From Veillonella sp. DNF00869 (GTDB lineage Bacteria; Bacillota; Negativicutes; Veillonellales; Veillonellaceae), in assembly GCF_001553345.1 (NCBI RefSeq), contig NZ_KQ960749.1, forward strand, positions 62,001 through 126,000: DNA of 64,000 nucleotides, given 5' to 3'. Within the stretch, counting starts at the first letter, position 1. The number at the start of each line of letters is the position of its first letter. The position numbers were made by a program, and so were the translations under genes. Below, in pieces: positions 1 through 64,000 of the stretch. The notes beneath the pieces were generated by a model. That model saw nothing but the letters and a program-made list of their open reading frames with translations. It was not told where the DNA came from and searched no databases.

Positions 1-604
1 AGTGAGAGTCAACCATAGCATAACCCAACGCACCGCAAGCGGATTTACCTTTACGGCCTGTCGCATTACCACGACGATCACAAGCAGGTACGCCCATGAA
101 AGCTACGTCAATATGAGCTTCCCCAGTGCAAACGGCACGAGCACGTCCACCATGGGAACGAATTACTACTGGGCGTTTTAATACGCCTGGGTTCAAGCTT
201 AAGAATTTGCCCAATGCATCACGAAGACCAGATGTTTCGATGGCTGTTACTGTACCATCTTTAATCATATCGATTAAGAATTCATGGCAAGGTGCTAAGG
301 AAGAATTAAGGATTGTAATATCTTTGATTCCTTTAGCTTGTACACGGTCCATCACAAGTTGCATTACATAGTCACCATTACGTAAATGATGGTGGAAGGA
401 AATAGACATGCCATCTTTCAGACCTACTTTTTCAATAGCTTCATCGATAGAGCCTACTAATTTATCTTCGCCTGGAGTGTGAAGTTTCACTGGTTTACCT
501 GCACGAACTGCAGTTTCTGTCATTGCAAATTGTCCTTCATAGAGACGACGACCTTGAAGGCATTCTAATTCCATAGGAATATCGCGACCAATTTTATTTA
601 ACAT
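1..604 (-). CDS. citF: Citrate lyase alpha subunit (CitF), N-terminal part only
   Basis: The minus-strand frame starts with ATG at 604 and runs open through about 201 codons to the window edge, so the C-terminal part is missing. The protein begins MLNKIGRDIP and carries HTPGEDKLVG and the SFHHHLRNGDYV stretch typical of the citrate lyase alpha chain, the subunit that transfers citrate to the acyl-carrier thioester (citrate:acetyl-ACP transferase). The start overlaps the last 11 bases of citE, and GGAAGGAGC just upstream inside citE is the ribosome site, so translation is coupled. The order citD-citE-citF is the standard one for this enzyme. A citramalate lyase alpha chain would look similar and cannot be excluded. 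Confidence 0.88.
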   Translation of the reverse strand, partial: MLNKIGRDIPMELECLQGRRLYEGQFAMTETAVRAGKPVKLHTPGEDKLVGSIDEAIEKVGLKDGMSISFHHHLRNGDYVMQLVMDRVQAKGIKDITILNSSLAPCHEFLIDMIKDGTVTAIETSGLRDALGKFLSLNPGVLKRPVVIRSHGGRARAVCTGEAHIDVAFMGVPACDRRGNATGRKGKSACGALGYAMVDSH

Positions 605-1526
605 CGATTTCTGCTCCTTCCTCAAGCTCTACTTTGATTCCTGCTGCACGGGCTTTATCTACCACGCGTTGTGCACGTACTACGATAGGACCGTCAATCA
701 TTTTACCATCTACAGCGATAACGCCTTTATTGTTGCGAAGTGCTTCTGCATAAGAGTTCAACACTTTCACAGAATGAGCAATTTCTTTTTCATCTGGAGT
801 GAACACTTCATGGATAATTTTGATTTGGCTTGGGTGAATACAAGATTTTCCATCATAACCAAGAGCTTTAATGAATTCTACTTCTTCACGGAAGCCTTGT
901 GGGTCTTTCACATCTGAGAATACTGTGTCAAGCACGCGGATACCTGCTTCACGAGCTGCATGAAGGATCGTTTGGCGAGCAAATAACAATTCATGAGCTG
1001 GTTTATGTTTACCTGTACGAAGGTCAGCACGGTAGTCTTCCGCGCCAAGAGCGATCGCTACTACACGAGGACCTTGTGCAATTTCACGTACATTGTATAA
1101 ACCTTTTACAGATTCGATAGCTACGATAATGTTGATGGTGCCTTCTTCCCAACCATTCGCTTTTTCTACTTCTTCAATTTTCTTAGCAACGATTTCTACT
1201 TCAGATACATCTTCAGTTTTTGGAAGACGAATCAAGTCAGGTTTTGCTGGTACAATCACATCAAGGTCAGCATAACCATATGGAGTTTGTGTAGGATGGT
1301 TGATACGAACCACTGTTTCGCCTTTGAATTTTAAAGTTTTCAAAGCTTCTGCTGTCAATAAACGAGCTGTATCTTTTTCAGTGACTGCTACAGAGTCTTC
1401 AATATCAAACATGATGGAGTCTGCACCGTGGATATCAGCACTGTTAATCATTTTAGGCGTGTTACCTGGTACGAACATCATGGAACGAGATAAACGTTTT
1501 TTTGCTAATTCAGTTAATTGGCTCAT
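594..1526 (-). CDS. citE: Citrate lyase beta subunit (CitE)
   Basis: 310 residues, about the usual length for the HpcH/HpaI-like lyase subunit that cleaves citryl-ACP to oxaloacetate and acetyl-ACP. Visible family signatures are RSMMFVPGNTPKM near the N-terminus, the metal/substrate site MFDIEDSV, the arginine motif VVRINHP, IVAIESVKG, LGAEDYRADLRT and DGKSCIHPSQI. The start codon overlaps the end of citD (ATG at 1526, citD stop TAA at 1526-1528), and its own end overlaps the citF start, so the three lyase genes form one tightly coupled unit. Citramalate lyase beta is the main alternative identity. Confidence 0.9.
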   Translation of the reverse strand: MSQLTELAKKRLSRSMMFVPGNTPKMINSADIHGADSIMFDIEDSVAVTEKDTARLLTAEALKTLKFKGETVVRINHPTQTPYGYADLDVIVPAKPDLIRLPKTEDVSEVEIVAKKIEEVEKANGWEEGTINIIVAIESVKGLYNVREIAQGPRVVAIALGAEDYRADLRTGKHKPAHELLFARQTILHAAREAGIRVLDTVFSDVKDPQGFREEVEFIKALGYDGKSCIHPSQIKIIHEVFTPDEKEIAHSVKVLNSYAEALRNNKGVIAVDGKMIDGPIVVRAQRVVDKARAAGIKVELEEGAEIDVK

Positions 1527-1795
1527 TATGCTTCGCTCCCTCTTTCTAATGCACCCAATACACGGGCTTTAATAGTATAATCCCAAGCTGCTTTATCGAT
1601 AGCTGTTACTTTCACGCCATCGAAGCCTGCTTCTTTTACAGTGGCTTCAATGAAAGCACGAATATGCTTACCATAAGCACGCTCAACTTTTGATTTTAAT
1701 TCTACTTCGATACCAGATGCAATTGGTTCAACCGTTACCAATACATCATTTTTTTCATCAAAGCCAGCCATAGCTGCTTTCACTAGATGTTTCAT
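1526..1795 (-). CDS. citD: Citrate lyase acyl-carrier (gamma) subunit-like protein (CitD)
   Basis: 89 residues, close to family size. The C-terminal block IDKAAWDYTIKARV and the N-terminal block AGFDEKNDVLVTVEP align by eye with CitD, the small carrier that bears the phosphoribosyl-dephospho-CoA arm. In the CitD proteins I recall the N-terminal block reads AGTLESSD, and the first Ser of the SS pair carries the cofactor; here those two positions are Lys and Asn, and the nucleotide sequence supports this reading. The assignment to the family rests on length, position directly before citE and the C-terminal motif. Whether the protein still carries the cofactor is open. The ribosome site is GAAAGGA before ATG 1795. 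Confidence 0.8.
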   Translation of the reverse strand: MKHLVKAAMAGFDEKNDVLVTVEPIASGIEVELKSKVERAYGKHIRAFIEATVKEAGFDGVKVTAIDKAAWDYTIKARVLGALERGSEA

Positions 1796-1832
1796 AGCAA
1801 ATCCTTTCTATTACATCAAAATATAGCATAAA

Positions 1833-1873
1833 AGTCAGGTTCTACAGAGGTATTTCCCCTGTAGACTCTGACT
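1833..1873 (-). terminator. Hairpin between the anion carrier gene and citD
   Basis: Arms at 1833-1847 and 1859-1873 pair over 13 of 15 positions and, read on the minus strand, are followed by TTTTATGC. It lies just after the carrier stop codon and 38 bases before citD, so it may partly terminate or stabilise the carrier transcript, giving different levels of carrier and lyase. The short T run makes full termination uncertain. Confidence 0.55.
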
Positions 1874-1890
1874 ATACAAATTACCTTGTC

Positions 1891-3312
1891 CTATAGGATG
1901 CCTAGCATACCCCACCATGGATAGCCTACTACGAATGTAAGGGTTAAGCACAATACAGCGATAATACCGCCAGTAATCCACCAATCTTTTACATCATTGT
2001 AACCTGCGCCAAATACGATTGGTGCTGCTGCTCCGCCGTAGTGTGTTAATGCACCACCATAAGAGTTAGATGCACAAAGCACTAATGCTAATGCCATAGG
2101 ATTTACACCTGCTGCTGGGCCTACTGCCAAGAATACAGGTAGCATTGCTACTACATAAGCAGATCCAGATGCAAATAAGTAACGAATTGCTACGGAAATA
2201 ATACCGATAATAACAAGTGCTACAAATCCATTATCTCCGAAGTGAAGATGTGTTTGCATTACATCTGCTAACCATTCGAAGAATTTTGCTTTAGATAACG
2301 CATCAGATAAACCGATGATACCACCGAACCACATCAATGTGTTCCAGCCACCTTTATTGGCAACCATATCATCCCATTTAATCGCGCCTAAGCAGAAACT
2401 AGCAACCATAGCTACAATAGCTACTGCAGTAGCATCAATTTTAAATTTAATACCAAATGCTGCTAAGATAGAAGGCAATGCCCAACCTACTAATGCAAAG
2501 ATGAAAATACCAACTAATGTTTTTTCAGCGCTAGTCATAGGTCCTAATTCTGCTAAGCCTTCTGCCGCAATTTTCTTATTGTCAACTGTAGTCAACGTTG
2601 GTTTGTTTAATAAGTATGTTACATATGGAACTATTAATAACATTACTATGCCTGGTACTGACATAGCCAATGCCCATAATCCCCAATCTAAATGTACACC
2701 TAACATTTTTGCCATGAAGTCACCTGCTAGTGCATTTGGTGCCATCGCTGTTAGGAACATTAAGGACGTAACTTTTGTTACCATGTACGTATTAACCATT
2801 AAGAAACGACCAGCTTTGTTCGCTGTTTCACCAGGTTCAGAACCCAAGGATTTCGCTACGGAGTTCATGATTGGGAATACGATACCACCACAACGAGCAG
2901 TGTTAGATGGTGTAGCTGGGGAAATGATTCCGTCTAATAAAGCCGTTACATAGCCTAAACGAAGTACTGTACCGCCAAATGCATTGATTAGATGATACGC
3001 AATACGACGGCCTAAACCAGTCTTTACAAATGCTACAGATAAAGCAAATGCAGAGAATACCAACCATGCTGTTGTTGTAGCATAACCAGAAAGAACTGCT
3101 TTTGTGTTACCCAAAAATAATGCAGAACCTGCAATAGCGGATAATACTACTACAGGAGCTGGAAATGGCTTCAAAATTAAGCCTACGATAGCTGCTAAAT
3201 AGAAACCAAATAGTTTCCAAGCACCATCTGCTAATCCTTCTGGAGCTGGGCTATACCAGATCACGATTGGGATTAACAACATAATCAAAGCATTGATTAC
3301 TTTTTTGTTCAT
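1891..3312 (-). CDS. DASS/SLC13-family anion carrier, probably citrate or dicarboxylate (CitT-like)
   Basis: 473 residues from the chosen ATG at 3312, which has AAGGAGA eight bases upstream; an open frame continues 40 codons further to 3432 but has no ribosome site and an unlikely composition. The protein has about a dozen hydrophobic segments, an N-terminal stretch IVIWYSPAPEGL and the family blocks SPATPSNTARCGG and a C-terminal ASNSYGGALTHYG, which match the divalent anion:Na+ symporter / CitT-TtdT antiporter group. Position directly upstream of citrate lyase genes on the same strand makes citrate (perhaps in exchange for succinate) the best guess for the substrate. Substrate specificity cannot be read from sequence alone. 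Confidence 0.82.
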   Translation of the reverse strand: MNKKVINALIMLLIPIVIWYSPAPEGLADGAWKLFGFYLAAIVGLILKPFPAPVVVLSAIAGSALFLGNTKAVLSGYATTTAWLVFSAFALSVAFVKTGLGRRIAYHLINAFGGTVLRLGYVTALLDGIISPATPSNTARCGGIVFPIMNSVAKSLGSEPGETANKAGRFLMVNTYMVTKVTSLMFLTAMAPNALAGDFMAKMLGVHLDWGLWALAMSVPGIVMLLIVPYVTYLLNKPTLTTVDNKKIAAEGLAELGPMTSAEKTLVGIFIFALVGWALPSILAAFGIKFKIDATAVAIVAMVASFCLGAIKWDDMVANKGGWNTLMWFGGIIGLSDALSKAKFFEWLADVMQTHLHFGDNGFVALVIIGIISVAIRYLFASGSAYVVAMLPVFLAVGPAAGVNPMALALVLCASNSYGGALTHYGGAAAPIVFGAGYNDVKDWWITGGIIAVLCLTLTFVVGYPWWGMLGIL

Positions 3313-4030
3313 CTTGTGTCTCCTTACTACATAAGATATAAATACATTGCCTATGTTGCTTGCACTCATACTTTCTATAAACGTGAAACTTAATATATAT
3401 ATAAATGAATGTATATAAGGGCGGTTCACCACTTACTAGAATACTAGAACGTGCAAATGTCTAGGTCTTTTTACGCTCTCATTATATCCAATCATTTCAG
3501 AAGGTAAAAATAAAAATCCTTTATAAGGCTTATAAAAATTTTATTATCATCAAAAAGCCTTCATGTATGCATTTAGAGAATACATTATAAACATAGGTAT
3601 CATGCGGTTTTTATGTTATTCCTACTAAATTGTTCCTATTTTCATGATATATATCTATAATAATTGCTACTTTCATATACATTAACAGTCTGTTAATAGT
3701 ATTATAAACTAATCAAATATTAGCATTAGAAAAATCTATACATTGTAAAAACTCAAGCATACTAATATACAAAAGTACCAACTACAATGCAAACCACATA
3801 CAAAAAGAACGCAACTCAATTAGCTGCGCTCTTTATATGTAATACTTTATACGCTTTATCAACTATGAGGCCTTGTTCGACCAGACATGTAACCCCTATC
3901 TATCTATATACGTAGTCAGGGACATATTTTTTGCTGACCAAATATATACAAATCCATTAAGTTGTATACTTATATCTATGGACAAAAATACCTGACAGTT
4001 GTAAATCCTTACCATACGCACATCAGCCTC
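3313..4030 (+). other. Gene-free region between carrier gene and LysR gene
   Basis: 718 AT-rich bases without a credible reading frame. On the minus strand there is a TATAAT (plus 3481-3486), a candidate -10 for the carrier operon, though its -35 (TTTACC, 16 bases away) is weak. A dyad ATTAACA-GTC-TGTTAAT lies at 3681-3697 and has the T-N11-A form of LysR-type operators. The LysR terminator hairpin is at 3804-3834. The rest shows nothing I can assign. Confidence 0.6.
3804..3834 (-). terminator. Terminator downstream of the LysR gene
   Basis: Arms 3804-3816 and 3822-3834 pair (11 of 13 plus two G:U) around a five-base loop; on the minus strand the second arm runs into TTCTTTTTGT. It lies about 200 bases beyond the LysR stop codon. 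Confidence 0.65.
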
Positions 4031-4933
4031 TTAGCTTGTATATCCCGATAATGTAACGATTTGATGATTTTCGTAATACTCTGTTACATAATCAATGAAA
4101 GTTTTCACTGCAATAAGCTTTGTACTTACTTCATCGTGGAACAAATAGGTAGAACGTACCAATGGACGATTATCTTTCATCCGCAAAGGTTCTACATAAA
4201 TACCATGTTCACGGCAACTACCAAGTCCTAAATATGGTAAAATAGCCCAACCTAATCCTTCTCGCACAAAGTGACGGCAAGTCACCATAGAATCCAGTTC
4301 CATGGCTGGTCTCACATCCCCCACGCTATGTTCTTTCTTCCAATTTTCTACCACTGTCGCAATGGATCCATCCGTGCGATAGTTAAGCATCGGAATATCT
4401 CGTAATTCCTTGTAATCTACAGGATGTTTATAGACTAAACAATAGGGTTCATCAAAAAGACGCACACCATTCGGCACATGATTATATTCACCACGGGCAA
4501 AGGCAATCATCACCTCTCCAGAATTAAACATTTTATTCACATGGGAGCTATACCCTGTCTTTACTTCAATACGAATCTTAGGATACTGTTTTGTGAAATT
4601 ATTGAGTAAATGAGGCAACTCATAGTCCGCAAAATTAATGGATGCAGCAATTTTTAAGGTACCTTGTATTTTTCCCGTCACCTTTCCAATATTTTGTCGC
4701 AATTCCTCCCGGGACCGAATCATACGTCGGCAATAATCGTAATACAGCTCGCCTTCTGCAGTTAACGCAATGCCATCATTAGCACGAATTAATAAGGGAC
4801 GCCCTAAAATATCTTCTACTTGCTTTAATCGATAGCTTAATGCAGGTTGTGAAAGAAATAATTTTTCTGCTGCTTTCGTAATATTGCCTTCTTCCACCAC
4901 TGTGACGAAGGTTTGCCATTCTTTTGCTTCCAT
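4031..4933 (-). CDS. LysR-family transcriptional regulator next to the citrate genes
   Basis: 300 residues. The N-terminal winged helix-turn-helix is clear: EEGNITKAAEKLFLSQPALS followed by YRLKQVEDILGRPLL. A substrate-binding domain fills the rest, as usual for LysR proteins. The ATG at 4933 is preferred because AAGGAGG lies six bases upstream; a TTG two codons earlier is in the same frame but is too close to that site. It lies upstream of the anion carrier and citrate lyase genes on the same strand, so it is a plausible activator of them, with the inducer probably a tricarboxylate or dicarboxylate. That regulatory link is inferred from position only. Confidence 0.88.
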   Translation of the reverse strand: MEAKEWQTFVTVVEEGNITKAAEKLFLSQPALSYRLKQVEDILGRPLLIRANDGIALTAEGELYYDYCRRMIRSREELRQNIGKVTGKIQGTLKIAASINFADYELPHLLNNFTKQYPKIRIEVKTGYSSHVNKMFNSGEVMIAFARGEYNHVPNGVRLFDEPYCLVYKHPVDYKELRDIPMLNYRTDGSIATVVENWKKEHSVGDVRPAMELDSMVTCRHFVREGLGWAILPYLGLGSCREHGIYVEPLRMKDNRPLVRSTYLFHDEVSTKLIAVKTFIDYVTEYYENHQIVTLSGYTS

Positions 4934-4998
4934 ATACAACCTCCTTACTTGTGTTAATCTATTATATATTATCTCATATATCGAAAGATTTGCATACT

Positions 4999-5028
4999 AA
5001 AAGGGAGAGCTTATAGCTCCCCCCTTTT
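4999..5028 (-). terminator. Terminator of the dnaE-pyk-BI-1 operon
   Basis: A G/A-rich and C/T-rich inverted repeat (about 4999-5011 with 5015-5028) just past the BI-1 gene; on the minus strand it ends CCCTTTTAG. Pairing is imperfect because the arms differ in the length of the G run. Confidence 0.6.
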
Positions 5029-5058
5029 ATAAATGTGCTCTCACAAATTAACGATACA

Positions 5059-5757
5059 TTACCGACGACCGAAAACGCGAAGTAGATTGATGAAAATATT
5101 GATGAAATCTAGATATAAACCTAAAGCACCAATCAATTCAACACGTTCCAGAACACTTTCATCTTCATAAGCTACTTCCATTATGGTCCGTTTAATGCGA
5201 TATACATCATACATGGTAAATAAAGAAAAAATCCCTACGGCTATATAGCTGTATACTAATAATCCAAAGTCGCTAGCACCAAAGAACATCATAATCAAAC
5301 TAGCAATGAGTAGCGCAATCACTGCACCCATTAAAAATGTGCCTAATCCAGACAAATCTTTTTTTACCACTACTCCTAAAAAGGCAAAGCTACCAAATAC
5401 CGCTACAGCCCCTGTTAAAGCATATACTACCACCTCAAAGGAATAGTGTAACGCGATAGCGGTCAAGGTCAATCCATTCATAATAGAATAGAGGAAAAAC
5501 ATAGCTTTCAAAAATGTGTTAGACGCCGTGTATTGACGGAAGGAAAATAAGAACACTACCGCCACTTCAGCTAACAAAATGATATTAAAGTTGGAATGGG
5601 CAAAGCGCAACCAACTGGAGTTCGTCAACGCCATAAACCCAATGATGGCTGTAGTCAATAAGCCCCACACCATCCAAAGCATAGAATTGCGCAATTTACG
5701 ATTTACAATTTCTTCTACTACCACTGTATCTGCTTGTGTAGGAATATGATACTCCAT
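5059..5757 (-). CDS. Bax inhibitor-1/YccA-family membrane protein
   Basis: 232 residues with six to seven hydrophobic segments after a roughly 30-residue cytoplasmic N-terminus. The spacing of segments, the ALTGAVAVFGSFAFLG helix, FTMYDVYRIKR and the C-terminal GALGLYLDFINIFINLLR match the BI-1 (UPF0005, YbhL/YetJ) family, whose members are pH-sensitive calcium leak channels or protease partners. The aspartates in YDVYR and LYLDFIN correspond to the conserved acidic residues of the family's pH sensor. Start ATG 5757 has AGGAGG upstream, only 9 bases after the pyk stop, so it is translated from the dnaE-pyk transcript. Its role in this operon is unknown. Confidence 0.85.
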   Translation of the reverse strand: MEYHIPTQADTVVVEEIVNRKLRNSMLWMVWGLLTTAIIGFMALTNSSWLRFAHSNFNIILLAEVAVVFLFSFRQYTASNTFLKAMFFLYSIMNGLTLTAIALHYSFEVVVYALTGAVAVFGSFAFLGVVVKKDLSGLGTFLMGAVIALLIASLIMMFFGASDFGLLVYSYIAVGIFSLFTMYDVYRIKRTIMEVAYEDESVLERVELIGALGLYLDFINIFINLLRVFGRR

Positions 5758-5766
5758 AATTACCTC

Positions 5767-7503
5767 CTATCTTGCGTTTGCAATACCTTCATAGACATTA
5801 CCACGAATACCATCGACTGTTACCACTTGACCATTTGTCAATTGCGATTGCTCATGAGCACCTAAAATAACAGGAATACCAAATTGAATGCCTGCAATAG
5901 CTGCTGTCGATGTGTATCCTTCTTCTGCGGTAATAATAGCACCAGCTCGTTTCGCTAATTCCATATATTCAGGTTCTAAATCACGAACTACTAGAATACT
6001 TCCATCTGTCATAGACTCTGTAGAATCAGCGTGATGGATTGGTCCCGTTACAGATAGTTTACCAACTCCACGACCTTTGGTCAATACATTACCAGTGACA
6101 TGAACACGAATCATATTAGTTGTACCAGATAAGCCAGATGGCACACCAGCTGTAACAACCACTAAATCACCAGATTGAATCAATCCTTCTCCTAAGGCGG
6201 CACTCATAGCGCAGTGTACCATTTCATCTGAATTGGAGTGGGATGGTCCTTGAATCGGTGTCACCCCCCAGTATAACTGCATACGGCGTACAGCATGTTC
6301 ATGTGGTGTGACTGCAATAATTTGACAGTTTGGACGATGACGAGAAATACTCATAGCTGTAATACCCGATTCAGTACAAGTAATGATCGCACCAGCTCCC
6401 AAAGAACGTCCTACTTCAACAGTAGCAGAACAAATAGCATCTGTCGTTTTTGCTTCTTCTAACGGTACTGTATGATTACTATTCACATATAAATCAGATG
6501 TTTCTGTTACTTTTGCAATACGAGCCATAGTTGTTACCGCTTCCAATGGGTAGTCCCCCCCTGCAGTTTCCCCAGATAACATGACCGCATCAGTACCATC
6601 TAATATGGCATTCGCAACGTCACTAGCTTCTGCTCTTGTAGGTCTTGGATTGGTTACCATGGACTCTAACATCTGGGTCGCTGTAATCACAGGCTTGGAG
6701 GCGGCATTACATTTTTGAATCATCATTTTTTGCAATACAGGCACTTCTTCGGCTGGAATCTCTACACCCAAGTCACCACGAGCCACCATTAATCCATCAG
6801 AGACTTCTAAAATATCATCTAAATTATTAAGACCTTCTTCATTTTCGATTTTAGAAATGATACGAATATCTGCCCCTTTGGATTCCAAAATACGACGAAT
6901 TGCCACTACATCGCTGGCCCGTTGCATGAAAGAAGCTGCTACATAGTCCACACCCATTTCACAACCAAATACCAAATCTTTTTCATCTTGTTCCGACACT
7001 GGCGGCAAGGATAAGGATACTCCTGGTACAGCCACTCGTTTGCGATTGCTCATCATACCCGTGTTCATAACAGTCGTATGAATCTCCGTGCCCTCGATAG
7101 AATCAATACGCAATGTCACTAATCCATCAGATAAGAGAATTTGTTTTGCCTCTTTCACATCTTCTGGCAATCCCGCATGATTCACGGAGCAAATCTCCTT
7201 CGTTCCTTCCACATCTCTTGTAGTCAACGTAAAAGCTTGTCCTTCTTCTAAACACACTTTGCCTTCTTTGAATAAGCCAAGGCGAATTTCAGGGCCTTTT
7301 GTATCTAGCATTAATGCCACTGGAATACCTGTTCTAGTAGAGGCTAAGCGAACGAGCTCCATACGCTTTGCTTGCTCTTCATGAGAACCATGAGAGAAGT
7401 TAAAACGTGCCACGTTCATACCTGCTCGCAATAAGGATTCTACCATTTCTAAACTATCTGTACTAGGTCCCATGGTACAAACAATCTTTGTTTTTTTATT
7501 CAT
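5767..7503 (-). CDS. pyk: Pyruvate kinase with C-terminal PEP-utiliser-like domain
   Basis: 578 residues, the long form typical of Bacillota pyruvate kinase. KIVCTMGPSTDS at the N-terminus, MLDTKGPEIRLG, the core ISKIENEEG and MVARGDLGVEIP, and KPVITATQMLESM are all intact, so conversion of PEP and ADP to pyruvate and ATP is expected. Residues after about 490 form the extra domain related to the swivelling domain of PEP-utilising enzymes; where homologues read GGLTSHAA, this one reads EGYTSTAA, so the histidine is a threonine. RBS AAGGAGA precedes ATG 7503. The gene follows dnaE by 10 bases; in many Bacillota pfkA lies between these two genes, and it is absent here. Confidence 0.95.
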   Translation of the reverse strand: MNKKTKIVCTMGPSTDSLEMVESLLRAGMNVARFNFSHGSHEEQAKRMELVRLASTRTGIPVALMLDTKGPEIRLGLFKEGKVCLEEGQAFTLTTRDVEGTKEICSVNHAGLPEDVKEAKQILLSDGLVTLRIDSIEGTEIHTTVMNTGMMSNRKRVAVPGVSLSLPPVSEQDEKDLVFGCEMGVDYVAASFMQRASDVVAIRRILESKGADIRIISKIENEEGLNNLDDILEVSDGLMVARGDLGVEIPAEEVPVLQKMMIQKCNAASKPVITATQMLESMVTNPRPTRAEASDVANAILDGTDAVMLSGETAGGDYPLEAVTTMARIAKVTETSDLYVNSNHTVPLEEAKTTDAICSATVEVGRSLGAGAIITCTESGITAMSISRHRPNCQIIAVTPHEHAVRRMQLYWGVTPIQGPSHSNSDEMVHCAMSAALGEGLIQSGDLVVVTAGVPSGLSGTTNMIRVHVTGNVLTKGRGVGKLSVTGPIHHADSTESMTDGSILVVRDLEPEYMELAKRAGAIITAEEGYTSTAAIAGIQFGIPVILGAHEQSQLTNGQVVTVDGIRGNVYEGIANAR

Positions 7504-7513
7504 TTCTATCTCC

Positions 7514-10500
7514 TTATAGTAACTCTACTGCATTGGCCCCTAGTAAGGCTTGCACACGCCCAATAGATTCTTTTGATGGGGTGAAATAAAAACTACGGTT
7601 CACCGCTAAGCTGCGTTTTTGACGTTGCAAGAATAGAGTGACTGGTGTATCTCCTTGTAATTCTTGCAACAGCTTTTGTAATTGTTGGCTCACTTGCGGT
7701 GTATCATGAGCTATATCAATATGAATACGAATCTGTCGTACTCTATCATATTCTACTTTCAATAATTGTACGGAACTAGCAATGCATTGCACACCTTTTT
7801 CATCCGCATCAATGCGTCCCTCGATAGCTACCACACCATCCCGTTGCAATAGCATATGACTTTTTTGATACCCTTGTGGGAATACTACCACTTGTACGGT
7901 GCCTGTGAAATCTTCCAAGGTTAAGGTGCACATTTTTTCCTGTTTCGCTTTCGTTAATCGATCTACTTTTTCCGTAATCAATCCACCAATAGTAACAGTT
8001 TTGCCATCAAAATCTTCTGGATTTTCTGCTAAGCGCCCTAATTGAAACAGCCCTTCCAATTCATCACGATAGGCATCTAAAGGATGGCCCGTAATATAAA
8101 AGCCGGTATATTCCTTTTCATCTTTTAGTTTCAGCTCTTTGGGCAAGTCTGGCAGGTTAGGAACATGGATAGTTTCCATTTCCTCTACCTCCGCAAAGAG
8201 ACTCACCGCTCCTAAGGCACTATTTTTTTGTCCTTTAGAACCAATCCCTTGGGCTTGTTCATAAATCTGCAATAGCTGATTACGATTTTCTTTGAAAGAG
8301 TCCATCGCCCCGCATCGGATTAAACTTTCTAACAAGCGCTTATTCACCACACGATACGGAATGCGTTCGCAAAAATCAACAATGGATGTAAATTGTCCAT
8401 TGGCCTTACGCTCTGCAAGCAATTCTTCAATAGCATTATCACCTACATTTTTGATACCACCTAAACCAAAACGAATTTGTCCATTTTGTACGGTAAACAT
8501 ACGCTCCGAATGGTTGATATCTGGTCCTAATACAGCCACCTGTTTCGCTTTACACACATTGATATAATTCGTCATTTTATCCATATTACCCATAAAGCTT
8601 GTCATAGTAGCAGCCATAAACTCTGGGAAATAATGGGCTTTCAGGTACGCCGTTTGATATGCAATATAGGCATAAGCGGCAGAGTGGGATTTATTAAATC
8701 CATAACCTGCGAAATATAGCAAGAGATCAAATACTTCATTGGCTAGCTTCTCATCGATACCATTGTTCACAGAACCAGACACAAAGGAATCTCGTTGTGC
8801 TTTTAGTACAGATTCCTTTTTCTTACCCATGGCACGGCGCATTAAGTCCGCCTGCCCCAAGGAGAATCCCCCCATAGCAGAGGCAATCTGCATAACTTGT
8901 TCTTGGTATAGGATAACCCCAAATGTATCCTCTAAAATAGGCTCTAATATAGGATGTAAATAGGTCACTTCTTTTTCTTTATGACGACGCTTGATAAAAT
9001 CTTCTACCATGCCCGATCCCAACGGTCCTGGACGATAGAGGGCCACTAAAGGAATTAAATCTTCAAAATGTTCTGGCTTCAAATCCATTACTAATTTTGT
9101 AATCCCTTCCGATTCTAACTGGAAGACCCCTGCTGTTTCCCCTTTACATAAGATTTCACAAGATGCCTTGTCATCTAACGGGATGGCATCCAAGTCTAGC
9201 TCAACACCATGATTTTCCTTAATGAGGCGTAGTGCCTCACCCATCACTGTCAACGTACGAAGTCCCAAAAAGTCCATCTTCAATAGGCCTAGTTCTTCGA
9301 TATTATCTTTATCATATTGCGTGACAAAACCATCTTCATTGGAGTTTTGTACCGGCACATACTCATCTAATGGTGCTGCTGAAATTACGACCCCCGCCGC
9401 ATGGGTAGAAGAGTTTCTCGCAATGCCTTCTAAGCGCAAGCAAAGATCAAATAGTTCTTTTACCGATGCATCACTTTCATATAGATCTTTGAGTTCTTTT
9501 ACCTCTAAAGATTTTTTCAAAGTGATACCTAGCTCATTGGGAATCATCTTAGCTAATCGATTCACCTCTGGCAAAGGCATATCTAGCACGCGACCTACAT
9601 CACGAATAACAGCACGAGCCGCTTCGGTACCGAAGGTAATAATTTGTGCTACTCGCTCTTGTCCATATTTTTCTGTCACATATTCGATGACCTTATTCCG
9701 AGTTTCATAGCAGAAGTCGATATCGATATCGGGCATGCTCACCCGCTCCGGATTCAAGAACCGTTCAAAGAGCAAATCGTATTTAATAGGATCTAGACCT
9801 GTAATCCCTAATAAGTAGGCTACCACTGACCCTGCTGCACTACCACGACCCGGGCCTACTAGTACCCCATGTTCACGAGCATATTTAACATAGTCCCAAA
9901 CGATGAGGAAGTAATCTTCAAAGCCCATGCGACTAATAACACCTAACTCATAATCTAGTCGCTCTTGTAATACCGGTGTTACCTCTGGATAGAATTGAGG
10001 AATATAGGACTCACAAACTTTACGCAAGTAAGAATGTGCTGTTTCCCCTTCTGGTACATCAAATTTTGGCAAATGGTGTGCATCAAAATTGAACTCTACA
10101 TGGCAACGTTCCGCAATCTTCAAGGTATTATCCAAAGCTTCTGGAATATGACCAAAGAGTTCTTCCATCTCATCGCCGCTTTTCATGTAAAACTCATTAC
10201 TGAAAAACTTCATGCGATCTACATCATTCCGCCTTGCACCCGTAGCAATACATACCTTAATATCATGAGCTTCCGCATCGTCTGCATAAACATAGTGAAA
10301 GTCATTAGAACATACAAGTCCCACACCATATTGCTCCGCCATATCTACCAACACATCTTGAACACGTAATTCCTTAGGATCTCCATGGTTCTGAATCTCT
10401 AAGAAAAAGTTCTCTTTTCCATAGGTCTCAAGATACCATTCCAAAGCACGATGAGCGCCCTCAATGTTGTCCTGTAAAATCAGTTGCGGAATTTCTCCTG

Positions 10501-10921
10501 CAATACAAGCACTCAAAGCAATAATTCCTTTATTGTAGGTAGATAGCAAATCTCGATCAGCACGCGGCTTGCGGTAGAACCCTTCTGTAGAGGATTTAGA
10601 TACAATTTTTACAATATTTTCGTATCCTTCCATGGTTTCTGCTAAGAGAATTAAATGCTTTAATCGTTCATAGGTCTTACCTTCAGGGCGGTCAAAACGA
10701 CTGCCTTCGGTCACATACACTTCGCATCCTAAGATGGGTTTGATACCTTGTGCCATGGCCTCTTTATAAAAATATATGGCTCCATACATATTACCATGGT
10801 CCGTTAACGCTAGGGCAGGCATATTGAGTTCTTTCGCACGACTCACCATTTGTGGCAATCGGCTAATGCCATCAATGAGGCTATATTCACTATGACTATG
10901 CAGATGTACAAATGGTCTCAT
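7514..10921 (-). CDS. dnaE: DNA polymerase III alpha subunit (DnaE)
   Basis: 1135 residues, the normal length for DnaE replicative/translesion polymerase. The PHP domain occupies the N-terminus (FVHLHSHSEYSLIDG, TDHGNMYGA), the polymerase core follows with GPGRGSAAGS and the catalytic aspartates in MPDIDIDF near residue 400, then FNKSHSAAYA, and an OB-fold (VTIGGLITEKVDR, TLEDFTGTVQVVVFP) near residue 1000. Unlike PolC there is no built-in DEDD exonuclease. ATG 10921 follows GGAGGG closely. It heads the operon with pyk and the BI-1-like gene; a TATAAT on the minus strand at 10966-10971 is a likely -10. Confidence 0.96.
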   Translation of the reverse strand: MRPFVHLHSHSEYSLIDGISRLPQMVSRAKELNMPALALTDHGNMYGAIYFYKEAMAQGIKPILGCEVYVTEGSRFDRPEGKTYERLKHLILLAETMEGYENIVKIVSKSSTEGFYRKPRADRDLLSTYNKGIIALSACIAGEIPQLILQDNIEGAHRALEWYLETYGKENFFLEIQNHGDPKELRVQDVLVDMAEQYGVGLVCSNDFHYVYADDAEAHDIKVCIATGARRNDVDRMKFFSNEFYMKSGDEMEELFGHIPEALDNTLKIAERCHVEFNFDAHHLPKFDVPEGETAHSYLRKVCESYIPQFYPEVTPVLQERLDYELGVISRMGFEDYFLIVWDYVKYAREHGVLVGPGRGSAAGSVVAYLLGITGLDPIKYDLLFERFLNPERVSMPDIDIDFCYETRNKVIEYVTEKYGQERVAQIITFGTEAARAVIRDVGRVLDMPLPEVNRLAKMIPNELGITLKKSLEVKELKDLYESDASVKELFDLCLRLEGIARNSSTHAAGVVISAAPLDEYVPVQNSNEDGFVTQYDKDNIEELGLLKMDFLGLRTLTVMGEALRLIKENHGVELDLDAIPLDDKASCEILCKGETAGVFQLESEGITKLVMDLKPEHFEDLIPLVALYRPGPLGSGMVEDFIKRRHKEKEVTYLHPILEPILEDTFGVILYQEQVMQIASAMGGFSLGQADLMRRAMGKKKESVLKAQRDSFVSGSVNNGIDEKLANEVFDLLLYFAGYGFNKSHSAAYAYIAYQTAYLKAHYFPEFMAATMTSFMGNMDKMTNYINVCKAKQVAVLGPDINHSERMFTVQNGQIRFGLGGIKNVGDNAIEELLAERKANGQFTSIVDFCERIPYRVVNKRLLESLIRCGAMDSFKENRNQLLQIYEQAQGIGSKGQKNSALGAVSLFAEVEEMETIHVPNLPDLPKELKLKDEKEYTGFYITGHPLDAYRDELEGLFQLGRLAENPEDFDGKTVTIGGLITEKVDRLTKAKQEKMCTLTLEDFTGTVQVVVFPQGYQKSHMLLQRDGVVAIEGRIDADEKGVQCIASSVQLLKVEYDRVRQIRIHIDIAHDTPQVSQQLQKLLQELQGDTPVTLFLQRQKRSLAVNRSFYFTPSKESIGRVQALLGANAVELL

Positions 10922-10965
10922 GGGCCCTCCTTACTAACGTAACGCGATATGCTTTCATTTCCTCT

Positions 10966-10971
10966 ATTATA
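10966..10971 (-). promoter_or_regulatory. Candidate -10 box for the dnaE operon
   Basis: A perfect TATAAT on the minus strand 45 bases before the dnaE start codon. No good -35 hexamer is seen at 16-18 bases, so the call rests on the -10 and position. Confidence 0.4.
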
Positions 10972-11045
10972 TCATAATTTGCATATTTCAGTGTACCGTG
11001 AAAGCGTTTGACACCCATCAATTACTGCATCCTTTCAAACTTAAA

Positions 11046-11084
11046 AATGCCTATGTAATTCGCACAGCCAATTACACAGGCATT
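11046..11084 (-). terminator. Terminator after the YgjP-type metallopeptidase gene
   Basis: Arms 11046-11060 and 11070-11084 pair at 14 of 15 positions with a nine-base loop; on the minus strand the second arm is followed by TTTTTAA. On the plus strand it also has a T-rich tail, but no plus-strand gene ends here. Confidence 0.8.
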
Positions 11085-11132
11085 GTTTTATTTGATACAT
11101 GTTACTGCTTGGTACATCAATGCTAGGCAAAT

Positions 11133-11996
11133 TTATGTATAATATGCCTTCATCTCCGCTTTCACTTGTTGCCAGTTCGGCAACACATCACTCATGACCT
11201 TGTAAAAGCGTGATGAATGGTTCGCCTCGATAAAATGGGCAAATTCATGGACCATCACATAGTGAGCAAACTCGGTAGGCCCTAATAGCAATCGAGTATT
11301 CATAGTGATAATTTCTTTTACAGGCATACAGGATCCCCAACGGCTCGTCATATATCGCAATCGCAAGGTCGGTGTCGGCACTGTATACCCCGCTTGTTGA
11401 AACTCACTATACACTTGTTGTGCTAACTCTTCCATGAAGTCCTGCCCAAGAGTTTTCCAAAAGCTAAGCCACATTCGTTCTACTTTGCTAGCATCCAAGG
11501 TCTCATGATCACTTGGATATCGCACTAGCAATATATCATTTGCTACTGTTACTGCATAAGTAGAGGCGCTCCCGCCCCATAGTTTTCTGTGTGAAAGACT
11601 ACCTTGTACGGCTTTCCTTTTTGATGAACTACCTTGCAATGGAGAATCTGACGGAGTATCGCTTAATTGACTATCCTGCGAAGATGTTTTCAAGTAGGCA
11701 GATACTGTATGAGGCTTTTCTAGTACTACTCGATACATCTTGCCCATCACAATGATTTCTGTATCTAAATCTGGTACCATCGGATGACCGCCTCTGCTTT
11801 TTCGATTTTGCAGCGCCTTTTCTATGAAAGTTCGATGACGACAGATGAAGGCTTCAATCATTCCTAGGGGGACACGAGGGGAGGCAGACACTCGTACTAC
11901 GCCACTGGTGGTGACACGAAGATTCATGTTCTTCACGCGTTTTCTATGCAGTTCATAAGTAATGCTGCCATCTGGCAGTGTGCGAAGTTCTTTCAT
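11133..11996 (-). CDS. YgjP/DUF45-family zinc metallopeptidase-like protein with Ser-rich insert
   Basis: 287 residues. The C-terminal half holds MTSRWGSCMPVKEIITMNTRLLL and the zinc motif HEFAHFIEANHSSRFY (HExxH-like HEFAH plus a later His), diagnostic of the YgjP-like (DUF45, M48-related) family. The N-terminal part ELHRKRVKNMNLRVTTSGVVRVSAS is the typical beta-rich lead-in. Between about residues 103 and 147 there is a low-complexity Ser/Lys/Gln stretch (TSSQDSQLSDTPSDSPLQGS and on), which typical members of about 230-240 residues lack. The substrate is unknown. The gene stands alone, with its own terminator. HExxH is written HEFAH here, consistent with an active metalloprotease. Confidence 0.85.
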   Translation of the reverse strand: MKELRTLPDGSITYELHRKRVKNMNLRVTTSGVVRVSASPRVPLGMIEAFICRHRTFIEKALQNRKSRGGHPMVPDLDTEIIVMGKMYRVVLEKPHTVSAYLKTSSQDSQLSDTPSDSPLQGSSSKRKAVQGSLSHRKLWGGSASTYAVTVANDILLVRYPSDHETLDASKVERMWLSFWKTLGQDFMEELAQQVYSEFQQAGYTVPTPTLRLRYMTSRWGSCMPVKEIITMNTRLLLGPTEFAHYVMVHEFAHFIEANHSSRFYKVMSDVLPNWQQVKAEMKAYYT

Positions 11997-12078
11997 CCTA
12001 TCTCCTGTATCTCCTATATCATTACTAATGTATTACTTATATATCTATTATAGGCTTTCACCCCTATAAAACACAACA

Positions 12079-12118
12079 AAATAGAGAAAGCCATGGTATC
12101 CCACTACTTTCTCTATTT
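12079..12118 (-). terminator. Terminator of typA
   Basis: Perfect 12-base arms at 12079-12090 and 12107-12118 around a 16-base loop; minus-strand tail is TTTGTTGTGT. It lies 38 bases past the typA stop codon. Confidence 0.8.
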
Positions 12119-12155
12119 CTATGTACATAGACTATTCCTAGTCTAGTATATGTAA

Positions 12156-13967
12156 TTATTTTGCTGCTTTTGCTGCTTTCGCACGAGCAGAACGATCCAA
12201 GATGGCTTTACGCATACGGATGTTTTCTGGTGTTACTTCTACCAATTCGTCATCGTTAATCCACTCTAAGGCTTGTTCCAAGCTGAAGATACGTGGAGGT
12301 GTCAAACGAACTGCCTCATCAGAGGAGCTAGAACGCATGTTAGTAACATGTTTCTTTTTGTTAGGGTTTACGTCCATGTCATTTTCACGAGCATTTTCGC
12401 CGATAACTTGACCTGTGTATACTGGCACATTAGCACCCAAGAATAAAGTACCACGGTCTTGTACAGAGTTCAAACCATATGGTGTTGTTTCGCCATCTTC
12501 GAAGGCTACCAAGGCACCGCGGGTACGGCCTGGGATATCCCCTTTGTATGGTGCATAGCCATGGAATACATGGTTCATGATACCATTACCTTTTGTAGCT
12601 GTTAAGAATTGTGCACGGAAACCAATCAAACCACGAGCAGGTACTACGAATTCCATACGTAAGTAACCAGCTAATTCAACCATGTTGATTAACTCAGCTT
12701 TACGAACACCTAAGTTTTCCATAACAGCGCCCATAAATTCTTGTGGCACATCGATAGTTAAATGCTCCAATGGTTCACATTTTTGACCATTGATATCTTT
12801 GAAAATTACACGAGGTTTACCCACTTGCAATTCGTAACCTTCACGGCGCATAGTTTCGATCAATACTGCCAAATGCAATTCGCCACGGCCAGATACTTTG
12901 AAAGAGTCCGGAGAATCTGTTTCTTCTACACGCATGGATACGTTAGTTTCTACTTCTTTGAACAAACGGTCACGTAAATGACGACTTGTTACATAGTCAC
13001 CTTCACGGCCTGCGAATGGAGAGTTATTAACGGAGAACATCATGGATAATGTTGGCTCATCGATAGAGATTGTTGGTAGTGCTTCTGGATTTTCTGCATC
13101 CGCTACAGTCTCACCGATATTGATGTCATCGATACCTACGAAAGCGATGATGTCGCCCATGCCTGCTTCATCTGTTTCTACACGATTTAAGCCATTGTAT
13201 GTGTACACACGGCCGATTTTGCCTTTACGAGTGCTTTCGCCATTCATCAACACCACTTGTTGATTGGTTTTCATGCGACCACGAACGATACGACCTACTG
13301 CAATTTTTCCTACGAAATCATCATAGTCAAGGGTAGTTACCATGAATTGCAATGGACCATCGATGTCGCCTTGTGGAGCAGGAATTTCTTTGATCAATAC
13401 ATCGAATAATGCAGTCATATCTGTGGAATCATCTTCCATGGATGCTTTCGCAATGCCATCACGAGCAGAGGCATACACCACTGGGAAGTCCAATTGATCA
13501 TCGTCTGCTTCCAATTCCATGAATAATTCTAATACTTCATCTTCTACTTCATGAACGCGTTGGTCAGGACGGTCAATTTTGTTGATAACCACGATTGGTT
13601 TCAATCCTTGTTCCAAAGCTTTGCGCAATACATATTTAGTTTGTGGCATTGGACCTTCGAAAGAGTCCACCAATAACAATACGCCATCAACCATGTTCAA
13701 TACACGTTCTACTTCACCACCGAAGTCAGCATGGCCCGGTGTGTCCACGATGTTAATTTTTACATCGTTATGCATAACTGCTGTATTTTTGGAAAGGATC
13801 GTAATCCCTCTTTCACGTTCTAAGTCGTTAGAGTCCATTACACGCTCAGCAACTTTTTCATTGTCACGGAAAATATGACTTTGTTTAAGCAATGCGTCTA
13901 CCAATGTTGTTTTACCATGGTCAACGTGGGCGATAATCGCCACATTGCGAAGATTTTCACGAATCAT
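12156..13967 (-). CDS. typA: Ribosome-binding translational GTPase TypA/BipA
   Basis: 603 residues, the expected length. All GTPase motifs are intact: [15 protein letters not shown] (G1), [13 protein letters not shown] (G2), [12 protein letters not shown] (G3), NKIDRPD (G4) and YASARDG (G5), followed by domain II, the EF-G-like domains III and V, and the family-specific C-terminal domain starting near [15 protein letters not shown]. TypA helps 50S assembly and translation under stress or cold. The C-terminus ends in a basic Ala/Lys tail. The gene is monocistronic, with a terminator downstream and about 200 bases of non-coding sequence upstream. Confidence 0.96.
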
Positions 13968-14068
13968 TCTATACTCCTTTATCTACTTAAGTAGGGTATT
14001 CCTAATATTTGTACAAATTGTACTACGACAGTCTATTATATACTTTATTTTAGGATTTTACAAGGAAA

Positions 14069-14119
14069 AAACGTCACATACTTTCATCCTATAGAAGGCT
14101 ATGAAAGTACATGACGTTT
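14069..14119 (-). terminator. Terminator of the BASS transporter gene
   Basis: Arms 14069-14087 and 14101-14119 pair at 17 of 19 positions; the minus-strand tail is GTTTTTTCC. The arms contain an inverted pair of the word TGAAAGT, which recurs through this window. Confidence 0.8.
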
Positions 14120-14176
14120 CTACTAGATATTTAATTTTCTAAATGCTCTAATACCCAAAGTACATTAACTTATGGA

Positions 14177-15115
14177 TTAATGTGTACTTTTAGAATCGTT
14201 TCTTCGGCAAATGCCCGCAAAGATAGATCCTGTAAAGTTATGGATAATGGAGAACACGGCGCCTGCTACGGCTGCTTGTGGTGTAAAGTGTTTCAATGCC
14301 AAGCTAGCTGCCAAGGCAGAGTTTTGCATTGCCACTTCGATTTGCATAGCACGGCGATCTGGTACATTAGAACCAAATAGACGGCAAATGAAATACGTCA
14401 CTACATAACCGCTCACATTTTGCACCAAACAAGCCAAGAAAATCATCACTCCGTGAGCTAAGATATTATCCCGGCTAACGGCAGTGACGCCAGCTAAGAT
14501 GATCAATACAGCTACGGCACCTACTGTTGGCAATACTTCTTTCACAGGTTCAATACGAGAACCGATGAAATAATTTACAATAATTCCTAGCGCAATTGGG
14601 ACCGCAATGATTTTCACAATAGACATGAACATCGGCCAAAATGCAATATCTACGGTTTGTCCAGCATATAACACGATGAAGATTGGTGTTAACACTGGTG
14701 CCAATAATGTGGATACTGTTGTGGCAGATACGGATAACGGCACATTACCATTTGCCAAGAATGTCATTACATTAGAAGCGGTACCGCCTGGTGCTGCCCC
14801 CAATAGGATAAAGCCTAAGGCGATTTCTGGTGGGAATCCAAACAAGTTCCCCACTAACCAACCTGCTAGTGGCATCCATAAGAATTGAATCAAGGACACC
14901 AAGATCACTTGCCACGGTTGTTTAAATACATCTAAGAATACTTTCCCTGTTAATGTTAAGCCCATGCTGAACATAACTAATTGTAACAAAGGAACTGTTT
15001 GTTTCGCTGCTCCCATGAATATTTCTGGCACTAAAAATGCGATAACTGCCATAGCTAACACAATCCATGCTAGATAATCATTGAACAGTCGATTGATACT
15101 ACGAATAAAACTCAT
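14177..15115 (-). CDS. Bile acid:sodium symporter (BASS) family transporter
   Basis: 312 residues with nine to ten hydrophobic helices. The family blocks are visible: FSMGLTLTGKVF, a P-rich LLGAAPGGTASNVMTFLANGN (the BASS GxxPGGxxSN core) and ALKHFTPQAAVAGAVFSIIHNFTGS at the C-terminus. BASS proteins move organic acids with Na+; bacterial members carry bile acids, pantoate or 2-keto acids, so the true substrate is not predictable and 'bile acid' should not be taken literally. It begins with ATG 15115 and has no close co-directional partner. The C-terminus is short and charged. Confidence 0.85.
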   Translation of the reverse strand: MSFIRSINRLFNDYLAWIVLAMAVIAFLVPEIFMGAAKQTVPLLQLVMFSMGLTLTGKVFLDVFKQPWQVILVSLIQFLWMPLAGWLVGNLFGFPPEIALGFILLGAAPGGTASNVMTFLANGNVPLSVSATTVSTLLAPVLTPIFIVLYAGQTVDIAFWPMFMSIVKIIAVPIALGIIVNYFIGSRIEPVKEVLPTVGAVAVLIILAGVTAVSRDNILAHGVMIFLACLVQNVSGYVVTYFICRLFGSNVPDRRAMQIEVAMQNSALAASLALKHFTPQAAVAGAVFSIIHNFTGSIFAGICRRNDSKSTH

Positions 15116-15458
15116 ATGTAACCTACTTTCTATAAAAAATGAGAACTTTTCAATTATAACAAATATTTCTTTCTAATAAAAGGGATTTATCTTAAATTTA
15201 TAATATATTTGTCCATTTATGTGTTACAACTATTAGCTGTGATATGCATCGTATAGTTTTCGTCCCACTCTCATGATTATAACTAGACTCCGTTATTGTA
15301 TATCAGAAAATGTTATCTACTTAATTGTATAATGAAATTTCACTTCAAAATAAAAAAGAAACATAAGTAACGATAACTCCTAACATCAATATTAGATGCC
15401 TAGATTCCTCATCACTTATATTTCTTCCTTGTGAGACAGTTGTATGTAAACTGATTAA
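15116..15458 (+). other. Gene-free region between BASS gene and cupin gene
   Basis: 343 AT-rich bases with many stops in all frames. It should hold the promoter for the BASS gene on the minus strand and the transcript end of the cupin gene, but I see no convincing box or hairpin. Confidence 0.5.
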
Positions 15459-15899
15459 CTAGCTATTTAAAAACTCCTCGATTACAGGATTTTCCATCAT
15501 CACAGCTTGTTCTTCCTCTGTGATAACTTGCACCTTATCTCGGTCCACATTAACCAAGCAGAGGAAGCCTAAATGATCGTCTTGGTTCGCACGGAATTGG
15601 TGTGCCATCAATTTAGGGATTTCAATCATATCTCCTTCTTGGACGTCTTCCACGGTGTCGCCTAGTAAACATTGGCCTTTCCCACGGAAAATCATAACCA
15701 TATGCGTATGCTCATGGCGCTCCATAGTGCTATACCCACCTGGTTGTACCTCAAAATAACGGAATTGGCATGGAATATCCCAAGCTCCATCAAACAAAAC
15801 TTGACGGGTCACATCTTTAAAAGGGCTATTATCTTGCTTGTATACCAACGTGTCGACTCCATCCCAGGTGTATTCTTTTTGATTAAACTTGCGTATCAT
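15459..15899 (-). CDS. Small single-domain cupin protein
   Basis: 146 residues forming one cupin domain. Cupin motif 1 is RHEHTHMVMIFRGKGQCLLGD near residue 60-80 and motif 2 is GDMIEIPKLMAHQFRAN, supplying the metal-binding histidines, so a metal-dependent enzyme or ligand sensor is likely. Nothing identifies the substrate. An acidic C-terminal tail of about 30 residues (VITEEEQAVMMENPVIEEF) follows the barrel. It lies downstream of the heavy-metal-binding gene, but a terminator-like hairpin at 15916-15945 separates them. Confidence is high for the fold and nil for the specific role. Confidence 0.8.
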   Translation of the reverse strand: MIRKFNQKEYTWDGVDTLVYKQDNSPFKDVTRQVLFDGAWDIPCQFRYFEVQPGGYSTMERHEHTHMVMIFRGKGQCLLGDTVEDVQEGDMIEIPKLMAHQFRANQDDHLGFLCLVNVDRDKVQVITEEEQAVMMENPVIEEFLNS

Positions 15900-15915
15900 A
15901 CTAACTCCTATAAAA

Positions 15916-15945
15916 GGGCCATCTTGAAATCAATCCAGATAGCCC
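15916..15945 (-). terminator. Terminator of the heavy-metal-binding protein gene
   Basis: Arms 15916-15924 and 15937-15945 pair with one G:U position around a 12-base loop, and the minus strand continues CCCTTTTATAG. It lies between the HMA gene and the cupin start. Confidence 0.65.
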
Positions 15946-15992
15946 CTCCTTGTATTCTAATATATACCCGGCATATCACCAGATAGTACGCC

Positions 15993-16298
15993 TTATTTGA
16001 ATATTTTCTTAATAGCGCCCAAAATGCCACCATGTTCATGAACATAGTCTTTCACAGATTCCACTTCAAAACCTGTTTCGTCGATAGCTGCACGAATTGT
16101 TGCTTCATCTATTTTTGTATGATCAAAGCGAATTCTTACTTCTTTTGTCGCTAAATCGACAACAGATTCCAACACGCCTAGTAAACCACGGACAGCTGTA
16201 TTGACCGTATTTTCACAATTTTCACACATCATACCTGGAACATGAAATAATTTCGTAGTCACATTACCTGTGCTACCGCAACCGCAATCTTTACACAT
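15993..16298 (-). CDS. Heavy-metal-associated (HMA) domain protein, CopZ-like
   Basis: 101 residues. The HMA fold is marked by GMMCENCENTVNTAV (the GMxCxxC metal site) at about residues 22-36 and the downstream pattern VDLATKEVRIRFDHTKIDEATIRAAIDE. Such domains carry Cu+ or another soft metal. Two additions are unusual for a bare chaperone: an N-terminal CKDCGCG cluster in the first seven residues and a roughly 20-residue C-terminal tail with HEHGG and a basic end (IKKIFK). The ribosome site lies in a 26-base copy of the end of tatA (see the repeat entry). No P-type ATPase gene is adjacent. Confidence 0.82.
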   Translation of the reverse strand: MCKDCGCGSTGNVTTKLFHVPGMMCENCENTVNTAVRGLLGVLESVVDLATKEVRIRFDHTKIDEATIRAAIDETGFEVESVKDYVHEHGGILGAIKKIFK

Positions 16299-16304
16299 AG
16301 TTCC

Positions 16305-16330
16305 TCCTAATTATTTTGTTTATGACTATT
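16305..16330. repeat. 26-base direct repeat, copy 1 (leader of the HMA gene)
   Basis: Identical to 16381-16406. This copy ends 7 bases before the HMA start codon and supplies the first part of its AGGAGG ribosome site (TTAGGA, continued by GGA). Confidence 0.9.
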
Positions 16331-16380
16331 TTTAGCCCCTAAATAAGGAGCAGAAATATGACTAAATTCATTATAGCACA

Positions 16381-16406
16381 TCCTAATTATTTTGTTTATG
16401 ACTATT
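16381..16406. repeat. 26-base direct repeat, copy 2 (end of tatA)
   Basis: Identical to 16305-16330. This copy encodes the last residues and stop codon of TatA (NSHKQNN then TAG). A 50-base spacer with a TATAAT-type box on the minus strand separates the copies. Confidence 0.9.
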
Positions 16407-16607
16407 AGTAGCACCAGCTTCTACATCAATGGTTTCCGCTTTTGCAGGTTCTTCTTTAGCTACTTTTTTATCGCCACTAACAGCATCTTTAAATTCATTA
16501 ATACTTTTACCAATGGCCTTACCAATTTCAGGTAACTTTTTAGGTCCAAAGATAACAAGGGCAATAATTAAAATAAGAAATAACTCTTGTGTACCAAAAT
16601 TAAACAT
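16383..16607 (-). CDS. tatA: Twin-arginine translocase TatA/E-type subunit
   Basis: 74 residues from ATG 16607, the codon with GAGG upstream; an in-frame ATG seven codons earlier is less likely because TatA proteins begin right before the helix. The structure is classic: one N-terminal membrane helix ([20 protein letters not shown]), the [16 protein letters not shown] hinge and amphipathic helix, and an acidic/lysine-rich tail. TatA oligomers form the pore for folded proteins exported by the Tat pathway. No tatC is in view. The gene begins 27 bases after pgl ends, so it may be read from the zwf-pgl transcript. Confidence 0.9.
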
Positions 16608-16633
16608 ACCTAATACCTCGCATTTCAAATCAA

Positions 16634-17383
16634 TTAATTTTTATGCGCAGAATCATCTACATACCATTCTACTGGTTCATGAGTTAATACCGCACCTGGT
16701 AAACAATGGTCTACTCGATCCTCCCAAGAATATTCTTCATATTCTTTACGTTGGCGAAGCACACGAGCTAAGGCCGCCTCTTTAGAAGCGCCTACCACCG
16801 TGAACCACACAGATTTCGCATTCACCAGCATTGGGAATGTCAATGTCACACGTTCCCATACTTTGCCATCTTTCACAGCCACTACCATACGATCACGTTC
16901 ATACAAAGCTTCCGATTTAGGGAATAGGGACGCTGTATGTCCATCATCACCTAAGCCTAGTAAGACTAAATCTATGGATTCCTTTTCTGTGCGCTTCAAG
17001 ACCATTTTTACTTCTTGTTCATATTTATCTGCTGCTTCCTCCACAGTACCATTATTCGTTGGTACTGGATAATAGTGAGCAGCTCCCATAATATTTCCAA
17101 ATAAGCGATCTTTTGCACGGCCAAAATTGTTATCTGGATTCGACTGTGGCACAAATCGTTCATCTACCCAAAGGAAGAAAATATGCTCCCAATCGATACG
17201 ATTTGTATACTCATCAGAATCGAGCAACGAAAACAATGCATTTGGTGTAGTCCCTCCAGATACAGCCACCACGCAAGCACCCGTTTCTGCAATGCATTCG
17301 TTTGTATAAGTTAAAAAACGATCGGCCACTGCTTTCGCCACGTCATCTCCTGTAGGAAATGCATGAATTATATCTCTCGCCAC
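16634..17383 (-). CDS. pgl: 6-phosphogluconolactonase
   Basis: About 249 residues. [16 protein letters not shown] near residue 40, [19 protein letters not shown] and [14 protein letters not shown] are the three signature blocks of the DevB-type lactonase that hydrolyses 6-phosphogluconolactone. The start is uncertain: AAGGAGG stands 3 bases before a TTG (17389) and 9 bases before a GTG (17383); I favour the GTG. The gene overlaps the end of zwf, so the first two steps of the oxidative pentose phosphate route are translated together. No gnd is seen in the window. Confidence 0.93.
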
Positions 17384-18891
17384 GACCAAGATCCTCCTTC
17401 TAATAACTCTTCTGCCTCTTTTGGTCCCTCACTGAAAGCTGGATAGAAGCATAACGGTGTTTCTTCATCATTTCGTTCCCATGCCTCAATCAATGGCTTA
17501 AATAAACGCCAAGATTTTTCTACCGCATCATTGCGAACGAATAATGTTTGGTCTCCTAATAAACCATCTAAAATCAATCTTTCATAAGCATCTGGAATGT
17601 CTGCTAATTCCTTAGAATTGCTATAAGAAAAGTCCATTTCTAGCGTATTGACACTTAATTTCGATCCTGGAGATTTTACCTCTAAGGACAATCCCATTCC
17701 TTCATTTGGTTGCATGCGAAGAACCAATACGTTTTGGTTAAAGTCTTTCGCATGGAACGGTTTAAAAATGGAGTGCGGAATTGGTTTGAAAGTAATAGCA
17801 ATTTCACTCGATTTCTTCGGCAATCGTTTCCCTGTACGTAAATAGAACGGCACATCACGCCATCTCCAATTATCAATGAACAGTTTCAAAGCCACATAAG
17901 TTTCTGTCGTAGACGTCGGTGGCACATTTTCTTCCTTCCGATACTCTGGGGCTGGACGTTCTGTATTACCAGAATCTGTATATTGACCACGCACTGCAAT
18001 ATCGCCTAATTTTTGACGATGTAAACCACGAATAGACGAAATCAATTTAGCGATTTCATCACGGTAATCGTCGGCATTAAAACTGGCAGGTGGTTCCATA
18101 GCAATCAAAGATAATACCTGGATCATATGGTTTTGCACCATATCACGCAAAGCGCCTGCCCCATCATAATAGCCAGCACGTTTTTCTACACCTAACTCTT
18201 CAGCCACCGTAATTTCTACACGTTCAATATATTTACGATTCCAAAGCGGTTCAAATATAGCATTGGCGAAACGAAGCATCAAGATATTTTGTACCGTTTC
18301 TTTCCCTAAATAATGATCAATACGATAGGTTTGCTCTTCTGTTATATATTGTTTTAATGATTCATCTAATGCGATAGCACTTTCTAAATCATGCCCAAAA
18401 GGTTTCTCAATGATTACTCGAGACCAAGAACCTACTTCTTCTAATAGCTTCGCCCCATGTAATTCACGGACGATAGGTTCAAATAACTCTGGTGGCATGG
18501 CTAGATAAAATAGTGCATTACCACCTGTGCAATGCGCCGTTGCCACACGCTCTAACTCTTCTCGCAACGCTACATACGTAGAAGGTTCTGTATATTGACC
18601 AGACACATAGGAAAAGCGTTCAATAAATGCTAATTCTTCTGCACTTGGTTCACGATCGCCTAATATGGATGCTTTCACTTGTTCACGAAACTCGTCGTGG
18701 CTCATGGCTGTCCGTGCTACGCCCACTACGGCTACCTTCGGTGAAAGCAAACCACGTTGAAACAAGGAATAAATAGCTGGTAATAATTTACGCTTTGTCA
18801 GGTCTCCAGAGGCCCCAAAAATAACGATGGCACCTGCACCTGGTGTATGTTCTATACATAATTCTTCTTTAACATTATAGGACACATTCAT
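17368..18891 (-). CDS. zwf: Glucose-6-phosphate 1-dehydrogenase
   Basis: 507 residues, the normal length. The Rossmann motif [18 protein letters not shown], the active-site [13 protein letters not shown] and the EKPFGHDL block are intact, so NADP+-dependent oxidation of glucose 6-phosphate is expected. ATG 18891 has AGAGGAGA eight bases upstream. A divergent intergenic region with rpsD holds its promoter (TTGTCA-16-TATAAT). In Veillonella-type organisms, which do not live on sugars, the enzyme probably supplies NADPH and pentoses from gluconeogenic hexose phosphate; that is inference from the rest of the window. Confidence 0.95.
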
Positions 18892-18945
18892 TGTGAATCT
18901 CCTCTTACATCATTTCCCAATGGAAATACTAATACTGTACCCTTT

Positions 18946-18973
18946 ATTATAGCACATACACGGCCCTTGACAA
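18946..18973 (-). promoter_or_regulatory. Promoter of zwf-pgl
   Basis: On the minus strand, -35 TTGTCA (plus 18968-18973), a 16-base spacer and a perfect -10 TATAAT (plus 18946-18951), 55 bases before the zwf start. Confidence 0.7.
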
Positions 18974-18986
18974 TGGTTATAGCCCT

Positions 18987-19015
18987 TTGACTTTTTCATT
19001 TTCATAGGGTATAAT
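18987..19015 (+). promoter_or_regulatory. Promoter of rpsD
   Basis: TTGACT at 18987-18992, a 17-base spacer and TATAAT at 19010-19015, a near-consensus vegetative promoter 52 bases before the rpsD start codon. The two divergent promoters sit almost back to back. A small dyad GCAC-GATTT-GTGC follows at 19022-19034 in the leader. Confidence 0.8.
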
Positions 19016-19066
19016 AATTAAGCACGATTTGTGCAAAGTTTTATTAATCTATGAGGTGATAATCAC

Positions 19067-19654
19067 ATGGCAACGAGAAGAGAAGCACGATTTAAGTTAT
19101 GCCGTCGCTTCGGTGTGAACGTTTTCGGTCACGCGAAGGCTTTAAAACGTGTAAAAAAAGACCAACGTCAAAAGAAAATGTCTGAATATGGTCTTCAATT
19201 ATTAGAAAAACAAAAAGTTAAAGCATACTACAACTTGCTAGAACGCCAGTTCGTACGCTATTACGATAAAGCGAAAAAAATGCATGGTGTTACAGGCCAA
19301 AACATGTTGAAATTGTTGGAATGCCGTTTGGACAACCTTGTATATCGCATTGGCTTCGGTAACTCCATCCGTCAAGCACGTCAAATGGTAAACCATGGCC
19401 ACATTCTTGTTAACGGCAAACGCGTTGACATTCCATCCTACCAATGTAAAGTTGGCGATGTAATCGAACTTCGTGAAGCTAGCCGTGACAACGAAATGTT
19501 CAAAGTGAACTTCCAAGAACTTCGTTCTTTCGAACTTCCTTACATCGAAAAAAATCTTGACGCTTTCCAAGGCACATTAACTCGCCTTCCTGAACGTGAA
19601 GAACTTCCTATCGAAGTAAACGAAACATTAATCGTCGAATTGTACTCCAAATAA
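19067..19654 (+). CDS. rpsD: 30S ribosomal protein S4
   Basis: 195 residues. It begins [21 protein letters not shown], contains the S4 RNA-binding domain ([20 protein letters not shown] block, [24 protein letters not shown]) and ends in VELYSK as S4 proteins do. S4 nucleates 16S rRNA folding and often represses its own synthesis. Only one cysteine remains near the N-terminus, so it is the zinc-free type. The gene stands alone under its own promoter and terminator instead of in the alpha operon, as in many Bacillota. Confidence 0.95.
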
Positions 19655-19666
19655 TAGGATACTACA

Positions 19667-19696
19667 GCAACCAATCTTCGGATTGGTTGCTTTTTT
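19667..19696 (+). terminator. Terminator of rpsD
   Basis: Perfect ten-base arms (19667-19676 and 19681-19690) capped by a TTCG tetraloop and followed by six T residues. Confidence 0.93.
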
Positions 19697-19867
19697 ATGC
19701 CTTGGTGGTTGAAATTATTATGATTAGTTTATATAATGAAAATATATATCATTTACTATATATTACATACGGTCTTAGTACACGGTATATTGAAATTATA
19801 AAATTCTTGCACAACGTACCGTATGTATTTCATCCTATGAAAGGCAGTTAACATAAAGGTATTTACT

Positions 19868-20197
19868 ATGTCGCAAATTCTCTTATCAATATTTTATTTT
19901 ATTCTAGCCGGTATTGCTGAAATCGGTGGCGGTTATTTAGTATGGCTTTACCTGAAAGACGATAAAAGCCCGTGGTATATGCTCGCAGGTGCTATTACAC
20001 TCATCATTTATGGAATTATCCCTACCTTACAAGAAGCGCCTTTCGGTAAAGTATACGCCGCCTATGGTGGCATCTTCATTGCCCTCTCTATTTTATGGGG
20101 CTATTATGTAGATGGAATCACACCCGATCGCTATGATATCATCGGTGGCATTGTGTCTATCATCGGGGTATTGATTATTATGTATTATCCTCGTTAA
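19868..20197 (+). CDS. ynfA: YnfA-family small membrane protein
   Basis: 109 residues with four hydrophobic segments. LAGIAEIGGGYLVWLYLK and AYGGIFIALSILWGYYVDG(I) followed by PDRYDIIGG are hallmark blocks of the YnfA (UPF0060) family, distant relatives of small multidrug-resistance pumps. The start ATG has GGTATTTACT upstream, a poor ribosome site. A perfect ten-base inverted repeat lies upstream at 19765-19827. The gene stands alone and converges with the DUF362 gene. Its transport role is unproven in most species. Confidence 0.9.
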   Translation: MSQILLSIFYFILAGIAEIGGGYLVWLYLKDDKSPWYMLAGAITLIIYGIIPTLQEAPFGKVYAAYGGIFIALSILWGYYVDGITPDRYDIIGGIVSIIGVLIIMYYPR

Positions 20198-20350
20198 TAC
20201 ACCTAATGAATGCTAAACTGTATATAACAAGGCAACTATTGCTTCTCTATCTATACCGTCACTCCTAATACATTAGAATTGTTACGACACAGTGTATCCC
20301 CTTATATATACTTTTTTGGGATACATCCATTACATCATATACAAATATGC

Positions 20351-20404
20351 AAAAATCTCTAGTATAAGCTATGCCTTACGCACTCGCTTACACTAGAGAT
20401 TTTT
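20351..20404. terminator. Bidirectional terminator between ynfA and the DUF362 gene
   Basis: Arms 20351-20369 and 20386-20404 match at 18 of 19 positions; both strands show an A/T-run flank (AAAAA and TTTTTATT). It lies between two convergent genes. Confidence 0.85.
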
Positions 20405-20412
20405 ATTATCTA

Positions 20413-21255
20413 TTAAATTTTTTCACCATAGAAGATTAACTCTTCGTCTTTCACTAAAGCATAGGAACGTGTACCAAGTCCCATGCGGTCTGCACGTAAT
20501 AAAATGGCTTGCCATTCGCTATTAGGGGAAATATCTTTGAAATAATCCCATGTGCGTTTTTCCACTGTGCTTAATACACCGTTTTCCACTGGTGTAGCTT
20601 GGGTAATAATATCGCCTAAGGCTTCGTCCATCGCCACCATATCGTAGGACACAACGATACCTAGGTTTCCTACGATTTCGTTAGTGGCACCTGCGTCTTT
20701 TAATTTTTCTTGGTTCACATAATCCGCCACAACGTCCATCGCTACCCCTACATGGAATCGTTGACGATTCCGTGTGGCAGCTGCTGCATATTCAGCCACC
20801 GCTTTATGATGCTCTGTACCTGTTAAAGCTACCAATTCACGACGACCTTCTAAGCTGGCGGAGTACCATCCTGTATTGTTCACAGCCCCAGAGAATCCGC
20901 TGTACTCATTCGCTTTAATGTGATTCACGGAAATCACCACATCACTAGTTGCAATGCGTTCATCGATATAGGCTACTTTCACAGATTCACCATCAGGAAT
21001 AATAACCTCACGGGAATGATGGCTAGGCTCATCTACATAGACCACAGTGCCGCCTTCGGATTCGATGCGTGCTTTCATATATGCCACTACCGTTTCATAG
21101 GCCTCATAATCGCTATGCAAATCATTGCGAAGTAGAGCCACTTTTTTGCCAGCGCAACCAATTTCACCAAAACCAATTTTACGCAACAAAAAATCTAATC
21201 GTTTATGAATTAATTCTTGATTAACCTCTTGTAAAGGGGAGTAATATACTTCCAT
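20413..21255 (-). CDS. DUF362-family protein
   Basis: 280 residues. KKVALLRNDLHSDYEAYETVV, the DVVISVNHIKANEYSGFSG region and MDVVADYVNQEKL recall the DUF362 domain, which in many anaerobes is fused to ferredoxin modules. Here no CxxCxxC iron-sulfur motif is present; the only cysteine seen is near residue 38. The function of DUF362 proteins is not established. The start ATG 21255 has AGGAGGC upstream. The neighbours (ynfA, tRNA-Ser, tadA) give no clue to its job. I am moderately sure of the family and make no functional claim. Confidence 0.65.
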   Translation of the reverse strand: MEVYYSPLQEVNQELIHKRLDFLLRKIGFGEIGCAGKKVALLRNDLHSDYEAYETVVAYMKARIESEGGTVVYVDEPSHHSREVIIPDGESVKVAYIDERIATSDVVISVNHIKANEYSGFSGAVNNTGWYSASLEGRRELVALTGTEHHKAVAEYAAAATRNRQRFHVGVAMDVVADYVNQEKLKDAGATNEIVGNLGIVVSYDMVAMDEALGDIITQATPVENGVLSTVEKRTWDYFKDISPNSEWQAILLRADRMGLGTRSYALVKDEELIFYGEKI

Positions 21256-21289
21256 ATCATGCCTCCTACAACTACGTCATTTTGTAAAA

Positions 21290-21317
21290 AAGGGCTGCAT
21301 CTACTGACACAGCCCTT
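21290..21317 (-). terminator. Terminator downstream of tRNA-Ser
   Basis: Perfect eight-base arms (21290-21297 and 21310-21317); on the minus strand the hairpin is followed by CTTTTTTAC. It ends the tadA/tRNA-Ser transcript five bases after the tRNA. Confidence 0.88.
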
Positions 21318-21321
21318 ACTT

Positions 21322-21412
21322 TGGCGGAGAGAGGGGGATTTGAACCCCCGCGCCAGTTTCCTGACCTACCGCATTTCGAGTGCGGACTCTTCAGCCACTT
21401 GAGTACCTCTCC
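21322..21412 (-). tRNA. tRNA-Ser (anticodon CGA)
   Basis: 91 bases including an encoded CCA. The minus strand begins GGAGAGGTACTCAAG; the anticodon stem CCGCA/TGCGG encloses the loop CTCGAAA, giving anticodon CGA (reads UCG). A long variable arm (class II) follows, then GGGGGTTCAAATCCCCC as T arm. The acceptor stem pairs over seven positions with one G:U. Its 5' half is also the last part of the tadA reading frame (see tadA). Confidence 0.95.
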
Positions 21413-21863
21413 GTATACGTCGGCGTTCTTTGAAAAAATCTTTCATAATTTGACTGCATTCTTCTTGCAATACACCCGCCAACACCTGTGGTTCATGGTT
21501 TAAATTCGGATGTGAAAGTACATTAAACAAAGATTCTACCGCACCGCCCTTATAATCACTACTGCCATAGACAACACGATCTATACGACTATTAATAATA
21601 GCACCAGCACACATAGGGCACGGCTCTATGGTAACATAAAGCGTACAACCGGTCAACCGCCACCTTTCAAGCATAGCATTCGCCTCACGGATGACAAGGA
21701 CCTCTGCATGAGCCGTCGCATCATGGTCAATCTCGCGTCTGTTGTGATGACGACTGATAATCTTGCCTTCATGCACTAATACTGCACCAATAGGAATCTC
21801 ACCCATATCATAGGCCTTACGTGCCTCTACCAAGGCTTCACGCATATACTCTTCATCAGTCAT
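21366..21863 (-). CDS. tadA: tRNA-specific adenosine deaminase
   Basis: 165 residues from ATG 21863, chosen because AAAGGAAG lies about seven bases upstream; an in-frame ATG 11 codons earlier lacks a ribosome site. The zinc deaminase motifs HAEVLVIREAN (HAE) and TIEPCPMCAGAI (PCxxC) are intact, so deamination of A34 to inosine in tRNA-Arg(ACG) is expected. The final roughly 15 codons (GTQVAEESALEMR and stop TAG) are read from the 5' half of the tRNA-Ser(CGA) gene, on the same strand. The family usually ends soon after the KDFFKERR segment, so this tail is probably dispensable. Confidence 0.92.
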   Translation of the reverse strand: MTDEEYMREALVEARKAYDMGEIPIGAVLVHEGKIISRHHNRREIDHDATAHAEVLVIREANAMLERWRLTGCTLYVTIEPCPMCAGAIINSRIDRVVYGSSDYKGGAVESLFNVLSHPNLNHEPQVLAGVLQEECSQIMKDFFKERRRIRRGTQVAEESALEMR

Positions 21864-21999
21864 ACAGTCACTTCCTTTCCAATTGCCGCTACACAATAGA
21901 ATACCATACTTTCAGAGAATCGTCACTTCTTAAGCTAATTATGATATAATAAAGAGTACATGTAAACATTTTCGATGACTTCACTGAGGTGACAATCTT

Positions 22000-22884
22000 A
22001 TGGAACAACGAGCTTTTAGTAAAATCAATGTAGGTCTTGCTATCACGGGCAAACGTGATGATGGGTACCACGATATAGATACCATTTTTCAATCTATTTT
22101 CTTAGGGGATTCCCTCTATTTCGCACGTCACCATTCTGTGGTGTTCTCTGGCGATGCGCCTGAACTGCCTTATTATATGGCACAATTAATTCCCTATACA
22201 GAAAGTAATATTGCTATGAAAGCCCTTCGTATGGTACAAGACTATACGGGCTGTACCCAAGGGGCTGCCATTCATTTGTTAAAACGAGTTCCCCCTTGTG
22301 CTGGTATGGGCGGTGGTAGTGGTGACGGTGCCGCTATGCTACTAGGCCTTAACAAGTTTTGGGACCTTCGCTTAACCGATGAAGAACTATTGACCATGGC
22401 TTCTAAACTCGGATCTGATGTTCCTTTCTTACTGAAAGGCGGCACTGCGCGTGGCACTGGTCGAGGAGAACGATTAGAAATTTTACCAACTAGCAGTGCT
22501 CAATGGCTACTGATCGTAAAACCAGAAGTGAGCATTTCCACAGCAAAAGCCTACGGTAGATTTACGGGTACGTCTCGTGTGACTTCTGATACGATGGATA
22601 CCGTTACCGCACATATGAAAGCAAAAGACTTCCGTCAAGCTTTCATGGCGAGTGATAACACCTTTGAAGAATTAATGTTTCCGGTCCACCCAGAGCTTAC
22701 CGCATGCAAACAGTTTTTCTTAGACCGTGGATTTCCTACCATCATGACTGGTAGCGGTCCTACTATGGTGGTTCTATTGGAAAAAGCACTGGATGCGATT
22801 CGATTACAAGAATACATCAAACAAGCTGGTTATAACTGGCTTTCACTAATTACGAAAACACATGATGAGGAGGCCCTACGATGA
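22000..22884 (+). CDS. ispE: 4-diphosphocytidyl-2-C-methyl-D-erythritol kinase
   Basis: 294 residues. FSKINVGLAITGKRDDGYHDIDT at the N-terminus, the GHMP-kinase ATP loop VPPCAGMGGGSGDGAAML, and SDVPFLLKGGTARGTGRGE identify IspE, which phosphorylates CDP-methylerythritol in the MEP isoprenoid pathway; the C-terminal MTGSGPTMVVLL glycine motif is also present. A TATAAT at 21945-21950 is a likely -10. The stop overlaps the next gene's start by four bases (ATGA), so ispE and the GntR regulator are co-translated. Confidence 0.95.
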   Translation: MEQRAFSKINVGLAITGKRDDGYHDIDTIFQSIFLGDSLYFARHHSVVFSGDAPELPYYMAQLIPYTESNIAMKALRMVQDYTGCTQGAAIHLLKRVPPCAGMGGGSGDGAAMLLGLNKFWDLRLTDEELLTMASKLGSDVPFLLKGGTARGTGRGERLEILPTSSAQWLLIVKPEVSISTAKAYGRFTGTSRVTSDTMDTVTAHMKAKDFRQAFMASDNTFEELMFPVHPELTACKQFFLDRGFPTIMTGSGPTMVVLLEKALDAIRLQEYIKQAGYNWLSLITKTHDEEALR

Positions 22885-23570
22885 ATGCACCACGTTTACA
22901 ACCCATCCGTTTAGACGCTTACAAACCGCTTCGTGAGATTGTTAGCGATGCTTTGCGCCAAGCTATTCGCGATGGTATTTTACCACCAGGAGAACGTCTC
23001 ATGGAGATTCCTTTGGCAGAAGAACTCGGTGTGAGCCGCACTCCTATCCGTGAAGCCATCCGCATTTTAGAGCAAGAAGGACTCATTGTTATGATTCCTC
23101 GCCGTGGTACCTATGTGGCAGATATGAGTTTGAAAGATGTAACAGAAGTGTTTGAACTTCGTTCTATCTTAGAAGAATTAGCCGCAGAACTAGCTGCAGA
23201 ACGTATTACGAATGAAGAAATCGAGGCCTTAGAGCAACATCTTGTAGAAATCGGCAATTACATGAACGAAAATAACTTAGACAAAGTCGTACAAGCCGAT
23301 ATTCTATTCCATGAAATCCTTTATAAAGCTTCTCGTAATGATCGTCTTGTTGAAATGATAAACAATCTACGGGAACAAACATTGCGGTTCCGTACATTGT
23401 CTATGAGCCAAACAGGTCGTCTTGCCAAAACTTGGGATGAACATCGTCAACTTGTGGAAGCTATCTCCGATCGCGATGTGGAACGAGCTCGCCAGATTGC
23501 TCGCATCCATATGGAAGAATCGGAGAAAACATTGTTAGAAGGTATGCAATTAAAAAGTCATGAAGAGTAA
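22881..23570 (+). CDS. GntR-family regulator, FadR/FCD subfamily
   Basis: 229 residues. The winged helix-turn-helix is LREIVSDALRQAIRDGILPPGERLMEIPLAEELGVSRTPIREAIRILEQEGLI read in pieces across residues 17-70, and the all-helical FCD ligand domain follows (FELRSILEELAAELAA, DILFHEILYKASRN, EHRQLVEAI, ARIHMEES) with the Asp and His residues that bind a metal in this class. FCD regulators usually sense carboxylates. The start codon overlaps the ispE stop, with GAGGAGG inside ispE as ribosome site. No target operator is obvious. Confidence 0.92.
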   Translation: MNAPRLQPIRLDAYKPLREIVSDALRQAIRDGILPPGERLMEIPLAEELGVSRTPIREAIRILEQEGLIVMIPRRGTYVADMSLKDVTEVFELRSILEELAAELAAERITNEEIEALEQHLVEIGNYMNENNLDKVVQADILFHEILYKASRNDRLVEMINNLREQTLRFRTLSMSQTGRLAKTWDEHRQLVEAISDRDVERARQIARIHMEESEKTLLEGMQLKSHEE

Positions 23571-23594
23571 TCTTCATAAATTAATATACTATGC

Positions 23595-23620
23595 AAAAAG
23601 GGTCCTCTCGGACCCTTTTT
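23595..23620 (+). terminator. Terminator of ispE-gntR
   Basis: Perfect eleven-base arms (23595-23605 and 23610-23620) around a four-base loop, followed by further T residues. Confidence 0.92.
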
Positions 23621-23641
23621 TAGTTATCAGAGTATAAATAG

Positions 23642-23677
23642 AGAGGAAAGTTGATGCATTTTGCTCAACTTTCCTCT
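23642..23677. terminator. Second hairpin between gntR and gltB, possibly bidirectional
   Basis: Perfect 13-base arms (23642-23654 and 23665-23677) with a ten-base loop. The plus strand continues with six T residues; on the minus strand the tail is CTATTTATAC, so it may also end gltB transcription. Confidence 0.78.
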
Positions 23678-23746
23678 TTTTTACACAACGATTCAGTTTA
23701 TGGATAGAGTTCCCCCTAGATATATCGGTTACCTAAGATCTACCCT

Positions 23747-26700
23747 CTATTTTCCACTCATATATTTTGCTTTAAATGCTGCTAATTGCGCTTCTTCTAA
23801 TGACATACCTTCGCCTTGGTAATGAGCAATACTTTGCTCCATTTCTTCGTAAGCTGTTGGCACGATTTTCGTAAAGCGATCTTTGTACAATACCCAGTTT
23901 TCTAACATATGTCGACCTTGTTTAGAGTTCGTATGCAATACATGTTGTTGTATTAGCTCATGAATCCGTGCTAGATCACTTTCACTAGTTTTACGAAGTT
24001 CCACAAGTCCTGTATTACAGTAGCGTCCATCTAAATCAAGCACGTACGCATAACCACCGGACATGCCAGCCCCAAAGTTACGACCCACACGGCCAAGGAC
24101 AAGGACCTCACCACCAGTCATGTATTCGCAACCATGGTCACCTACACCTTCTACAACGGCGGTAATACCGCTGTTACGAACGCAGAACCGTTCCCCAGCC
24201 ACACCGTTGATATAGGCAGTACCAGAAGTAGCCCCATAGAAGGCTACGTTACCGATTAAGATGTTTTCATGTGCCTCATAGGTAGCAGCTTTTGGTGGGT
24301 ACGCAATGATAGTACCACCAGACAAGCCTTTGCCAAGATAATCGTTGGCATCCCCTTCGAGTTCCAATGTCATACCGTTCGGGATGAAAGCACCAAAACT
24401 TTGACCAGCAGAACCAACGAAATTCAATTTGATCGTATTCTCTGGCAAGCCCGCTTCGCCATAACGACGAACTACTTCGCCACCGACTAAGGTACCTACC
24501 ACACGATTCACATTACTGATTGCCAATTTAGCACGAATTGGTTTTTTATCATCCAAAGCAGGACGACACATGCGAAGTAATTTTTTCATATCCAAGGTGC
24601 GTTCCAATTCATGGTCTTGGTCGATGCTGTGTAAATGTCCCACAGACGCATCTGTATATGGTTTGAACAAGATTCGTTTCAAGTCCACACGAGACAATTT
24701 GAAATTATCGTCCTGTGAGCGTTGGCGTACTAAGTCAATACGACCTACTAACTCACGCACACTGCGGATACCTAAACGAGCCATGATTTCACGCAATTCT
24801 TGGGCGATAAACTTCATCAAGTTTTCCACATATTCTGGTTTACCTGTAAACTTAGCACGCAATTTCTCATCTTGTGTGGCCACACCATACGGACATGTAT
24901 TCATATGGCAAACCCGTGCCATACGACAGCCCACTGCCACTAATGGCAAGGTACCAAATCCGAATAATTCTGCTCCCAACAAGGCTGCGATCGCCACATC
25001 ATAACCAGTCATCAGTTTACTGTCCACTTCCAGCTGTACACGGTCACGCAAACGGTTCAACATCAAGGTTTGATGCGTTTCTGAAAGGCCCAATTCCCAT
25101 GGCACACCTGCATGTTTTACAGATGTACGACCTGCTGCGCCAGTACCACCATCGTAGCCGGAGATGAGGATGCTGTCTGCTTTCGCTTTGGCTACCCCTG
25201 CGGCAATGGTACCTACCCCAGCTTCTGAGGTCAATTTTACGGAAATCGCTGCACTTGGATTGACGCATTTCAAGTCGTAAATCAACTCTGCTAAGTCTTC
25301 GATAGAATAAATATCGTGATGTGGTGGCGGAGATACTAGTTCTACCCCTGGCGTGGAGTGACGAGCTTTCGCAATGTCTGGATATACCTTTTTACCCGGT
25401 AATTGACCACCTTCACCTGGTTTCGCACCTTGGGCACATTTGATTTGCAATTCTTTCGCATGGACCAAGTAATTCGTTGTTACCCCAAAGCGACCTGATG
25501 CAATTTGTTTTACTTCACTATTGCGATTATCTCCATTGGCATCGAGAACAAAGCGACTTGTATCTTCGCCGCCTTCCCCAGAGTTCGATGTAGATCCTAA
25601 ACGGTTCATAGCGATGGCAATAGTTTCGTGGGCCTCTTTACTGATAGCACCGTAACTCATAGCGCCAGCTTTAAAGCGTTTCACAATGTCTTCCACTGGT
25701 TCTACTTCTTCCACAGGAATACCGCCACCTACAGGGAAGTTCAATTCCATCAAGCTCCGTAAGGTCACATGGTAATCATTTCGAATCATTTTGGAATATT
25801 CTTTGTATCTATTGTAATCCCCTTCGATTAAGGATGTTTGTAATAACTTAATCGTATCTGGATTGAATAAATGCTCTTCCCCATCTTTCATAGGTCCGTA
25901 CCAACCGCCTGGTTCAAGGACTTTCACATCCTCTTTGAAAGCTCGTTGGAATCGCTCTAATGCTTCATGAGCGACGCCACCTAAGCCGATACCACCAATG
26001 CGAGTCGGTGTGTTCGGGAAGTAGGTACTAATAAAGTTCGTATTCAATCCCAATGCCTCAAAGATTTGTGCCCCATGGTAGCTACGTACAGTGGAAATAC
26101 CCATTTTCGACATCACTTTCATAATGCCCGACACAGAGGCCTTGATGTAGTTTGCTTCTGCTTCCTCTGGTGTAAGGTCTCCCAATCGGTTGGTGGCTTG
26201 TAAGTCACGTACTGTTGCTAATGCTACATATGGATTGATGGCCGTTACGCCATAGCCTAAGAGTGTACAGAAATGATGCACTTCACGAGGTTCCCCAGAT
26301 TCTAAAATTAAGCCCATTTCTGTGCGTAATACAGTGTTAATTAAATGATTATGCACCGCTGCCACTGCCAATAAAGCTGGAATCGGCGCATGGTGTTCGT
26401 CCACGCCACGGTCAGACAAGATCAACACATTTTGGTCCGTGCGAGCTGCTTCCTCTGCATCCTTGCACAAACGGTCTAAGGCTTCTTTCATACCCTCAGC
26501 ACCTTTGGCAGGATCAAACAAGATGGACAAAGTCACAGATTTCATACGACGGCAGTCCAATTGTTTAATACTTGCCAATTCTTGGTTCGTCATAATAGGT
26601 GTCCGCATAGATACGGCGTAGGTGCCCACTTTATTAGGGTCCGTCAAGTTACCGCTATTGCCGAGCATCACTCGTGTGGAGGTGACCATTTCTTCGCGGA

Positions 26701-28333
26701 TAGCATCGATTGGCGGATTTGTCACCTGTGCAAAAAGCTGTTTAAAATAGGAGTATAACATTTGTGGTTTGTCCGACAAGATTGCTAGCGGCGCATCAGC
26801 CCCCATAGATCCTACAGGATCTTTCCCATCTTTTGCCATAGGGATAATCATGCGTACCAAATCTTCTTGGGTATAACCGAATACTTGTTGTTGCATGAAC
26901 AAGTCCCCTACCTCAGGGATGCTATCTTCCGTAGCTTGTTGAATCTCCGACAAATGGATAACATGTTCTTTTACCCACTCGTTGTAAGGAAGTTCTGTAG
27001 CCACACGGTGTTTGATTTCTTCATCAGAAATGATGCGACCTTCTTCTGTGTCGATTAATAGCATTTTACCTGGTTCTAAACGGCCTTTGGCACGAATCAT
27101 ATCATCTGCTTCGTTTACAACGCCCACTTCGGATGCCATAATCACACGGTCATCTGCTGTCACATAGTAACGAGCTGGACGCAAGCCATTTCTATCCAAC
27201 ACACCACCGATAACTGTTCCATCCGTAAAGCCCATCGCCGCTGGACCATCCCATGGTTCCATCATAAAACTATTGAACTCATAGAAGTCATGTTTCTCTT
27301 GGCTCATCAAGGTATTGCGTTCCCATGGTTCTGGAATCATCATCATAATCGCATGAGGTAAGCTACGGCCTGTCATATGCAAGAACTCAAGAGTATTGTC
27401 GAACATGGCAGAGTCAGATCCTGTATCATCAACAACAGGGAACACTTTTTTAATATCCGGGAACAATGGCGACTCTGCTTTACCTTCACGAGCATTGATC
27501 CAGTTTACATTACCACGAATGGTGTTGATTTCCCCATTATGTACTAAATAACGGTTAGGATGAGCCCGTGCCCAGCTTGGGAATGTATTCGTACTGAAAC
27601 GAGAATGAACCATCGCCAAGGCAGAGGTAAAATCTAAATCATTCAAATCTAGGTAAAAGTTTCGTAATTGCACTGGTGTCAACATACCTTTGTAGACGAT
27701 CGTTTTAGAAGACAAAGAGGCAATGTAGAAATCGCTACTCATTTCTTTGCTCAATGGGACGATACGCTTTTCTGCAATTTTACGAATCATATATAATTTG
27801 CGTTCAAACTCCGCTTGGTTTGTCACATCTTGACCTTTACCGATAAGAATTTGGATCATCCAAGGACGAATTAATGCCGCCTCATGGCCAACTGCTGTAG
27901 AGTCTACCGGAACTTCCCGCCAGCCCAATACAATTTGTCCTTCCTCACGAACTACTTCTTCTAAGATTCGCTTTTGCTCATTCCGTAATGTTTCGTACTT
28001 ATGAGCAAAAACCATACCCACCCCGTAGTCACCAGCAGGTGGTAAATGGATACCTAACACTTCGCACTCACGGCGGAAAAAATCATGTGGAATTTGCACT
28101 AAGATGCCCGCTCCATCGCCAGTATCCTTATCGGCGCCAGCACCACCACGGTGTTCCAAGCGCTCAAGAATACGTAAACCATCGTCGATGATATCGTGGG
28201 ATTTTTTACCTTTAATATTGACTACAAATCCCATACCGCACGCATCTTTTTCAAATTGGGAACTATACAAACCATTTGCTTCCAAATGTCGCTGCTCCTC
28301 ATGTTGTTTTGCAATGGTACTCATTTCCATCAT
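23747..28333 (-). CDS. gltB: Glutamate synthase large subunit
   Basis: 1528 residues from ATG 28333, chosen because AAAGGAGGAG lies eight bases upstream; the open frame extends 19 codons further without such a site. After a 31-residue propeptide the catalytic Cys32 (DACGMGFV) begins the class II amidotransferase domain; the central domain and FMN synthase domain follow (LISGYDGGTGAAGRTS, GVELVSPPPHHDIYS), with the 3Fe-4S cysteines in CRMARVCHMNTCPYG and a C-terminal beta-helix (GAGMSGGYAYVLD). It converts 2-oxoglutarate plus glutamine to two glutamates. No small (GltD) subunit gene is adjacent, so the electron donor partner must lie elsewhere or be ferredoxin. Confidence 0.95.
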   Translation of the reverse strand: MMEMSTIAKQHEEQRHLEANGLYSSQFEKDACGMGFVVNIKGKKSHDIIDDGLRILERLEHRGGAGADKDTGDGAGILVQIPHDFFRRECEVLGIHLPPAGDYGVGMVFAHKYETLRNEQKRILEEVVREEGQIVLGWREVPVDSTAVGHEAALIRPWMIQILIGKGQDVTNQAEFERKLYMIRKIAEKRIVPLSKEMSSDFYIASLSSKTIVYKGMLTPVQLRNFYLDLNDLDFTSALAMVHSRFSTNTFPSWARAHPNRYLVHNGEINTIRGNVNWINAREGKAESPLFPDIKKVFPVVDDTGSDSAMFDNTLEFLHMTGRSLPHAIMMMIPEPWERNTLMSQEKHDFYEFNSFMMEPWDGPAAMGFTDGTVIGGVLDRNGLRPARYYVTADDRVIMASEVGVVNEADDMIRAKGRLEPGKMLLIDTEEGRIISDEEIKHRVATELPYNEWVKEHVIHLSEIQQATEDSIPEVGDLFMQQQVFGYTQEDLVRMIIPMAKDGKDPVGSMGADAPLAILSDKPQMLYSYFKQLFAQVTNPPIDAIREEMVTSTRVMLGNSGNLTDPNKVGTYAVSMRTPIMTNQELASIKQLDCRRMKSVTLSILFDPAKGAEGMKEALDRLCKDAEEAARTDQNVLILSDRGVDEHHAPIPALLAVAAVHNHLINTVLRTEMGLILESGEPREVHHFCTLLGYGVTAINPYVALATVRDLQATNRLGDLTPEEAEANYIKASVSGIMKVMSKMGISTVRSYHGAQIFEALGLNTNFISTYFPNTPTRIGGIGLGGVAHEALERFQRAFKEDVKVLEPGGWYGPMKDGEEHLFNPDTIKLLQTSLIEGDYNRYKEYSKMIRNDYHVTLRSLMELNFPVGGGIPVEEVEPVEDIVKRFKAGAMSYGAISKEAHETIAIAMNRLGSTSNSGEGGEDTSRFVLDANGDNRNSEVKQIASGRFGVTTNYLVHAKELQIKCAQGAKPGEGGQLPGKKVYPDIAKARHSTPGVELVSPPPHHDIYSIEDLAELIYDLKCVNPSAAISVKLTSEAGVGTIAAGVAKAKADSILISGYDGGTGAAGRTSVKHAGVPWELGLSETHQTLMLNRLRDRVQLEVDSKLMTGYDVAIAALLGAELFGFGTLPLVAVGCRMARVCHMNTCPYGVATQDEKLRAKFTGKPEYVENLMKFIAQELREIMARLGIRSVRELVGRIDLVRQRSQDDNFKLSRVDLKRILFKPYTDASVGHLHSIDQDHELERTLDMKKLLRMCRPALDDKKPIRAKLAISNVNRVVGTLVGGEVVRRYGEAGLPENTIKLNFVGSAGQSFGAFIPNGMTLELEGDANDYLGKGLSGGTIIAYPPKAATYEAHENILIGNVAFYGATSGTAYINGVAGERFCVRNSGITAVVEGVGDHGCEYMTGGEVLVLGRVGRNFGAGMSGGYAYVLDLDGRYCNTGLVELRKTSESDLARIHELIQQHVLHTNSKQGRHMLENWVLYKDRFTKIVPTAYEEMEQSIAHYQGEGMSLEEAQLAAFKAKYMSGK

Positions 28334-28749
28334 AACCCTCTCCTCCTTTAGGCTCTCTATCACTACACTAGCGTACTTAACACTAGGCATACATATACTG
28401 AAAGTTCTAATTCACCTATGCTTTTTGACTATACGTATAGCTGTCTAACTATAAACCGGATGAGTATGTACCTTTTTGATCTTTCTTCTGTAAGAATTAG
28501 ATTCTTATCTTAATACATAACTTCAGTGTATATCAGTTATATATAATAGTTATTATTCTATAGAATATAGAACTGTATATTATACTAGCAAAAATTATTG
28601 TATATTTCAATACACATTACTTATGTATACATGTATTCTTAAATTTGGCCCTTCTCGTGCTACTTTCATATCTCCCTATATAGGAATACACAAAAACGCA
28701 TAGCTACCCTAAGGTAACCATGCGTTTACGTCATTGTAAAAGTATTCTA
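28334..28749 (+). other. Gene-free region between gltB and ilvE
   Basis: 416 bases. It contains the ilvE terminator (28694-28727) and the promoter/leader of gltB on the minus strand; a TATAAT is seen at plus 28579-28584, but the TTGAAA upstream is 20 bases away, too far for a firm call. Otherwise nothing recognisable. Confidence 0.5.
28694..28727 (-). terminator. Terminator of ilvE
   Basis: Arms 28694-28708 and 28713-28727 pair at 13 of 15 positions (others G:U-compatible); the minus-strand tail is GTTTTTGTG. Confidence 0.85.
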
Positions 28750-29769
28750 TTATACGATGCGAACAATCCAGCCTTCTGGTGCTTCGATTTCACCATGTTG
28801 AATGCCAAGTAATGTTTCGCGCAATTTTGTTAATGTTGGTCCCATTTCATCCATGCCGCTTGGGAAGAAGATATCTTCTTCTTTTGTATGAACCATGCCA
28901 ACAGGAGAAATAACAGCCGCTGTACCGCAAAGACCACATTCAGCGAAGTCTTTCAATTCTTCTTTATACACTTCACGATGTTCTACGGTCATGCCCAAAT
29001 AATGTTCAGCTACATACATCAAGGAACGACGTGTAATCGATGGAAGAATACTATCGGATTTAGGCGTTACTAATTTGCCATCTTTCGTGATGAAAATAAA
29101 GTTCGCTCCACCAGTTTCTTCTACTTTTGTACGAGTTTGTGGATCCAAGTACATATTCTCTGCATACCCTGCTTCATGGGCTGCTTCTAGAGCATGCAAG
29201 CTCATAGCATAGTTCAAACCCGCTTTAATATGACCTGTACCATGTGGTGCTGCACGGTCAAAATCGGAAATTTGGATTTTTAATGGCTTCACACCGCCTT
29301 TAAAATAATCCCCTACTGGAGTACCAAAAATACGGAATTGGAACTCATCTGCCGGTTTAACACCGATAACACTGTTCGTACCCATCAAGAATGGACGAAG
29401 ATACAAACTACCACCCGTGCTGTATGGAGGAACAAAGTCTTGGTTCGCTTTTACTACTTCTTTCACAGCCTCGATAAAACGATCCGTTGGAAATGGTTGC
29501 ATCACAAGATATTTTGCAGAATCATGCAAACGCTGTGCATTTAAATCTGGACGGAAACACACAATGTGACCATCCTTCGTGTAATACGCTTTCAAACCTT
29601 CAAAAATTGTTTGTGCATATTGGAATACACCAGCACATTCATTAAGGACAATACTCGCCTCATCCGTCAAACCGCCTTCATCCCATTGACCATCCTTGAA
29701 ATTAGACACATAACGGAATGGCGTTTCTTTATAACTAAAATCTAAATTATTCATATCAATCTTTGCCAT
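28750..29769 (-). CDS. ilvE: Branched-chain amino acid aminotransferase
   Basis: 339 residues, a fold-type IV PLP enzyme of the larger (type II BCAT, eukaryote-like) group. Signatures are FEGLKAYYTKDGHIVCFRPD, YLRPFLMGT, the PLP lysine in GTGHIKAGLNYA, VEETGGANFIF, and SILPSITRRSLM, then CGLCGTAAVISPV (a CxxC pair as in redox-sensitive BCATs). It interconverts Leu/Ile/Val and their keto acids with glutamate, fitting with gltB next door. ATG 29769 has AGGAGGACAG upstream. A near-consensus promoter lies at 29883-29911. Confidence 0.94.
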   Translation of the reverse strand: MAKIDMNNLDFSYKETPFRYVSNFKDGQWDEGGLTDEASIVLNECAGVFQYAQTIFEGLKAYYTKDGHIVCFRPDLNAQRLHDSAKYLVMQPFPTDRFIEAVKEVVKANQDFVPPYSTGGSLYLRPFLMGTNSVIGVKPADEFQFRIFGTPVGDYFKGGVKPLKIQISDFDRAAPHGTGHIKAGLNYAMSLHALEAAHEAGYAENMYLDPQTRTKVEETGGANFIFITKDGKLVTPKSDSILPSITRRSLMYVAEHYLGMTVEHREVYKEELKDFAECGLCGTAAVISPVGMVHTKEEDIFFPSGMDEMGPTLTKLRETLLGIQHGEIEAPEGWIVRIV

Positions 29770-29882
29770 ACTGTCCTCCTACTATTTCATACCTGTGAAA
29801 GCCGTGAAAGTATACGTATATCTATCCTTCTAGCTCTTTACATCATATGAATACTCACTAATTTGTATTTTAGATAAAAACT

Positions 29883-29911
29883 ATTATACACCCAACACGG
29901 AAAATGTACAA
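29883..29911 (-). promoter_or_regulatory. Promoter of ilvE
   Basis: Minus strand: -35 TTGTAC (plus 29906-29911), 17-base spacer, -10 TATAAT (plus 29883-29888). The transcript would have a leader of about 105 bases, in which the word GTGAAAG occurs twice (29795-29810). No T-box motif is seen in that leader. Confidence 0.72.
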
Positions 29912-29928
29912 GAGTATATATAGAATAG

Positions 29929-29966
29929 AAAAGACTCTTACGGGATGATCCCCATAAGAGTCTTTT
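29929..29966 (-). terminator. Terminator of the hydrogenase gene
   Basis: Arms 29929-29944 and 29951-29966 pair at 15 of 16 positions with a six-base loop; the minus strand ends GTCTTTTCTATTC. It lies about 110 bases past the hydrogenase stop codon. Confidence 0.85.
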
Positions 29967-30073
29967 CGTCTTGCAGTATGTTGTCATCCTTAGATGACTA
30001 TATAATAACTTCGTTCAGCAGCAAACCAACTTACACATTCGCTGACTCACCGGAGTTGAAGTTACTAACTAAA

Positions 30074-31516
30074 TTATTCCGGCTTTTTAAATTTTGGAGA
30101 TGTTGGACATGTTTCAGGAGTCACGTCTTTACGAGCTCCTAAGTCACTGCTGCGATCTACATAGGTAGTATGTAACAATTCATGCGCAATATGTCCCAAT
30201 GGTTTTTCCAAGAAATTAGCGTATGCATCTTTAATTTCAGGGTTTTCATAGGAAGAACGAAGCTTCATGTTGGAGTCCCAATTATAAAGACCTTCAATAC
30301 GTTCACCTTTTACTTTATTAGCCACTGGTAATTTAGCACGTGGTTGTCCACCACCGCCGATACAGCCGCCTGGGCATGCCATCATTTCGATGAAATCATA
30401 TGTTTTACCAGATTCTTTCAATTCGTTCAAGAATTCACGGATGTTTTTACCACCATGACACACAGCCACGTTGATGGTATGTCCACCGATTTCTACGGTT
30501 GCTTCTTTCACACCGTCCATACCACGCACATCTGTTAAGTTAAGAAGTGGAGCTGGAGATGGTTCATCACCAGTGATGAATTTGTAGGATGCACGCATCG
30601 CTGCTTCCATAACACCACCAGTATTACCGAAGATAACACCGCCACCAGTAGCAGCACCGATGAATTTATCGTATGCAGAGTCTTCTACTGCGGCAAAATC
30701 TAATTCTGCTTCACGAATCCATTGTGCAAACTCACGTGTAGTGATACAGATATCTGTATCTGGGCCTAAGTCTTCACCAGTATAACGAGACGCATTGTTT
30801 TGCTCAGGACGACGAATTTCCGCTTTTTTAGCAGTACAAGGAGCGACAGACACGGATACAATTTTCTTAGGATCAATGTTCATATTTTTTGCAAAATATG
30901 TTTTTACCATAGCAGATTCCATAGCGATACAACTACGAGCTGAAGAAATATGAGATACGTATTCTGGGAAGAATGTTTCACAGAATTTTACCCATGCTGG
31001 ACAACAGCTAGTAAATTGTGGCAATGGACCTGTGCCATGTAATTTACGTTCTAATAGTTCATTTGCTTCTTCCATGATGGTTAAGTCCGCACCAAAGTTA
31101 GTATCTACTACATAGTCAGCACCTAACGCACGAAGAGCACCTACCATTTTGCCTTCTTGGTATGTACCAGGCTCAAATCCAAATTCTTCACCGATGGATA
31201 CACGAACAGCTGGCGCTGTTTGGATAACCACAATTTTCTCTGGATCTGCAATGGCTTCTTTTACTTTATCTAATTCTGTACGTTCGTACATTGCACCAAA
31301 TGGGCAAATTACCGCACATTGACCACATTGGATACAAATAGGATTATCTCCTGTTGCTTCCAAATCATAGTAATCAAGTACGCTCATAGTGTCAGCACAT
31401 GCTTTACGACAAAGAGTACAGTTCTTACATTTTTCTAAATCATGAATAATCGCCACATTATCCTCAGCAATAGGGGCACGGCGATCAAGATGTTGGAATC
31501 GACTTTCGAAACTCAT
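30074..31516 (-). CDS. [FeFe]-hydrogenase, ferredoxin-domain plus H-cluster (monomeric type)
   Basis: 480 residues from ATG 31516; GAGGT lies eight bases upstream, and an in-frame GTG further up overlaps that site. Two 4Fe-4S motifs open the protein (CKNCTLCRKAC and CIQCGQCAVICPFGA). The H-cluster motifs follow: L1 FTSCCPAWVKF, L2 VAPCTAKKAE, L3 EMMACPGGCIGGGGQP, and then the small-subunit-like tail (SSYENPEI, AHELLHTTYV). All cluster-binding cysteines are present. L1 has Ala and L2 has Ala where the classic fast enzymes have TSCCPGW and MPC, resembling the group B subclass. It probably makes H2 from reduced ferredoxin formed by pyruvate oxidation. No maturase genes are in the window. Confidence 0.92.
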   Translation of the reverse strand: MSFESRFQHLDRRAPIAEDNVAIIHDLEKCKNCTLCRKACADTMSVLDYYDLEATGDNPICIQCGQCAVICPFGAMYERTELDKVKEAIADPEKIVVIQTAPAVRVSIGEEFGFEPGTYQEGKMVGALRALGADYVVDTNFGADLTIMEEANELLERKLHGTGPLPQFTSCCPAWVKFCETFFPEYVSHISSARSCIAMESAMVKTYFAKNMNIDPKKIVSVSVAPCTAKKAEIRRPEQNNASRYTGEDLGPDTDICITTREFAQWIREAELDFAAVEDSAYDKFIGAATGGGVIFGNTGGVMEAAMRASYKFITGDEPSPAPLLNLTDVRGMDGVKEATVEIGGHTINVAVCHGGKNIREFLNELKESGKTYDFIEMMACPGGCIGGGGQPRAKLPVANKVKGERIEGLYNWDSNMKLRSSYENPEIKDAYANFLEKPLGHIAHELLHTTYVDRSSDLGARKDVTPETCPTSPKFKKPE

Positions 31517-31576
31517 TATTATGCACCTCACATAGTGTAAACAATACTAGTTATGTATTCATAAACTTTTCACCAT

Positions 31577-31604
31577 ATTATAACAAATATTCAGGCTTGT
31601 GAAA
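31577..31604 (-). promoter_or_regulatory. Promoter of the hydrogenase gene
   Basis: Minus strand: -35 TTTCAC (plus 31599-31604), 16-base spacer, -10 TATAAT (plus 31577-31582), 60 bases before the start codon. The -35 is weak, the -10 perfect. Confidence 0.55.
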
Positions 31605-31800
31605 AGAAAGGCATATGCCATTTATCTTTCTATTCTTTTAAGTTCTAACAAAATTTTACGCATCCATTTAGAATACACATTTATATTGTTTTTATGTTAC
31701 TTTTATCACACATGTAGATTTTTATTAAACGTTTTTCATCATGTATCTTTCAAAATTCATATACCCTAAAATCTACTAGGATTTCGCCCTCAGTAGCACA

Positions 31801-31826
31801 AAACAGGAGAGTTCCCCCTCCTGTTT
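31801..31826 (-). terminator. Terminator of mutA-mutB-meaB
   Basis: Perfect nine-base arms (31801-31809 and 31818-31826); minus-strand tail is GTTTTGTGC. Five bases after the meaB stop. Confidence 0.82.
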
Positions 31827-31831
31827 CTATT

Positions 31832-33016
31832 TTATTTCAGCTCAAATAATGGGGTATTCTTTGCTTGATCCCCCAAAGCTGTTTGTGTAAATGTATTAAT
31901 GAATTGTTGCACCGCCAATGTTGGTGTTAAACGTCCCTCAATAACCGCGTCTTCGATGCCACCACGACACGCTACAATTTCTGGTGCACGATAGAACAAG
32001 TTTTGTAAATGTTCTTCTACCATGGAATATACCCACGATAAGGTTTGATCACGGCGACGTGCTTGTAGCACTCCATTGCCTTCACATTGTTCCATGAATT
32101 TTTCGATAACCCCTTGCCATAACTCCATGATACCATCCCCTGTGTAAGCAGAGCATGTGTAGGCATGGGTTGTCCATTGTTCCGTCGCATCACGAATAAA
32201 CCATAAAATACGTTCGTATTCTTGGCGTGTCACTTTTGCCCGTTGTAAATTGTCACCATCAGCTTTATTGACCACTATAGCATCGGCTAATTCCATAACA
32301 CCTTTTTTCATGCCTTGTAATTCATCCCCAGCGCCAGTAAGCACTACAAGCAAGAAAAAGTCTACCATGGAACGTACTGTAGTTTCACTTTGTCCTACTC
32401 CTACGGTTTCTACTAGGATTGTATCGTACCCTGCCGCTTCACATAACAGCAAGGTTTCTCTACTTTTACGAGTCAACCCGCCCAAAGTGCCACCTGATGG
32501 GGATGGGCGAATGAATGCATTCGGCTCCCGTGAAAGTTGTTCCATCCGCGTTTTATCCCCTAGGATAGATCCGCCTGTCACTGTACTCGATGGGTCTACT
32601 GCAAGAACAGCCACCTTATGACCGTTTTGACATAGCTTTGTGCCCAGTGCTTCAATCAAAGTCGATTTACCAGCACCCGGTACCCCTGTTATCCCTACAC
32701 GGGTAGATTTACCAGTATATGGCAATAATCGTTGGATTACCTGCTGCGCCATTTCGAAATGGGCAGCTGCATTACTTTCAATTAAAGTAATGGCACGGGA
32801 TAAAACCATTCGATTACCAGCTAGCACCCCTTCTACATAGTCATCAACGGTCAATTTTTTCCGTTTTACTACCTTAGGAGCTACTGGCTTTTGTGGCGCA
32901 TGGGTATGTGCATCCATCCCATCATGGCCACCGTCCACACCGCGCATAACACGGCATGCAAATTTATCATCTTTCTCCTCAGGAACCCAAGAAGGCTTAT
33001 AGGTATCATCACTCAT
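31832..33016 (-). CDS. meaB: MeaB-type GTPase chaperone of methylmalonyl-CoA mutase (copy 1)
   Basis: 394 residues from ATG 33016, which has AAAGGAGGG upstream. The G3E-family GTPase core is clear: GVTGVPGAGKSTLIEALG-type P loop near residue 110, AVDPSSTVTGGSILGDKTRM, VETVGVGQSETTV and VVNKADGDN. MeaB guards and reloads the adenosylcobalamin of the mutase. Compared with the second copy at 51046-51987, this one has about 60 extra N-terminal residues with an acidic start, GGHDGMDAHTHAP and a KRKK segment. It is the third gene of the mutA-mutB-meaB operon and so should serve MutAB. ArgK is an older name for this family. Confidence 0.93.
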   Translation of the reverse strand: MSDDTYKPSWVPEEKDDKFACRVMRGVDGGHDGMDAHTHAPQKPVAPKVVKRKKLTVDDYVEGVLAGNRMVLSRAITLIESNAAAHFEMAQQVIQRLLPYTGKSTRVGITGVPGAGKSTLIEALGTKLCQNGHKVAVLAVDPSSTVTGGSILGDKTRMEQLSREPNAFIRPSPSGGTLGGLTRKSRETLLLCEAAGYDTILVETVGVGQSETTVRSMVDFFLLVVLTGAGDELQGMKKGVMELADAIVVNKADGDNLQRAKVTRQEYERILWFIRDATEQWTTHAYTCSAYTGDGIMELWQGVIEKFMEQCEGNGVLQARRRDQTLSWVYSMVEEHLQNLFYRAPEIVACRGGIEDAVIEGRLTPTLAVQQFINTFTQTALGDQAKNTPLFELK

Positions 33017-33143
33017 AAGACACCCTCCTTTCACCGATTCGAATATGACAAACACGCAATCAGTAGCCAGCTACAAAGTAGCACGAGGCACTGACTACGT
33101 GTCATGTCTTACCTATATACGTATATCAGATTTTGAATACTAA

Positions 33144-35327
33144 TTATTCTTCCTCTTCTAGACGTTCTTCTAACAATTCAAGTACTTTTTTAGCACATAC
33201 TGGAATGATGGTACCAGGTCCAAAGATCGCTGCTGCACCATGCTCATAGAGATAATCATAATCTTGAGCTGGGATAACGCCACCGATAACAACCATAATA
33301 TCTTCACGGCCTAGCTTTTTAAGCTCTTCACATAATTGAGGCATCAATGTTTTGTGACCAGCTGCTAAGGAACTCATACCTACGATATGTACGTCATTAT
33401 CTACCGCATCTTTTGCTGCTTCTTCTGGAGTTTGGAATAAAGGTCCAATATCTACGTCATAGCCCATATCTGCGAAGGCTGTAGAAATTACCTTAGCTCC
33501 GCGGTCGTGACCATCTTGACCCATTTTCGCTACGAAAATACGTGGACGGCGACCATGTTTCTCTTCAAATTTTTCAGTCATGCTGCGTACTTCTGTGATT
33601 ACATCATCATCGCTGAATTCGCTGCTGTATACGCCAGAAATGGAGCGAATAATCGCTTTATGACGGCCACATACTTTTTCTACTGCATCAGAGATTTCAC
33701 CTTTAGACGCACGAGCACGAGCTGCTTCTACGGCTAATTCAAGCAAGTTTCCTTCTCCTGTTTCCATCGCTTTTGTAATCGCATCCAAACAGCTACGTAC
33801 TTTGTCATTATCACGATTAGCACGCAATGTTTTCAAGCGTTCGATCTGTGCCAAACGTACAGCTGTATTGTCTACTTCCAAGATATCTAATGGATCTTCT
33901 TTATCAAGGCGTAAGTAGTTGACACCGACGATTTTTTCACTACCAGAGTCAATGTGCGCTTGGCGACGAGCTGCCGCTTCTTCGATACGCATTTTTGGAA
34001 GACCTGTATCAATCGCTTTAGACATACCACCCAAGGCTTCAACTTCTTGAATATGAGCCCAAGCTTTACGGATCAATTGGTTAGTCAAGAATTCTACATA
34101 GTAAGAACCGCCCCATGGGTCGATAACTTTACATACATTAGTTTCATCTTGGATATACAATTGCGTATTACGAGCGATACGCGCCGAGAAGTCTGTAGGC
34201 AACGCAATCGCTTCGTCAAGAGCATTTGTATGTAAGGATTGGGTATGACCCAAAGCTGCTGCCATCGCTTCGATACAAGTACGAGTGATGTTATTGAATG
34301 GATCTTGTTCTGTTAAAGACCAACCAGATGTTTGGGAGTGAGTACGCAATGCCATAGATTTAACATTTTTTGGACCAAAGGATTTAACAATTTTAGCCCA
34401 TAACATACGGCCTGCACGCATTTTAGCGATTTCCATGAAGTAGTTTTTACCCATCGCCCAGAAGAAGGATAAGCGCGGTGCGAATTGGTCAACTGTAAGA
34501 CCCGCTGCCACACCTGTACGCAAGTATTCCAAACCATCGGCCAAGGTGTAACCTAATTCGATATCTGCTGTAGCACCTGCTTCTTGCATATGGTAACCAG
34601 AGATAGAAATACTATTGAATTTAGGCATGTATTTAGATGTATAGGCGAAGATATCACCGATGATACGCATAGAAGCTGCTGGTGGATAAATGTAAGTATT
34701 ACGCACCATGAACTCTTTCAAAATATCATTTTGGATCGTACCTGCCATAACGGATTTATCTACGCCTTGTTCTTCACCGGCTAAGATATAGAAGGCCATA
34801 ACTGGTAATACAGCACCATTCATTGTCATAGATACAGACATTTGGTCCAATGGAATACCAGAGAACAAGATTTCCATATCCAAGATAGAGTCTACCGCAA
34901 CGCCGGCTTTACCAACGTCACCGACTACACGAGGGTGGTCAGAGTCGTAACCACGGTGAGTAGCCAAGTCGAAGGCGATAGACAAACCTTTTTGACCTGC
35001 CGCTAAGTTACGACGATAAAAGGCATTGGATTCTTCCGCTGTGGAGAAACCTGCATACTGACGTACTGTCCAAGGACGTTGTACATACATTGTGCCATAT
35101 GGTCCACGAAGATACGGAGGAATACCCGCTACATATTGTAAATGGTTACATTGATCATAAATGGAGGCATCATACACAGGACCCACATCGATTTGTTCCA
35201 TAGTACGAATGAAGTTGTCATCATAGGACTTGCCAGTTTCAGCTTGTAATTGCTCTTTCCATGCATCGAAATCGGATGCTTTTGGGCTAGCAGCTGTAAA
35301 AGGAATATTTCTAAAATCCGGAATCAT
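33144..35327 (-). CDS. mutB: Methylmalonyl-CoA mutase large (catalytic) subunit, MutB type
   Basis: 727 residues combining the TIM-barrel substrate domain and the C-terminal cobalamin-binding domain. [21 protein letters not shown] and [17 protein letters not shown] are barrel blocks; [19 protein letters not shown] (DxHxxG, with the cobalt-ligating His) and [14 protein letters not shown] identify the B12 domain. It interconverts succinyl-CoA and methylmalonyl-CoA. The start ATG directly follows the mutA stop (TAG then ATG), with AAAGGAA upstream. It pairs with MutA as in Propionibacterium-type heterodimers. Confidence 0.95.
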
Positions 35328-37502
35328 CTACATCATTCCTTTCTCGCGTTGCATTGCTAATAATGTTTGATAGCAATTGGAGCGTACACTAATATAATCA
35401 TCCATGCCTGCTGCATCGCAAAGTTCTTTCAACTCTGGAGATGGAGCCCCTGCCAAGAATACTTTCATAGCTGGGCGAGCGGCTTTGATTGCTTTTGTCA
35501 CTGCTGGTGCCAATTCTGGGTATGTATCGTCAGTGGAACATACGATTGTCACATCTGCATTCGATGCTAAGGCAGCTGCTACTGCTTCGTCTACAGTTGG
35601 GAATCCATCATTTGTAAGCACATCAAATTCAGCTACTTGCATGAAAGAAGTAACAAAATCGGCTCTCGCTTTATGTTGAGGAATTGGACCCATGTTAGCC
35701 AAGAAGATTTTAACATTATCCCCATTATGTGTTTCTTTGAAGTTTTCAGTGCGCATACGCAATTCTTCGTATTGTTCTGTCCAACGATGAGATAGAATTG
35801 CTTTCACAGTGATACCTTCACTACCATCTGCTAAGGCTTCAAAAACTTGTCCAAAGCTAGCGCCCGCTACTAATGCAGTATACGCAGCACTTACCAAAGA
35901 ACCAATTTCACTGAAGTCGGATTCTTGTAATTTTTTTAGAGCTAATTCAGCTGCATCAGTTGTACCCACATTAGCTAATGCTGCTACACGAACTTGGCGT
36001 AAGCCCTCAAAATCTACCACTGGCACTTCTAGTAATTCTTCCGTCATATTTGGATACATGTTACTACCAACGGCACGATCTTTACGGGTTGCCAAGTTTT
36101 TAAAGCGGCTTTGTAAAATAGCATCCACGGCTTCTTGCGTTTCACCAGATACTAATGTTTCTAAGATGCCACCTTTACCTTCTAATTCTTGGAACAATGC
36201 CCAAGATTTTTCAGTCAATTCTTGTGTCAATGGTTCTAAGTACCAGCTACCGCCGGCAGGGTCAACTGGTTGAATAAAGTTGAACTCTTGTTGCTCCATG
36301 ATTTGAATATTACGGGCAATACGGCGAGAGAATTCATCACTTGGACGAATGCAGCCATCAAGAGGTCGTACAAACATACCATCCATACCACCTACTACTG
36401 CGGAGAAGGATTGAGAACCAGCACGTAATAAGTTTACATATGGATCAAATACAGTTTGTGTAAAGTGAGATGTACTTACGAACAAGTTAATTTTCTTCGC
36501 TTCTTCATTACCACCACAATGTTCAATAATTTGAGCCCATACCATTTTTATAGCACGTAGTTTAGCTATTTCCATGAAGAAATTAGCTCCTACACTGACA
36601 TGGAAACGAATTTGTTTTGCAAATGTATTCACATCGATACCACGGCGTTCCATCTCACGTAAATATGTCACAGCCGTAGACATAGCAAAACCCAATTCTT
36701 GTACGTCATTGCCACCGCCATTATGGTATACATCTGTATCTACCAAAACTGTGCGCAATTGTGGTGCATGTGCAGATGCCCAAGCAATGGTATGTGCCAT
36801 ATCATCGAAATATTCGTCCATAGGGCGTGATAAATGACCATCTTGTGCCAAAGTACCAATTGGATCTGCCCCAATCATACCGGACAAGGATTTTACATCC
36901 ACCCCTTGAGATTCGCAAAGCGCATGTAATGCAGCCGCCCAGCATACGCTACTAGCACCTGTACGAATATCTAATTCTTTTGTAGTTAAGTCCATGCCTT
37001 TTAATAAAGCTTCCACTTCTTCTACAGTAGACAAAGACACCCCTGCGTCAGCCACATCTTTAGCTTCAGCTTTCGTAGCATCTTGTCCTTTCCGTGTAGC
37101 ACTATCCAGTGTGAAACTGATAGCTGTGCTACCTTTATCTAATTCAAATTGTAACATGTCATGCATGTCAGCAATTGTTTTTCCGTCACAACGTTGTGCA
37201 ATTGTCCAAGGTGTATGGATATATCCACTAGCTTTCGCCCCCCGTAAATTGCTATCACGACCAGGATATGTCAAGTTTTGAGTCAATCCCTCTTGGTCGC
37301 TCAACCAATACATTGGTTGTAAAGTAATTCCTTCGTATGTTTTTGTATACATACTTTTTTGGAAATCTTTCCCTTTCAAGATACCTTCTACCGTCGTTTT
37401 CCACTCCTCGTAGGTAGGGATAGAAAACTCATCAAACGATACATCTGGTAGCTCAAACTGTTCTTCGTGAACTTGTGGTTCATGATGCTTGTCTTGTCCC
37501 AT
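35328..37502 (-). CDS. mutA: Methylmalonyl-CoA mutase small (non-catalytic) subunit, MutA type
   Basis: 724 residues, homologous end to end with MutB but degenerate. The barrel region (SWYLEPLTQELTEKSW, RIARNIQIMEQQEFN) is recognisable, whereas in the C-terminal domain the DxHxxG cobalamin motif is replaced by MGPIPQHKARADF, so it should not bind B12 and plays the structural role known for the small subunit of the heterodimer. The first 40 residues are acidic and His-rich (KHHEPQVHEEQF). It heads the riboswitch-controlled operon; the ribosome site is GGAAG before ATG 37502. Confidence 0.93.
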   Translation of the reverse strand: MGQDKHHEPQVHEEQFELPDVSFDEFSIPTYEEWKTTVEGILKGKDFQKSMYTKTYEGITLQPMYWLSDQEGLTQNLTYPGRDSNLRGAKASGYIHTPWTIAQRCDGKTIADMHDMLQFELDKGSTAISFTLDSATRKGQDATKAEAKDVADAGVSLSTVEEVEALLKGMDLTTKELDIRTGASSVCWAAALHALCESQGVDVKSLSGMIGADPIGTLAQDGHLSRPMDEYFDDMAHTIAWASAHAPQLRTVLVDTDVYHNGGGNDVQELGFAMSTAVTYLREMERRGIDVNTFAKQIRFHVSVGANFFMEIAKLRAIKMVWAQIIEHCGGNEEAKKINLFVSTSHFTQTVFDPYVNLLRAGSQSFSAVVGGMDGMFVRPLDGCIRPSDEFSRRIARNIQIMEQQEFNFIQPVDPAGGSWYLEPLTQELTEKSWALFQELEGKGGILETLVSGETQEAVDAILQSRFKNLATRKDRAVGSNMYPNMTEELLEVPVVDFEGLRQVRVAALANVGTTDAAELALKKLQESDFSEIGSLVSAAYTALVAGASFGQVFEALADGSEGITVKAILSHRWTEQYEELRMRTENFKETHNGDNVKIFLANMGPIPQHKARADFVTSFMQVAEFDVLTNDGFPTVDEAVAAALASNADVTIVCSTDDTYPELAPAVTKAIKAARPAMKVFLAGAPSPELKELCDAAGMDDYISVRSNCYQTLLAMQREKGMM

Positions 37503-37728
37503 AGTCTAGCTTCCTTTCTCTGACCACATAGGCATACGTTCCCTTACTCAAACCACTTTTCTAGTGAGATTTGCCTCATTATAGAGATTCTAATAGCTTA
37601 TGTAATCGTTGCAGCTCTCATAAAATAAAATAAACAATTAGAAACTGGGTATACCCTACCCATCCCTATAACTCATCACCCTACCTAGTCTCTTACTGAA
37701 AGATATAACTATCATTCATAAAAGAAAA

Positions 37729-37750
37729 ACCGTTTTCGATTGAAAACGGT
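37729..37750 (-). terminator. Riboswitch-linked intrinsic terminator ahead of mutA
   Basis: Perfect nine-base arms (37729-37737 and 37742-37750) with a four-base loop; the minus strand continues TTTTTCTTTT. It sits between the cobalamin riboswitch and mutA, about 230 bases before the mutA start. A segment at 37791-37798 can pair with the base of the hairpin (37746-37752) with one bulge, a candidate antiterminator. Confidence 0.85.
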
Positions 37751-37821
37751 AGGTTATGATTTAGCGTATGCACTTAGCGCAAAACCATCTCTACCCGTCT
37801 CTCGCGGATCTAACGACATGC

Positions 37822-37977
37822 TTCTTACGGCAGTTCTTCTGACTCAGGATCTTCGCTACGCTTCGCCTTCCCAGTTTCCCAGTGACGCTACATGAAGTTT
37901 CGCTCCCCTTTACAGCGGCGGGACCGTGTTGGCTTTTCACCAAGCTTCCCTATTAAGCCTTGCGGCACCAGTAAGGC
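37822..37977 (-). ncRNA. Cobalamin riboswitch upstream of mutA
   Basis: Read on the minus strand, the aptamer landmarks appear in order: a P1 strand CTTAC, GGTGCC, AATAGGGAAGC, GGTGAAAAGCC, ACGGTCCCGCCGCTGTAA, GGGGAGCGAA, CACTGGGAA, GGGAAGGCGAAG, GATCCTGAGTC and the B12 box AGTCAGAAGAACTGCC (plus 37829-37844), closed by the P1 partner GTAAG. It is followed by an intrinsic terminator, the arrangement used for transcriptional control by adenosylcobalamin or another corrinoid. The downstream genes encode a B12-dependent enzyme, which is unusual (see findings). Confidence 0.95.
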
Positions 37978-37997
37978 GAATATAAAGTTATACCTTG

Positions 37998-38003
37998 ATT
38001 ATA
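37998..38003 (-). promoter_or_regulatory. Candidate -10 box of the riboswitch-mutAB transcript
   Basis: TATAAT on the minus strand placed so that transcription would begin about 10-15 bases before the riboswitch P1 stem. The -35 region is poor. Confidence 0.45.
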
Positions 38004-38374
38004 AACTGTTTTCTGAAAGAATAGAACGGCCTTTATGGACTATAACAATATTTCACATTTACATAATTTTCAGTTATCGCAAGATACTTATAACGCATTT
38101 TACAATCTTACTAACGCAATGATTAGCATCTATCTCATAATAGACCATCTATTCATTACTAATAGTTATTTAATGTATAATCTATATTTATCCTCAATAG
38201 ACTCGTTACATCCTAACATATGCACATCTCTCTATATCCCTAAGTCTCTCTACACACTGTCTACTAACTCGCCTCTCTTTCATCTTCTTACAGGCCTTCA
38301 CTCTTCTACCATCACTCACTCCTTTTTCAAAAGAACTTCCCATTCTATGCAATAGCACCTACTAGATATGCAAA
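38004..38374 (+). other. Gene-free region upstream of the cobalamin riboswitch
   Basis: About 370 bases. The part 38200-38340 is pyrimidine-rich on the plus strand (purine-rich on the minus strand). Short open frames exist but lack ribosome sites or familiar protein character. No feature beyond the flanking terminator and promoter can be supported. Confidence 0.5.
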
Positions 38375-38408
38375 AACAGAGGTACGCCTACAGTAGCATA
38401 CCTCTGTT
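38375..38408 (-). terminator. Terminator of the second LysR gene
   Basis: Arms 38375-38387 and 38396-38408 pair at 12 of 13 positions; minus-strand tail is GTTTTTGC. It protects the riboswitch operon from read-through. Confidence 0.85.
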
Positions 38409-38435
38409 CTATCGCTTATATTCTATTACAAAAGC

Positions 38436-39371
38436 TTATTTCTTTTTCCATTCCATGACTTCAAAACCATAGTTACGAATATGTTCTTTCAAGAGTTTTA
38501 AATATTTTTTCGCAATGGGACTTGGCTCTAGCATATGTGGCATTAAGTAACCCATAGTCATCGTATCTTCTACATCTAGAGGAATGGCGATGATCTTATC
38601 ATCGTTTAACTCACGACTCAAAATACCAGAACTAATGGTATATCCATTTAAGCCGACCATTAAGTTGAAAATTGTAGCACGGTCCGATACTTTGATAGTC
38701 ATTTTTCTGTCTAAAGTACTTAAAATTTCTTCTGAAAAATAGAAGGAGTTATCTTCCCCTTGGTCATAACTTAAGTATGGGAAGTCTTCTAATTCTTCTA
38801 GTGTAATTTTATCTTGTTTCGCTAATGGATGTTCACGACACAAAAATACATGTGGTTCCGCTTCAAATAATGGATAAAATGTCAATTTATACTCTTTAAA
38901 TAATTTCTCCATCACTTGACGATTGAAGTTGTTCAAATACAAAATACCTAATTCACTTTTGAAAGTAGCTAAATCTTCAAAAATATTTTGCGTTTCTGTT
39001 TCACGTAAACCAAATTGATATTCATCAGTATCTACACTTTTGATAAGCTCTACAAATGCATGGACCACAAAGGCATAATGCTGAGCGGAAATAAAGAAAT
39101 GTTCTTTTCGTTTGGTATTCGATTTATATCGCTCTTCTAATAATTGAATTTGATCTAGCACTTGCCGAGCATAAATCATAAATTCTCGACCATCATGAGT
39201 CAAAGTAACTCCTGATTTAGTACGCAATAGTAGTTGAACACCCATTTCATGTTCTAATTCTTTCACTGCATTGGATAAGCTAGGTTGGGATAAATATAAT
39301 TCCTTAGCCGCTTCATTAATAGATCCTTTTTCTGCAATTTTTTCTAAATATTGTAATTGTTGTATTCTCAT
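38436..39371 (-). CDS. LysR-family transcriptional regulator near the DcuC/amidohydrolase genes
   Basis: 311 residues. The helix-turn-helix is KIAEKGSINEAAKELYLSQPSLSNAVKELEHEMG read across residues 11-44, and the effector domain follows, with an aromatic/acidic segment (SYDQGEDNSFYFSEE) in the sensor region. It lies downstream of the carrier and amidohydrolase genes in the same direction but has a terminator before it (39441-39475), so it is probably transcribed alone. Control of the upstream carrier/amidohydrolase pair is a guess from proximity. The C-terminus is basic (EWKKK). Confidence 0.88.
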   Translation of the reverse strand: MRIQQLQYLEKIAEKGSINEAAKELYLSQPSLSNAVKELEHEMGVQLLLRTKSGVTLTHDGREFMIYARQVLDQIQLLEERYKSNTKRKEHFFISAQHYAFVVHAFVELIKSVDTDEYQFGLRETETQNIFEDLATFKSELGILYLNNFNRQVMEKLFKEYKLTFYPLFEAEPHVFLCREHPLAKQDKITLEELEDFPYLSYDQGEDNSFYFSEEILSTLDRKMTIKVSDRATIFNLMVGLNGYTISSGILSRELNDDKIIAIPLDVEDTMTMGYLMPHMLEPSPIAKKYLKLLKEHIRNYGFEVMEWKKK

Positions 39372-39440
39372 CTGTATTGGCCTTTTCTATATCTATCATG
39401 AAGTACATCCATTGATCATTACTTTCATAGGAATGAAAAA

Positions 39441-39475
39441 CCTAACGAGTAAGATATACATACTTACACGTTAGG
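39441..39475 (-). terminator. Terminator of the amidohydrolase-DcuC operon
   Basis: Arms 39441-39453 and 39463-39475 pair at 12 of 13 positions; the minus strand continues GGTTTTTCATT. Confidence 0.82.
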
Positions 39476-39628
39476 TACTTCATGTTGTTAACGATTCCAT
39501 TATTCACCCTCATAGGGTAATAGTCTTGTACAAATATAATACAAAAAAGACCTCTCATCGTCAACATTTAATTTCTATCAAATTCTTAGGAATTACAGAA
39601 AACCTTACTTCTATACGACTTTCACCAA

Positions 39629-40990
39629 TTAATGGAAAATCAAAATACAAATGGTAGAAGTAATGAAAGTAATTAATACTGGCACTGCAGTTCGTTTTAC
39701 TAAATCAAAACTAGAAATATTTGCCACACCAGCCACGGCAATCATAACTGCACTAATTGGACTTAACAAACGTCCTACAGAGGCCGCATTTTGCATACCA
39801 AGTAGCATAGTAATTGCATTACCACCTAATTCTTTGGCAAAGTTTGGCACTAATGGGGAGAATGCAAACATAGAGGCCACACCAGAGCCCATCACAATGC
39901 TCAACACTAAAATAATACCAGATACAATAACACCTACTATATCTGCTTGGATGGAGAAGGTTTTAATGAATGCTACGAACTCATTAACAATTCCTAACGA
40001 TGTCAAACCAAATGCAAAGGTTTCCCCTGCTACGATTAAAGTTACGGTATTTGTAAATTGATCGCCCATACCTTTAAAGAATGTTTGGATAGACGCAGCT
40101 ACTTTTCGGAAATCACGGAATCGAATGAATTCAAACACCATAGCAATGAATAAGCTCAAGAACATCGCCAAGTTTACATTCATCTTAATGCCCGCAATGC
40201 CATATTTACTAAATCCTAACATAAATACAAGTGGCAAGAATGGTAATACTAGGTACACAAGAGGTCCTACTGCTACTTCTTCTTGTGCTTCTGTATGTAC
40301 TACTTCGGACGGAACATGACCAGATTTTTTATCCATATATTGTTGCCAAATGTAATGAGCAACGGCCGTCACAATACCACAGATAATATATACTTTCAAT
40401 TGATAGCCTACGAAGTATTCTTCTACTCCTAACCCCACTGTTTTAGACACTAATAGACTTGTAGCAGAGGCTGGTCCAATATCCAACAAATGACCAGTAG
40501 CTACCGCTGCCGCCGCCCCAACTGGACTTACGCCTAAGCGTACCAAGATAGGGAAAATAGTGACCATCATCAACATAGCTAGACCGGATGCGCTAGGGAT
40601 TACCAAGGACATAAACATATTCACTAAGAATGTTAAAGATAATACCAAATAAGGCGCTTTCATCGCTTGCAATGGTTTAATCGCAGTTGTCACCAAACGA
40701 GAGCTAGCACCGATATGATCCATGTATTTAGCAAAACCAGTACATGTCATAATCATGAGACCCAAGCCTGCTGCATCCTTTGCAGTGGTATTATTAATCC
40801 ACTCAAAAGCATCAAAGAACATCATGCCTGTTCCTTTTTTTGCATCTACAAACTCTGTTGTATAGCCAAGGAAGTACGCCCCTAGCATCATGATTAAACC
40901 GCCTAACAACAATACTGTTTGTGCTTTAAACTTTTTAATCACCAATGTACCTGCGCCTAAAATTACGATAGCGCACAACAATAAATTCAT
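39629..40990 (-). CDS. DcuC-family anaerobic C4-dicarboxylate carrier
   Basis: 453 residues, strongly hydrophobic with about 12 segments. IVIKKFKAQTVLLLGG-like N-terminus, GLGLMIMTCTGFAKYMDHIGAS, LVIPSASGLAMLMM and ATGHLLDIGPASATSLL correspond to the DcuC / YfcC-like carrier family, which exchanges or exports succinate and related acids anaerobically. A hydrophilic loop lies near the middle (DKKSGHVPSEVVHTEAQEE). It starts 34 bases after the M20 amidohydrolase gene with AAAGGAGAAG as ribosome site, so the two form an operon; the real substrate may therefore be an acyl-amino acid or its product instead of a simple C4 acid. Confidence 0.83.
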   Translation of the reverse strand: MNLLLCAIVILGAGTLVIKKFKAQTVLLLGGLIMMLGAYFLGYTTEFVDAKKGTGMMFFDAFEWINNTTAKDAAGLGLMIMTCTGFAKYMDHIGASSRLVTTAIKPLQAMKAPYLVLSLTFLVNMFMSLVIPSASGLAMLMMVTIFPILVRLGVSPVGAAAAVATGHLLDIGPASATSLLVSKTVGLGVEEYFVGYQLKVYIICGIVTAVAHYIWQQYMDKKSGHVPSEVVHTEAQEEVAVGPLVYLVLPFLPLVFMLGFSKYGIAGIKMNVNLAMFLSLFIAMVFEFIRFRDFRKVAASIQTFFKGMGDQFTNTVTLIVAGETFAFGLTSLGIVNEFVAFIKTFSIQADIVGVIVSGIILVLSIVMGSGVASMFAFSPLVPNFAKELGGNAITMLLGMQNAASVGRLLSPISAVMIAVAGVANISSFDLVKRTAVPVLITFITSTICILIFH

Positions 40991-41024
40991 AACTACTTCT
41001 CCTTTACCTATGAAGATAGGCTAA

Positions 41025-42185
41025 TTAATAATTTGCTTTCGACTGTTGAAAGTCTTCTTGAATCTGAGCCAATAAGCCCGGTGTGGTGAGGATTTCCTCT
41101 ACTGTTACAGCAATGCCTTTAGCACCGTACATAATGGCATCCTCTGCCAATTGCGTTTTGCCGTTATCTAACCATTCTTGAGAATGACTCGTCACCCCTC
41201 TGCCTACAAATTTAACCCGTAAACAAGCTCCTGGTACGCGGAACGTAACACTGGAAAAGTCAGTAGAACCAGTTACCTTTCTCGGTTCTGAAATATCTGG
41301 AGCGCCTACGATTTCCGCATTCTTTAAGAGTAAATCATTTAAACTTTGCACATTGACCTTGTTATCATAGGCTTTTACTTCGTCCCATTCCATAGTAGCT
41401 CCCACTTGCAAGGCTGCCCCTTGAGCCACTTGTTTCACGCGCTCCACTACTTCATCTAAGCGAATGCGACTAGAGGAACGAATATACCACTGTGTACACG
41501 CATAATCTGGTACGATATTCGCTGCCTTACCACCATCTGTAATAATCCCATGCATACGTACTTCTGTAGGCACATGTTCTCGAAGATATTCCATGCCATT
41601 AAAGAATAACAACACTGCATCCAAAGCACTGATGCCTTTTTCTGGAGCAATCGCTGCATGAGCCGATTTGCCATGGAATTTGATATTTACCAAGTTAAGC
41701 GCCAAGGACTTGCCATCTACCGTTGTAGAATCACTACCGTGCATCATGAAAGCCACGTCTAAATCGTCAAAAACGCCTTCTTTTGCCATCACCAATTTGC
41801 CAGATGCTGTTTCCTCTGCTGGTGTCCCATACACCACCAAGGTAGCTGGCACTTGCAAGGTACGACGTAAACCAATGGCTGCTGCACAGATGGAAGGCCC
41901 TTGCAGATTATGCCCACAAGCATGACCCAAACCTTCTAAGGCATCATATTCGCAGAGAAGCCCAATTTTCGGTCCTCCTCCTTGCACATGGTACACAGCA
42001 CGAAATGCGGTTTGTAAACCACTCACTTCACGGTCTACAGTAAACCCTTCACTTTCCAGTAAATCTGTTAATTTACCATGGGCTAAAAACTCTTCATTCC
42101 CTAGTTCTGGATGGTCGAAGAAAAAATCATTTAATGTTTTCATGGATCTTCGCAAGGATTCAATTTCTTCTAGTAATTGACTCAT
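41025..42185 (-). CDS. M20-family metal-dependent amidohydrolase
   Basis: 386 residues from ATG 42185 (AAAGGAG with seven-base spacing); the frame extends 22 codons upstream without a ribosome site. The M20 metal ligands are visible: LCEYDALEGLGHACGHNLQ (D and the GHACGHN motif), GTPAEETASGK (the catalytic EE pair) and MMHGSD, with a dimerisation domain in the middle (KFHGKSAHAAIAPEKGISAL). Relatives include p-aminobenzoyl-glutamate hydrolase subunit B and N-acyl-amino-acid hydrolases; the substrate is not decided by sequence. The pairing with a membrane carrier recalls the abgB-abgT arrangement, with a DcuC-type carrier in place of AbgT. Confidence 0.87.
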   Translation of the reverse strand: MSQLLEEIESLRRSMKTLNDFFFDHPELGNEEFLAHGKLTDLLESEGFTVDREVSGLQTAFRAVYHVQGGGPKIGLLCEYDALEGLGHACGHNLQGPSICAAAIGLRRTLQVPATLVVYGTPAEETASGKLVMAKEGVFDDLDVAFMMHGSDSTTVDGKSLALNLVNIKFHGKSAHAAIAPEKGISALDAVLLFFNGMEYLREHVPTEVRMHGIITDGGKAANIVPDYACTQWYIRSSSRIRLDEVVERVKQVAQGAALQVGATMEWDEVKAYDNKVNVQSLNDLLLKNAEIVGAPDISEPRKVTGSTDFSSVTFRVPGACLRVKFVGRGVTSHSQEWLDNGKTQLAEDAIMYGAKGIAVTVEEILTTPGLLAQIQEDFQQSKANY

Positions 42186-42531
42186 CACTTTCTCCTTTCT
42201 TGCACAATAGACATGCACAACTCTATGACTACAGGAATTACATTCCCTCATTTTTCTCTTCTTCTGAAAGTCCTACTATAACTAACTAGCAATAGCAGTA
42301 TTCCGAATACTACTATTATATAGATTTCTAATGAAAGTTCCAATACATATAGCATACGATTCTCCTGTTTTCTCTATGCTAATTTCATATGCATATCACT
42401 AGATTCTAATTTTCATTACATTTCATTCTATAGCTTTTACCTATAACAAACTATATATATTAAGAATTGGTCTATATAGAAAAAAATTGGTATCATAAGA
42501 ACATGTTTTACTGATATGAAAGGAACCAGCC
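42186..42531 (+). other. Divergent intergenic region between the amidohydrolase gene and metF
   Basis: 346 AT-rich bases. It carries the promoter candidate for metF (42467-42496) and should carry the amidohydrolase promoter on the minus strand. I looked for SAM-type riboswitch motifs ahead of metF and found none. Confidence 0.5.
42467..42496 (+). promoter_or_regulatory. Candidate promoter of metF
   Basis: TTGGTC at 42467-42472, an 18-base spacer and TATCAT at 42491-42496. The word ATTGGT occurs twice here (42466 and 42486), overlapping both boxes, which could also be a regulator half-site pair. Confidence 0.45.
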
Positions 42532-43413
42532 ATGAGCGAAACTATACAACAAAAACGACCAACATTATCTTACGAAATATTCCCTCCTAACACACAAGTA
42601 GGCGATGAAAAAATCATTACGGTCTTAGACGAATTAAAAAGTTTAAAACCAGAGTTCATCTCTGTTACCTGCAGTAATAAACAACGCAATATTGAAGAAA
42701 CAACTATCAAGTTGTCCAACTATGTACAAAACACATTGCATATCCCTACGAAAGCCCATTTACCAGCTATTTATTTATCTAAAGAGCAAGTGCGCTCCGT
42801 TATTGATCAATTAGATCAACTAGGTATCCATAAGCTACTGGCACTTCGTGGCGATATTTTAGAAGACCTACCACCAGTAGGAGACTTCAAATATGCTTCT
42901 GAACTCGTACATTTTGTAAAAGACTATGCTCCGCATTTCCAAATTTCTGGTGCTTGCTATCCAGAAGTGCATCCAGACTCACCCAATCAATTACAGGACA
43001 TTAAATTTCTAAAAGAAAAAGTAGATGCCGGCTGTGAACTATTAGTAACACAATTTTTCTTAGATAACAATGTATTCTACGATTTCCAAGAAAAATGCGC
43101 TTTAGCAGGCATTGATGTACCAATCTTAGCCGGAGTAATGCCTATCATCAACCGCAACCAAGCTTTGCGTCTATTAACAAGCAATGCTACCGCTATTCCA
43201 CGCAAATTTAAAGCTATTTTAGACAAATATGAGCATGATCCAATCGCCCTTCGTGATGCTGGTCTTGCTTACGCCTTAAATCAAATCGTAGACCTTGTGA
43301 CAGAAGGCGTATCTGGTATTCATTTATACACAATGAACCAATCTAATACAGCTCTGTATATCGAAAATGCAGCACGTTCTTTATTTAGCTCTCCCATATA
43401 TGAAAACCAATAA
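42532..43413 (+). CDS. metF: Methylenetetrahydrofolate reductase (MetF type)
   Basis: 293 residues. SYEIFPPNTQVGDEKI at the N-terminus (the catalytic Glu in YEIFPP), FISVTCSNKQRN, LALRGDI, ISGACYPEVHPDS, LVTQFFLDN and GVMPIIN follow the order of the MetF TIM barrel that binds FAD and reduces 5,10-methylene-THF to 5-methyl-THF for methionine synthesis. The ribosome site is AAAGGAACC eight bases before ATG. It is monocistronic and convergent with alr, with a shared terminator. Confidence 0.94.
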   Translation: MSETIQQKRPTLSYEIFPPNTQVGDEKIITVLDELKSLKPEFISVTCSNKQRNIEETTIKLSNYVQNTLHIPTKAHLPAIYLSKEQVRSVIDQLDQLGIHKLLALRGDILEDLPPVGDFKYASELVHFVKDYAPHFQISGACYPEVHPDSPNQLQDIKFLKEKVDAGCELLVTQFFLDNNVFYDFQEKCALAGIDVPILAGVMPIINRNQALRLLTSNATAIPRKFKAILDKYEHDPIALRDAGLAYALNQIVDLVTEGVSGIHLYTMNQSNTALYIENAARSLFSSPIYENQ

Positions 43414-43469
43414 ATAAGAAACTCTATATAGCCTACAATACGTATAGTATACATACAAATTACAATAAA

Positions 43470-43516
43470 AATGCTCTACCTAGTGCCTCTCTCAAAGAGA
43501 ACCTAAGTAGAGCATT
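43470..43516. terminator. Shared terminator between metF and alr
   Basis: A long imperfect hairpin; the outer ten bases AATGCTCTAC (43470-43479) pair perfectly with 43507-43516. Both flanks are A/T-rich, suiting convergent genes. Confidence 0.8.
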
Positions 43517-43624
43517 CTTTGTATTCATCTTAATCTTATCATTGTAGTTACATTTATAGTTATATTGCTCAAAGGAGAGTGTAACAACATATCTCTAGTA
43601 AAAGGGGGTGTAACAAGATAGCCT

Positions 43625-44734
43625 CTAAATATAATGTCTTGGCACCCGTTCTGAGAAATTACAGAATATTTCATAAGGAATGGTCCCAACCAAATAAGCC
43701 AATTCAAGCGCTGTAATACTCTCTTGTCCTTGTTGTCCTAATAGCACAACAGCATCTCCTGGAGCTACGGTAATATGACTTGGCACTTTCACCATAAATT
43801 GGTCCATACAGATACGCCCTACTATAGGACAGCGTGTACCATGGATAAGCACGGATCCTTTATTAGACAACGCCCTAGGATATCCATCGGCATAACCCAC
43901 AGGTATAGTAGCGATCGTTTCCTCAGCCATCGTTGTATAGGTACTTCCATAACCGATAGATGACCCTTTGGGTAAATGTTGTACATGTACTACCTTACTA
44001 TATAAACTCAAAGCTGGTTTCAATCCCAATCGATTAGGCACATCCATGGAAGGCATAATGCCATATTGAATAATACCTGGTCGAGCATCGTTAAATAAAC
44101 TATCTCTTACTGCCAACAATCCAGCACTATTGGCTAAAGAAAAGCGATAATCCTCAGTACGATTGGCACGAATTAACTCCACCACATCTCGAAATTGTTG
44201 TACTTGTTGATTGGCATGAGTTTGATCCGCAGCATCGCCATTGGCTAGGTGTGTAAAAAATCCATCTACTCGTAAATATTCATAAGACTCTACTGTTTCT
44301 AAAAATGCTAATACATCATCTGGCTTACTACCGATACGATGCATACCTGTATCTACAGCAATAGCGCACTCTACAATTGTTTCATGTCGACGAGCACATT
44401 CATCCAACGCTTCTAAATCTGTGGATTCACAAATAGCAGGTCTAGAATGCCCTTCTATCACTAAATCAAAGGATTGGGGCAGCGTCAGACCTAATAGATA
44501 AATAGGTACCGTTATACCTGCCTCACGCAAAGGAATCGCCTCTTCTGGAAAAGCTACGGCTAGCGACTCATACCCTTCCTCTACGGCAATACGTCCTACC
44601 ATAACACTACCATGTCCATAAGCATTTGCTTTCACCACTGCAGTACTCGTGCACCACTCTGGTAAACAATCTTTAATTTTCCGTAAATTACTTCGTATTT
44701 GTGCTGTATCAATTTCTACATATGTAGGTCTCAC
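43625..44734 (-). CDS. alr: Alanine racemase
   Basis: 369 residues. The PLP lysine lies in AVVKANAYGHGSVMVG near residue 34-49, with VDTGMHRIG, GFFTHLANGD, SLANSAG, ARPGIIQYGIMPS and the second catalytic Tyr region SIGYGSTYT, then VGRICMDQFMV. It makes D-alanine for peptidoglycan. The gene is alone on its strand; start ATG 44734 has AAGGTGA nearby. Nothing unusual is seen. Confidence 0.95.
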   Translation of the reverse strand: MRPTYVEIDTAQIRSNLRKIKDCLPEWCTSTAVVKANAYGHGSVMVGRIAVEEGYESLAVAFPEEAIPLREAGITVPIYLLGLTLPQSFDLVIEGHSRPAICESTDLEALDECARRHETIVECAIAVDTGMHRIGSKPDDVLAFLETVESYEYLRVDGFFTHLANGDAADQTHANQQVQQFRDVVELIRANRTEDYRFSLANSAGLLAVRDSLFNDARPGIIQYGIMPSMDVPNRLGLKPALSLYSKVVHVQHLPKGSSIGYGSTYTTMAEETIATIPVGYADGYPRALSNKGSVLIHGTRCPIVGRICMDQFMVKVPSHITVAPGDAVVLLGQQGQESITALELAYLVGTIPYEIFCNFSERVPRHYI

Positions 44735-44901
44735 ACATTCACCTTCTTATTATTAGTATATAAAACCTAGTATTAACTACTATTTATTAAACTATTATAA
44801 TAGCTCCTAACTATTCTAAATAATTATTTGTATTACTAATGTACCATGCTATAAAAGTATATGCAATCCTTTTAGATTATTTCTTTAATACCTTTCATAA
44901 A

Positions 44902-44948
44902 AAGGACTGACTACAAAATCTTGCAAACAAGATCCTTAGTCAGTCCTT
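44902..44948 (-). terminator. Terminator of the DASS carrier gene
   Basis: Perfect twelve-base arms (44902-44913 and 44937-44948), with a smaller nested stem; minus-strand tail is CCTTTTTATG. Confidence 0.88.
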
Positions 44949-44997
44949 ATAGATTACCTATTTGATTTTGTATTATACCGTAATAATCTACGTTACA

Positions 44998-46293
44998 TTA
45001 TGGCATATTGAAAGGCCATACCATTGGAATGATAATAAGACTTACGATAAAGCAAACCACGATCAATGGAGTACCTGCTTTTACATAGTCCATAAATTTG
45101 TAATTACCAGGTGTTAATACGATTGTATTAGGTGGTGTACCTACAGGTGTGGCAAATGCACAAGATGCGGCAACGCCAATCGCCATAAGTACTGCATGAG
45201 GGCTTGCACCCATCGCTTGTGCAATGGAGATACCAATTGGAGCTAACAATGCACAAGATGCTGTATTGGACATAAATTGTGTCAAAATACAAGATAATAA
45301 GAACAACACAGCTGTTGCAAAGTAAGGGCTTGGGTTATCACCCATAATACCTACTACTGCATGAGCAATCATTTTACCAGCCCCAGAATCATTCATAGCA
45401 GCTGCTACTGGCATCATACCTGCAAATAGGAAAATAGTTACCCAATCTATAGATTGATATGCTTGTTTCTCTTTCAAGCAACCAGCTAAAACAGCTAAAA
45501 TAGCACCTACGATAGCAGCTACATGAAGAGGAACATTAATACCAATACTTTTTAATGGATCAGACAATGCCATGAATAATACAACGCCTAATAAGATGAT
45601 ACCAGAGTACCACATTTTTTTAGGGTCATTAGAAATTTCACTAGCATCCACTTCTTGTTCTACTTCAGCATCTGCATTACCATCATGTTTAGGTAAGAAA
45701 TGTTTACCAATCGTTACCATGTAGATCATAAATGCAACTGTTAAAGGAATACCAATCCATGCAAATTCAAAGAAACCGAATTGAGGTAGTTTAGCTTGGC
45801 CTAATGCACCATTGATGATGATATTAGGAGGTGTACCTACTAAAGTGATGATACCACCAATCCCAGCAGCAAATGCCATAGGCATCAATTGACGAGATGC
45901 TGGAATTTTAGCAGATGTACAAATACCAATAACTACTGGCAATAACGCTGCTGCCGTACCTGTGTTAGAAAGCACAGAGGACATACCTGCTGTTACAAGC
46001 ATTAAAGCAATCATAAGACCATTTTCACTTTTACCTGCTTTATTAACAACGGAAATACCAATTTTTTGTGCTAAACCAGTATGGAATAATGCAGCACCAA
46101 TAATAAACATACCTGCGAATAAAACTACTGTACTATCGGATAAACCACTAAATACTTGCTTCATTGGAATAACACCTAATAAACCAAGTGCCATAGCACC
46201 ACCGATAGAAGTAATTGCGAGTGGAATAATTTCTGTTACAAATAATAACGCCATTACACCAAGGACAATTAAGGTTTGTACAGCCGGATCCAT
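44998..46293 (-). CDS. DASS/SLC13-family anion transporter
   Basis: 431 residues from ATG 46293 (GAGGAG nine bases upstream). About 11-12 membrane segments. The duplicated family motif is present twice: SNTGTAAALLP with LVGTPPNIIINGALG in the first half, and SNTASCALLAPIG with TPVGTPPNTIVLTPGNYKF in the second, the sodium- and substrate-binding hairpins of divalent anion symporters. A charged loop (DAEVEQEVDASEISNDPKK) separates the halves. Sulfate or a C4-dicarboxylate are both possible. It follows a small membrane-protein gene by 51 bases. Confidence 0.88.
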   Translation of the reverse strand: MDPAVQTLIVLGVMALLFVTEIIPLAITSIGGAMALGLLGVIPMKQVFSGLSDSTVVLFAGMFIIGAALFHTGLAQKIGISVVNKAGKSENGLMIALMLVTAGMSSVLSNTGTAAALLPVVIGICTSAKIPASRQLMPMAFAAGIGGIITLVGTPPNIIINGALGQAKLPQFGFFEFAWIGIPLTVAFMIYMVTIGKHFLPKHDGNADAEVEQEVDASEISNDPKKMWYSGIILLGVVLFMALSDPLKSIGINVPLHVAAIVGAILAVLAGCLKEKQAYQSIDWVTIFLFAGMMPVAAAMNDSGAGKMIAHAVVGIMGDNPSPYFATAVLFLLSCILTQFMSNTASCALLAPIGISIAQAMGASPHAVLMAIGVAASCAFATPVGTPPNTIVLTPGNYKFMDYVKAGTPLIVVCFIVSLIIIPMVWPFNMP

Positions 46294-46344
46294 AAGAATC
46301 AACTCCTCACTAAGGGATACATTTCTTATTAGCTGCAAAACGCT

Positions 46345-46608
46345 TTAAAAAAAAGCGAATATAATATAGGAAGATAGGCCAATAAGAAATAACATAATCG
46401 CCGCTACTCCATACCCTTCTGCTGTACAAGGGTATCCAAAATGTAGCCACTCTCCAAGTAGGCCACGGCGGAGAAAAAAGCTATATGTTTTTCGTTTTTG
46501 AAACCATTTAGATTTTCGCTCTTCACCTAATAGGAGTGCGGTGATAATAAAAATAAAAAGCGCAATACAAATACAAGCAAAAACCTTTCCTTCGTCTGAT
46601 AATATCAT
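46345..46608 (-). CDS. Small membrane protein of unknown function
   Basis: 87 residues from ATG 46608, chosen because GAGGTG lies six bases upstream; an in-frame ATG six codons earlier overlaps that site. Two membrane helices are visible: FACICIALFIFIITALLLG near the N-terminus and GVAAIMLFLIGLSSYIIFAFF at the end, joined by a basic, aromatic loop (ERKSKWFQKRKTYSFFLRRG) ending in WLHFGYPCTAEGYG. I do not recognise a family. It lies between mmdB and the DASS transporter on the same strand, with its stop 51 bases before the transporter start, so it may be an accessory to that carrier. This is a guess. Confidence 0.65.
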   Translation of the reverse strand: MILSDEGKVFACICIALFIFIITALLLGEERKSKWFQKRKTYSFFLRRGLLGEWLHFGYPCTAEGYGVAAIMLFLIGLSSYIIFAFF

Positions 46609-46709
46609 AGGCGTCACCTCATACATAATAAAAGTGAAAAAAGTCTAAGTATTTCTAAAGCGCTTTAAGACAAACTATATAGTTCATCATAAAAAGTATC
46701 TGCAATAGC

Positions 46710-46739
46710 CTAGGCAATCCTTTTAGACGAATTGCCTAG
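46710..46739 (-). terminator. Hairpin after mmdB
   Basis: Perfect nine-base core arms (46710-46718 and 46731-46739), extended imperfectly outward by GCAA/TTGC; the T-rich stretch comes about 12 bases later on the minus strand (ACTTTTTATG). It may be a weak terminator for the propionate operon. Confidence 0.6.
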
Positions 46740-46752
46740 ACACTGTTGCAAA

Positions 46753-47868
46753 TTATTTCAACATAGCAAGCATCGTACCAGCTGCTACAGCTGTACCGAT
46801 AACACCTGCTACATTTGGCCCCATCGCATGCATTAATAGGAAGTTCGCTGGATTTGCCTGTGAACCAACAACTTGAGATACGCGGGCCGCCATTGGTACC
46901 GCAGATACACCTGCAGAGCCGATCAATGGATTTGTTTTACCACCATCTACCCAGCACATTAATTTACCGAAGATAACACCACCTGCGGTGCCACCGATAA
47001 AAGCGATTAAGCCTAATACGATAATTTTAATGGTTTCTAAATTTAAGAAACTGTCTGCTGTCATTGTAAGACCAGTACCAGTAGCTAAGAAGATTGTTAC
47101 TGTGTTAATCAAAGCGTTTTCAGAAGTATCTGCCAAACGAGCTGTTACACCAGATTCACGGAATAAATTACCAAGCATCAACATGCCTAATAAAGAAGTG
47201 ATTGGCGGTAACAACAAGGAAATGGAAATTGTCGCTACTACTGGGAAAACAACTTTTTCAAAACGAGTTACTTCACGCAATTGTTCCATTACAATCTCAC
47301 GGTCTTTTTTAGTTGTAAATAACTTCATAACCGGAGGTTGAATCAATGGTACAAGAGACATATAGGAATATGCCGCTACTGCGATAGCACCTAATAACTC
47401 AGGAGCTAATTTTGAAGCTAAGTAAATGGATGTAGGACCATCAGCACCACCGATGATACCGATAGCTGCTGCTTGTTTCGCAGTAAATCCAACCATCATC
47501 GCTCCACCAAGAGCCACGAATACGCCGATTTGAGCTGCTGCGCCTAATAATAATGTTTTAGGATTTGCAATGAGTGGACCGAAGTCAGTCATAGCACCTA
47601 CCCCTAGGAAGATAAGAGGTGGAAAAATTTCGTATTTAATCCCTAATCCAATGAGGTTCATAACACCTTCATGGAAACCATTATTAGGAATATTAGCCAA
47701 AATACATCCAAATGCGATTGGACTCAACAATAGAGGTTCAAAGCCTTTCGCAAAAGCTAAATACAATAAGATAATTCCTACAAGGATCATGATACCATGA
47801 CCCATTGTGAAACTAATAAAACCACTATCCACCCAAACAGAGTTGAGTGCAACAAGAAAAGCGTCCAT
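46753..47868 (-). CDS. mmdB: Na+-translocating methylmalonyl-CoA decarboxylase beta subunit
   Basis: 371 residues, with about nine to ten membrane segments. The key motif [20 protein letters not shown], whose Asp is required for Na+ transport and carboxybiotin decarboxylation in the oxaloacetate/methylmalonyl-CoA decarboxylase family, is intact, as are [13 protein letters not shown] and [17 protein letters not shown] at the C-terminus. It decarboxylates carboxybiotin on MmdC and pumps Na+ outward. It is the last gene of the mmdADECB order. ATG 47868 has AAGGAGGAAC upstream. Confidence 0.96.
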
Positions 47869-47924
47869 ATGGAGTTCCTCCTTAAGAAATAGAAGGGTTT
47901 AGTTTAAGCAGTATAAAGTTATGA

Positions 47925-48308
47925 TTAGCCTAAAACAACTAAAGCGTCGCCAGTTGCTACAGTTTGGTTAGCTGCTACGCGAACTTCAGCTACTGTTGCA
48001 TCATGTGGAGCATAGATTTCATTTTGCATTTTCATAGCTTCTAAGATGCAAAGAAGATCGCCTTTTTTAACTGCTTGACCAGCTGTAACTGCTACGGATA
48101 AGATTTTACCTGGCATTGGGCATTTTACTGTTTCTGCGCCTGCTGGAACTGGAGCTGCTGCCGCTGCTGGAGCTGGAGCCGCTGCTGGAGCTGCTTTAGG
48201 AGCTGGAGCTGCTGCTTTAGGAGCTGCTGCTACTGGAGCTGCGCCGCCAACTTCATTTACTTCTACTTCATAAACTGTACCGTTTACTGTAACATTGAAC
48301 TTTTTCAT
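47925..48308 (-). CDS. mmdC: Methylmalonyl-CoA decarboxylase biotin carrier (gamma) subunit
   Basis: 127 residues. The C-terminal biotinyl domain carries EAMKMQNE, with Lys93 as the biotin attachment site, and the N-terminal 20 residues form a beta segment. Between them lies a roughly 40-residue Ala/Pro linker (residues 22-57), typical for this flexible arm. It shuttles carboxybiotin from the MmdA carboxyltransferase to the MmdB pump. Ribosome site AGGAGGAAG before ATG 48308. The linker codons make a locally repetitive GCT/GCA sequence at 48130-48250. Confidence 0.96.
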   Translation of the reverse strand: MKKFNVTVNGTVYEVEVNEVGGAAPVAAAPKAAAPAPKAAPAAAPAPAAAAAPVPAGAETVKCPMPGKILSVAVTAGQAVKKGDLLCILEAMKMQNEIYAPHDATVAEVRVAANQTVATGDALVVLG

Positions 48309-48367
48309 TATAACTTCCTCCTGAATTACCTATTTGTAATGAAACTTTTTCATAAGCTTAGATTAGC

Positions 48368-48532
48368 TTATAGGGCCTGTAAACGACTAGCTAGTCGCCA
48401 AGAATTAGACACTACTGGGCGAATGGATGCAATTTGATTTTGCGAATAGCCCATAGCAACGATAGCACTGACAATAGCTGCTACAACTTCTGTTTCTTTG
48501 TTTGCAGCTTGTGCGTTGGTAGTCTTATTCAT
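48368..48532 (-). CDS. mmdE: Methylmalonyl-CoA decarboxylase epsilon subunit
   Basis: 54 residues, beginning MNKTTNAQAANKET and ending WRLASRLQAL, with GGAGGAG seven bases before ATG 48532. The segment EVVAAIVSAIVAMGYSQNQI is nearly the same as the end of MmdD (EVVAAIVAAVCAMGYSKSQI), and both finish with an IASxRPxVSxxW block. This matches the small epsilon subunit described for Veillonella parvula, which stabilises the decarboxylase complex. It sits between mmdD and mmdC as expected for mmdADECB. It is too short to be found by a length cut-off but is certainly real. Confidence 0.95.
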   Translation of the reverse strand: MNKTTNAQAANKETEVVAAIVSAIVAMGYSQNQIASIRPVVSNSWRLASRLQAL

Positions 48533-48548
48533 TAAGTTCTCCTCCAAA

Positions 48549-48875
48549 CTATCTGGTTACATTCCTACCTAGCAGTCTACCGTCCAATTTCCAACCTGTG
48601 CTCACAATCGGTCTTACGGAAGCAATTTGTGATTTGGAATATCCCATCGCACATACTGCTGCCACAATGGCTGCAACCACTTCGTCATGTTTTGTTGTGG
48701 TACTTGCCACACTAGGAGCTGTGGCTGATGGTACCTCTGCTACCTCAGCCTTAGTTGACTTTTTTTTTGTAGGATCTACTAGATAAATAATATGCATAAG
48801 CACGCCTAACAAAATTAGAACGGCGAATACAATTGTCATATTGATGGCCATAATTAGCCACGGATTATCTGTCAT
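48549..48875 (-). CDS. mmdD: Methylmalonyl-CoA decarboxylase delta subunit
   Basis: 108 residues: one N-terminal membrane helix (INMTIVFAVLILLGVLMHII), a charged Lys/Ala/Thr linker, and a C-terminal domain (HDEVVAAIVAAVCAMGYSKS and IASVRPIVSTGW) shared with MmdE. In the OadG/MmdD family this C-terminal part docks the alpha subunit onto the membrane-bound beta subunit. No zinc-binding His-rich tail as in Klebsiella OadG is seen. Ribosome site GAGGTGAAAG before ATG 48875. It follows mmdA by 80 bases. Confidence 0.95.
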   Translation of the reverse strand: MTDNPWLIMAINMTIVFAVLILLGVLMHIIYLVDPTKKKSTKAEVAEVPSATAPSVASTTTKHDEVVAAIVAAVCAMGYSKSQIASVRPIVSTGWKLDGRLLGRNVTR

Positions 48876-48955
48876 ACTTTCACCTCATTAATAGAGAACC
48901 ATGATAGTAGAATCATGCAAGAAGCAAAGTGTGTAGTATGCCTCTAGGAAATAGT

Positions 48956-50485
48956 TTATAGAGGGATATTACCGTGTTTTTTCGGAGCACGGGTTTCGCG
49001 TTTACTTGCCAACATTGCTAATGCATTGATGATAGCAGGTCGAGTATGTTTAGGTTCAATTACCACGTCAACGAATCCACGTTCAGCAGCTTTGTATGGA
49101 GTTGCAAACTCTTCTACGTATTTAGCTGTTTTTTCATCTTTATCTTCATCACGTTTGAAAATGATGTTCGCTGCACCAGCAGGTCCCATTACAGCAATTT
49201 CAGATGTAGGCCATGCATACACTTGGTCTGCACCCAAATCTTGGGAACACATTGCAAGGTAAGATCCACCATATGCTTTACGAGTGATAACAGTAATTTT
49301 AGGTACTGTTGCTTCAGAGTAAGCATATAACATTTTCGCACCGTGACGAATGATGCCGCCCCATTCTTGGTTTGTGCCCGGTAGGAAGCCCGGTACGTCA
49401 ACGAAGTTTACAACAGGGATATTGAAAGCATCGCAGAAACGGATAAAGCGGGAAGATTTGTCAGATGCATTGATATCTAAGCAACCTGCCATTACGCGTG
49501 GTTGGTTAGCAATGATACCTACGCTTTGTCCAGCAAAACGTGCGAAACATGTAATGATATTTTGTGCGTAGTGTGGTTGTACTTCATAGTATTCACCATT
49601 ATCTACTGTTGCACGAATCACATCAAACATGTCGTAAGGCATATTTGGATTATCTGGAAGTAAAGTATTTAAACCTTCATCTTCACGAGCTGGGTCATCA
49701 CCAGTGTCAACTAATGGAGTATCTTCCATATTGTTGCTTGGTAAGAAGCTCAACAAGTAACGAATTTGTGCTAAGCAATCATCTTCGTTTTCTGTTGCAA
49801 AGTGAGCTACACCAGATACACTGTTATGAGCCATTGCACCACCAAGGTCTTCTGCTGTTACTTCTTCTGCTGTTACAGATTTGATAACTGCTGGACCAGT
49901 GATGAACATTTGAGATGTATGTTTAACCATGTAAATGAAGTCAGTTAATGCTGGAGAGTATACCGCACCACCTGCACATGGTCCCATGATAACGGAAATT
50001 TGTGGGATAACGCCAGAAGCGTTAGTGTTTTCAAAGAAGATTTTACCGTAGCCAGCTAATGCGTCTACTGCTTCTTGAATACGAGCTCCACCGGAGTCAT
50101 TGATGCCGATAATAGGAGCGCCCATTTTCATTGCCATACGTTGTGCTTTAACGATTTTAGCAGCGTGCATTTCCCCAAGGGAACCACCTTCTACTGTAAA
50201 ATCTTGAGCAAAAGCAAATACCAAACGTCCGTCGATAGTACCGTAACCAGTCACTACGCCTTCACCTGGTAATTCTTTTTTCTCTTGACCGAAGTTCACA
50301 CAACGATGTTTAACGAATTGATCTAATTCAACAAAACTATTTTCGTCGAATAATTTTTCAATACGTTCACGAGCTGTATATTTACCGCTCGCATGTTGTT
50401 TTTCTACGCGTTTTTCACCGCCACCTTGTTTAACAGTGGACAGCTTTTTGTGCAATAATTCAATTTTTTCCTGAACCGTTGCCAT
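48956..50485 (-). CDS. mmdA: Methylmalonyl-CoA decarboxylase alpha subunit (carboxyltransferase)
   Basis: 509 residues, the standard length of the propionyl-CoA carboxylase beta-like transferase. Visible blocks are [22 protein letters not shown], the oxyanion hole [17 protein letters not shown] in the N-terminal half and [22 protein letters not shown] with [18 protein letters not shown] in the C-terminal half. It moves CO2 from methylmalonyl-CoA to biotin on MmdC, releasing propionyl-CoA. It follows the epimerase gene by 36 bases. Ribosome site GGAGGTG before ATG 50485. Confidence 0.97.
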
Positions 50486-50521
50486 TTTACACCTCCATAG
50501 AATAATTACGGATATAGTTTA

Positions 50522-50944
50522 TTATTTCATACGTTGGCAAAGTTCTAATAAAACACCGCCAGTAGCTTTTGGATGAAGGAATGCAATTGCAGATCCACCA
50601 GCACCATAGCGAGGTTCTTCGTCGATTAATTGAACACCTTTTGCTTTTAAGTCAGCAATCGCTGCTTTGATGTCATCAACGCGAAGTGCTACGTGTTGGA
50701 TACCATTACGGCCACCATTTTTTTCGATGAAACGACCGATAGGGCCATCTGGAGTTGTAGATTCTAAGAACTCAAGTTCAGCATCACCGCAAGGGAAGAA
50801 GCTTACTTTTACTTTTTGCTCTTCAACTACTTCATCTTCTGGTAGATGTTCCATACCAAGTGCGTTTTTATAAAACTCTTTTGTTGCTGCCAAGTCAGAT
50901 ACACCGATACCGATGTGGTCTACTTGTAATACTTTGAATGCCAT
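50522..50944 (-). CDS. mce: Methylmalonyl-CoA epimerase
   Basis: 140 residues, a vicinal-oxygen-chelate fold protein. Metal-binding residues are visible in QVDHIGIGVSDL (His10), GIQHVALRVDD (second His) and GGVLLELCQ (Glu near the C-terminus); KEFYKNALGMEH and LIDEEPRYGAGGSAIAFLHPK are family blocks. It converts (R)- to (S)-methylmalonyl-CoA, linking the mutase to the decarboxylase. It lies between the MeaB gene and mmdA, in pathway order. Ribosome site AAAGGAGAG before ATG 50944. Confidence 0.95.
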   Translation of the reverse strand: MAFKVLQVDHIGIGVSDLAATKEFYKNALGMEHLPEDEVVEEQKVKVSFFPCGDAELEFLESTTPDGPIGRFIEKNGGRNGIQHVALRVDDIKAAIADLKAKGVQLIDEEPRYGAGGSAIAFLHPKATGGVLLELCQRMK

Positions 50945-51045
50945 AATAACTCTCCTTTCAAATGAGCTGCAACTCGAAAGTGATTTTTGTCATCTTTCGA
51001 TTACTTATATGATACCACGATATTAGATTTTTATCATTCTTTTTA

Positions 51046-51987
51046 TTATCTTTTTAAGGACTTTTCTAATACCGAGTTAACAACACTATAAGGGTCGTTA
51101 GTTCTATTATTAACAGCTGCTACATCTTGTTTGAAAGCGTCGCTTTCAACCACATGTTCATGAACATAACGCATAATTTGCTCATTGATCATCGCTACTA
51201 GTTCATCATGCGTACGTTCTGCACGGCGAGCTGCTAATTCTCCACTATCTTCAAGATATTCAAAGTGTTCATCTAGTGCTTCCACTAATTCATCAACACC
51301 TTCATCTTTACTAGCGATAGTTCTCTTAATTGGTGGTCTCCAATCAAGTTCACGAGAATCTAAATCTAGCATCATTTCAATTTCAACATTAAGCTTATCA
51401 CAGCCATCGCGATCTGCTTTATTGATAGCGAATACATCGCCAATCTCTAAAATACCCGCTTTGATTGCTTGGATATCATCACCTAAACCTGGTACCAATA
51501 CAACCAATGTAGTATCTGCATTTTTAACGATATCTACTTCGGATTGTCCAACACCTACGGTTTCTATGATAACAAGATCCATGCCAAATGCATCCATTAA
51601 TTTAACAACATCTGCTGTTTTTTTAGATAATCCACCTAGGCTACCACGTGTACCCATACTACGGATAAATACATTTTCATTTAATGTCAAATCATTCATC
51701 CGAATACGGTCACCTAAAATAGCGCCGCCCGAGAATGGACTGGTTGGGTCAACAGCAACGATGCCGATTCTCTTACCTTGTTCTAGATAATGCTTAACCA
51801 CTTTATCTGTCAATGTACTTTTACCAGCTCCTGGAGCACCTGTGATACCCAAGATACGAGCCTTACCAGTACGTGGATAGATAGATTTCATAATGTCGAT
51901 CGCATTATCGTATTCATTTTCTACAGCCGTAATCGACCGAGCCAAAGCAAGACGAGAACCTTCTAATAGTTCTTTGATTAAATCCAT
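51046..51987 (-). CDS. meaB: MeaB-type GTPase chaperone of methylmalonyl-CoA mutase (copy 2)
   Basis: 313 residues from ATG 51987; an in-frame ATG 14 codons earlier lies closer to the previous gene but has no better ribosome site, so the start is somewhat uncertain. GITGAPGAGKSTLTDKVV is the P loop, followed by AVDPTSPFSGGAILGDRIRM, IETVGVGQSEVDIV and AINKADRDG. Length is typical for MeaB. It lacks the long His-rich N-terminal extension of the copy at 31832-33016. It lies between the cobalamin-binding mutase subunit and the epimerase, so it should serve the split mutase. Confidence 0.94.
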   Translation of the reverse strand: MDLIKELLEGSRLALARSITAVENEYDNAIDIMKSIYPRTGKARILGITGAPGAGKSTLTDKVVKHYLEQGKRIGIVAVDPTSPFSGGAILGDRIRMNDLTLNENVFIRSMGTRGSLGGLSKKTADVVKLMDAFGMDLVIIETVGVGQSEVDIVKNADTTLVVLVPGLGDDIQAIKAGILEIGDVFAINKADRDGCDKLNVEIEMMLDLDSRELDWRPPIKRTIASKDEGVDELVEALDEHFEYLEDSGELAARRAERTHDELVAMINEQIMRYVHEHVVESDAFKQDVAAVNNRTNDPYSVVNSVLEKSLKR

Positions 51988-52055
51988 ATTGTCACCGTCC
52001 CAATTATATATACGTCTAGGCTCGAACATACATGCCCGAGCCTAGCTCAAGTATA

Positions 52056-52451
52056 TTATTTTACGTTAGCTTTGATGAATTCAATTACATCAGCTGTTGG
52101 AGTGCCTGGTGTGAATACTGCGGATACGCCAGCTTCTTTTAAGCCAGGGATATCAGCGTCAGGAATAACGCCACCACCAACTACTAATACATCGCCCATG
52201 CCTTTTTCTTTAAGCATTTCAACGATTTTAGGGAACAATGTGTTGTGCGCGCCAGAAAGAAGAGATAACGCAACTACGTTAACGTCTTCAGAAAGAGCAG
52301 CTTCAACGATTTGTTCTGGAGTTTGACGAAGACCTGTGTAGATAACTTCGAAACCAGCATCGCGAAGTGCGCGTGCTACTACTTTTGCACCACGGTCATG
52401 ACCATCAAGACCTGGTTTTGCTACGATTACTCTGATACGTTTTTCTGCCAT
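52056..52451 (-). CDS. Methylmalonyl-CoA mutase cobalamin-binding subunit (split type)
   Basis: 131 residues comprising only the B12 domain: [19 protein letters not shown] (DxHxxG, His ligates cobalt), [14 protein letters not shown] and [12 protein letters not shown]. In many archaea and some bacteria the mutase is divided into this small chain (McmA2/MutC-like) and a separate barrel chain; the barrel chain is the next gene upstream. Ribosome site GGAGGTATA before ATG 52451. It has its own full set of cofactor-binding residues, so it is not a remnant. Confidence 0.95.
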
Positions 52452-52481
52452 GATGTTATACCTCCAAATAGGTTCGATTAA

Positions 52482-54128
52482 TTATAGTGTGGAATGAGCT
52501 TGGTATTCACCGAATACGCCGCGCAATACGTTACAAATTTCACCTAATGTAGCATATGTTTTAACGGCAGCCAAGATTAATGGCATCAAGTTTACAGATT
52601 CATCTTCTGCACCAGCTTTTAATGCTGCTAATGCTGCATCAACTGCTGCTTGATCACGGTCTGCACGAACTTGTTGTGTTTTCTTAGATTGGTTGATACC
52701 TACAGAAGCATCGATACGAAGAAGACCTTCAACTGGTTTTTCCTCAACTTGGAATTTGTTAACACCTACGATTGTACGAAGGCCAGATTCCACTTCCATT
52801 TGCCATTTATAAGCAGACTCTTGGATTTCTTTTTGGATGTAACCTTTTTCGATAGCTTCAACAGCGCCACCCATTTCATCGATTTTTTGGATGTATGCTT
52901 TAGCTTCTTCATAGATAGCATTAGTCATAGCTTCTACATAGTAAGAACCACCCAATGGGTCAACTACGTCAGCTAAACCGGATTCGTAAGCAACGATTTG
53001 TTGAGTACGAAGAGCGATTTGTACAGATGCTTCAGTTGGAAGAGCCAATGCTTCGTCACGAGAGTTAGTATGTAAGGATTGAGTACCACCCATTACAGCA
53101 GCTGCAGTTTGAAGAGCAACACGAACGATGTTGTTGTCAACTTGTTGTGCAGTCAACATAGAACCAGCTGTTTGAGTATGTACACGTAACATCATGGATT
53201 TAGGTTTTTTAGCACCAAAACGTTCTTTCAAGATATGTGCCCATAGACGACGGGATGCACGGAATTTTGCAACTTCTTCTAATACATTGTTGTGTGCATT
53301 CCAGAAGAAGGATAAACGACCTGCAAAATCGTCAACTTCTAAGCCAGCTTTAAGAGCTGCTTCGATGTATGCAATACCATCAGCAATTGTGAAAGCGATT
53401 TCTTGCGCAGCAGTGGAACCAGCTTCACGAATATGGTAACCGGAGATGGAGATAGTATTCCATTTTGGCACATATTGAGAGCAATATTCGAAAATATTAG
53501 TGATTAAACGCATGGATGGTTTTGGAGGGAAGATGTAAGTTCCGCGAGCTGCGTACTCTTTCAAAATATCATTTTGAATTGTACCGCGAAGTTCAGTGGA
53601 AGGTACACCTTGTTTTTCAGCAACTGCAATGTACATAGCAAGAAGTACAGATGCAGGAGCGTTGATTGTCATAGAAGTGGAAACTTTGCCTAAGTCGATA
53701 CCTTGGAACAAGATTTCCATATCTTTTAAGGAGTCAATCGCAACACCTACTTTACCAACTTCGCCTTCAGCCATAACATCATCAGAGTCATAACCGATTT
53801 GTGTTGGTAAGTCGAATGCGCAAGAAAGACCAGTTGCACCGGACTCGATTAAGTAACGGTAACGTTTGTTGGACTCTTCAGCAGTTGCGAAACCAGCATA
53901 CATACGCATTGTCCAGAAACGGCCACGGTACATAGTAGGTTGCACACCACGAGTGTAAGGATAGAATCCTGGGAATCCAAGATCACGTTCATAATCAAAA
54001 CCTTCTAAATCAAGCGGTGTGTATACCGGTTGTTCTGGTAAGTTTTGACGAGCAGGTACTTTCTCACAGTTTTTAGCGTACGCTGCATCATATTCAGCAA
54101 GTTTGGCTTTTAAGTTGTCATTAGCCAT
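52482..54128 (-). CDS. Methylmalonyl-CoA mutase catalytic barrel subunit (split type)
   Basis: 548 residues from ATG 54128 (AGGAGG nine bases upstream; two further ATGs lie between). It is the TIM-barrel domain alone: [77 protein letters not shown] and [14 protein letters not shown]. There is no C-terminal cobalamin domain, which is supplied by the following 131-residue protein. It performs the radical rearrangement of succinyl-CoA. The protein ends in [15 protein letters not shown] as is usual for split mutases. Confidence 0.95.
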
Positions 54129-54149
54129 GTTCATCATCCTCCTATAAAA

Positions 54150-55658
54150 TTAACCTTGTTTTTTCATGCTTCCTGTTTCAGTGAAGCGTTTATGCCAAGA
54201 AAGAGCTTCATCTAATAAGATAGGTGTATGGGCGCCATTTGTCTTTTCAATAGCTCTTTCGAGGTAGTTAAGTAATTCTTGTTTGTAGTCTGGGTGAGCA
54301 CAGTTTTCAATGATTTTGTATGCTCTTTCAATTGGAGCCAAACCACGAACATCGGCAATACCTTGTTCTGTACAGAATACTTGTACATCATGTTCTGTAT
54401 GGTCAATGTGGGATACAAAAGGAACGATGGAACTGATGTCTCCGCCTTTTGCTACAGAGTTCGTACAGAAAATGGAGATATAACCATTTCGAGTGAAGTC
54501 CCCGGAACCACCGATACCATTCATCATTTTGCTACCCATGATATGAGTAGAGTTTACATTACCAAAGATATCGAATTCAATCGCTGTATTCATAGTGATA
54601 ACACCAAGTCTACGAGCTAATCCAGGGTTATTGGAAATCTCTTGTGGGCGCAAGAGAATATGTTTGCTGTATTTTTCAATATTGTCATAGAAGCGTTTCA
54701 ATCCATCTGGGGATGGGGATAATGCTGTACCAGAGCAATCTGTTACTTTACCTGCATCGATTAAGTCCAACATACCATCTTGGATAACTTCTGTGAAAAT
54801 GGATAAGTTTGTGAAAGGACCTTCCGCCAAGCCAGACACAACAGCATTTGCTACGGAACCTACGCCAGATTGTAATGGCAATAAGTTTTCAGGTAAGCGA
54901 CCTGCTTTTACCTCTTCTAAGAAGAAGTTAATCAAATGTTGACTCATCGCTTTTGCATCATCATCGATTGGTGCTAGTGGACGAGTTGTGTCAGGTACAT
55001 CACATGGAACGATAGCTACGATTTTCGCAGGATCACATGGGATGTAATCTGTTCCGATACGATCGCCAGCCGCTTTGATTGGGAATGGCTCACGGTATGG
55101 AGGATCTTGTGGTTCATAGATATCGTGCATACCTACCAAAGACATTGGTTGAGATACGTTCACTTCTACGATAACTTTTTTAGCTTGGCTAACAAATGTT
55201 GGAGAGTTACCAACGGATGTACTAGGAACGATACCACCATCTTCACGGATGCAAACCGCTTCAATGATAGCTACGTCAGTGTCACCGAAGAAACCATACC
55301 GGATTTGTTGAGCCATTTGGCTAAGGTGCATATCAATATAACGAATTTTTTGGCTATTTAAAGCTTTACGAGTATCGTTATTTGTTTGATATGGGAAACG
55401 ACGACGAATACCGTTTACACGAGTTAACGCTCCGTCTGCTTCATCACCAACTGATGCACCAGTCCAAAGATCAATTTGGAAAGGATCTGATTCCATGCGT
55501 TTTGCTAGAGCCAATGGCACTGCTTTAGGGTAACCAGATGGTGTAAAACCACTGATACCTACATGGTCTCCTGGATTAATCAATTTAGCTGCTTCTTCTG
55601 CTGTAGTAATTTTTGCTTGCAACGCTGCGCCTTGCACGCGATCTAAAATGTCGATCAT
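54150..55658 (-). CDS. Succinyl-CoA:acetate/propionate CoA-transferase (Cat1/ScpC family)
   Basis: 502 residues, the size of the acetyl-CoA hydrolase/transferase class. GDHVGISGFTPSGYPKAVP near the N-terminus, PLQSGVGSVANAVVSGL, FTEVIQDGMLDLIDAGKV (with the Glu that forms the CoA thioester in the family) and NGIGGSGDFTRNGYISIF are recognisable. In this setting it should pass CoA from propionyl-CoA to succinate, closing the propionate cycle without ATP cost. It is the first gene of the ten-gene operon, with AAAGGAGATGG before ATG 55658. Confidence 0.92.
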   Translation of the reverse strand: MIDILDRVQGAALQAKITTAEEAAKLINPGDHVGISGFTPSGYPKAVPLALAKRMESDPFQIDLWTGASVGDEADGALTRVNGIRRRFPYQTNNDTRKALNSQKIRYIDMHLSQMAQQIRYGFFGDTDVAIIEAVCIREDGGIVPSTSVGNSPTFVSQAKKVIVEVNVSQPMSLVGMHDIYEPQDPPYREPFPIKAAGDRIGTDYIPCDPAKIVAIVPCDVPDTTRPLAPIDDDAKAMSQHLINFFLEEVKAGRLPENLLPLQSGVGSVANAVVSGLAEGPFTNLSIFTEVIQDGMLDLIDAGKVTDCSGTALSPSPDGLKRFYDNIEKYSKHILLRPQEISNNPGLARRLGVITMNTAIEFDIFGNVNSTHIMGSKMMNGIGGSGDFTRNGYISIFCTNSVAKGGDISSIVPFVSHIDHTEHDVQVFCTEQGIADVRGLAPIERAYKIIENCAHPDYKQELLNYLERAIEKTNGAHTPILLDEALSWHKRFTETGSMKKQG

Positions 55659-55824
55659 ACTACCATCTCCTTTAGTTTGAATGACTTATTCAGCTATCTA
55701 ACAATCACACTATACATTCAATTCTTTTATTTCTATTATGAAAGAAATTTCTTACTTACAAAACTGTTATAGAAATATAAGATTAAATATCTACTCAAAG
55801 TGTGACATTTGTTAATTCTCATAA

Positions 55825-55853
55825 ATACTACTCATTTTTCTTATTATTGTCAA
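55825..55853 (-). promoter_or_regulatory. Promoter of the propionate operon
   Basis: Minus strand: perfect -35 TTGACA (plus 55848-55853), 17-base spacer, -10 TAGTAT (plus 55825-55830). The leader would be about 160 bases. Directly upstream of the -35, 55858-55875 holds two TATGCA words and a TGCA-tatatt-TGCA dyad, a possible regulator site. Confidence 0.6.
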
Positions 55854-55858
55854 CCATA

Positions 55859-56271
55859 TATGCAAATATATGCATAATAAGCATACAGAACAGATAAATC
55901 CAATGCGAGTATAACTTTTTGTTATACCCTTTATCTACCTATATCTATAAATGTTGGTGTAGTACAACTTTTTTCGATATTTCAACTCTTACACATACAC
56001 TCTATTTATGTTTATGCATTTCTACGTGTTATATTATTCATAACTAACAGTTATTTGCTTTTATTCTTTTTTGTTATTTCCCAAGTTATAGTTTTTTAGT
56101 TTACTGTGTTGGTCCACTCAAAGCTATATAATTAATGATTCCTTTAACTTCAAAACAACAGTATCACTTTTCATATTTCTTAATTCAATATTCATACTCT
56201 TCTATAACAATTGATGTATGCAAATATTGTTATAGACAATATACAATCTAAATACAATGATTACTACATAT
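55859..56271 (+). other. Gene-free region upstream of the propionate operon
   Basis: About 410 AT-rich bases without reading frames. It holds a perfect 11-base inverted repeat (56201-56211 with 56226-56236, 14-base spacer) and a smaller dyad ATAACT-AAC-AGTTAT at 56040-56054. Both lie upstream of the operon promoter. No RNA gene is recognised. Confidence 0.55.
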
Positions 56272-56313
56272 AAAAAGTATAGAGATAGTCATAAGACCTT
56301 CTCTATACTTTTT
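56272..56313 (-). terminator. Terminator of the valS-folC-O-antigen ligase-like operon
   Basis: Perfect 14-base arms (56272-56285 and 56300-56313) with a 14-base loop; the minus strand ends ACTTTTTATATG. It begins 5 bases past the stop codon of the last gene. Confidence 0.9.
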
Positions 56314-56318
56314 AAGTT

Positions 56319-57524
56319 TTATATTATTTTTTTATTTCGTATGACACTCATAGAAAAGCCTAATAGTTGCCATAAGACCATACTTACTTGCTGGCTATAT
56401 AAAGCATGATCAAAGAGACCGCTTACCAAAACAACTACGGTAATCAAGGTCATACTATAGCGATATGGAATGGCAAGGTGCTTTTGTTTTTGTATATTTC
56501 TACTATGCCCTAATAAAATTGCTAACAACAAGCACAAGGAAATCGGACCCGTTTCTGCAGCCACTTGCAAATACAAATTATGGGCATGATAGATTATGAC
56601 CGTTGGATCTTGGATAAAATAATTATAGTCTGGATAGGTCATCCAAAATGCATCCCAACCAATACCAAAGATAGGAAAATCTTCTATCATGTACATAGTG
56701 CTATCCCATAATGCCCACCGGAGCATGACCGATGTATCTTGCCCACTAAAAAGCGACCATAATCGACTGGATACTTCCCCATGGTAAAAGAATAACACTA
56801 ACGGCACTACTAGAAGAGCATATAATAGTCTTCGCTCTACACAAATACCTGCCACAAATACAACAATAGCCAAACTAAGCCACATGCCTCTCGAATAAGT
56901 AAGAACAAGGCATAGTAGCATACATATGACTGCTAATGCCATGCAGGTAAAGCGTTTCCAATCTTTAGCTTTCAATACCTGTATCGTTCCTAATCCACCA
57001 ACGGATAGGACAAACAATAAATACTCACCCAATAAATTAGGGTTCTGTAACGTCCCATACATGCGTCGCATGAGTCCTGGAAAATGAACATTATCCACCC
57101 ATTCATGAATATGTTCCGGAGTCATATAAAAATACTGATACCCCGCACCTAAGCACACGAGAACTCCAGTCATACAAAATAAGGACAAAAACGTTTTCTG
57201 CCGTAATTCATTATCTATATAATATGTCATCAACCAATAGATACTGCCATACATACCTATATGGTAAAACCAGCTCATAGCCGACCATTGTATATTCATG
57301 GAATTAACGATAGAAAATCCCGTCCAAAGAATAAACCCCAGAACTGCCCATTGTAGCCAATGTAAGGCCCCAGAAAATCGTTGCCTATCAAATAGCAATG
57401 CTAGTATCCCCGCCACAAGGACAAGAATATTGCCACCTATGGGTACTAAGGGAATGCACACGGTGGCTCCATAGAGGAGGTAGACTATCCATTGGTCCAC
57501 AGATAGTCTACGTAGGGCATCCAT
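56319..57524 (-). CDS. O-antigen ligase/polymerase-like (Wzy/WaaL superfamily) membrane protein
   Basis: 401 residues from ATG 57524, which shares its first base with the folC stop codon (TAATG), so translation is coupled. About 11 membrane helices with a large outer loop near residues 220-300 containing GIGWDAFWMTYPDYNYF and IIYHAHNLYLQVAAETG; the HxHNLYLxxxxExG pattern is the usual Wzy_C mark. Members join glycan chains to lipid A-core or polymerise repeat units in the periplasm, suiting a diderm Negativicute. The exact acceptor is unknown, and no other glycan genes are adjacent. Confidence 0.82.
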   Translation of the reverse strand: MDALRRLSVDQWIVYLLYGATVCIPLVPIGGNILVLVAGILALLFDRQRFSGALHWLQWAVLGFILWTGFSIVNSMNIQWSAMSWFYHIGMYGSIYWLMTYYIDNELRQKTFLSLFCMTGVLVCLGAGYQYFYMTPEHIHEWVDNVHFPGLMRRMYGTLQNPNLLGEYLLFVLSVGGLGTIQVLKAKDWKRFTCMALAVICMLLCLVLTYSRGMWLSLAIVVFVAGICVERRLLYALLVVPLVLFFYHGEVSSRLWSLFSGQDTSVMLRWALWDSTMYMIEDFPIFGIGWDAFWMTYPDYNYFIQDPTVIIYHAHNLYLQVAAETGPISLCLLLAILLGHSRNIQKQKHLAIPYRYSMTLITVVVLVSGLFDHALYSQQVSMVLWQLLGFSMSVIRNKKII

Positions 57525-58816
57525 TAGTGCCCCATTTCTTGGGCGAGCCATTGTTGCACATCCCCAAGAATATATAAGGATCCCACCACAGCGATGATAT
57601 CGCCTTCCTTAGTTATTTTCATAGCATGGTCTAAGCCCTCTTGGATTGTCTCCATAGGATCTGCTTGGACGGGCATTTGTTTTGCCAACTGTTGCGGCGC
57701 AATGCCTCGTGGTGTTGGTGCTGGCACCGTAATAACACGGTCTTTTTGTCCCACTAAATAACTAACCATAGTGGATACATCTTTATCTTCCAAAATTGAT
57801 AAAACCACAGTTTTCGCTTTTTCTGGATACAGTTCATTGAAAGTCATAGAAAAGGCTTCTGCTCCGCTCGCATTATGAGCCCCATCTAAAATGATTGTCC
57901 TGCCATGGACTTTGAAGGTTTCAAACCGTCCTGGCCAAGTAGCACGAGCTAAGCCTTCACGGTACGTTTCTTCGCTCACTGCTTGTTCTTTGTCTTTCAG
58001 GATTTGCAATACCCTTGCTGCACACGCTAAATTCAGGGCTTGATGGATACCATGCATAGAAGTAAAGAGCATGTCTTTATGTCCTTCTTTATCTTTTACA
58101 GTAATCATTTGTCCCATCGCCATCGCACTGCGACTATCGATGGTAAAGTCCTCATTGAACACATGGTAGGTCACGCCTAGAGAACGAGCCGTTTCCTTGA
58201 TCACATCTAGAGCGCTCCCTTGAGCTGCTGTTACAAGAGGTACTCCTTGTTTGATGATACCTGCTTTATGGCGGGCAATCTCCTCTACGGTATCTCCACA
58301 GTACGCTTGATGGTCAATGGTCACATTTGTAATTACTGCCACTTCTGGAGTGATGACATTCGTAGAGTCTAGTAATCCACCTAAGCCTACTTCGATAACG
58401 GCATAGTCCACACCTTGTTCTTGGAAGAATAGGAATGCCGCTGCTGTTAAGATTTCAAATTGTGTGGGTGCTTCCACACCGCGATCCATGATGGTTTTCA
58501 CAGCATGGCTTACACGTTCAATCAAATCAGCAAAAGCCTCTTCTGTAATGCAGGCCGTATTCACACGCATGCGCTCCGTGTAGGATTGCAGATGCGGGGA
58601 CGTAAATATCCCCACTCGAAGCCCGCTCATATACAAGCCATAGGTAATATAAGTAGAAACAGACCCTTTTCCATTCGTTCCTGTGACATGAATCGTTTTA
58701 TATGTATGTTGTGGATTTCCTAGCTCTTCTAATAGCGCTGTAATCCGTTCTAATCCTGGATGAATCCCAAAGGAGGCTACCTCTTCTAGGTAGGCAATCG
58801 CTTCCGTATAATTCAT
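57524..58816 (-). CDS. folC: Folylpolyglutamate/dihydrofolate synthase
   Basis: 430 residues of the Mur-ligase-like family. The ATP loop HVTGTNGKGSVSTYITY is at about residues 43-59, with FTSPHLQSYTERMRVN, VEVGLGGLLDSTNVI-type block, ITNVTIDHQAYCGDTVEEIARHKAGIIK and LDGAHNASGAEAF following. It adds glutamate to (dihydro)folate. It starts 11 bases after valS, with AAGGAGATC as ribosome site, and overlaps the next gene. The valS-folC pair is widespread in Bacillota. Confidence 0.95.
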   Translation of the reverse strand: MNYTEAIAYLEEVASFGIHPGLERITALLEELGNPQHTYKTIHVTGTNGKGSVSTYITYGLYMSGLRVGIFTSPHLQSYTERMRVNTACITEEAFADLIERVSHAVKTIMDRGVEAPTQFEILTAAAFLFFQEQGVDYAVIEVGLGGLLDSTNVITPEVAVITNVTIDHQAYCGDTVEEIARHKAGIIKQGVPLVTAAQGSALDVIKETARSLGVTYHVFNEDFTIDSRSAMAMGQMITVKDKEGHKDMLFTSMHGIHQALNLACAARVLQILKDKEQAVSEETYREGLARATWPGRFETFKVHGRTIILDGAHNASGAEAFSMTFNELYPEKAKTVVLSILEDKDVSTMVSYLVGQKDRVITVPAPTPRGIAPQQLAKQMPVQADPMETIQEGLDHAMKITKEGDIIAVVGSLYILGDVQQWLAQEMGH

Positions 58817-58827
58817 GATGGATCTCC

Positions 58828-61488
58828 TTATGCTAATGTTTTTAAGAACTCTTCACGTTCGTTCAAGGCTTGTTGTTTTTGTTTGTATTCTTCCAATTTT
58901 TCTTTTTCTTTCGCTACTACCGCTTCAGGAGCTTTCGCTAAGAATCCTTGGTTGTTCAATTTACCTTCTAAACGAGCGATTTCTTTCAATACTGTGGCTT
59001 GTTCTTTGGCGATACGTTCTTTTTCTTTGTCTGCGTCAATTAAATCTTTCAACAACAAGTACACTTCTAAGCCGTTCACCACAGTTACTGTAGCGTTTTC
59101 TGGTTTTGGCGCATCTGGTGAAAGTACTGTTACTTTTTCTGCCCAACCTAAGGTATGGAAGTAATCACCATGGGTTTCTAAGATACCTTTCAATTCTTCT
59201 GTAGCAGGCACTAAGATAACTTCAGAACGTTTGCCCATTGGTACATTCATTTCTGCACGCATGTTACGGATACCTTTAATGCCGTCCATCATCACATTCA
59301 TATGTGCCGCTGCAGAGCCGAAACCTTCCATGGATAATGTACTTGGCCATGGAGCAACCATGATGCTCTCCCCTTCATGTGACAAGTGTTGCCAAATATG
59401 TTCTGTTACGAATGGCATGAATGGGTGCAATAATTCCATCATATGACGAAGAATGGATACCAATAGGTATTGAGCTGTTTGACGGTCACGGCCACCTTCT
59501 TTGTTGTACAAACGAGGTTTCGCTAATTCAATGTACCAGTCGCAGTACGTATTCCAAATGAAATCGTATACAGCGCTCGCTGCTTCCCCTAATTCAAATT
59601 TATCAAGGTTATTCGTAATGTTTGTGACTGTTTTATTGTATTCTTCTAGAATCCATTTATCTGCCAATGTGTAGTCTTCTGCGCTTGGTACAAAACTTTC
59701 ATCAAAGCCTTCTAAGTTCATCAACACAAATTTGGATGCATTCCAAATTTTATTAGCGAAATTACGGTTTGCTTCCACACGTTCCATGTAAAAACGCATA
59801 TCGTTCCCCGGTGTATTGCCTGTTACCAAGGTAAAGCGCAACGCATCGGCACCGTATTCTTCGATCACTTCTAATGGATTGATACCATTGCCCAAGGATT
59901 TACTCATTTTGCGACCTTGGCTATCACGTACTAGGCCATGAATGAATACGTGTTTGAAAGGAATTTCTTCTTTAAATTCTAAGCCCATAAAAATCATACG
60001 AGCTACCCAGAAGAAGATAATGTCATACCCTGTTACCATGACGCTAGTTGGATACCAATGTTTCACTTCCTCTGTATTGTCAGGCCAACCCATTGTGGCA
60101 AATGGCCATAAAGCGGAGCTGAACCATGTATCTAGTACGTCTGGATCTTGTTCTACTTTGCCATGGCAATGTGGACATTCTGTCAATGTTTCTGTCGTTA
60201 CAATCGTTTCCCCACAATCTTGACAGTACCACGCTGGGATACGATGTCCCCACCACAATTGACGAGAAATACACCAATCACGAATAGACTCTAACCAGTT
60301 GGTATATGTTTTAGTAAAACGTTCTGGTACAAATTCAATAGATTTATCACGTACCACTTCTAAGGCAGGTTTTGCCAATGGCTCCATAGATACGAACCAC
60401 TGTTTCGACACCATAGGTTCTACTGTCGTGTTACAACGAGAACAATGACCTACACTATGCCCATGTTCTTCCACTTTTTCTAATAAACCTTGAGCCTCAA
60501 GTTCTGCTACTACTTGTTTACGCGCTAATTCACGAGGCATGTTCACAAAGTGACCTGCTCCTGCATTCATGGTGCCATCTGGGTTCATCACCACGATACT
60601 TTCTAAGTTATGGCGTTGTCCCATTTCAAAGTCATTAGGGTCATGAGCTGGAGTGATTTTTACGCAACCAGTACCGAAAGATTGATCTACGTATTCATCA
60701 GCAATGATTGGGATATGCCGATTCACGAATGGAAGCAATAATTCTTTGCCTACTAAATGGGCATAGCGCTCGTCGTTAGGGTTCACCGCTACGGCTACGT
60801 CACCAAACATCGTTTCAGGGCGTGTGGTAGCTACTGTTAAAAATACATCTTCTTCCCCGATCACAGGATATTTAATATGCCATAAATGACCATTTTCATC
60901 TTCGTGTTCTACTTCGATATCGGATAAAGCTGTCAAACAATTAGGGCACCAGTTAGTGATGCGTTCTCCACGATAGATTAAACCTTTTTCGTATAACTCT
61001 ACGAATACTTTTAATACTGCTTCATGGTAACCTTCATCCAAGGTAAAACGCTCTCTCGTCCAGTCACAAGAAGCACCTAAACTACGGATTTGTTTTACGA
61101 TGGTGCTACCGTACTCTTGTTTCCACTCCCATACACGTTTCAAGAACTCTTCACGACCTAAATCATGACGAGATTTTCCCTCTATTTTCATGATATTTTC
61201 TTCTACTTTTACTTGCGTTGCAATCCCTGCATGGTCTGTACCAGGCATCCACAACACGTTATAGCCTTGCATACGTTTCGTACGAATCAAAATATCTTGC
61301 AAGGTGTTATCAAGGGCATGACCCATGTGTAATTGGCCTGTTACATTTGGTGGTGGTAACACAATGCTAAACGGCTCTTTATTCGTATCTACTTCCTCGT
61401 GAAAGTACCCTTTCTCTTCCCAATATGTATACCATTGTTGTTCAATCTCTTTTGGATTGTAAGTTGTGAGATTTTTATATTCCTTCAT
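58828..61488 (-). CDS. valS: Valine--tRNA ligase
   Basis: 886 residues, the expected length. The class I signatures are [16 protein letters not shown] (HIGH motif) near residue 47 and [11 protein letters not shown] (KMSKS) near residue 525; the editing domain ([29 protein letters not shown]) lies between, and a C-terminal coiled coil rich in Lys/Glu (residues 815-880) follows, as in ValRS. ATG 61488 has AGGAGGACAT upstream. Expression is under a T-box leader sensing uncharged tRNA-Val. Confidence 0.97.
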
Positions 61489-61594
61489 ATGTCCTCCTAC
61501 TTCAAATATATCTTTACATTGCTACCCTTCAATCAGCATATTTCTATGATAAACTTGCAGAGTCGCAAAAATGATAGATATTCTTTAGTATATA

Positions 61595-61830
61595 CAAAAA
61601 GACCCCTTCGTCCATTAGGACGAAAGGGTCTATACTTCCGCGGTACCACCTAGATTATTGCCGTAGCAATCACTCATTATCGTTAACGCTGATCAGCGGG
61701 CACACTTACTCTAGTTCACCATGCCAACTCCGAGGCTACCCTCTTTCTATTACATACATTGTTCCACCAACCCAATGCTCTCTGTGATGCGTTCAAAAGA
61801 TTTTTCCTCTTCTTAGTCATTATCTATATA
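61595..61830 (-). ncRNA. Valine-specific T-box leader of valS
   Basis: Minus strand: stem I region AGAGAGCATTGGG through GGGTAGCCTCGGAGTTGG, whose GTA (plus 61737-61739) lies at the specifier position and is a valine codon; then the T-box AGGTGGTACCGCGGAA (plus 61637-61652), which pairs with the tRNA acceptor end; then the terminator at 61600-61631. Uncharged tRNA-Val should stabilise the antiterminator and allow valS-folC transcription. Confidence 0.93.
61600..61631 (-). terminator. T-box terminator ahead of valS
   Basis: Arms 61600-61613 and 61618-61631 pair at 13 of 14 positions with a four-base loop; minus-strand tail is TCTTTTTGTA. It lies about 110 bases before valS. Confidence 0.92.
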
Positions 61831-61835
61831 ATATT

Positions 61836-61865
61836 AGTATACGTGAAAGCATGTAATGACGTCAA
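61836..61865 (-). promoter_or_regulatory. Promoter of the valS operon
   Basis: Minus strand: -35 TTGACG (plus 61860-61865), 18-base spacer, -10 TATACT (plus 61836-61841), just upstream of the T-box leader. Confidence 0.68.
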
Positions 61866-62021
61866 TATGACAAACTATAAACCCTCTATATTTTCTAGAG
61901 ATAGTACAGGTTCCCCTTAATAACAATCCCAGGGTTCTTTTTAGACACCTTTAAAGCCTGCATAGTTGTACTCGTATAGGTAACATGTCCTTTGCATACA
62001 TGAAAAGTAATAAGTACACTC

Positions 62022-62615
62022 TTACTTTGTAAAAGACACATTCATTTCATCTAAAGACTTTGTCAAGCTCGGAACATACACTTTCAAAAATAAATTCACC
62101 TCTGGTAAATTCATATCCTGCAAACGTTTATAAATACTGTCATAGGCTGCATTAAACTCATCATTACCAGCAGCTTTTTCTGTGACGCATTTCATAAATG
62201 CTGACATCGTATCTGCTGCTTTAATTAAGACTACATATTCATCAGAGCTACCTAATAAAGCTTCCTCATAGCACGGTTGAACCTCTTCTGGCAATGTGTG
62301 CCACAAAGTTTCATTTGCCAACTGTTCTACTTCCCCATAGAGGGCGCGCAACTTAGGGTTAAAATATTTTACCGGTGTCGGCATATCTCCTGTAAAAACT
62401 TCACTCACATCGTGATACATAGCCAATACCGCTAATCGGTTCACATCTACAGCCCCATCAAAATAGGTATTCCGTAACACGCCTAATTGGTGCGCAATCA
62501 TAGCTGTTTCCAAACTATGGCCTTGTAAGTTTTCTACTTCTGTATTGCGCATTAAGCTCCAGCGCTGAATATATTTCATACGCTGCAATAGCGCAAAAAA
62601 ATGACTCTCTTCCAT
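62022..62615 (-). CDS. HD-domain 5'-deoxynucleotidase (YfbR-like)
   Basis: 197 residues. The HD signature residues are spread as in YfbR: H in QGHSLETAMIAHQLG, HD in MYHDVSEVFTGDMPTPVKYF, and D in LIKAADTMSAFMKC. Members dephosphorylate deoxynucleoside 5'-monophosphates with a divalent metal. RWSLMRNTEVENLQGHS is also characteristic. ATG 62615 has GAGGAGTC upstream. It is divergent from cbiZ, with 102 bases between start codons, and has no co-directional partner nearby. Confidence 0.9.
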   Translation of the reverse strand: MEESHFFALLQRMKYIQRWSLMRNTEVENLQGHSLETAMIAHQLGVLRNTYFDGAVDVNRLAVLAMYHDVSEVFTGDMPTPVKYFNPKLRALYGEVEQLANETLWHTLPEEVQPCYEEALLGSSDEYVVLIKAADTMSAFMKCVTEKAAGNDEFNAAYDSIYKRLQDMNLPEVNLFLKVYVPSLTKSLDEMNVSFTK

Positions 62616-62717
62616 GATAGACTCCTCCTCAATAATTATATAATCTATTATACTATCCTAGTTCTTTTTATGGTACTATAACTATATAAAATAACATGTT
62701 ACTTACTAGGAGGATAT

Positions 62718-63452
62718 ATGCCCAATTACAATCAATACAAGGTTCCTACTACACTACGTAGTGGTGGCTACGTGGATATCCATAGTTCAGCCATTACCGT
62801 GACCTATGATATGCCCTATTATGCCATCAGCACGAGCCCTTTCAACGGTGGCCTGCACCATGTCATGGCAGTACGCAATCAACAACTCACATTTTTCGTC
62901 AACGATGAAAGTGAATTGCCTGGTGGGTCCACCTCTGCCTATTTAGCAAAAGAGTGCGTTCAATTAGACTTACCCATCCATTTCTGTACCGCTTTACTAA
63001 CCACTGCCTCTATGAATCGTCACGCCTATGTCTGTCAGTCAGAGGGTTCCATTATCATAGAAGTAATCGCTACAGCGGGGGTTGAAAAAACAGCTCATCG
63101 AGCTGGTGATGGGTATACCTACTATGAAAAAGATGGAGTTTTTCACGCTGGAGGCACCATCAATCTCTTAGTCTTTACTAATTGTGCACTTACTGATGGA
63201 GCACTTACAAAATCACTTCTCACAATTACCGAAGCCAAAACAGTGGCACTTCAATCTATAGGAATCACTAGCGTTCTATCTAATCAGCCTGCCACTGGTA
63301 CATCCACAGATGGCGTCATCATGACCATCGACCCAAACGGAGAGCTTCTGACAGATACAGGAACCTTCTCCCAATTTGGTGACACCTTAGCTAAAGCCGT
63401 GCGAAGTGCTATAGAAAAAGCATTAGAAAACACAGCTACCTTGGATCTATAA
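62718..63452 (+). CDS. cbiZ: Adenosylcobinamide amidohydrolase (CbiZ)
   Basis: 244 residues. The family pattern is readable: STSPFNGGLHHVMAVRNQ, LLTTASMNRHAYV, VIATAGVEKTAHRAGDG, GTINLLVFTN(C)A with SLLTITEAKTVALQ, and the C-terminal NQPATGTSTDGVIM. CbiZ cleaves the side chain of salvaged (pseudo)cobinamide to adenosylcobyric acid, letting the cell rebuild its own cobamide. That fits the two B12-dependent mutases in this window. Start ATG 62718 has AGGAGGATAT upstream. No riboswitch motif precedes it in the 102-base divergent spacer. Confidence 0.9.
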   Translation: MPNYNQYKVPTTLRSGGYVDIHSSAITVTYDMPYYAISTSPFNGGLHHVMAVRNQQLTFFVNDESELPGGSTSAYLAKECVQLDLPIHFCTALLTTASMNRHAYVCQSEGSIIIEVIATAGVEKTAHRAGDGYTYYEKDGVFHAGGTINLLVFTNCALTDGALTKSLLTITEAKTVALQSIGITSVLSNQPATGTSTDGVIMTIDPNGELLTDTGTFSQFGDTLAKAVRSAIEKALENTATLDL

Positions 63453-63523
63453 ATATACGGGCTTTTTGCTACCATTTCATTAACCTAGACCTCTATAGAA
63501 TGCATAGCAGAACAAGAGATGCC

Positions 63524-64000
63524 TTAATAGAGTGCAAATAAGCTCTCTAAATCTTCTCGACTTCGTTCTTGTTGTAAAGCCAACATCAAAAGAATTCTAG
63601 CTTTCACAGGTGACAAGGAATCGCTAACGATAAAGCCTTCTTTTACATCTGATGAATTACTGGACACAATACCATTTCCAATGCGAGATGATCGTACTTT
63701 GGGAATGGTAATTTTTTTGAGCGTATCTCGTACAGCCTGTGGCAATGTGCCATGCCCAAAACCACCCACAATTAACCCTTGTGATCGACTTGCTACCATA
63801 GTTAGTATTTCTGTATCCATACCTCCATAGAGATTCACAATTCCCACTTGTGGCAATTCCACTTCCTCACGCAAAATAAATTCGCTGTCACTTGTATGCT
63901 TACGACACGGAGTATAGTAAAAATAAGCCTTTCCATTTTGTATGCACCCCATATGACCTAATTGGGCATTTCCAAAGGTAGCCACATCGGTGGTATGTAA
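63524..64000 (-). CDS. L-asparaginase, C-terminal part (runs off the window)
   Basis: About 159 residues are visible and the frame continues open past 64000 (TTA CAT ACC ACC GAT GTG at the edge, LHTTDV), so the N-terminal catalytic half is missing. LPQVGIVNLYGGMDTEILTMVA, GLIVGGFGHGTLP, VVRSSR-type segment KVRSSRIGNGIV and the end LSPVKARILLMLALQQERS are the classic C-terminal blocks of bacterial type II asparaginase; the visible G-F-G-H-G-T loop is where homologues have GxGxGN. Whether an export signal is present cannot be seen. It is convergent with cbiZ. Confidence 0.9.
   Translation of the reverse strand, partial: LHTTDVATFGNAQLGHMGCIQNGKAYFYYTPCRKHTSDSEFILREEVELPQVGIVNLYGGMDTEILTMVASRSQGLIVGGFGHGTLPQAVRDTLKKITIPKVRSSRIGNGIVSSNSSDVKEGFIVSDSLSPVKARILLMLALQQERSREDLESLFALY

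Follow-up and report, generated by a model that had tools for sequence, protein, structure and literature searches.

A corrinoid riboswitch with a repressing layout before a B12-dependent mutase operon of Veillonella and its relatives

The mutA-mutB-meaB locus and its leader

The window, as we call the whole 64-kb stretch of DNA analysed here, contains a mutA-mutB-meaB operon preceded by a cobalamin riboswitch aptamer and an intrinsic terminator, together with a second mutase operon (Table 1). The DNA reads as Veillonella-type: among the matches listed, the best named relatives of its MutA come from Veillonella sp. VA142 (98%, best segment) and V. seminalis (67%). The original prediction had placed a cobalamin riboswitch and a terminator before these three genes, and the Rfam covariance search that it proposed as a check confirmed the arrangement, with a full-length match to RF00174 (91.6 bits against a gathering threshold of 31.5, E 2.1e-21, model positions 1–189 of 189) and a terminator downstream of it. 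The span first assigned to the element, 37729–37977, does contain it, save for the initial 11 nt of the aptamer match. This is the sole cobalamin match at or above the gathering threshold in the 64 kb, which gave four Rfam matches in total. One of the others, to the Yersinia sRNA family Ysr283 (2619–2871, 75.9 bits), lies on the strand opposite to a transporter-like frame (1891–3432); being antisense to that frame, it was set aside as probably a chance or shared-gene match. A T-box leader (61613–61823, 123.4 bits) before a frame at 58828–61488 that by eye resembles valyl-tRNA synthetase is ordinary.

Table 1 Features of the window discussed in the text
Feature	Position	Strand	Basis or detail
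meaB, mutase-associated GTPase (longest frame)	31832–33055	−	NF006958, 482.6 bits, over cut-off
mutB, methylmalonyl-CoA mutase large subunit	33144–35327	−	NF006944, 1282.7 bits, over cut-off; PDB 1req, E 0
mutA, methylmalonyl-CoA mutase small subunit	35328–37502	−	TIGR00642, E 2e-115, 386 bits, under cut-off of 617
Intrinsic terminator	37729–37750	−	9 pairs, then TTTTCTTTTA; −10.6 kcal/mol
Antiterminator 3′ strand (predicted), overlaps terminator 5′ arm	37743–37762	−	Same predicted fold as the 5′ strand
Antiterminator 5′ strand (predicted), mostly 3′ side of P13	37782–37801	−	Free fold of transcript to end of terminator 5′ arm
P13-L13	37786–37820	−	Outer stem 37815–37820/37786–37791; inner stem 37805–37807/37795–37797; loop CGAGAGA 37798–37804
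Cobalamin (corrinoid) riboswitch aptamer	37812–37988	−	RF00174 covariance match
L5 loop UCCCG, aptamer half of presumed kissing loop	37919–37923	−	Sequence letters
Candidate −10 box TATAAT, directly before aptamer; −35 poor	37998–38003	−	8/12 against sigma-70 consensus
Second mutase operon, no riboswitch	48956–55658	−	CoA-transferase, split mutase, MeaB, epimerase, mmdA
Split mutase small, B12-binding subunit	52056–52451	−	In second operon
Split mutase large subunit	52482–54137	−	In second operon

As the complete leader folds with an ordinary free energy (z 0.13), the case for a riboswitch is built on the covariance match and conservation rather than on energy; score and conservation together rule out a chance element. 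Terminator-like sites number three in 37300–38500, against 0.4 expected in shuffles, and we infer that native termination takes place at the hairpin given in Table 1. The ~230 nt that separate this terminator from the mutA start codon could harbour a promoter that bypasses the riboswitch and leaves the operon largely free of it, and one promoter-like site is indeed found there (37606–37578). However, shuffles of the same region average 3.2 such sites, promoters just before the aptamer are conserved (score of at least 9 at this place in 46 of 65 leaders of the class, compared with 12% of mononucleotide shuffles), and the class as a whole retains the aptamer, making such a bypass quite improbable. 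A G-rich hairpin (TGGGTAGGGTATACCCA) at 37646–37662, in the same terminator–mutA interval, has a further copy of the GGGUAG motif found in P13.

Aligned to 1req, MutB keeps DGHDRG, whereas MutA is without the DxHxxG B12 motif. A MutB with the motif beside a partner MutA without it is the pattern of the MutAB heterodimer, and we read these residues as marking an active MutB and an inactive MutA. The TIGR00642 cut-off is reached by MutA in none of 200 genomes, and MutA was told from MutB by score and adjacency. Co-transcription of meaB with mutA and mutB appears probable from the gene arrangement. Six genomes of the same genus each have a cobyrinate a,c-diamide synthase match over the cut-off, which suggests that they may synthesise corrinoids, and two cobalamin riboswitches each.

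No cobalamin riboswitch was found before the second mutase operon in the Rfam search of the 64-kb window, which bears out an earlier remark that the other mutase had none. We take this operon, which contains a decarboxylase alpha subunit, to be the propionate operon. The best PDB match of its split large subunit is 2-hydroxyisobutyryl-CoA mutase, yet Y and R replace the I and Q of that enzyme, at positions that we assume to be diagnostic of the substrate residues of mutase as against hydroxyisobutyryl-CoA mutase; the split mutase genes share their operon with those for an epimerase and mmdA. The window MutA is 49% identical to that of genome G019, which we take to be V. parvula, and the window copy is thus related to, not identical with, the tested V. 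parvula copy discussed below. We also take the heterodimeric mutase of V. parvula to be MutAB, as its gene numbers agree with where mutAB lies in G019. Of the two mutases annotated in V. parvula, a heterotetramer and a heterodimer, both were tried in an S. meliloti mutase mutant, where the heterodimer restored growth; it was also purified (PMC6759758). The wording of the same source implies that the other, split mutase was without activity in S. meliloti, so that the standing of the split mutase as the main enzyme rests on its operon context.

Expression platform and sign of the switch

The window holds both an L5 loop and a P13-L13 hairpin 3′ of the aptamer, as in cobalamin riboswitches, and the letters of L5 are those of the published consensus (PMC10653944). 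By eye, CGAG of L13 could pair with CCCG of L5 with one mismatch, and the two loops presumably form a kissing loop. Corrinoid binding by the window aptamer is predicted by analogy, the response in print being that of the V. parvula reporter only (PMC9600662).

For comparison we used a set of 65 leaders, 46 after removal of near-duplicates, found with a search pattern in which parts of L13 and of the P13 5′ side are prescribed. The constancy of CGA and GA in L13 among these leaders is therefore by construction, as both are in the pattern, and only the 3′ side of P13 is a free observation. In the inner P13 stem, two variable positions are paired in 46/46 non-redundant leaders, with three pair types each, a result that shuffles match in 0.9% and 5% of trials. 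Single compensatory changes are seen among the leaders in the outer stem, for which a general test is not significant (p 0.13).

It had been predicted that 37791–37798 can pair with 37746–37752 and that a mutually exclusive fold is conceivable. This pairing is present inside the longer predicted antiterminator, and the proposed exclusivity holds in silico: the 3′ strand of P13 alternatively pairs with the 5′ arm of the terminator. For a transcript that stops where the terminator 5′ arm ends, the antiterminator is favoured (−20.3 kcal/mol, against −14.3 kcal/mol with P13 forced). With the complete terminator present, the free fold reaches −26.1 kcal/mol, P13 plus terminator −25.4 kcal/mol and the antiterminator state −22.1 kcal/mol; as P13 plus terminator now beats the antiterminator, the model needs co-transcriptional timing. 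Adding six nucleotides of the aptamer 3′ end to the fold keeps the antiterminator only in part, with three pairs reaching the terminator arm.

The alternative pairing is also seen among the relatives. A first terminator could be detected in 37 non-redundant leaders. Free folds of these give 4.81 pairs between the 3′ strand of P13 and the leader's own terminator 5′ arm, against 3.19 once the P13 half is taken from other genomes (p 2e-5) and 2.46 once the 3′ strand is shuffled (p 4e-6); five or more such pairs occur in 22 of the 37. A test of duplex energy is weaker (−10.86 versus −10.11, p 0.08 and 0.05; p 0.0005 against shuffles); by the criteria of this test, a terminator is absent in 11 of the 65 leaders. 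Two leaders of genus g94 (L121 and L123, from G318 and G317) have a second, degenerate-looking P13-like stretch (GCCUGCGAGCGAUGAUUAAAGGAUUG) ~100 nt after P13, which looks as if the expression platform were partly duplicated.

With P13 ending at 37786 and the terminator starting at 37750, the two do not overlap and have no common strand. Together with the ability of the P13 3′ strand to pair with the terminator 5′ arm, this makes the layout a repressing one, in agreement with the published rule, from which the S. ovata nikA riboswitch departed (PMC10653944). The repressing metE riboswitch of Priestia megaterium has a layout like that of the window, but its target is a B12-independent methionine synthase, whereas the target here needs B12 (PMC10653944). 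The cobT riboswitch of Alkalihalobacillus halodurans, which is activating, likewise consists of a corrinoid aptamer with P13, L13 and a terminator; there, however, P13 and terminator are mutually exclusive (PMC10653944), while a strand common to both, the mark of the activating layout, was not found in the window.

Of 86 reporters studied in B. subtilis, 38 were repressed. Among them, the mutA riboswitch of V. parvula serves to illustrate promiscuous repression, which it shows with Cbl, pCbl, CreCba and Cbi (PMC9600662). This riboswitch has the target gene, bacterial family, aptamer, P13 and terminator in common with the window; it differs in having been tested in a B. subtilis reporter rather than in Veillonella, and the window copy is a relative of it. 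The off sign rests on these published data and on the layout, and we hold sign and layout with high confidence; by analogy, the window copy is very probably repressed as well.

An on-switch, in which corrinoid binding relieves termination and enzyme production follows the presence of the cofactor, is biologically intuitive, and the original prediction had offered it on the view that an ordinary off-switch would make little sense before an enzyme that needs B12. Activating corrinoid riboswitches do exist, as A. halodurans cobT illustrates (PMC10653944), and mutA and mutB of X. ruminicola rise with cobalamin, though no riboswitch is near its propionate genes (PMC11575231). Against this, the V. 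parvula mutA riboswitch represses (PMC9600662) and P13 and terminator are without a common strand in the window. On the strength of the published reporter and the layout we set the on-switch aside, its probability being very small, and consider an off-switch very probable despite the initial objection. The available text of PMC9600662 does not take up the repression of an enzyme that depends on B12. In periodontitis, Veillonella transcripts carrying a cobalamin riboswitch ahead of a mutase gene have been reported as up (PMC7160235).

Under the off-switch, bound corrinoid would allow the L5-L13 kissing loop to stabilise P13, so that the P13 3′ strand would be occupied and the terminator could form. 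Without corrinoid, the P13 3′ strand would instead pair with the terminator 5′ arm, and mutA-mutB-meaB would be transcribed.

Distribution of the switch in Negativicutes

Genome-wide statements in this section and the next concern the genomes of relatives, not the window's own assembly. In a Veillonellales sample of 40 genomes, made up of the nearest relative and further genomes from within the order, a same-strand riboswitch precedes 23/23 mutA genes, 343–536 nt from the mutase domain, and none of 36 stand-alone large subunits, searched over 6 kb upstream as far as the contigs reach. A class sample of 40 genomes from 35 genera, chosen from MutA rows over 200 genomes, has a same-strand riboswitch in the stretch before mutA in 38 cases, intervening genes being disregarded in this count; at locus L069 it lies ~1.2 kb upstream of mutA and partly outside the examined stretch. 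Among 20 further regions, 16 had already been counted, and the four new ones (G159, G170, G182 and G187) all have the switch. Stand-alone large subunits were without a switch in all of 16 regions of ~4–5 kb upstream, two of which (G009 and G019) are shared with the 36 above. A further mutase gene is present in all 23 and all 38 switched genomes, with a stand-alone large subunit in each of the 23; in G087 it is seen as contig-end fragments only and in G172 within a 720-aa frame.

Outside the class, 40 loci were picked by label from 80 named loci kept of at least 551 MutA relatives. Among the matches listed, one of these 40 has a switch before the MutA relative, with the proviso that L172, labelled Clostridiales, may by similarity belong to the class and has only 790 nt upstream. 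The single case is a Synergistales metagenome-assembled genome (L190, 2687–2846), where a cobalamin riboswitch stands ~155 nt before the MutA relative, possibly through gene transfer.

Three class genomes carry two tandem same-strand cobalamin riboswitches before mutA (L032, L037 and L064). The other cobalamin riboswitch of G001 (L153 3724–3893, G001:C2, minus strand) precedes a MATE-family transporter gene with a MatE Pfam match, and that of G003 (L027, G003:C44) precedes a MATE-family transporter gene whose product has the same start as the G001 protein. At L024, L025 and L029 (from G002, G005 and G004), no same-strand frame of at least 250 aa was found within 1.5 kb downstream of the riboswitch.

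Lineages without a second mutase and the role of MutAB

The two genomes without the switch in the 40-genome class sample (G160 and G177, both of genus g71) are also the two without a mutase match besides mutA and mutB. We scored 380 class genomes, with at most three mutase candidates each; in g71, two mutase matches were found in 52 of 64 genomes, three in eight and one in four. Forty two-match genomes were then taken, comprising 35 of g71, three of g94, one of g93 and G368, the last being left out as its contig starts ~490 nt before mutA. In g71, a switch within 2.5 kb was found before none of 34 located mutA genes (G271 had fragments only), 28 of these loci being read, 25 with at least 700 nt upstream, one with 59 nt and two with no upstream length given. 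A cobalamin riboswitch occurs elsewhere in 33 of the 35 g71 genomes, and a stand-alone small subunit was found in none of the six examined.

In g93 and g94, by comparison, the switch is present before mutA in all four genomes (G316–G319), which are drafts of 85–93% completeness; neither a further large subunit nor a stand-alone small subunit was found in them, while the small subunit was present in 5/5 control genomes. Absence of the second mutase is thus accompanied by absence of the switch in g71 but not in g93 or g94, and the rule that the switch occurs only where a second mutase exists was dropped, as G316–G319 keep it with no second mutase found. In G316 (g93), mutA is preceded by a single terminator-like hairpin, which shares 3 nt with the P13 3′ strand. 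This is the activating layout, although the free fold shows no preference for the hairpin (−19.8 versus −19.1 when forced). As a bolder reading, where MutAB is the sole mutase found, control may have been lost (g71) or its sign flipped (G316, one draft genome).

When corrinoid is scarce, the operon of the window would provide a methylmalonyl-CoA mutase that depends on B12, together with a MeaB of its own, and the split mutase of the propionate operon would be made alongside, with no corrinoid switch. We conclude that the element is probably a corrinoid riboswitch that represses at the level of transcription, has the P. megaterium metE layout and controls a low-corrinoid MutAB-MeaB. The pattern of a switched MutAB-MeaB beside an unswitched split mutase favours a low-corrinoid isozyme, and for MutAB itself we give this role an even chance. 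That MutAB might serve low-B12 conditions had been among the original options; it fits the comparative data best, with the four genomes G316–G319 standing as counter-examples.

These four genomes, in which MutAB is the one mutase found and is still switched, point instead to dosage compensation, whereby scarce corrinoid would lead to more apo-mutase and MeaB to capture it, with no swap of isozymes. Such an off-switch explains g93 and g94 better than the isozyme role does, but in g71 MutAB is also the only mutase found and yet all 34 located mutA genes lack the switch, and stand-alone mutases were never switched among the genes examined, so that we regard dosage compensation as rather unlikely. 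The proteins might also bind or buffer free corrinoid, with the switch adjusting the pool, given that MutB keeps the B12-binding motif and that meaB is in the operon. We give this hardly any weight, as the MutAB-type heterodimer of V. parvula is a working mutase in S. meliloti (PMC6759758) and corrinoid would be expected to raise rather than lower the amount of a buffer.

Returning to the isozyme reading, the published category of isozymes under cobalamin riboswitches consists of alternatives to B12-dependent enzymes (PMC3766115; metE example in PMC2211319). In those pairs the riboswitch represses one member, as proposed here; there, however, the repressed member is the alternative to a B12-dependent enzyme, whereas here both members need B12 (PMC3766115, PMC2211319). 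As this kind of riboswitch is known from V. parvula, much of the surprise of the finding is gone, and what is new is comparative, namely the class-wide switch before mutA and its absence before stand-alone large subunits. In the open-access literature searched, we found neither the class-wide arrangement described nor its pairing with a mutase that has no switch.

Somewhat short of an even chance, we put forward that across the Negativicutes corrinoid riboswitches may repress one of two B12-dependent mutases, the cofactor level choosing between cofactor-dependent isozymes. The puzzle is that nearly every member of the class examined would repress a B12-dependent mutase with B12 while its twin has no switch, and g71, g93 and g94 are the lineages without the twin that lost or kept the switch. 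The finding bears on how oral and gut Veillonella and their relatives may sustain propionate production when cobamides are short.
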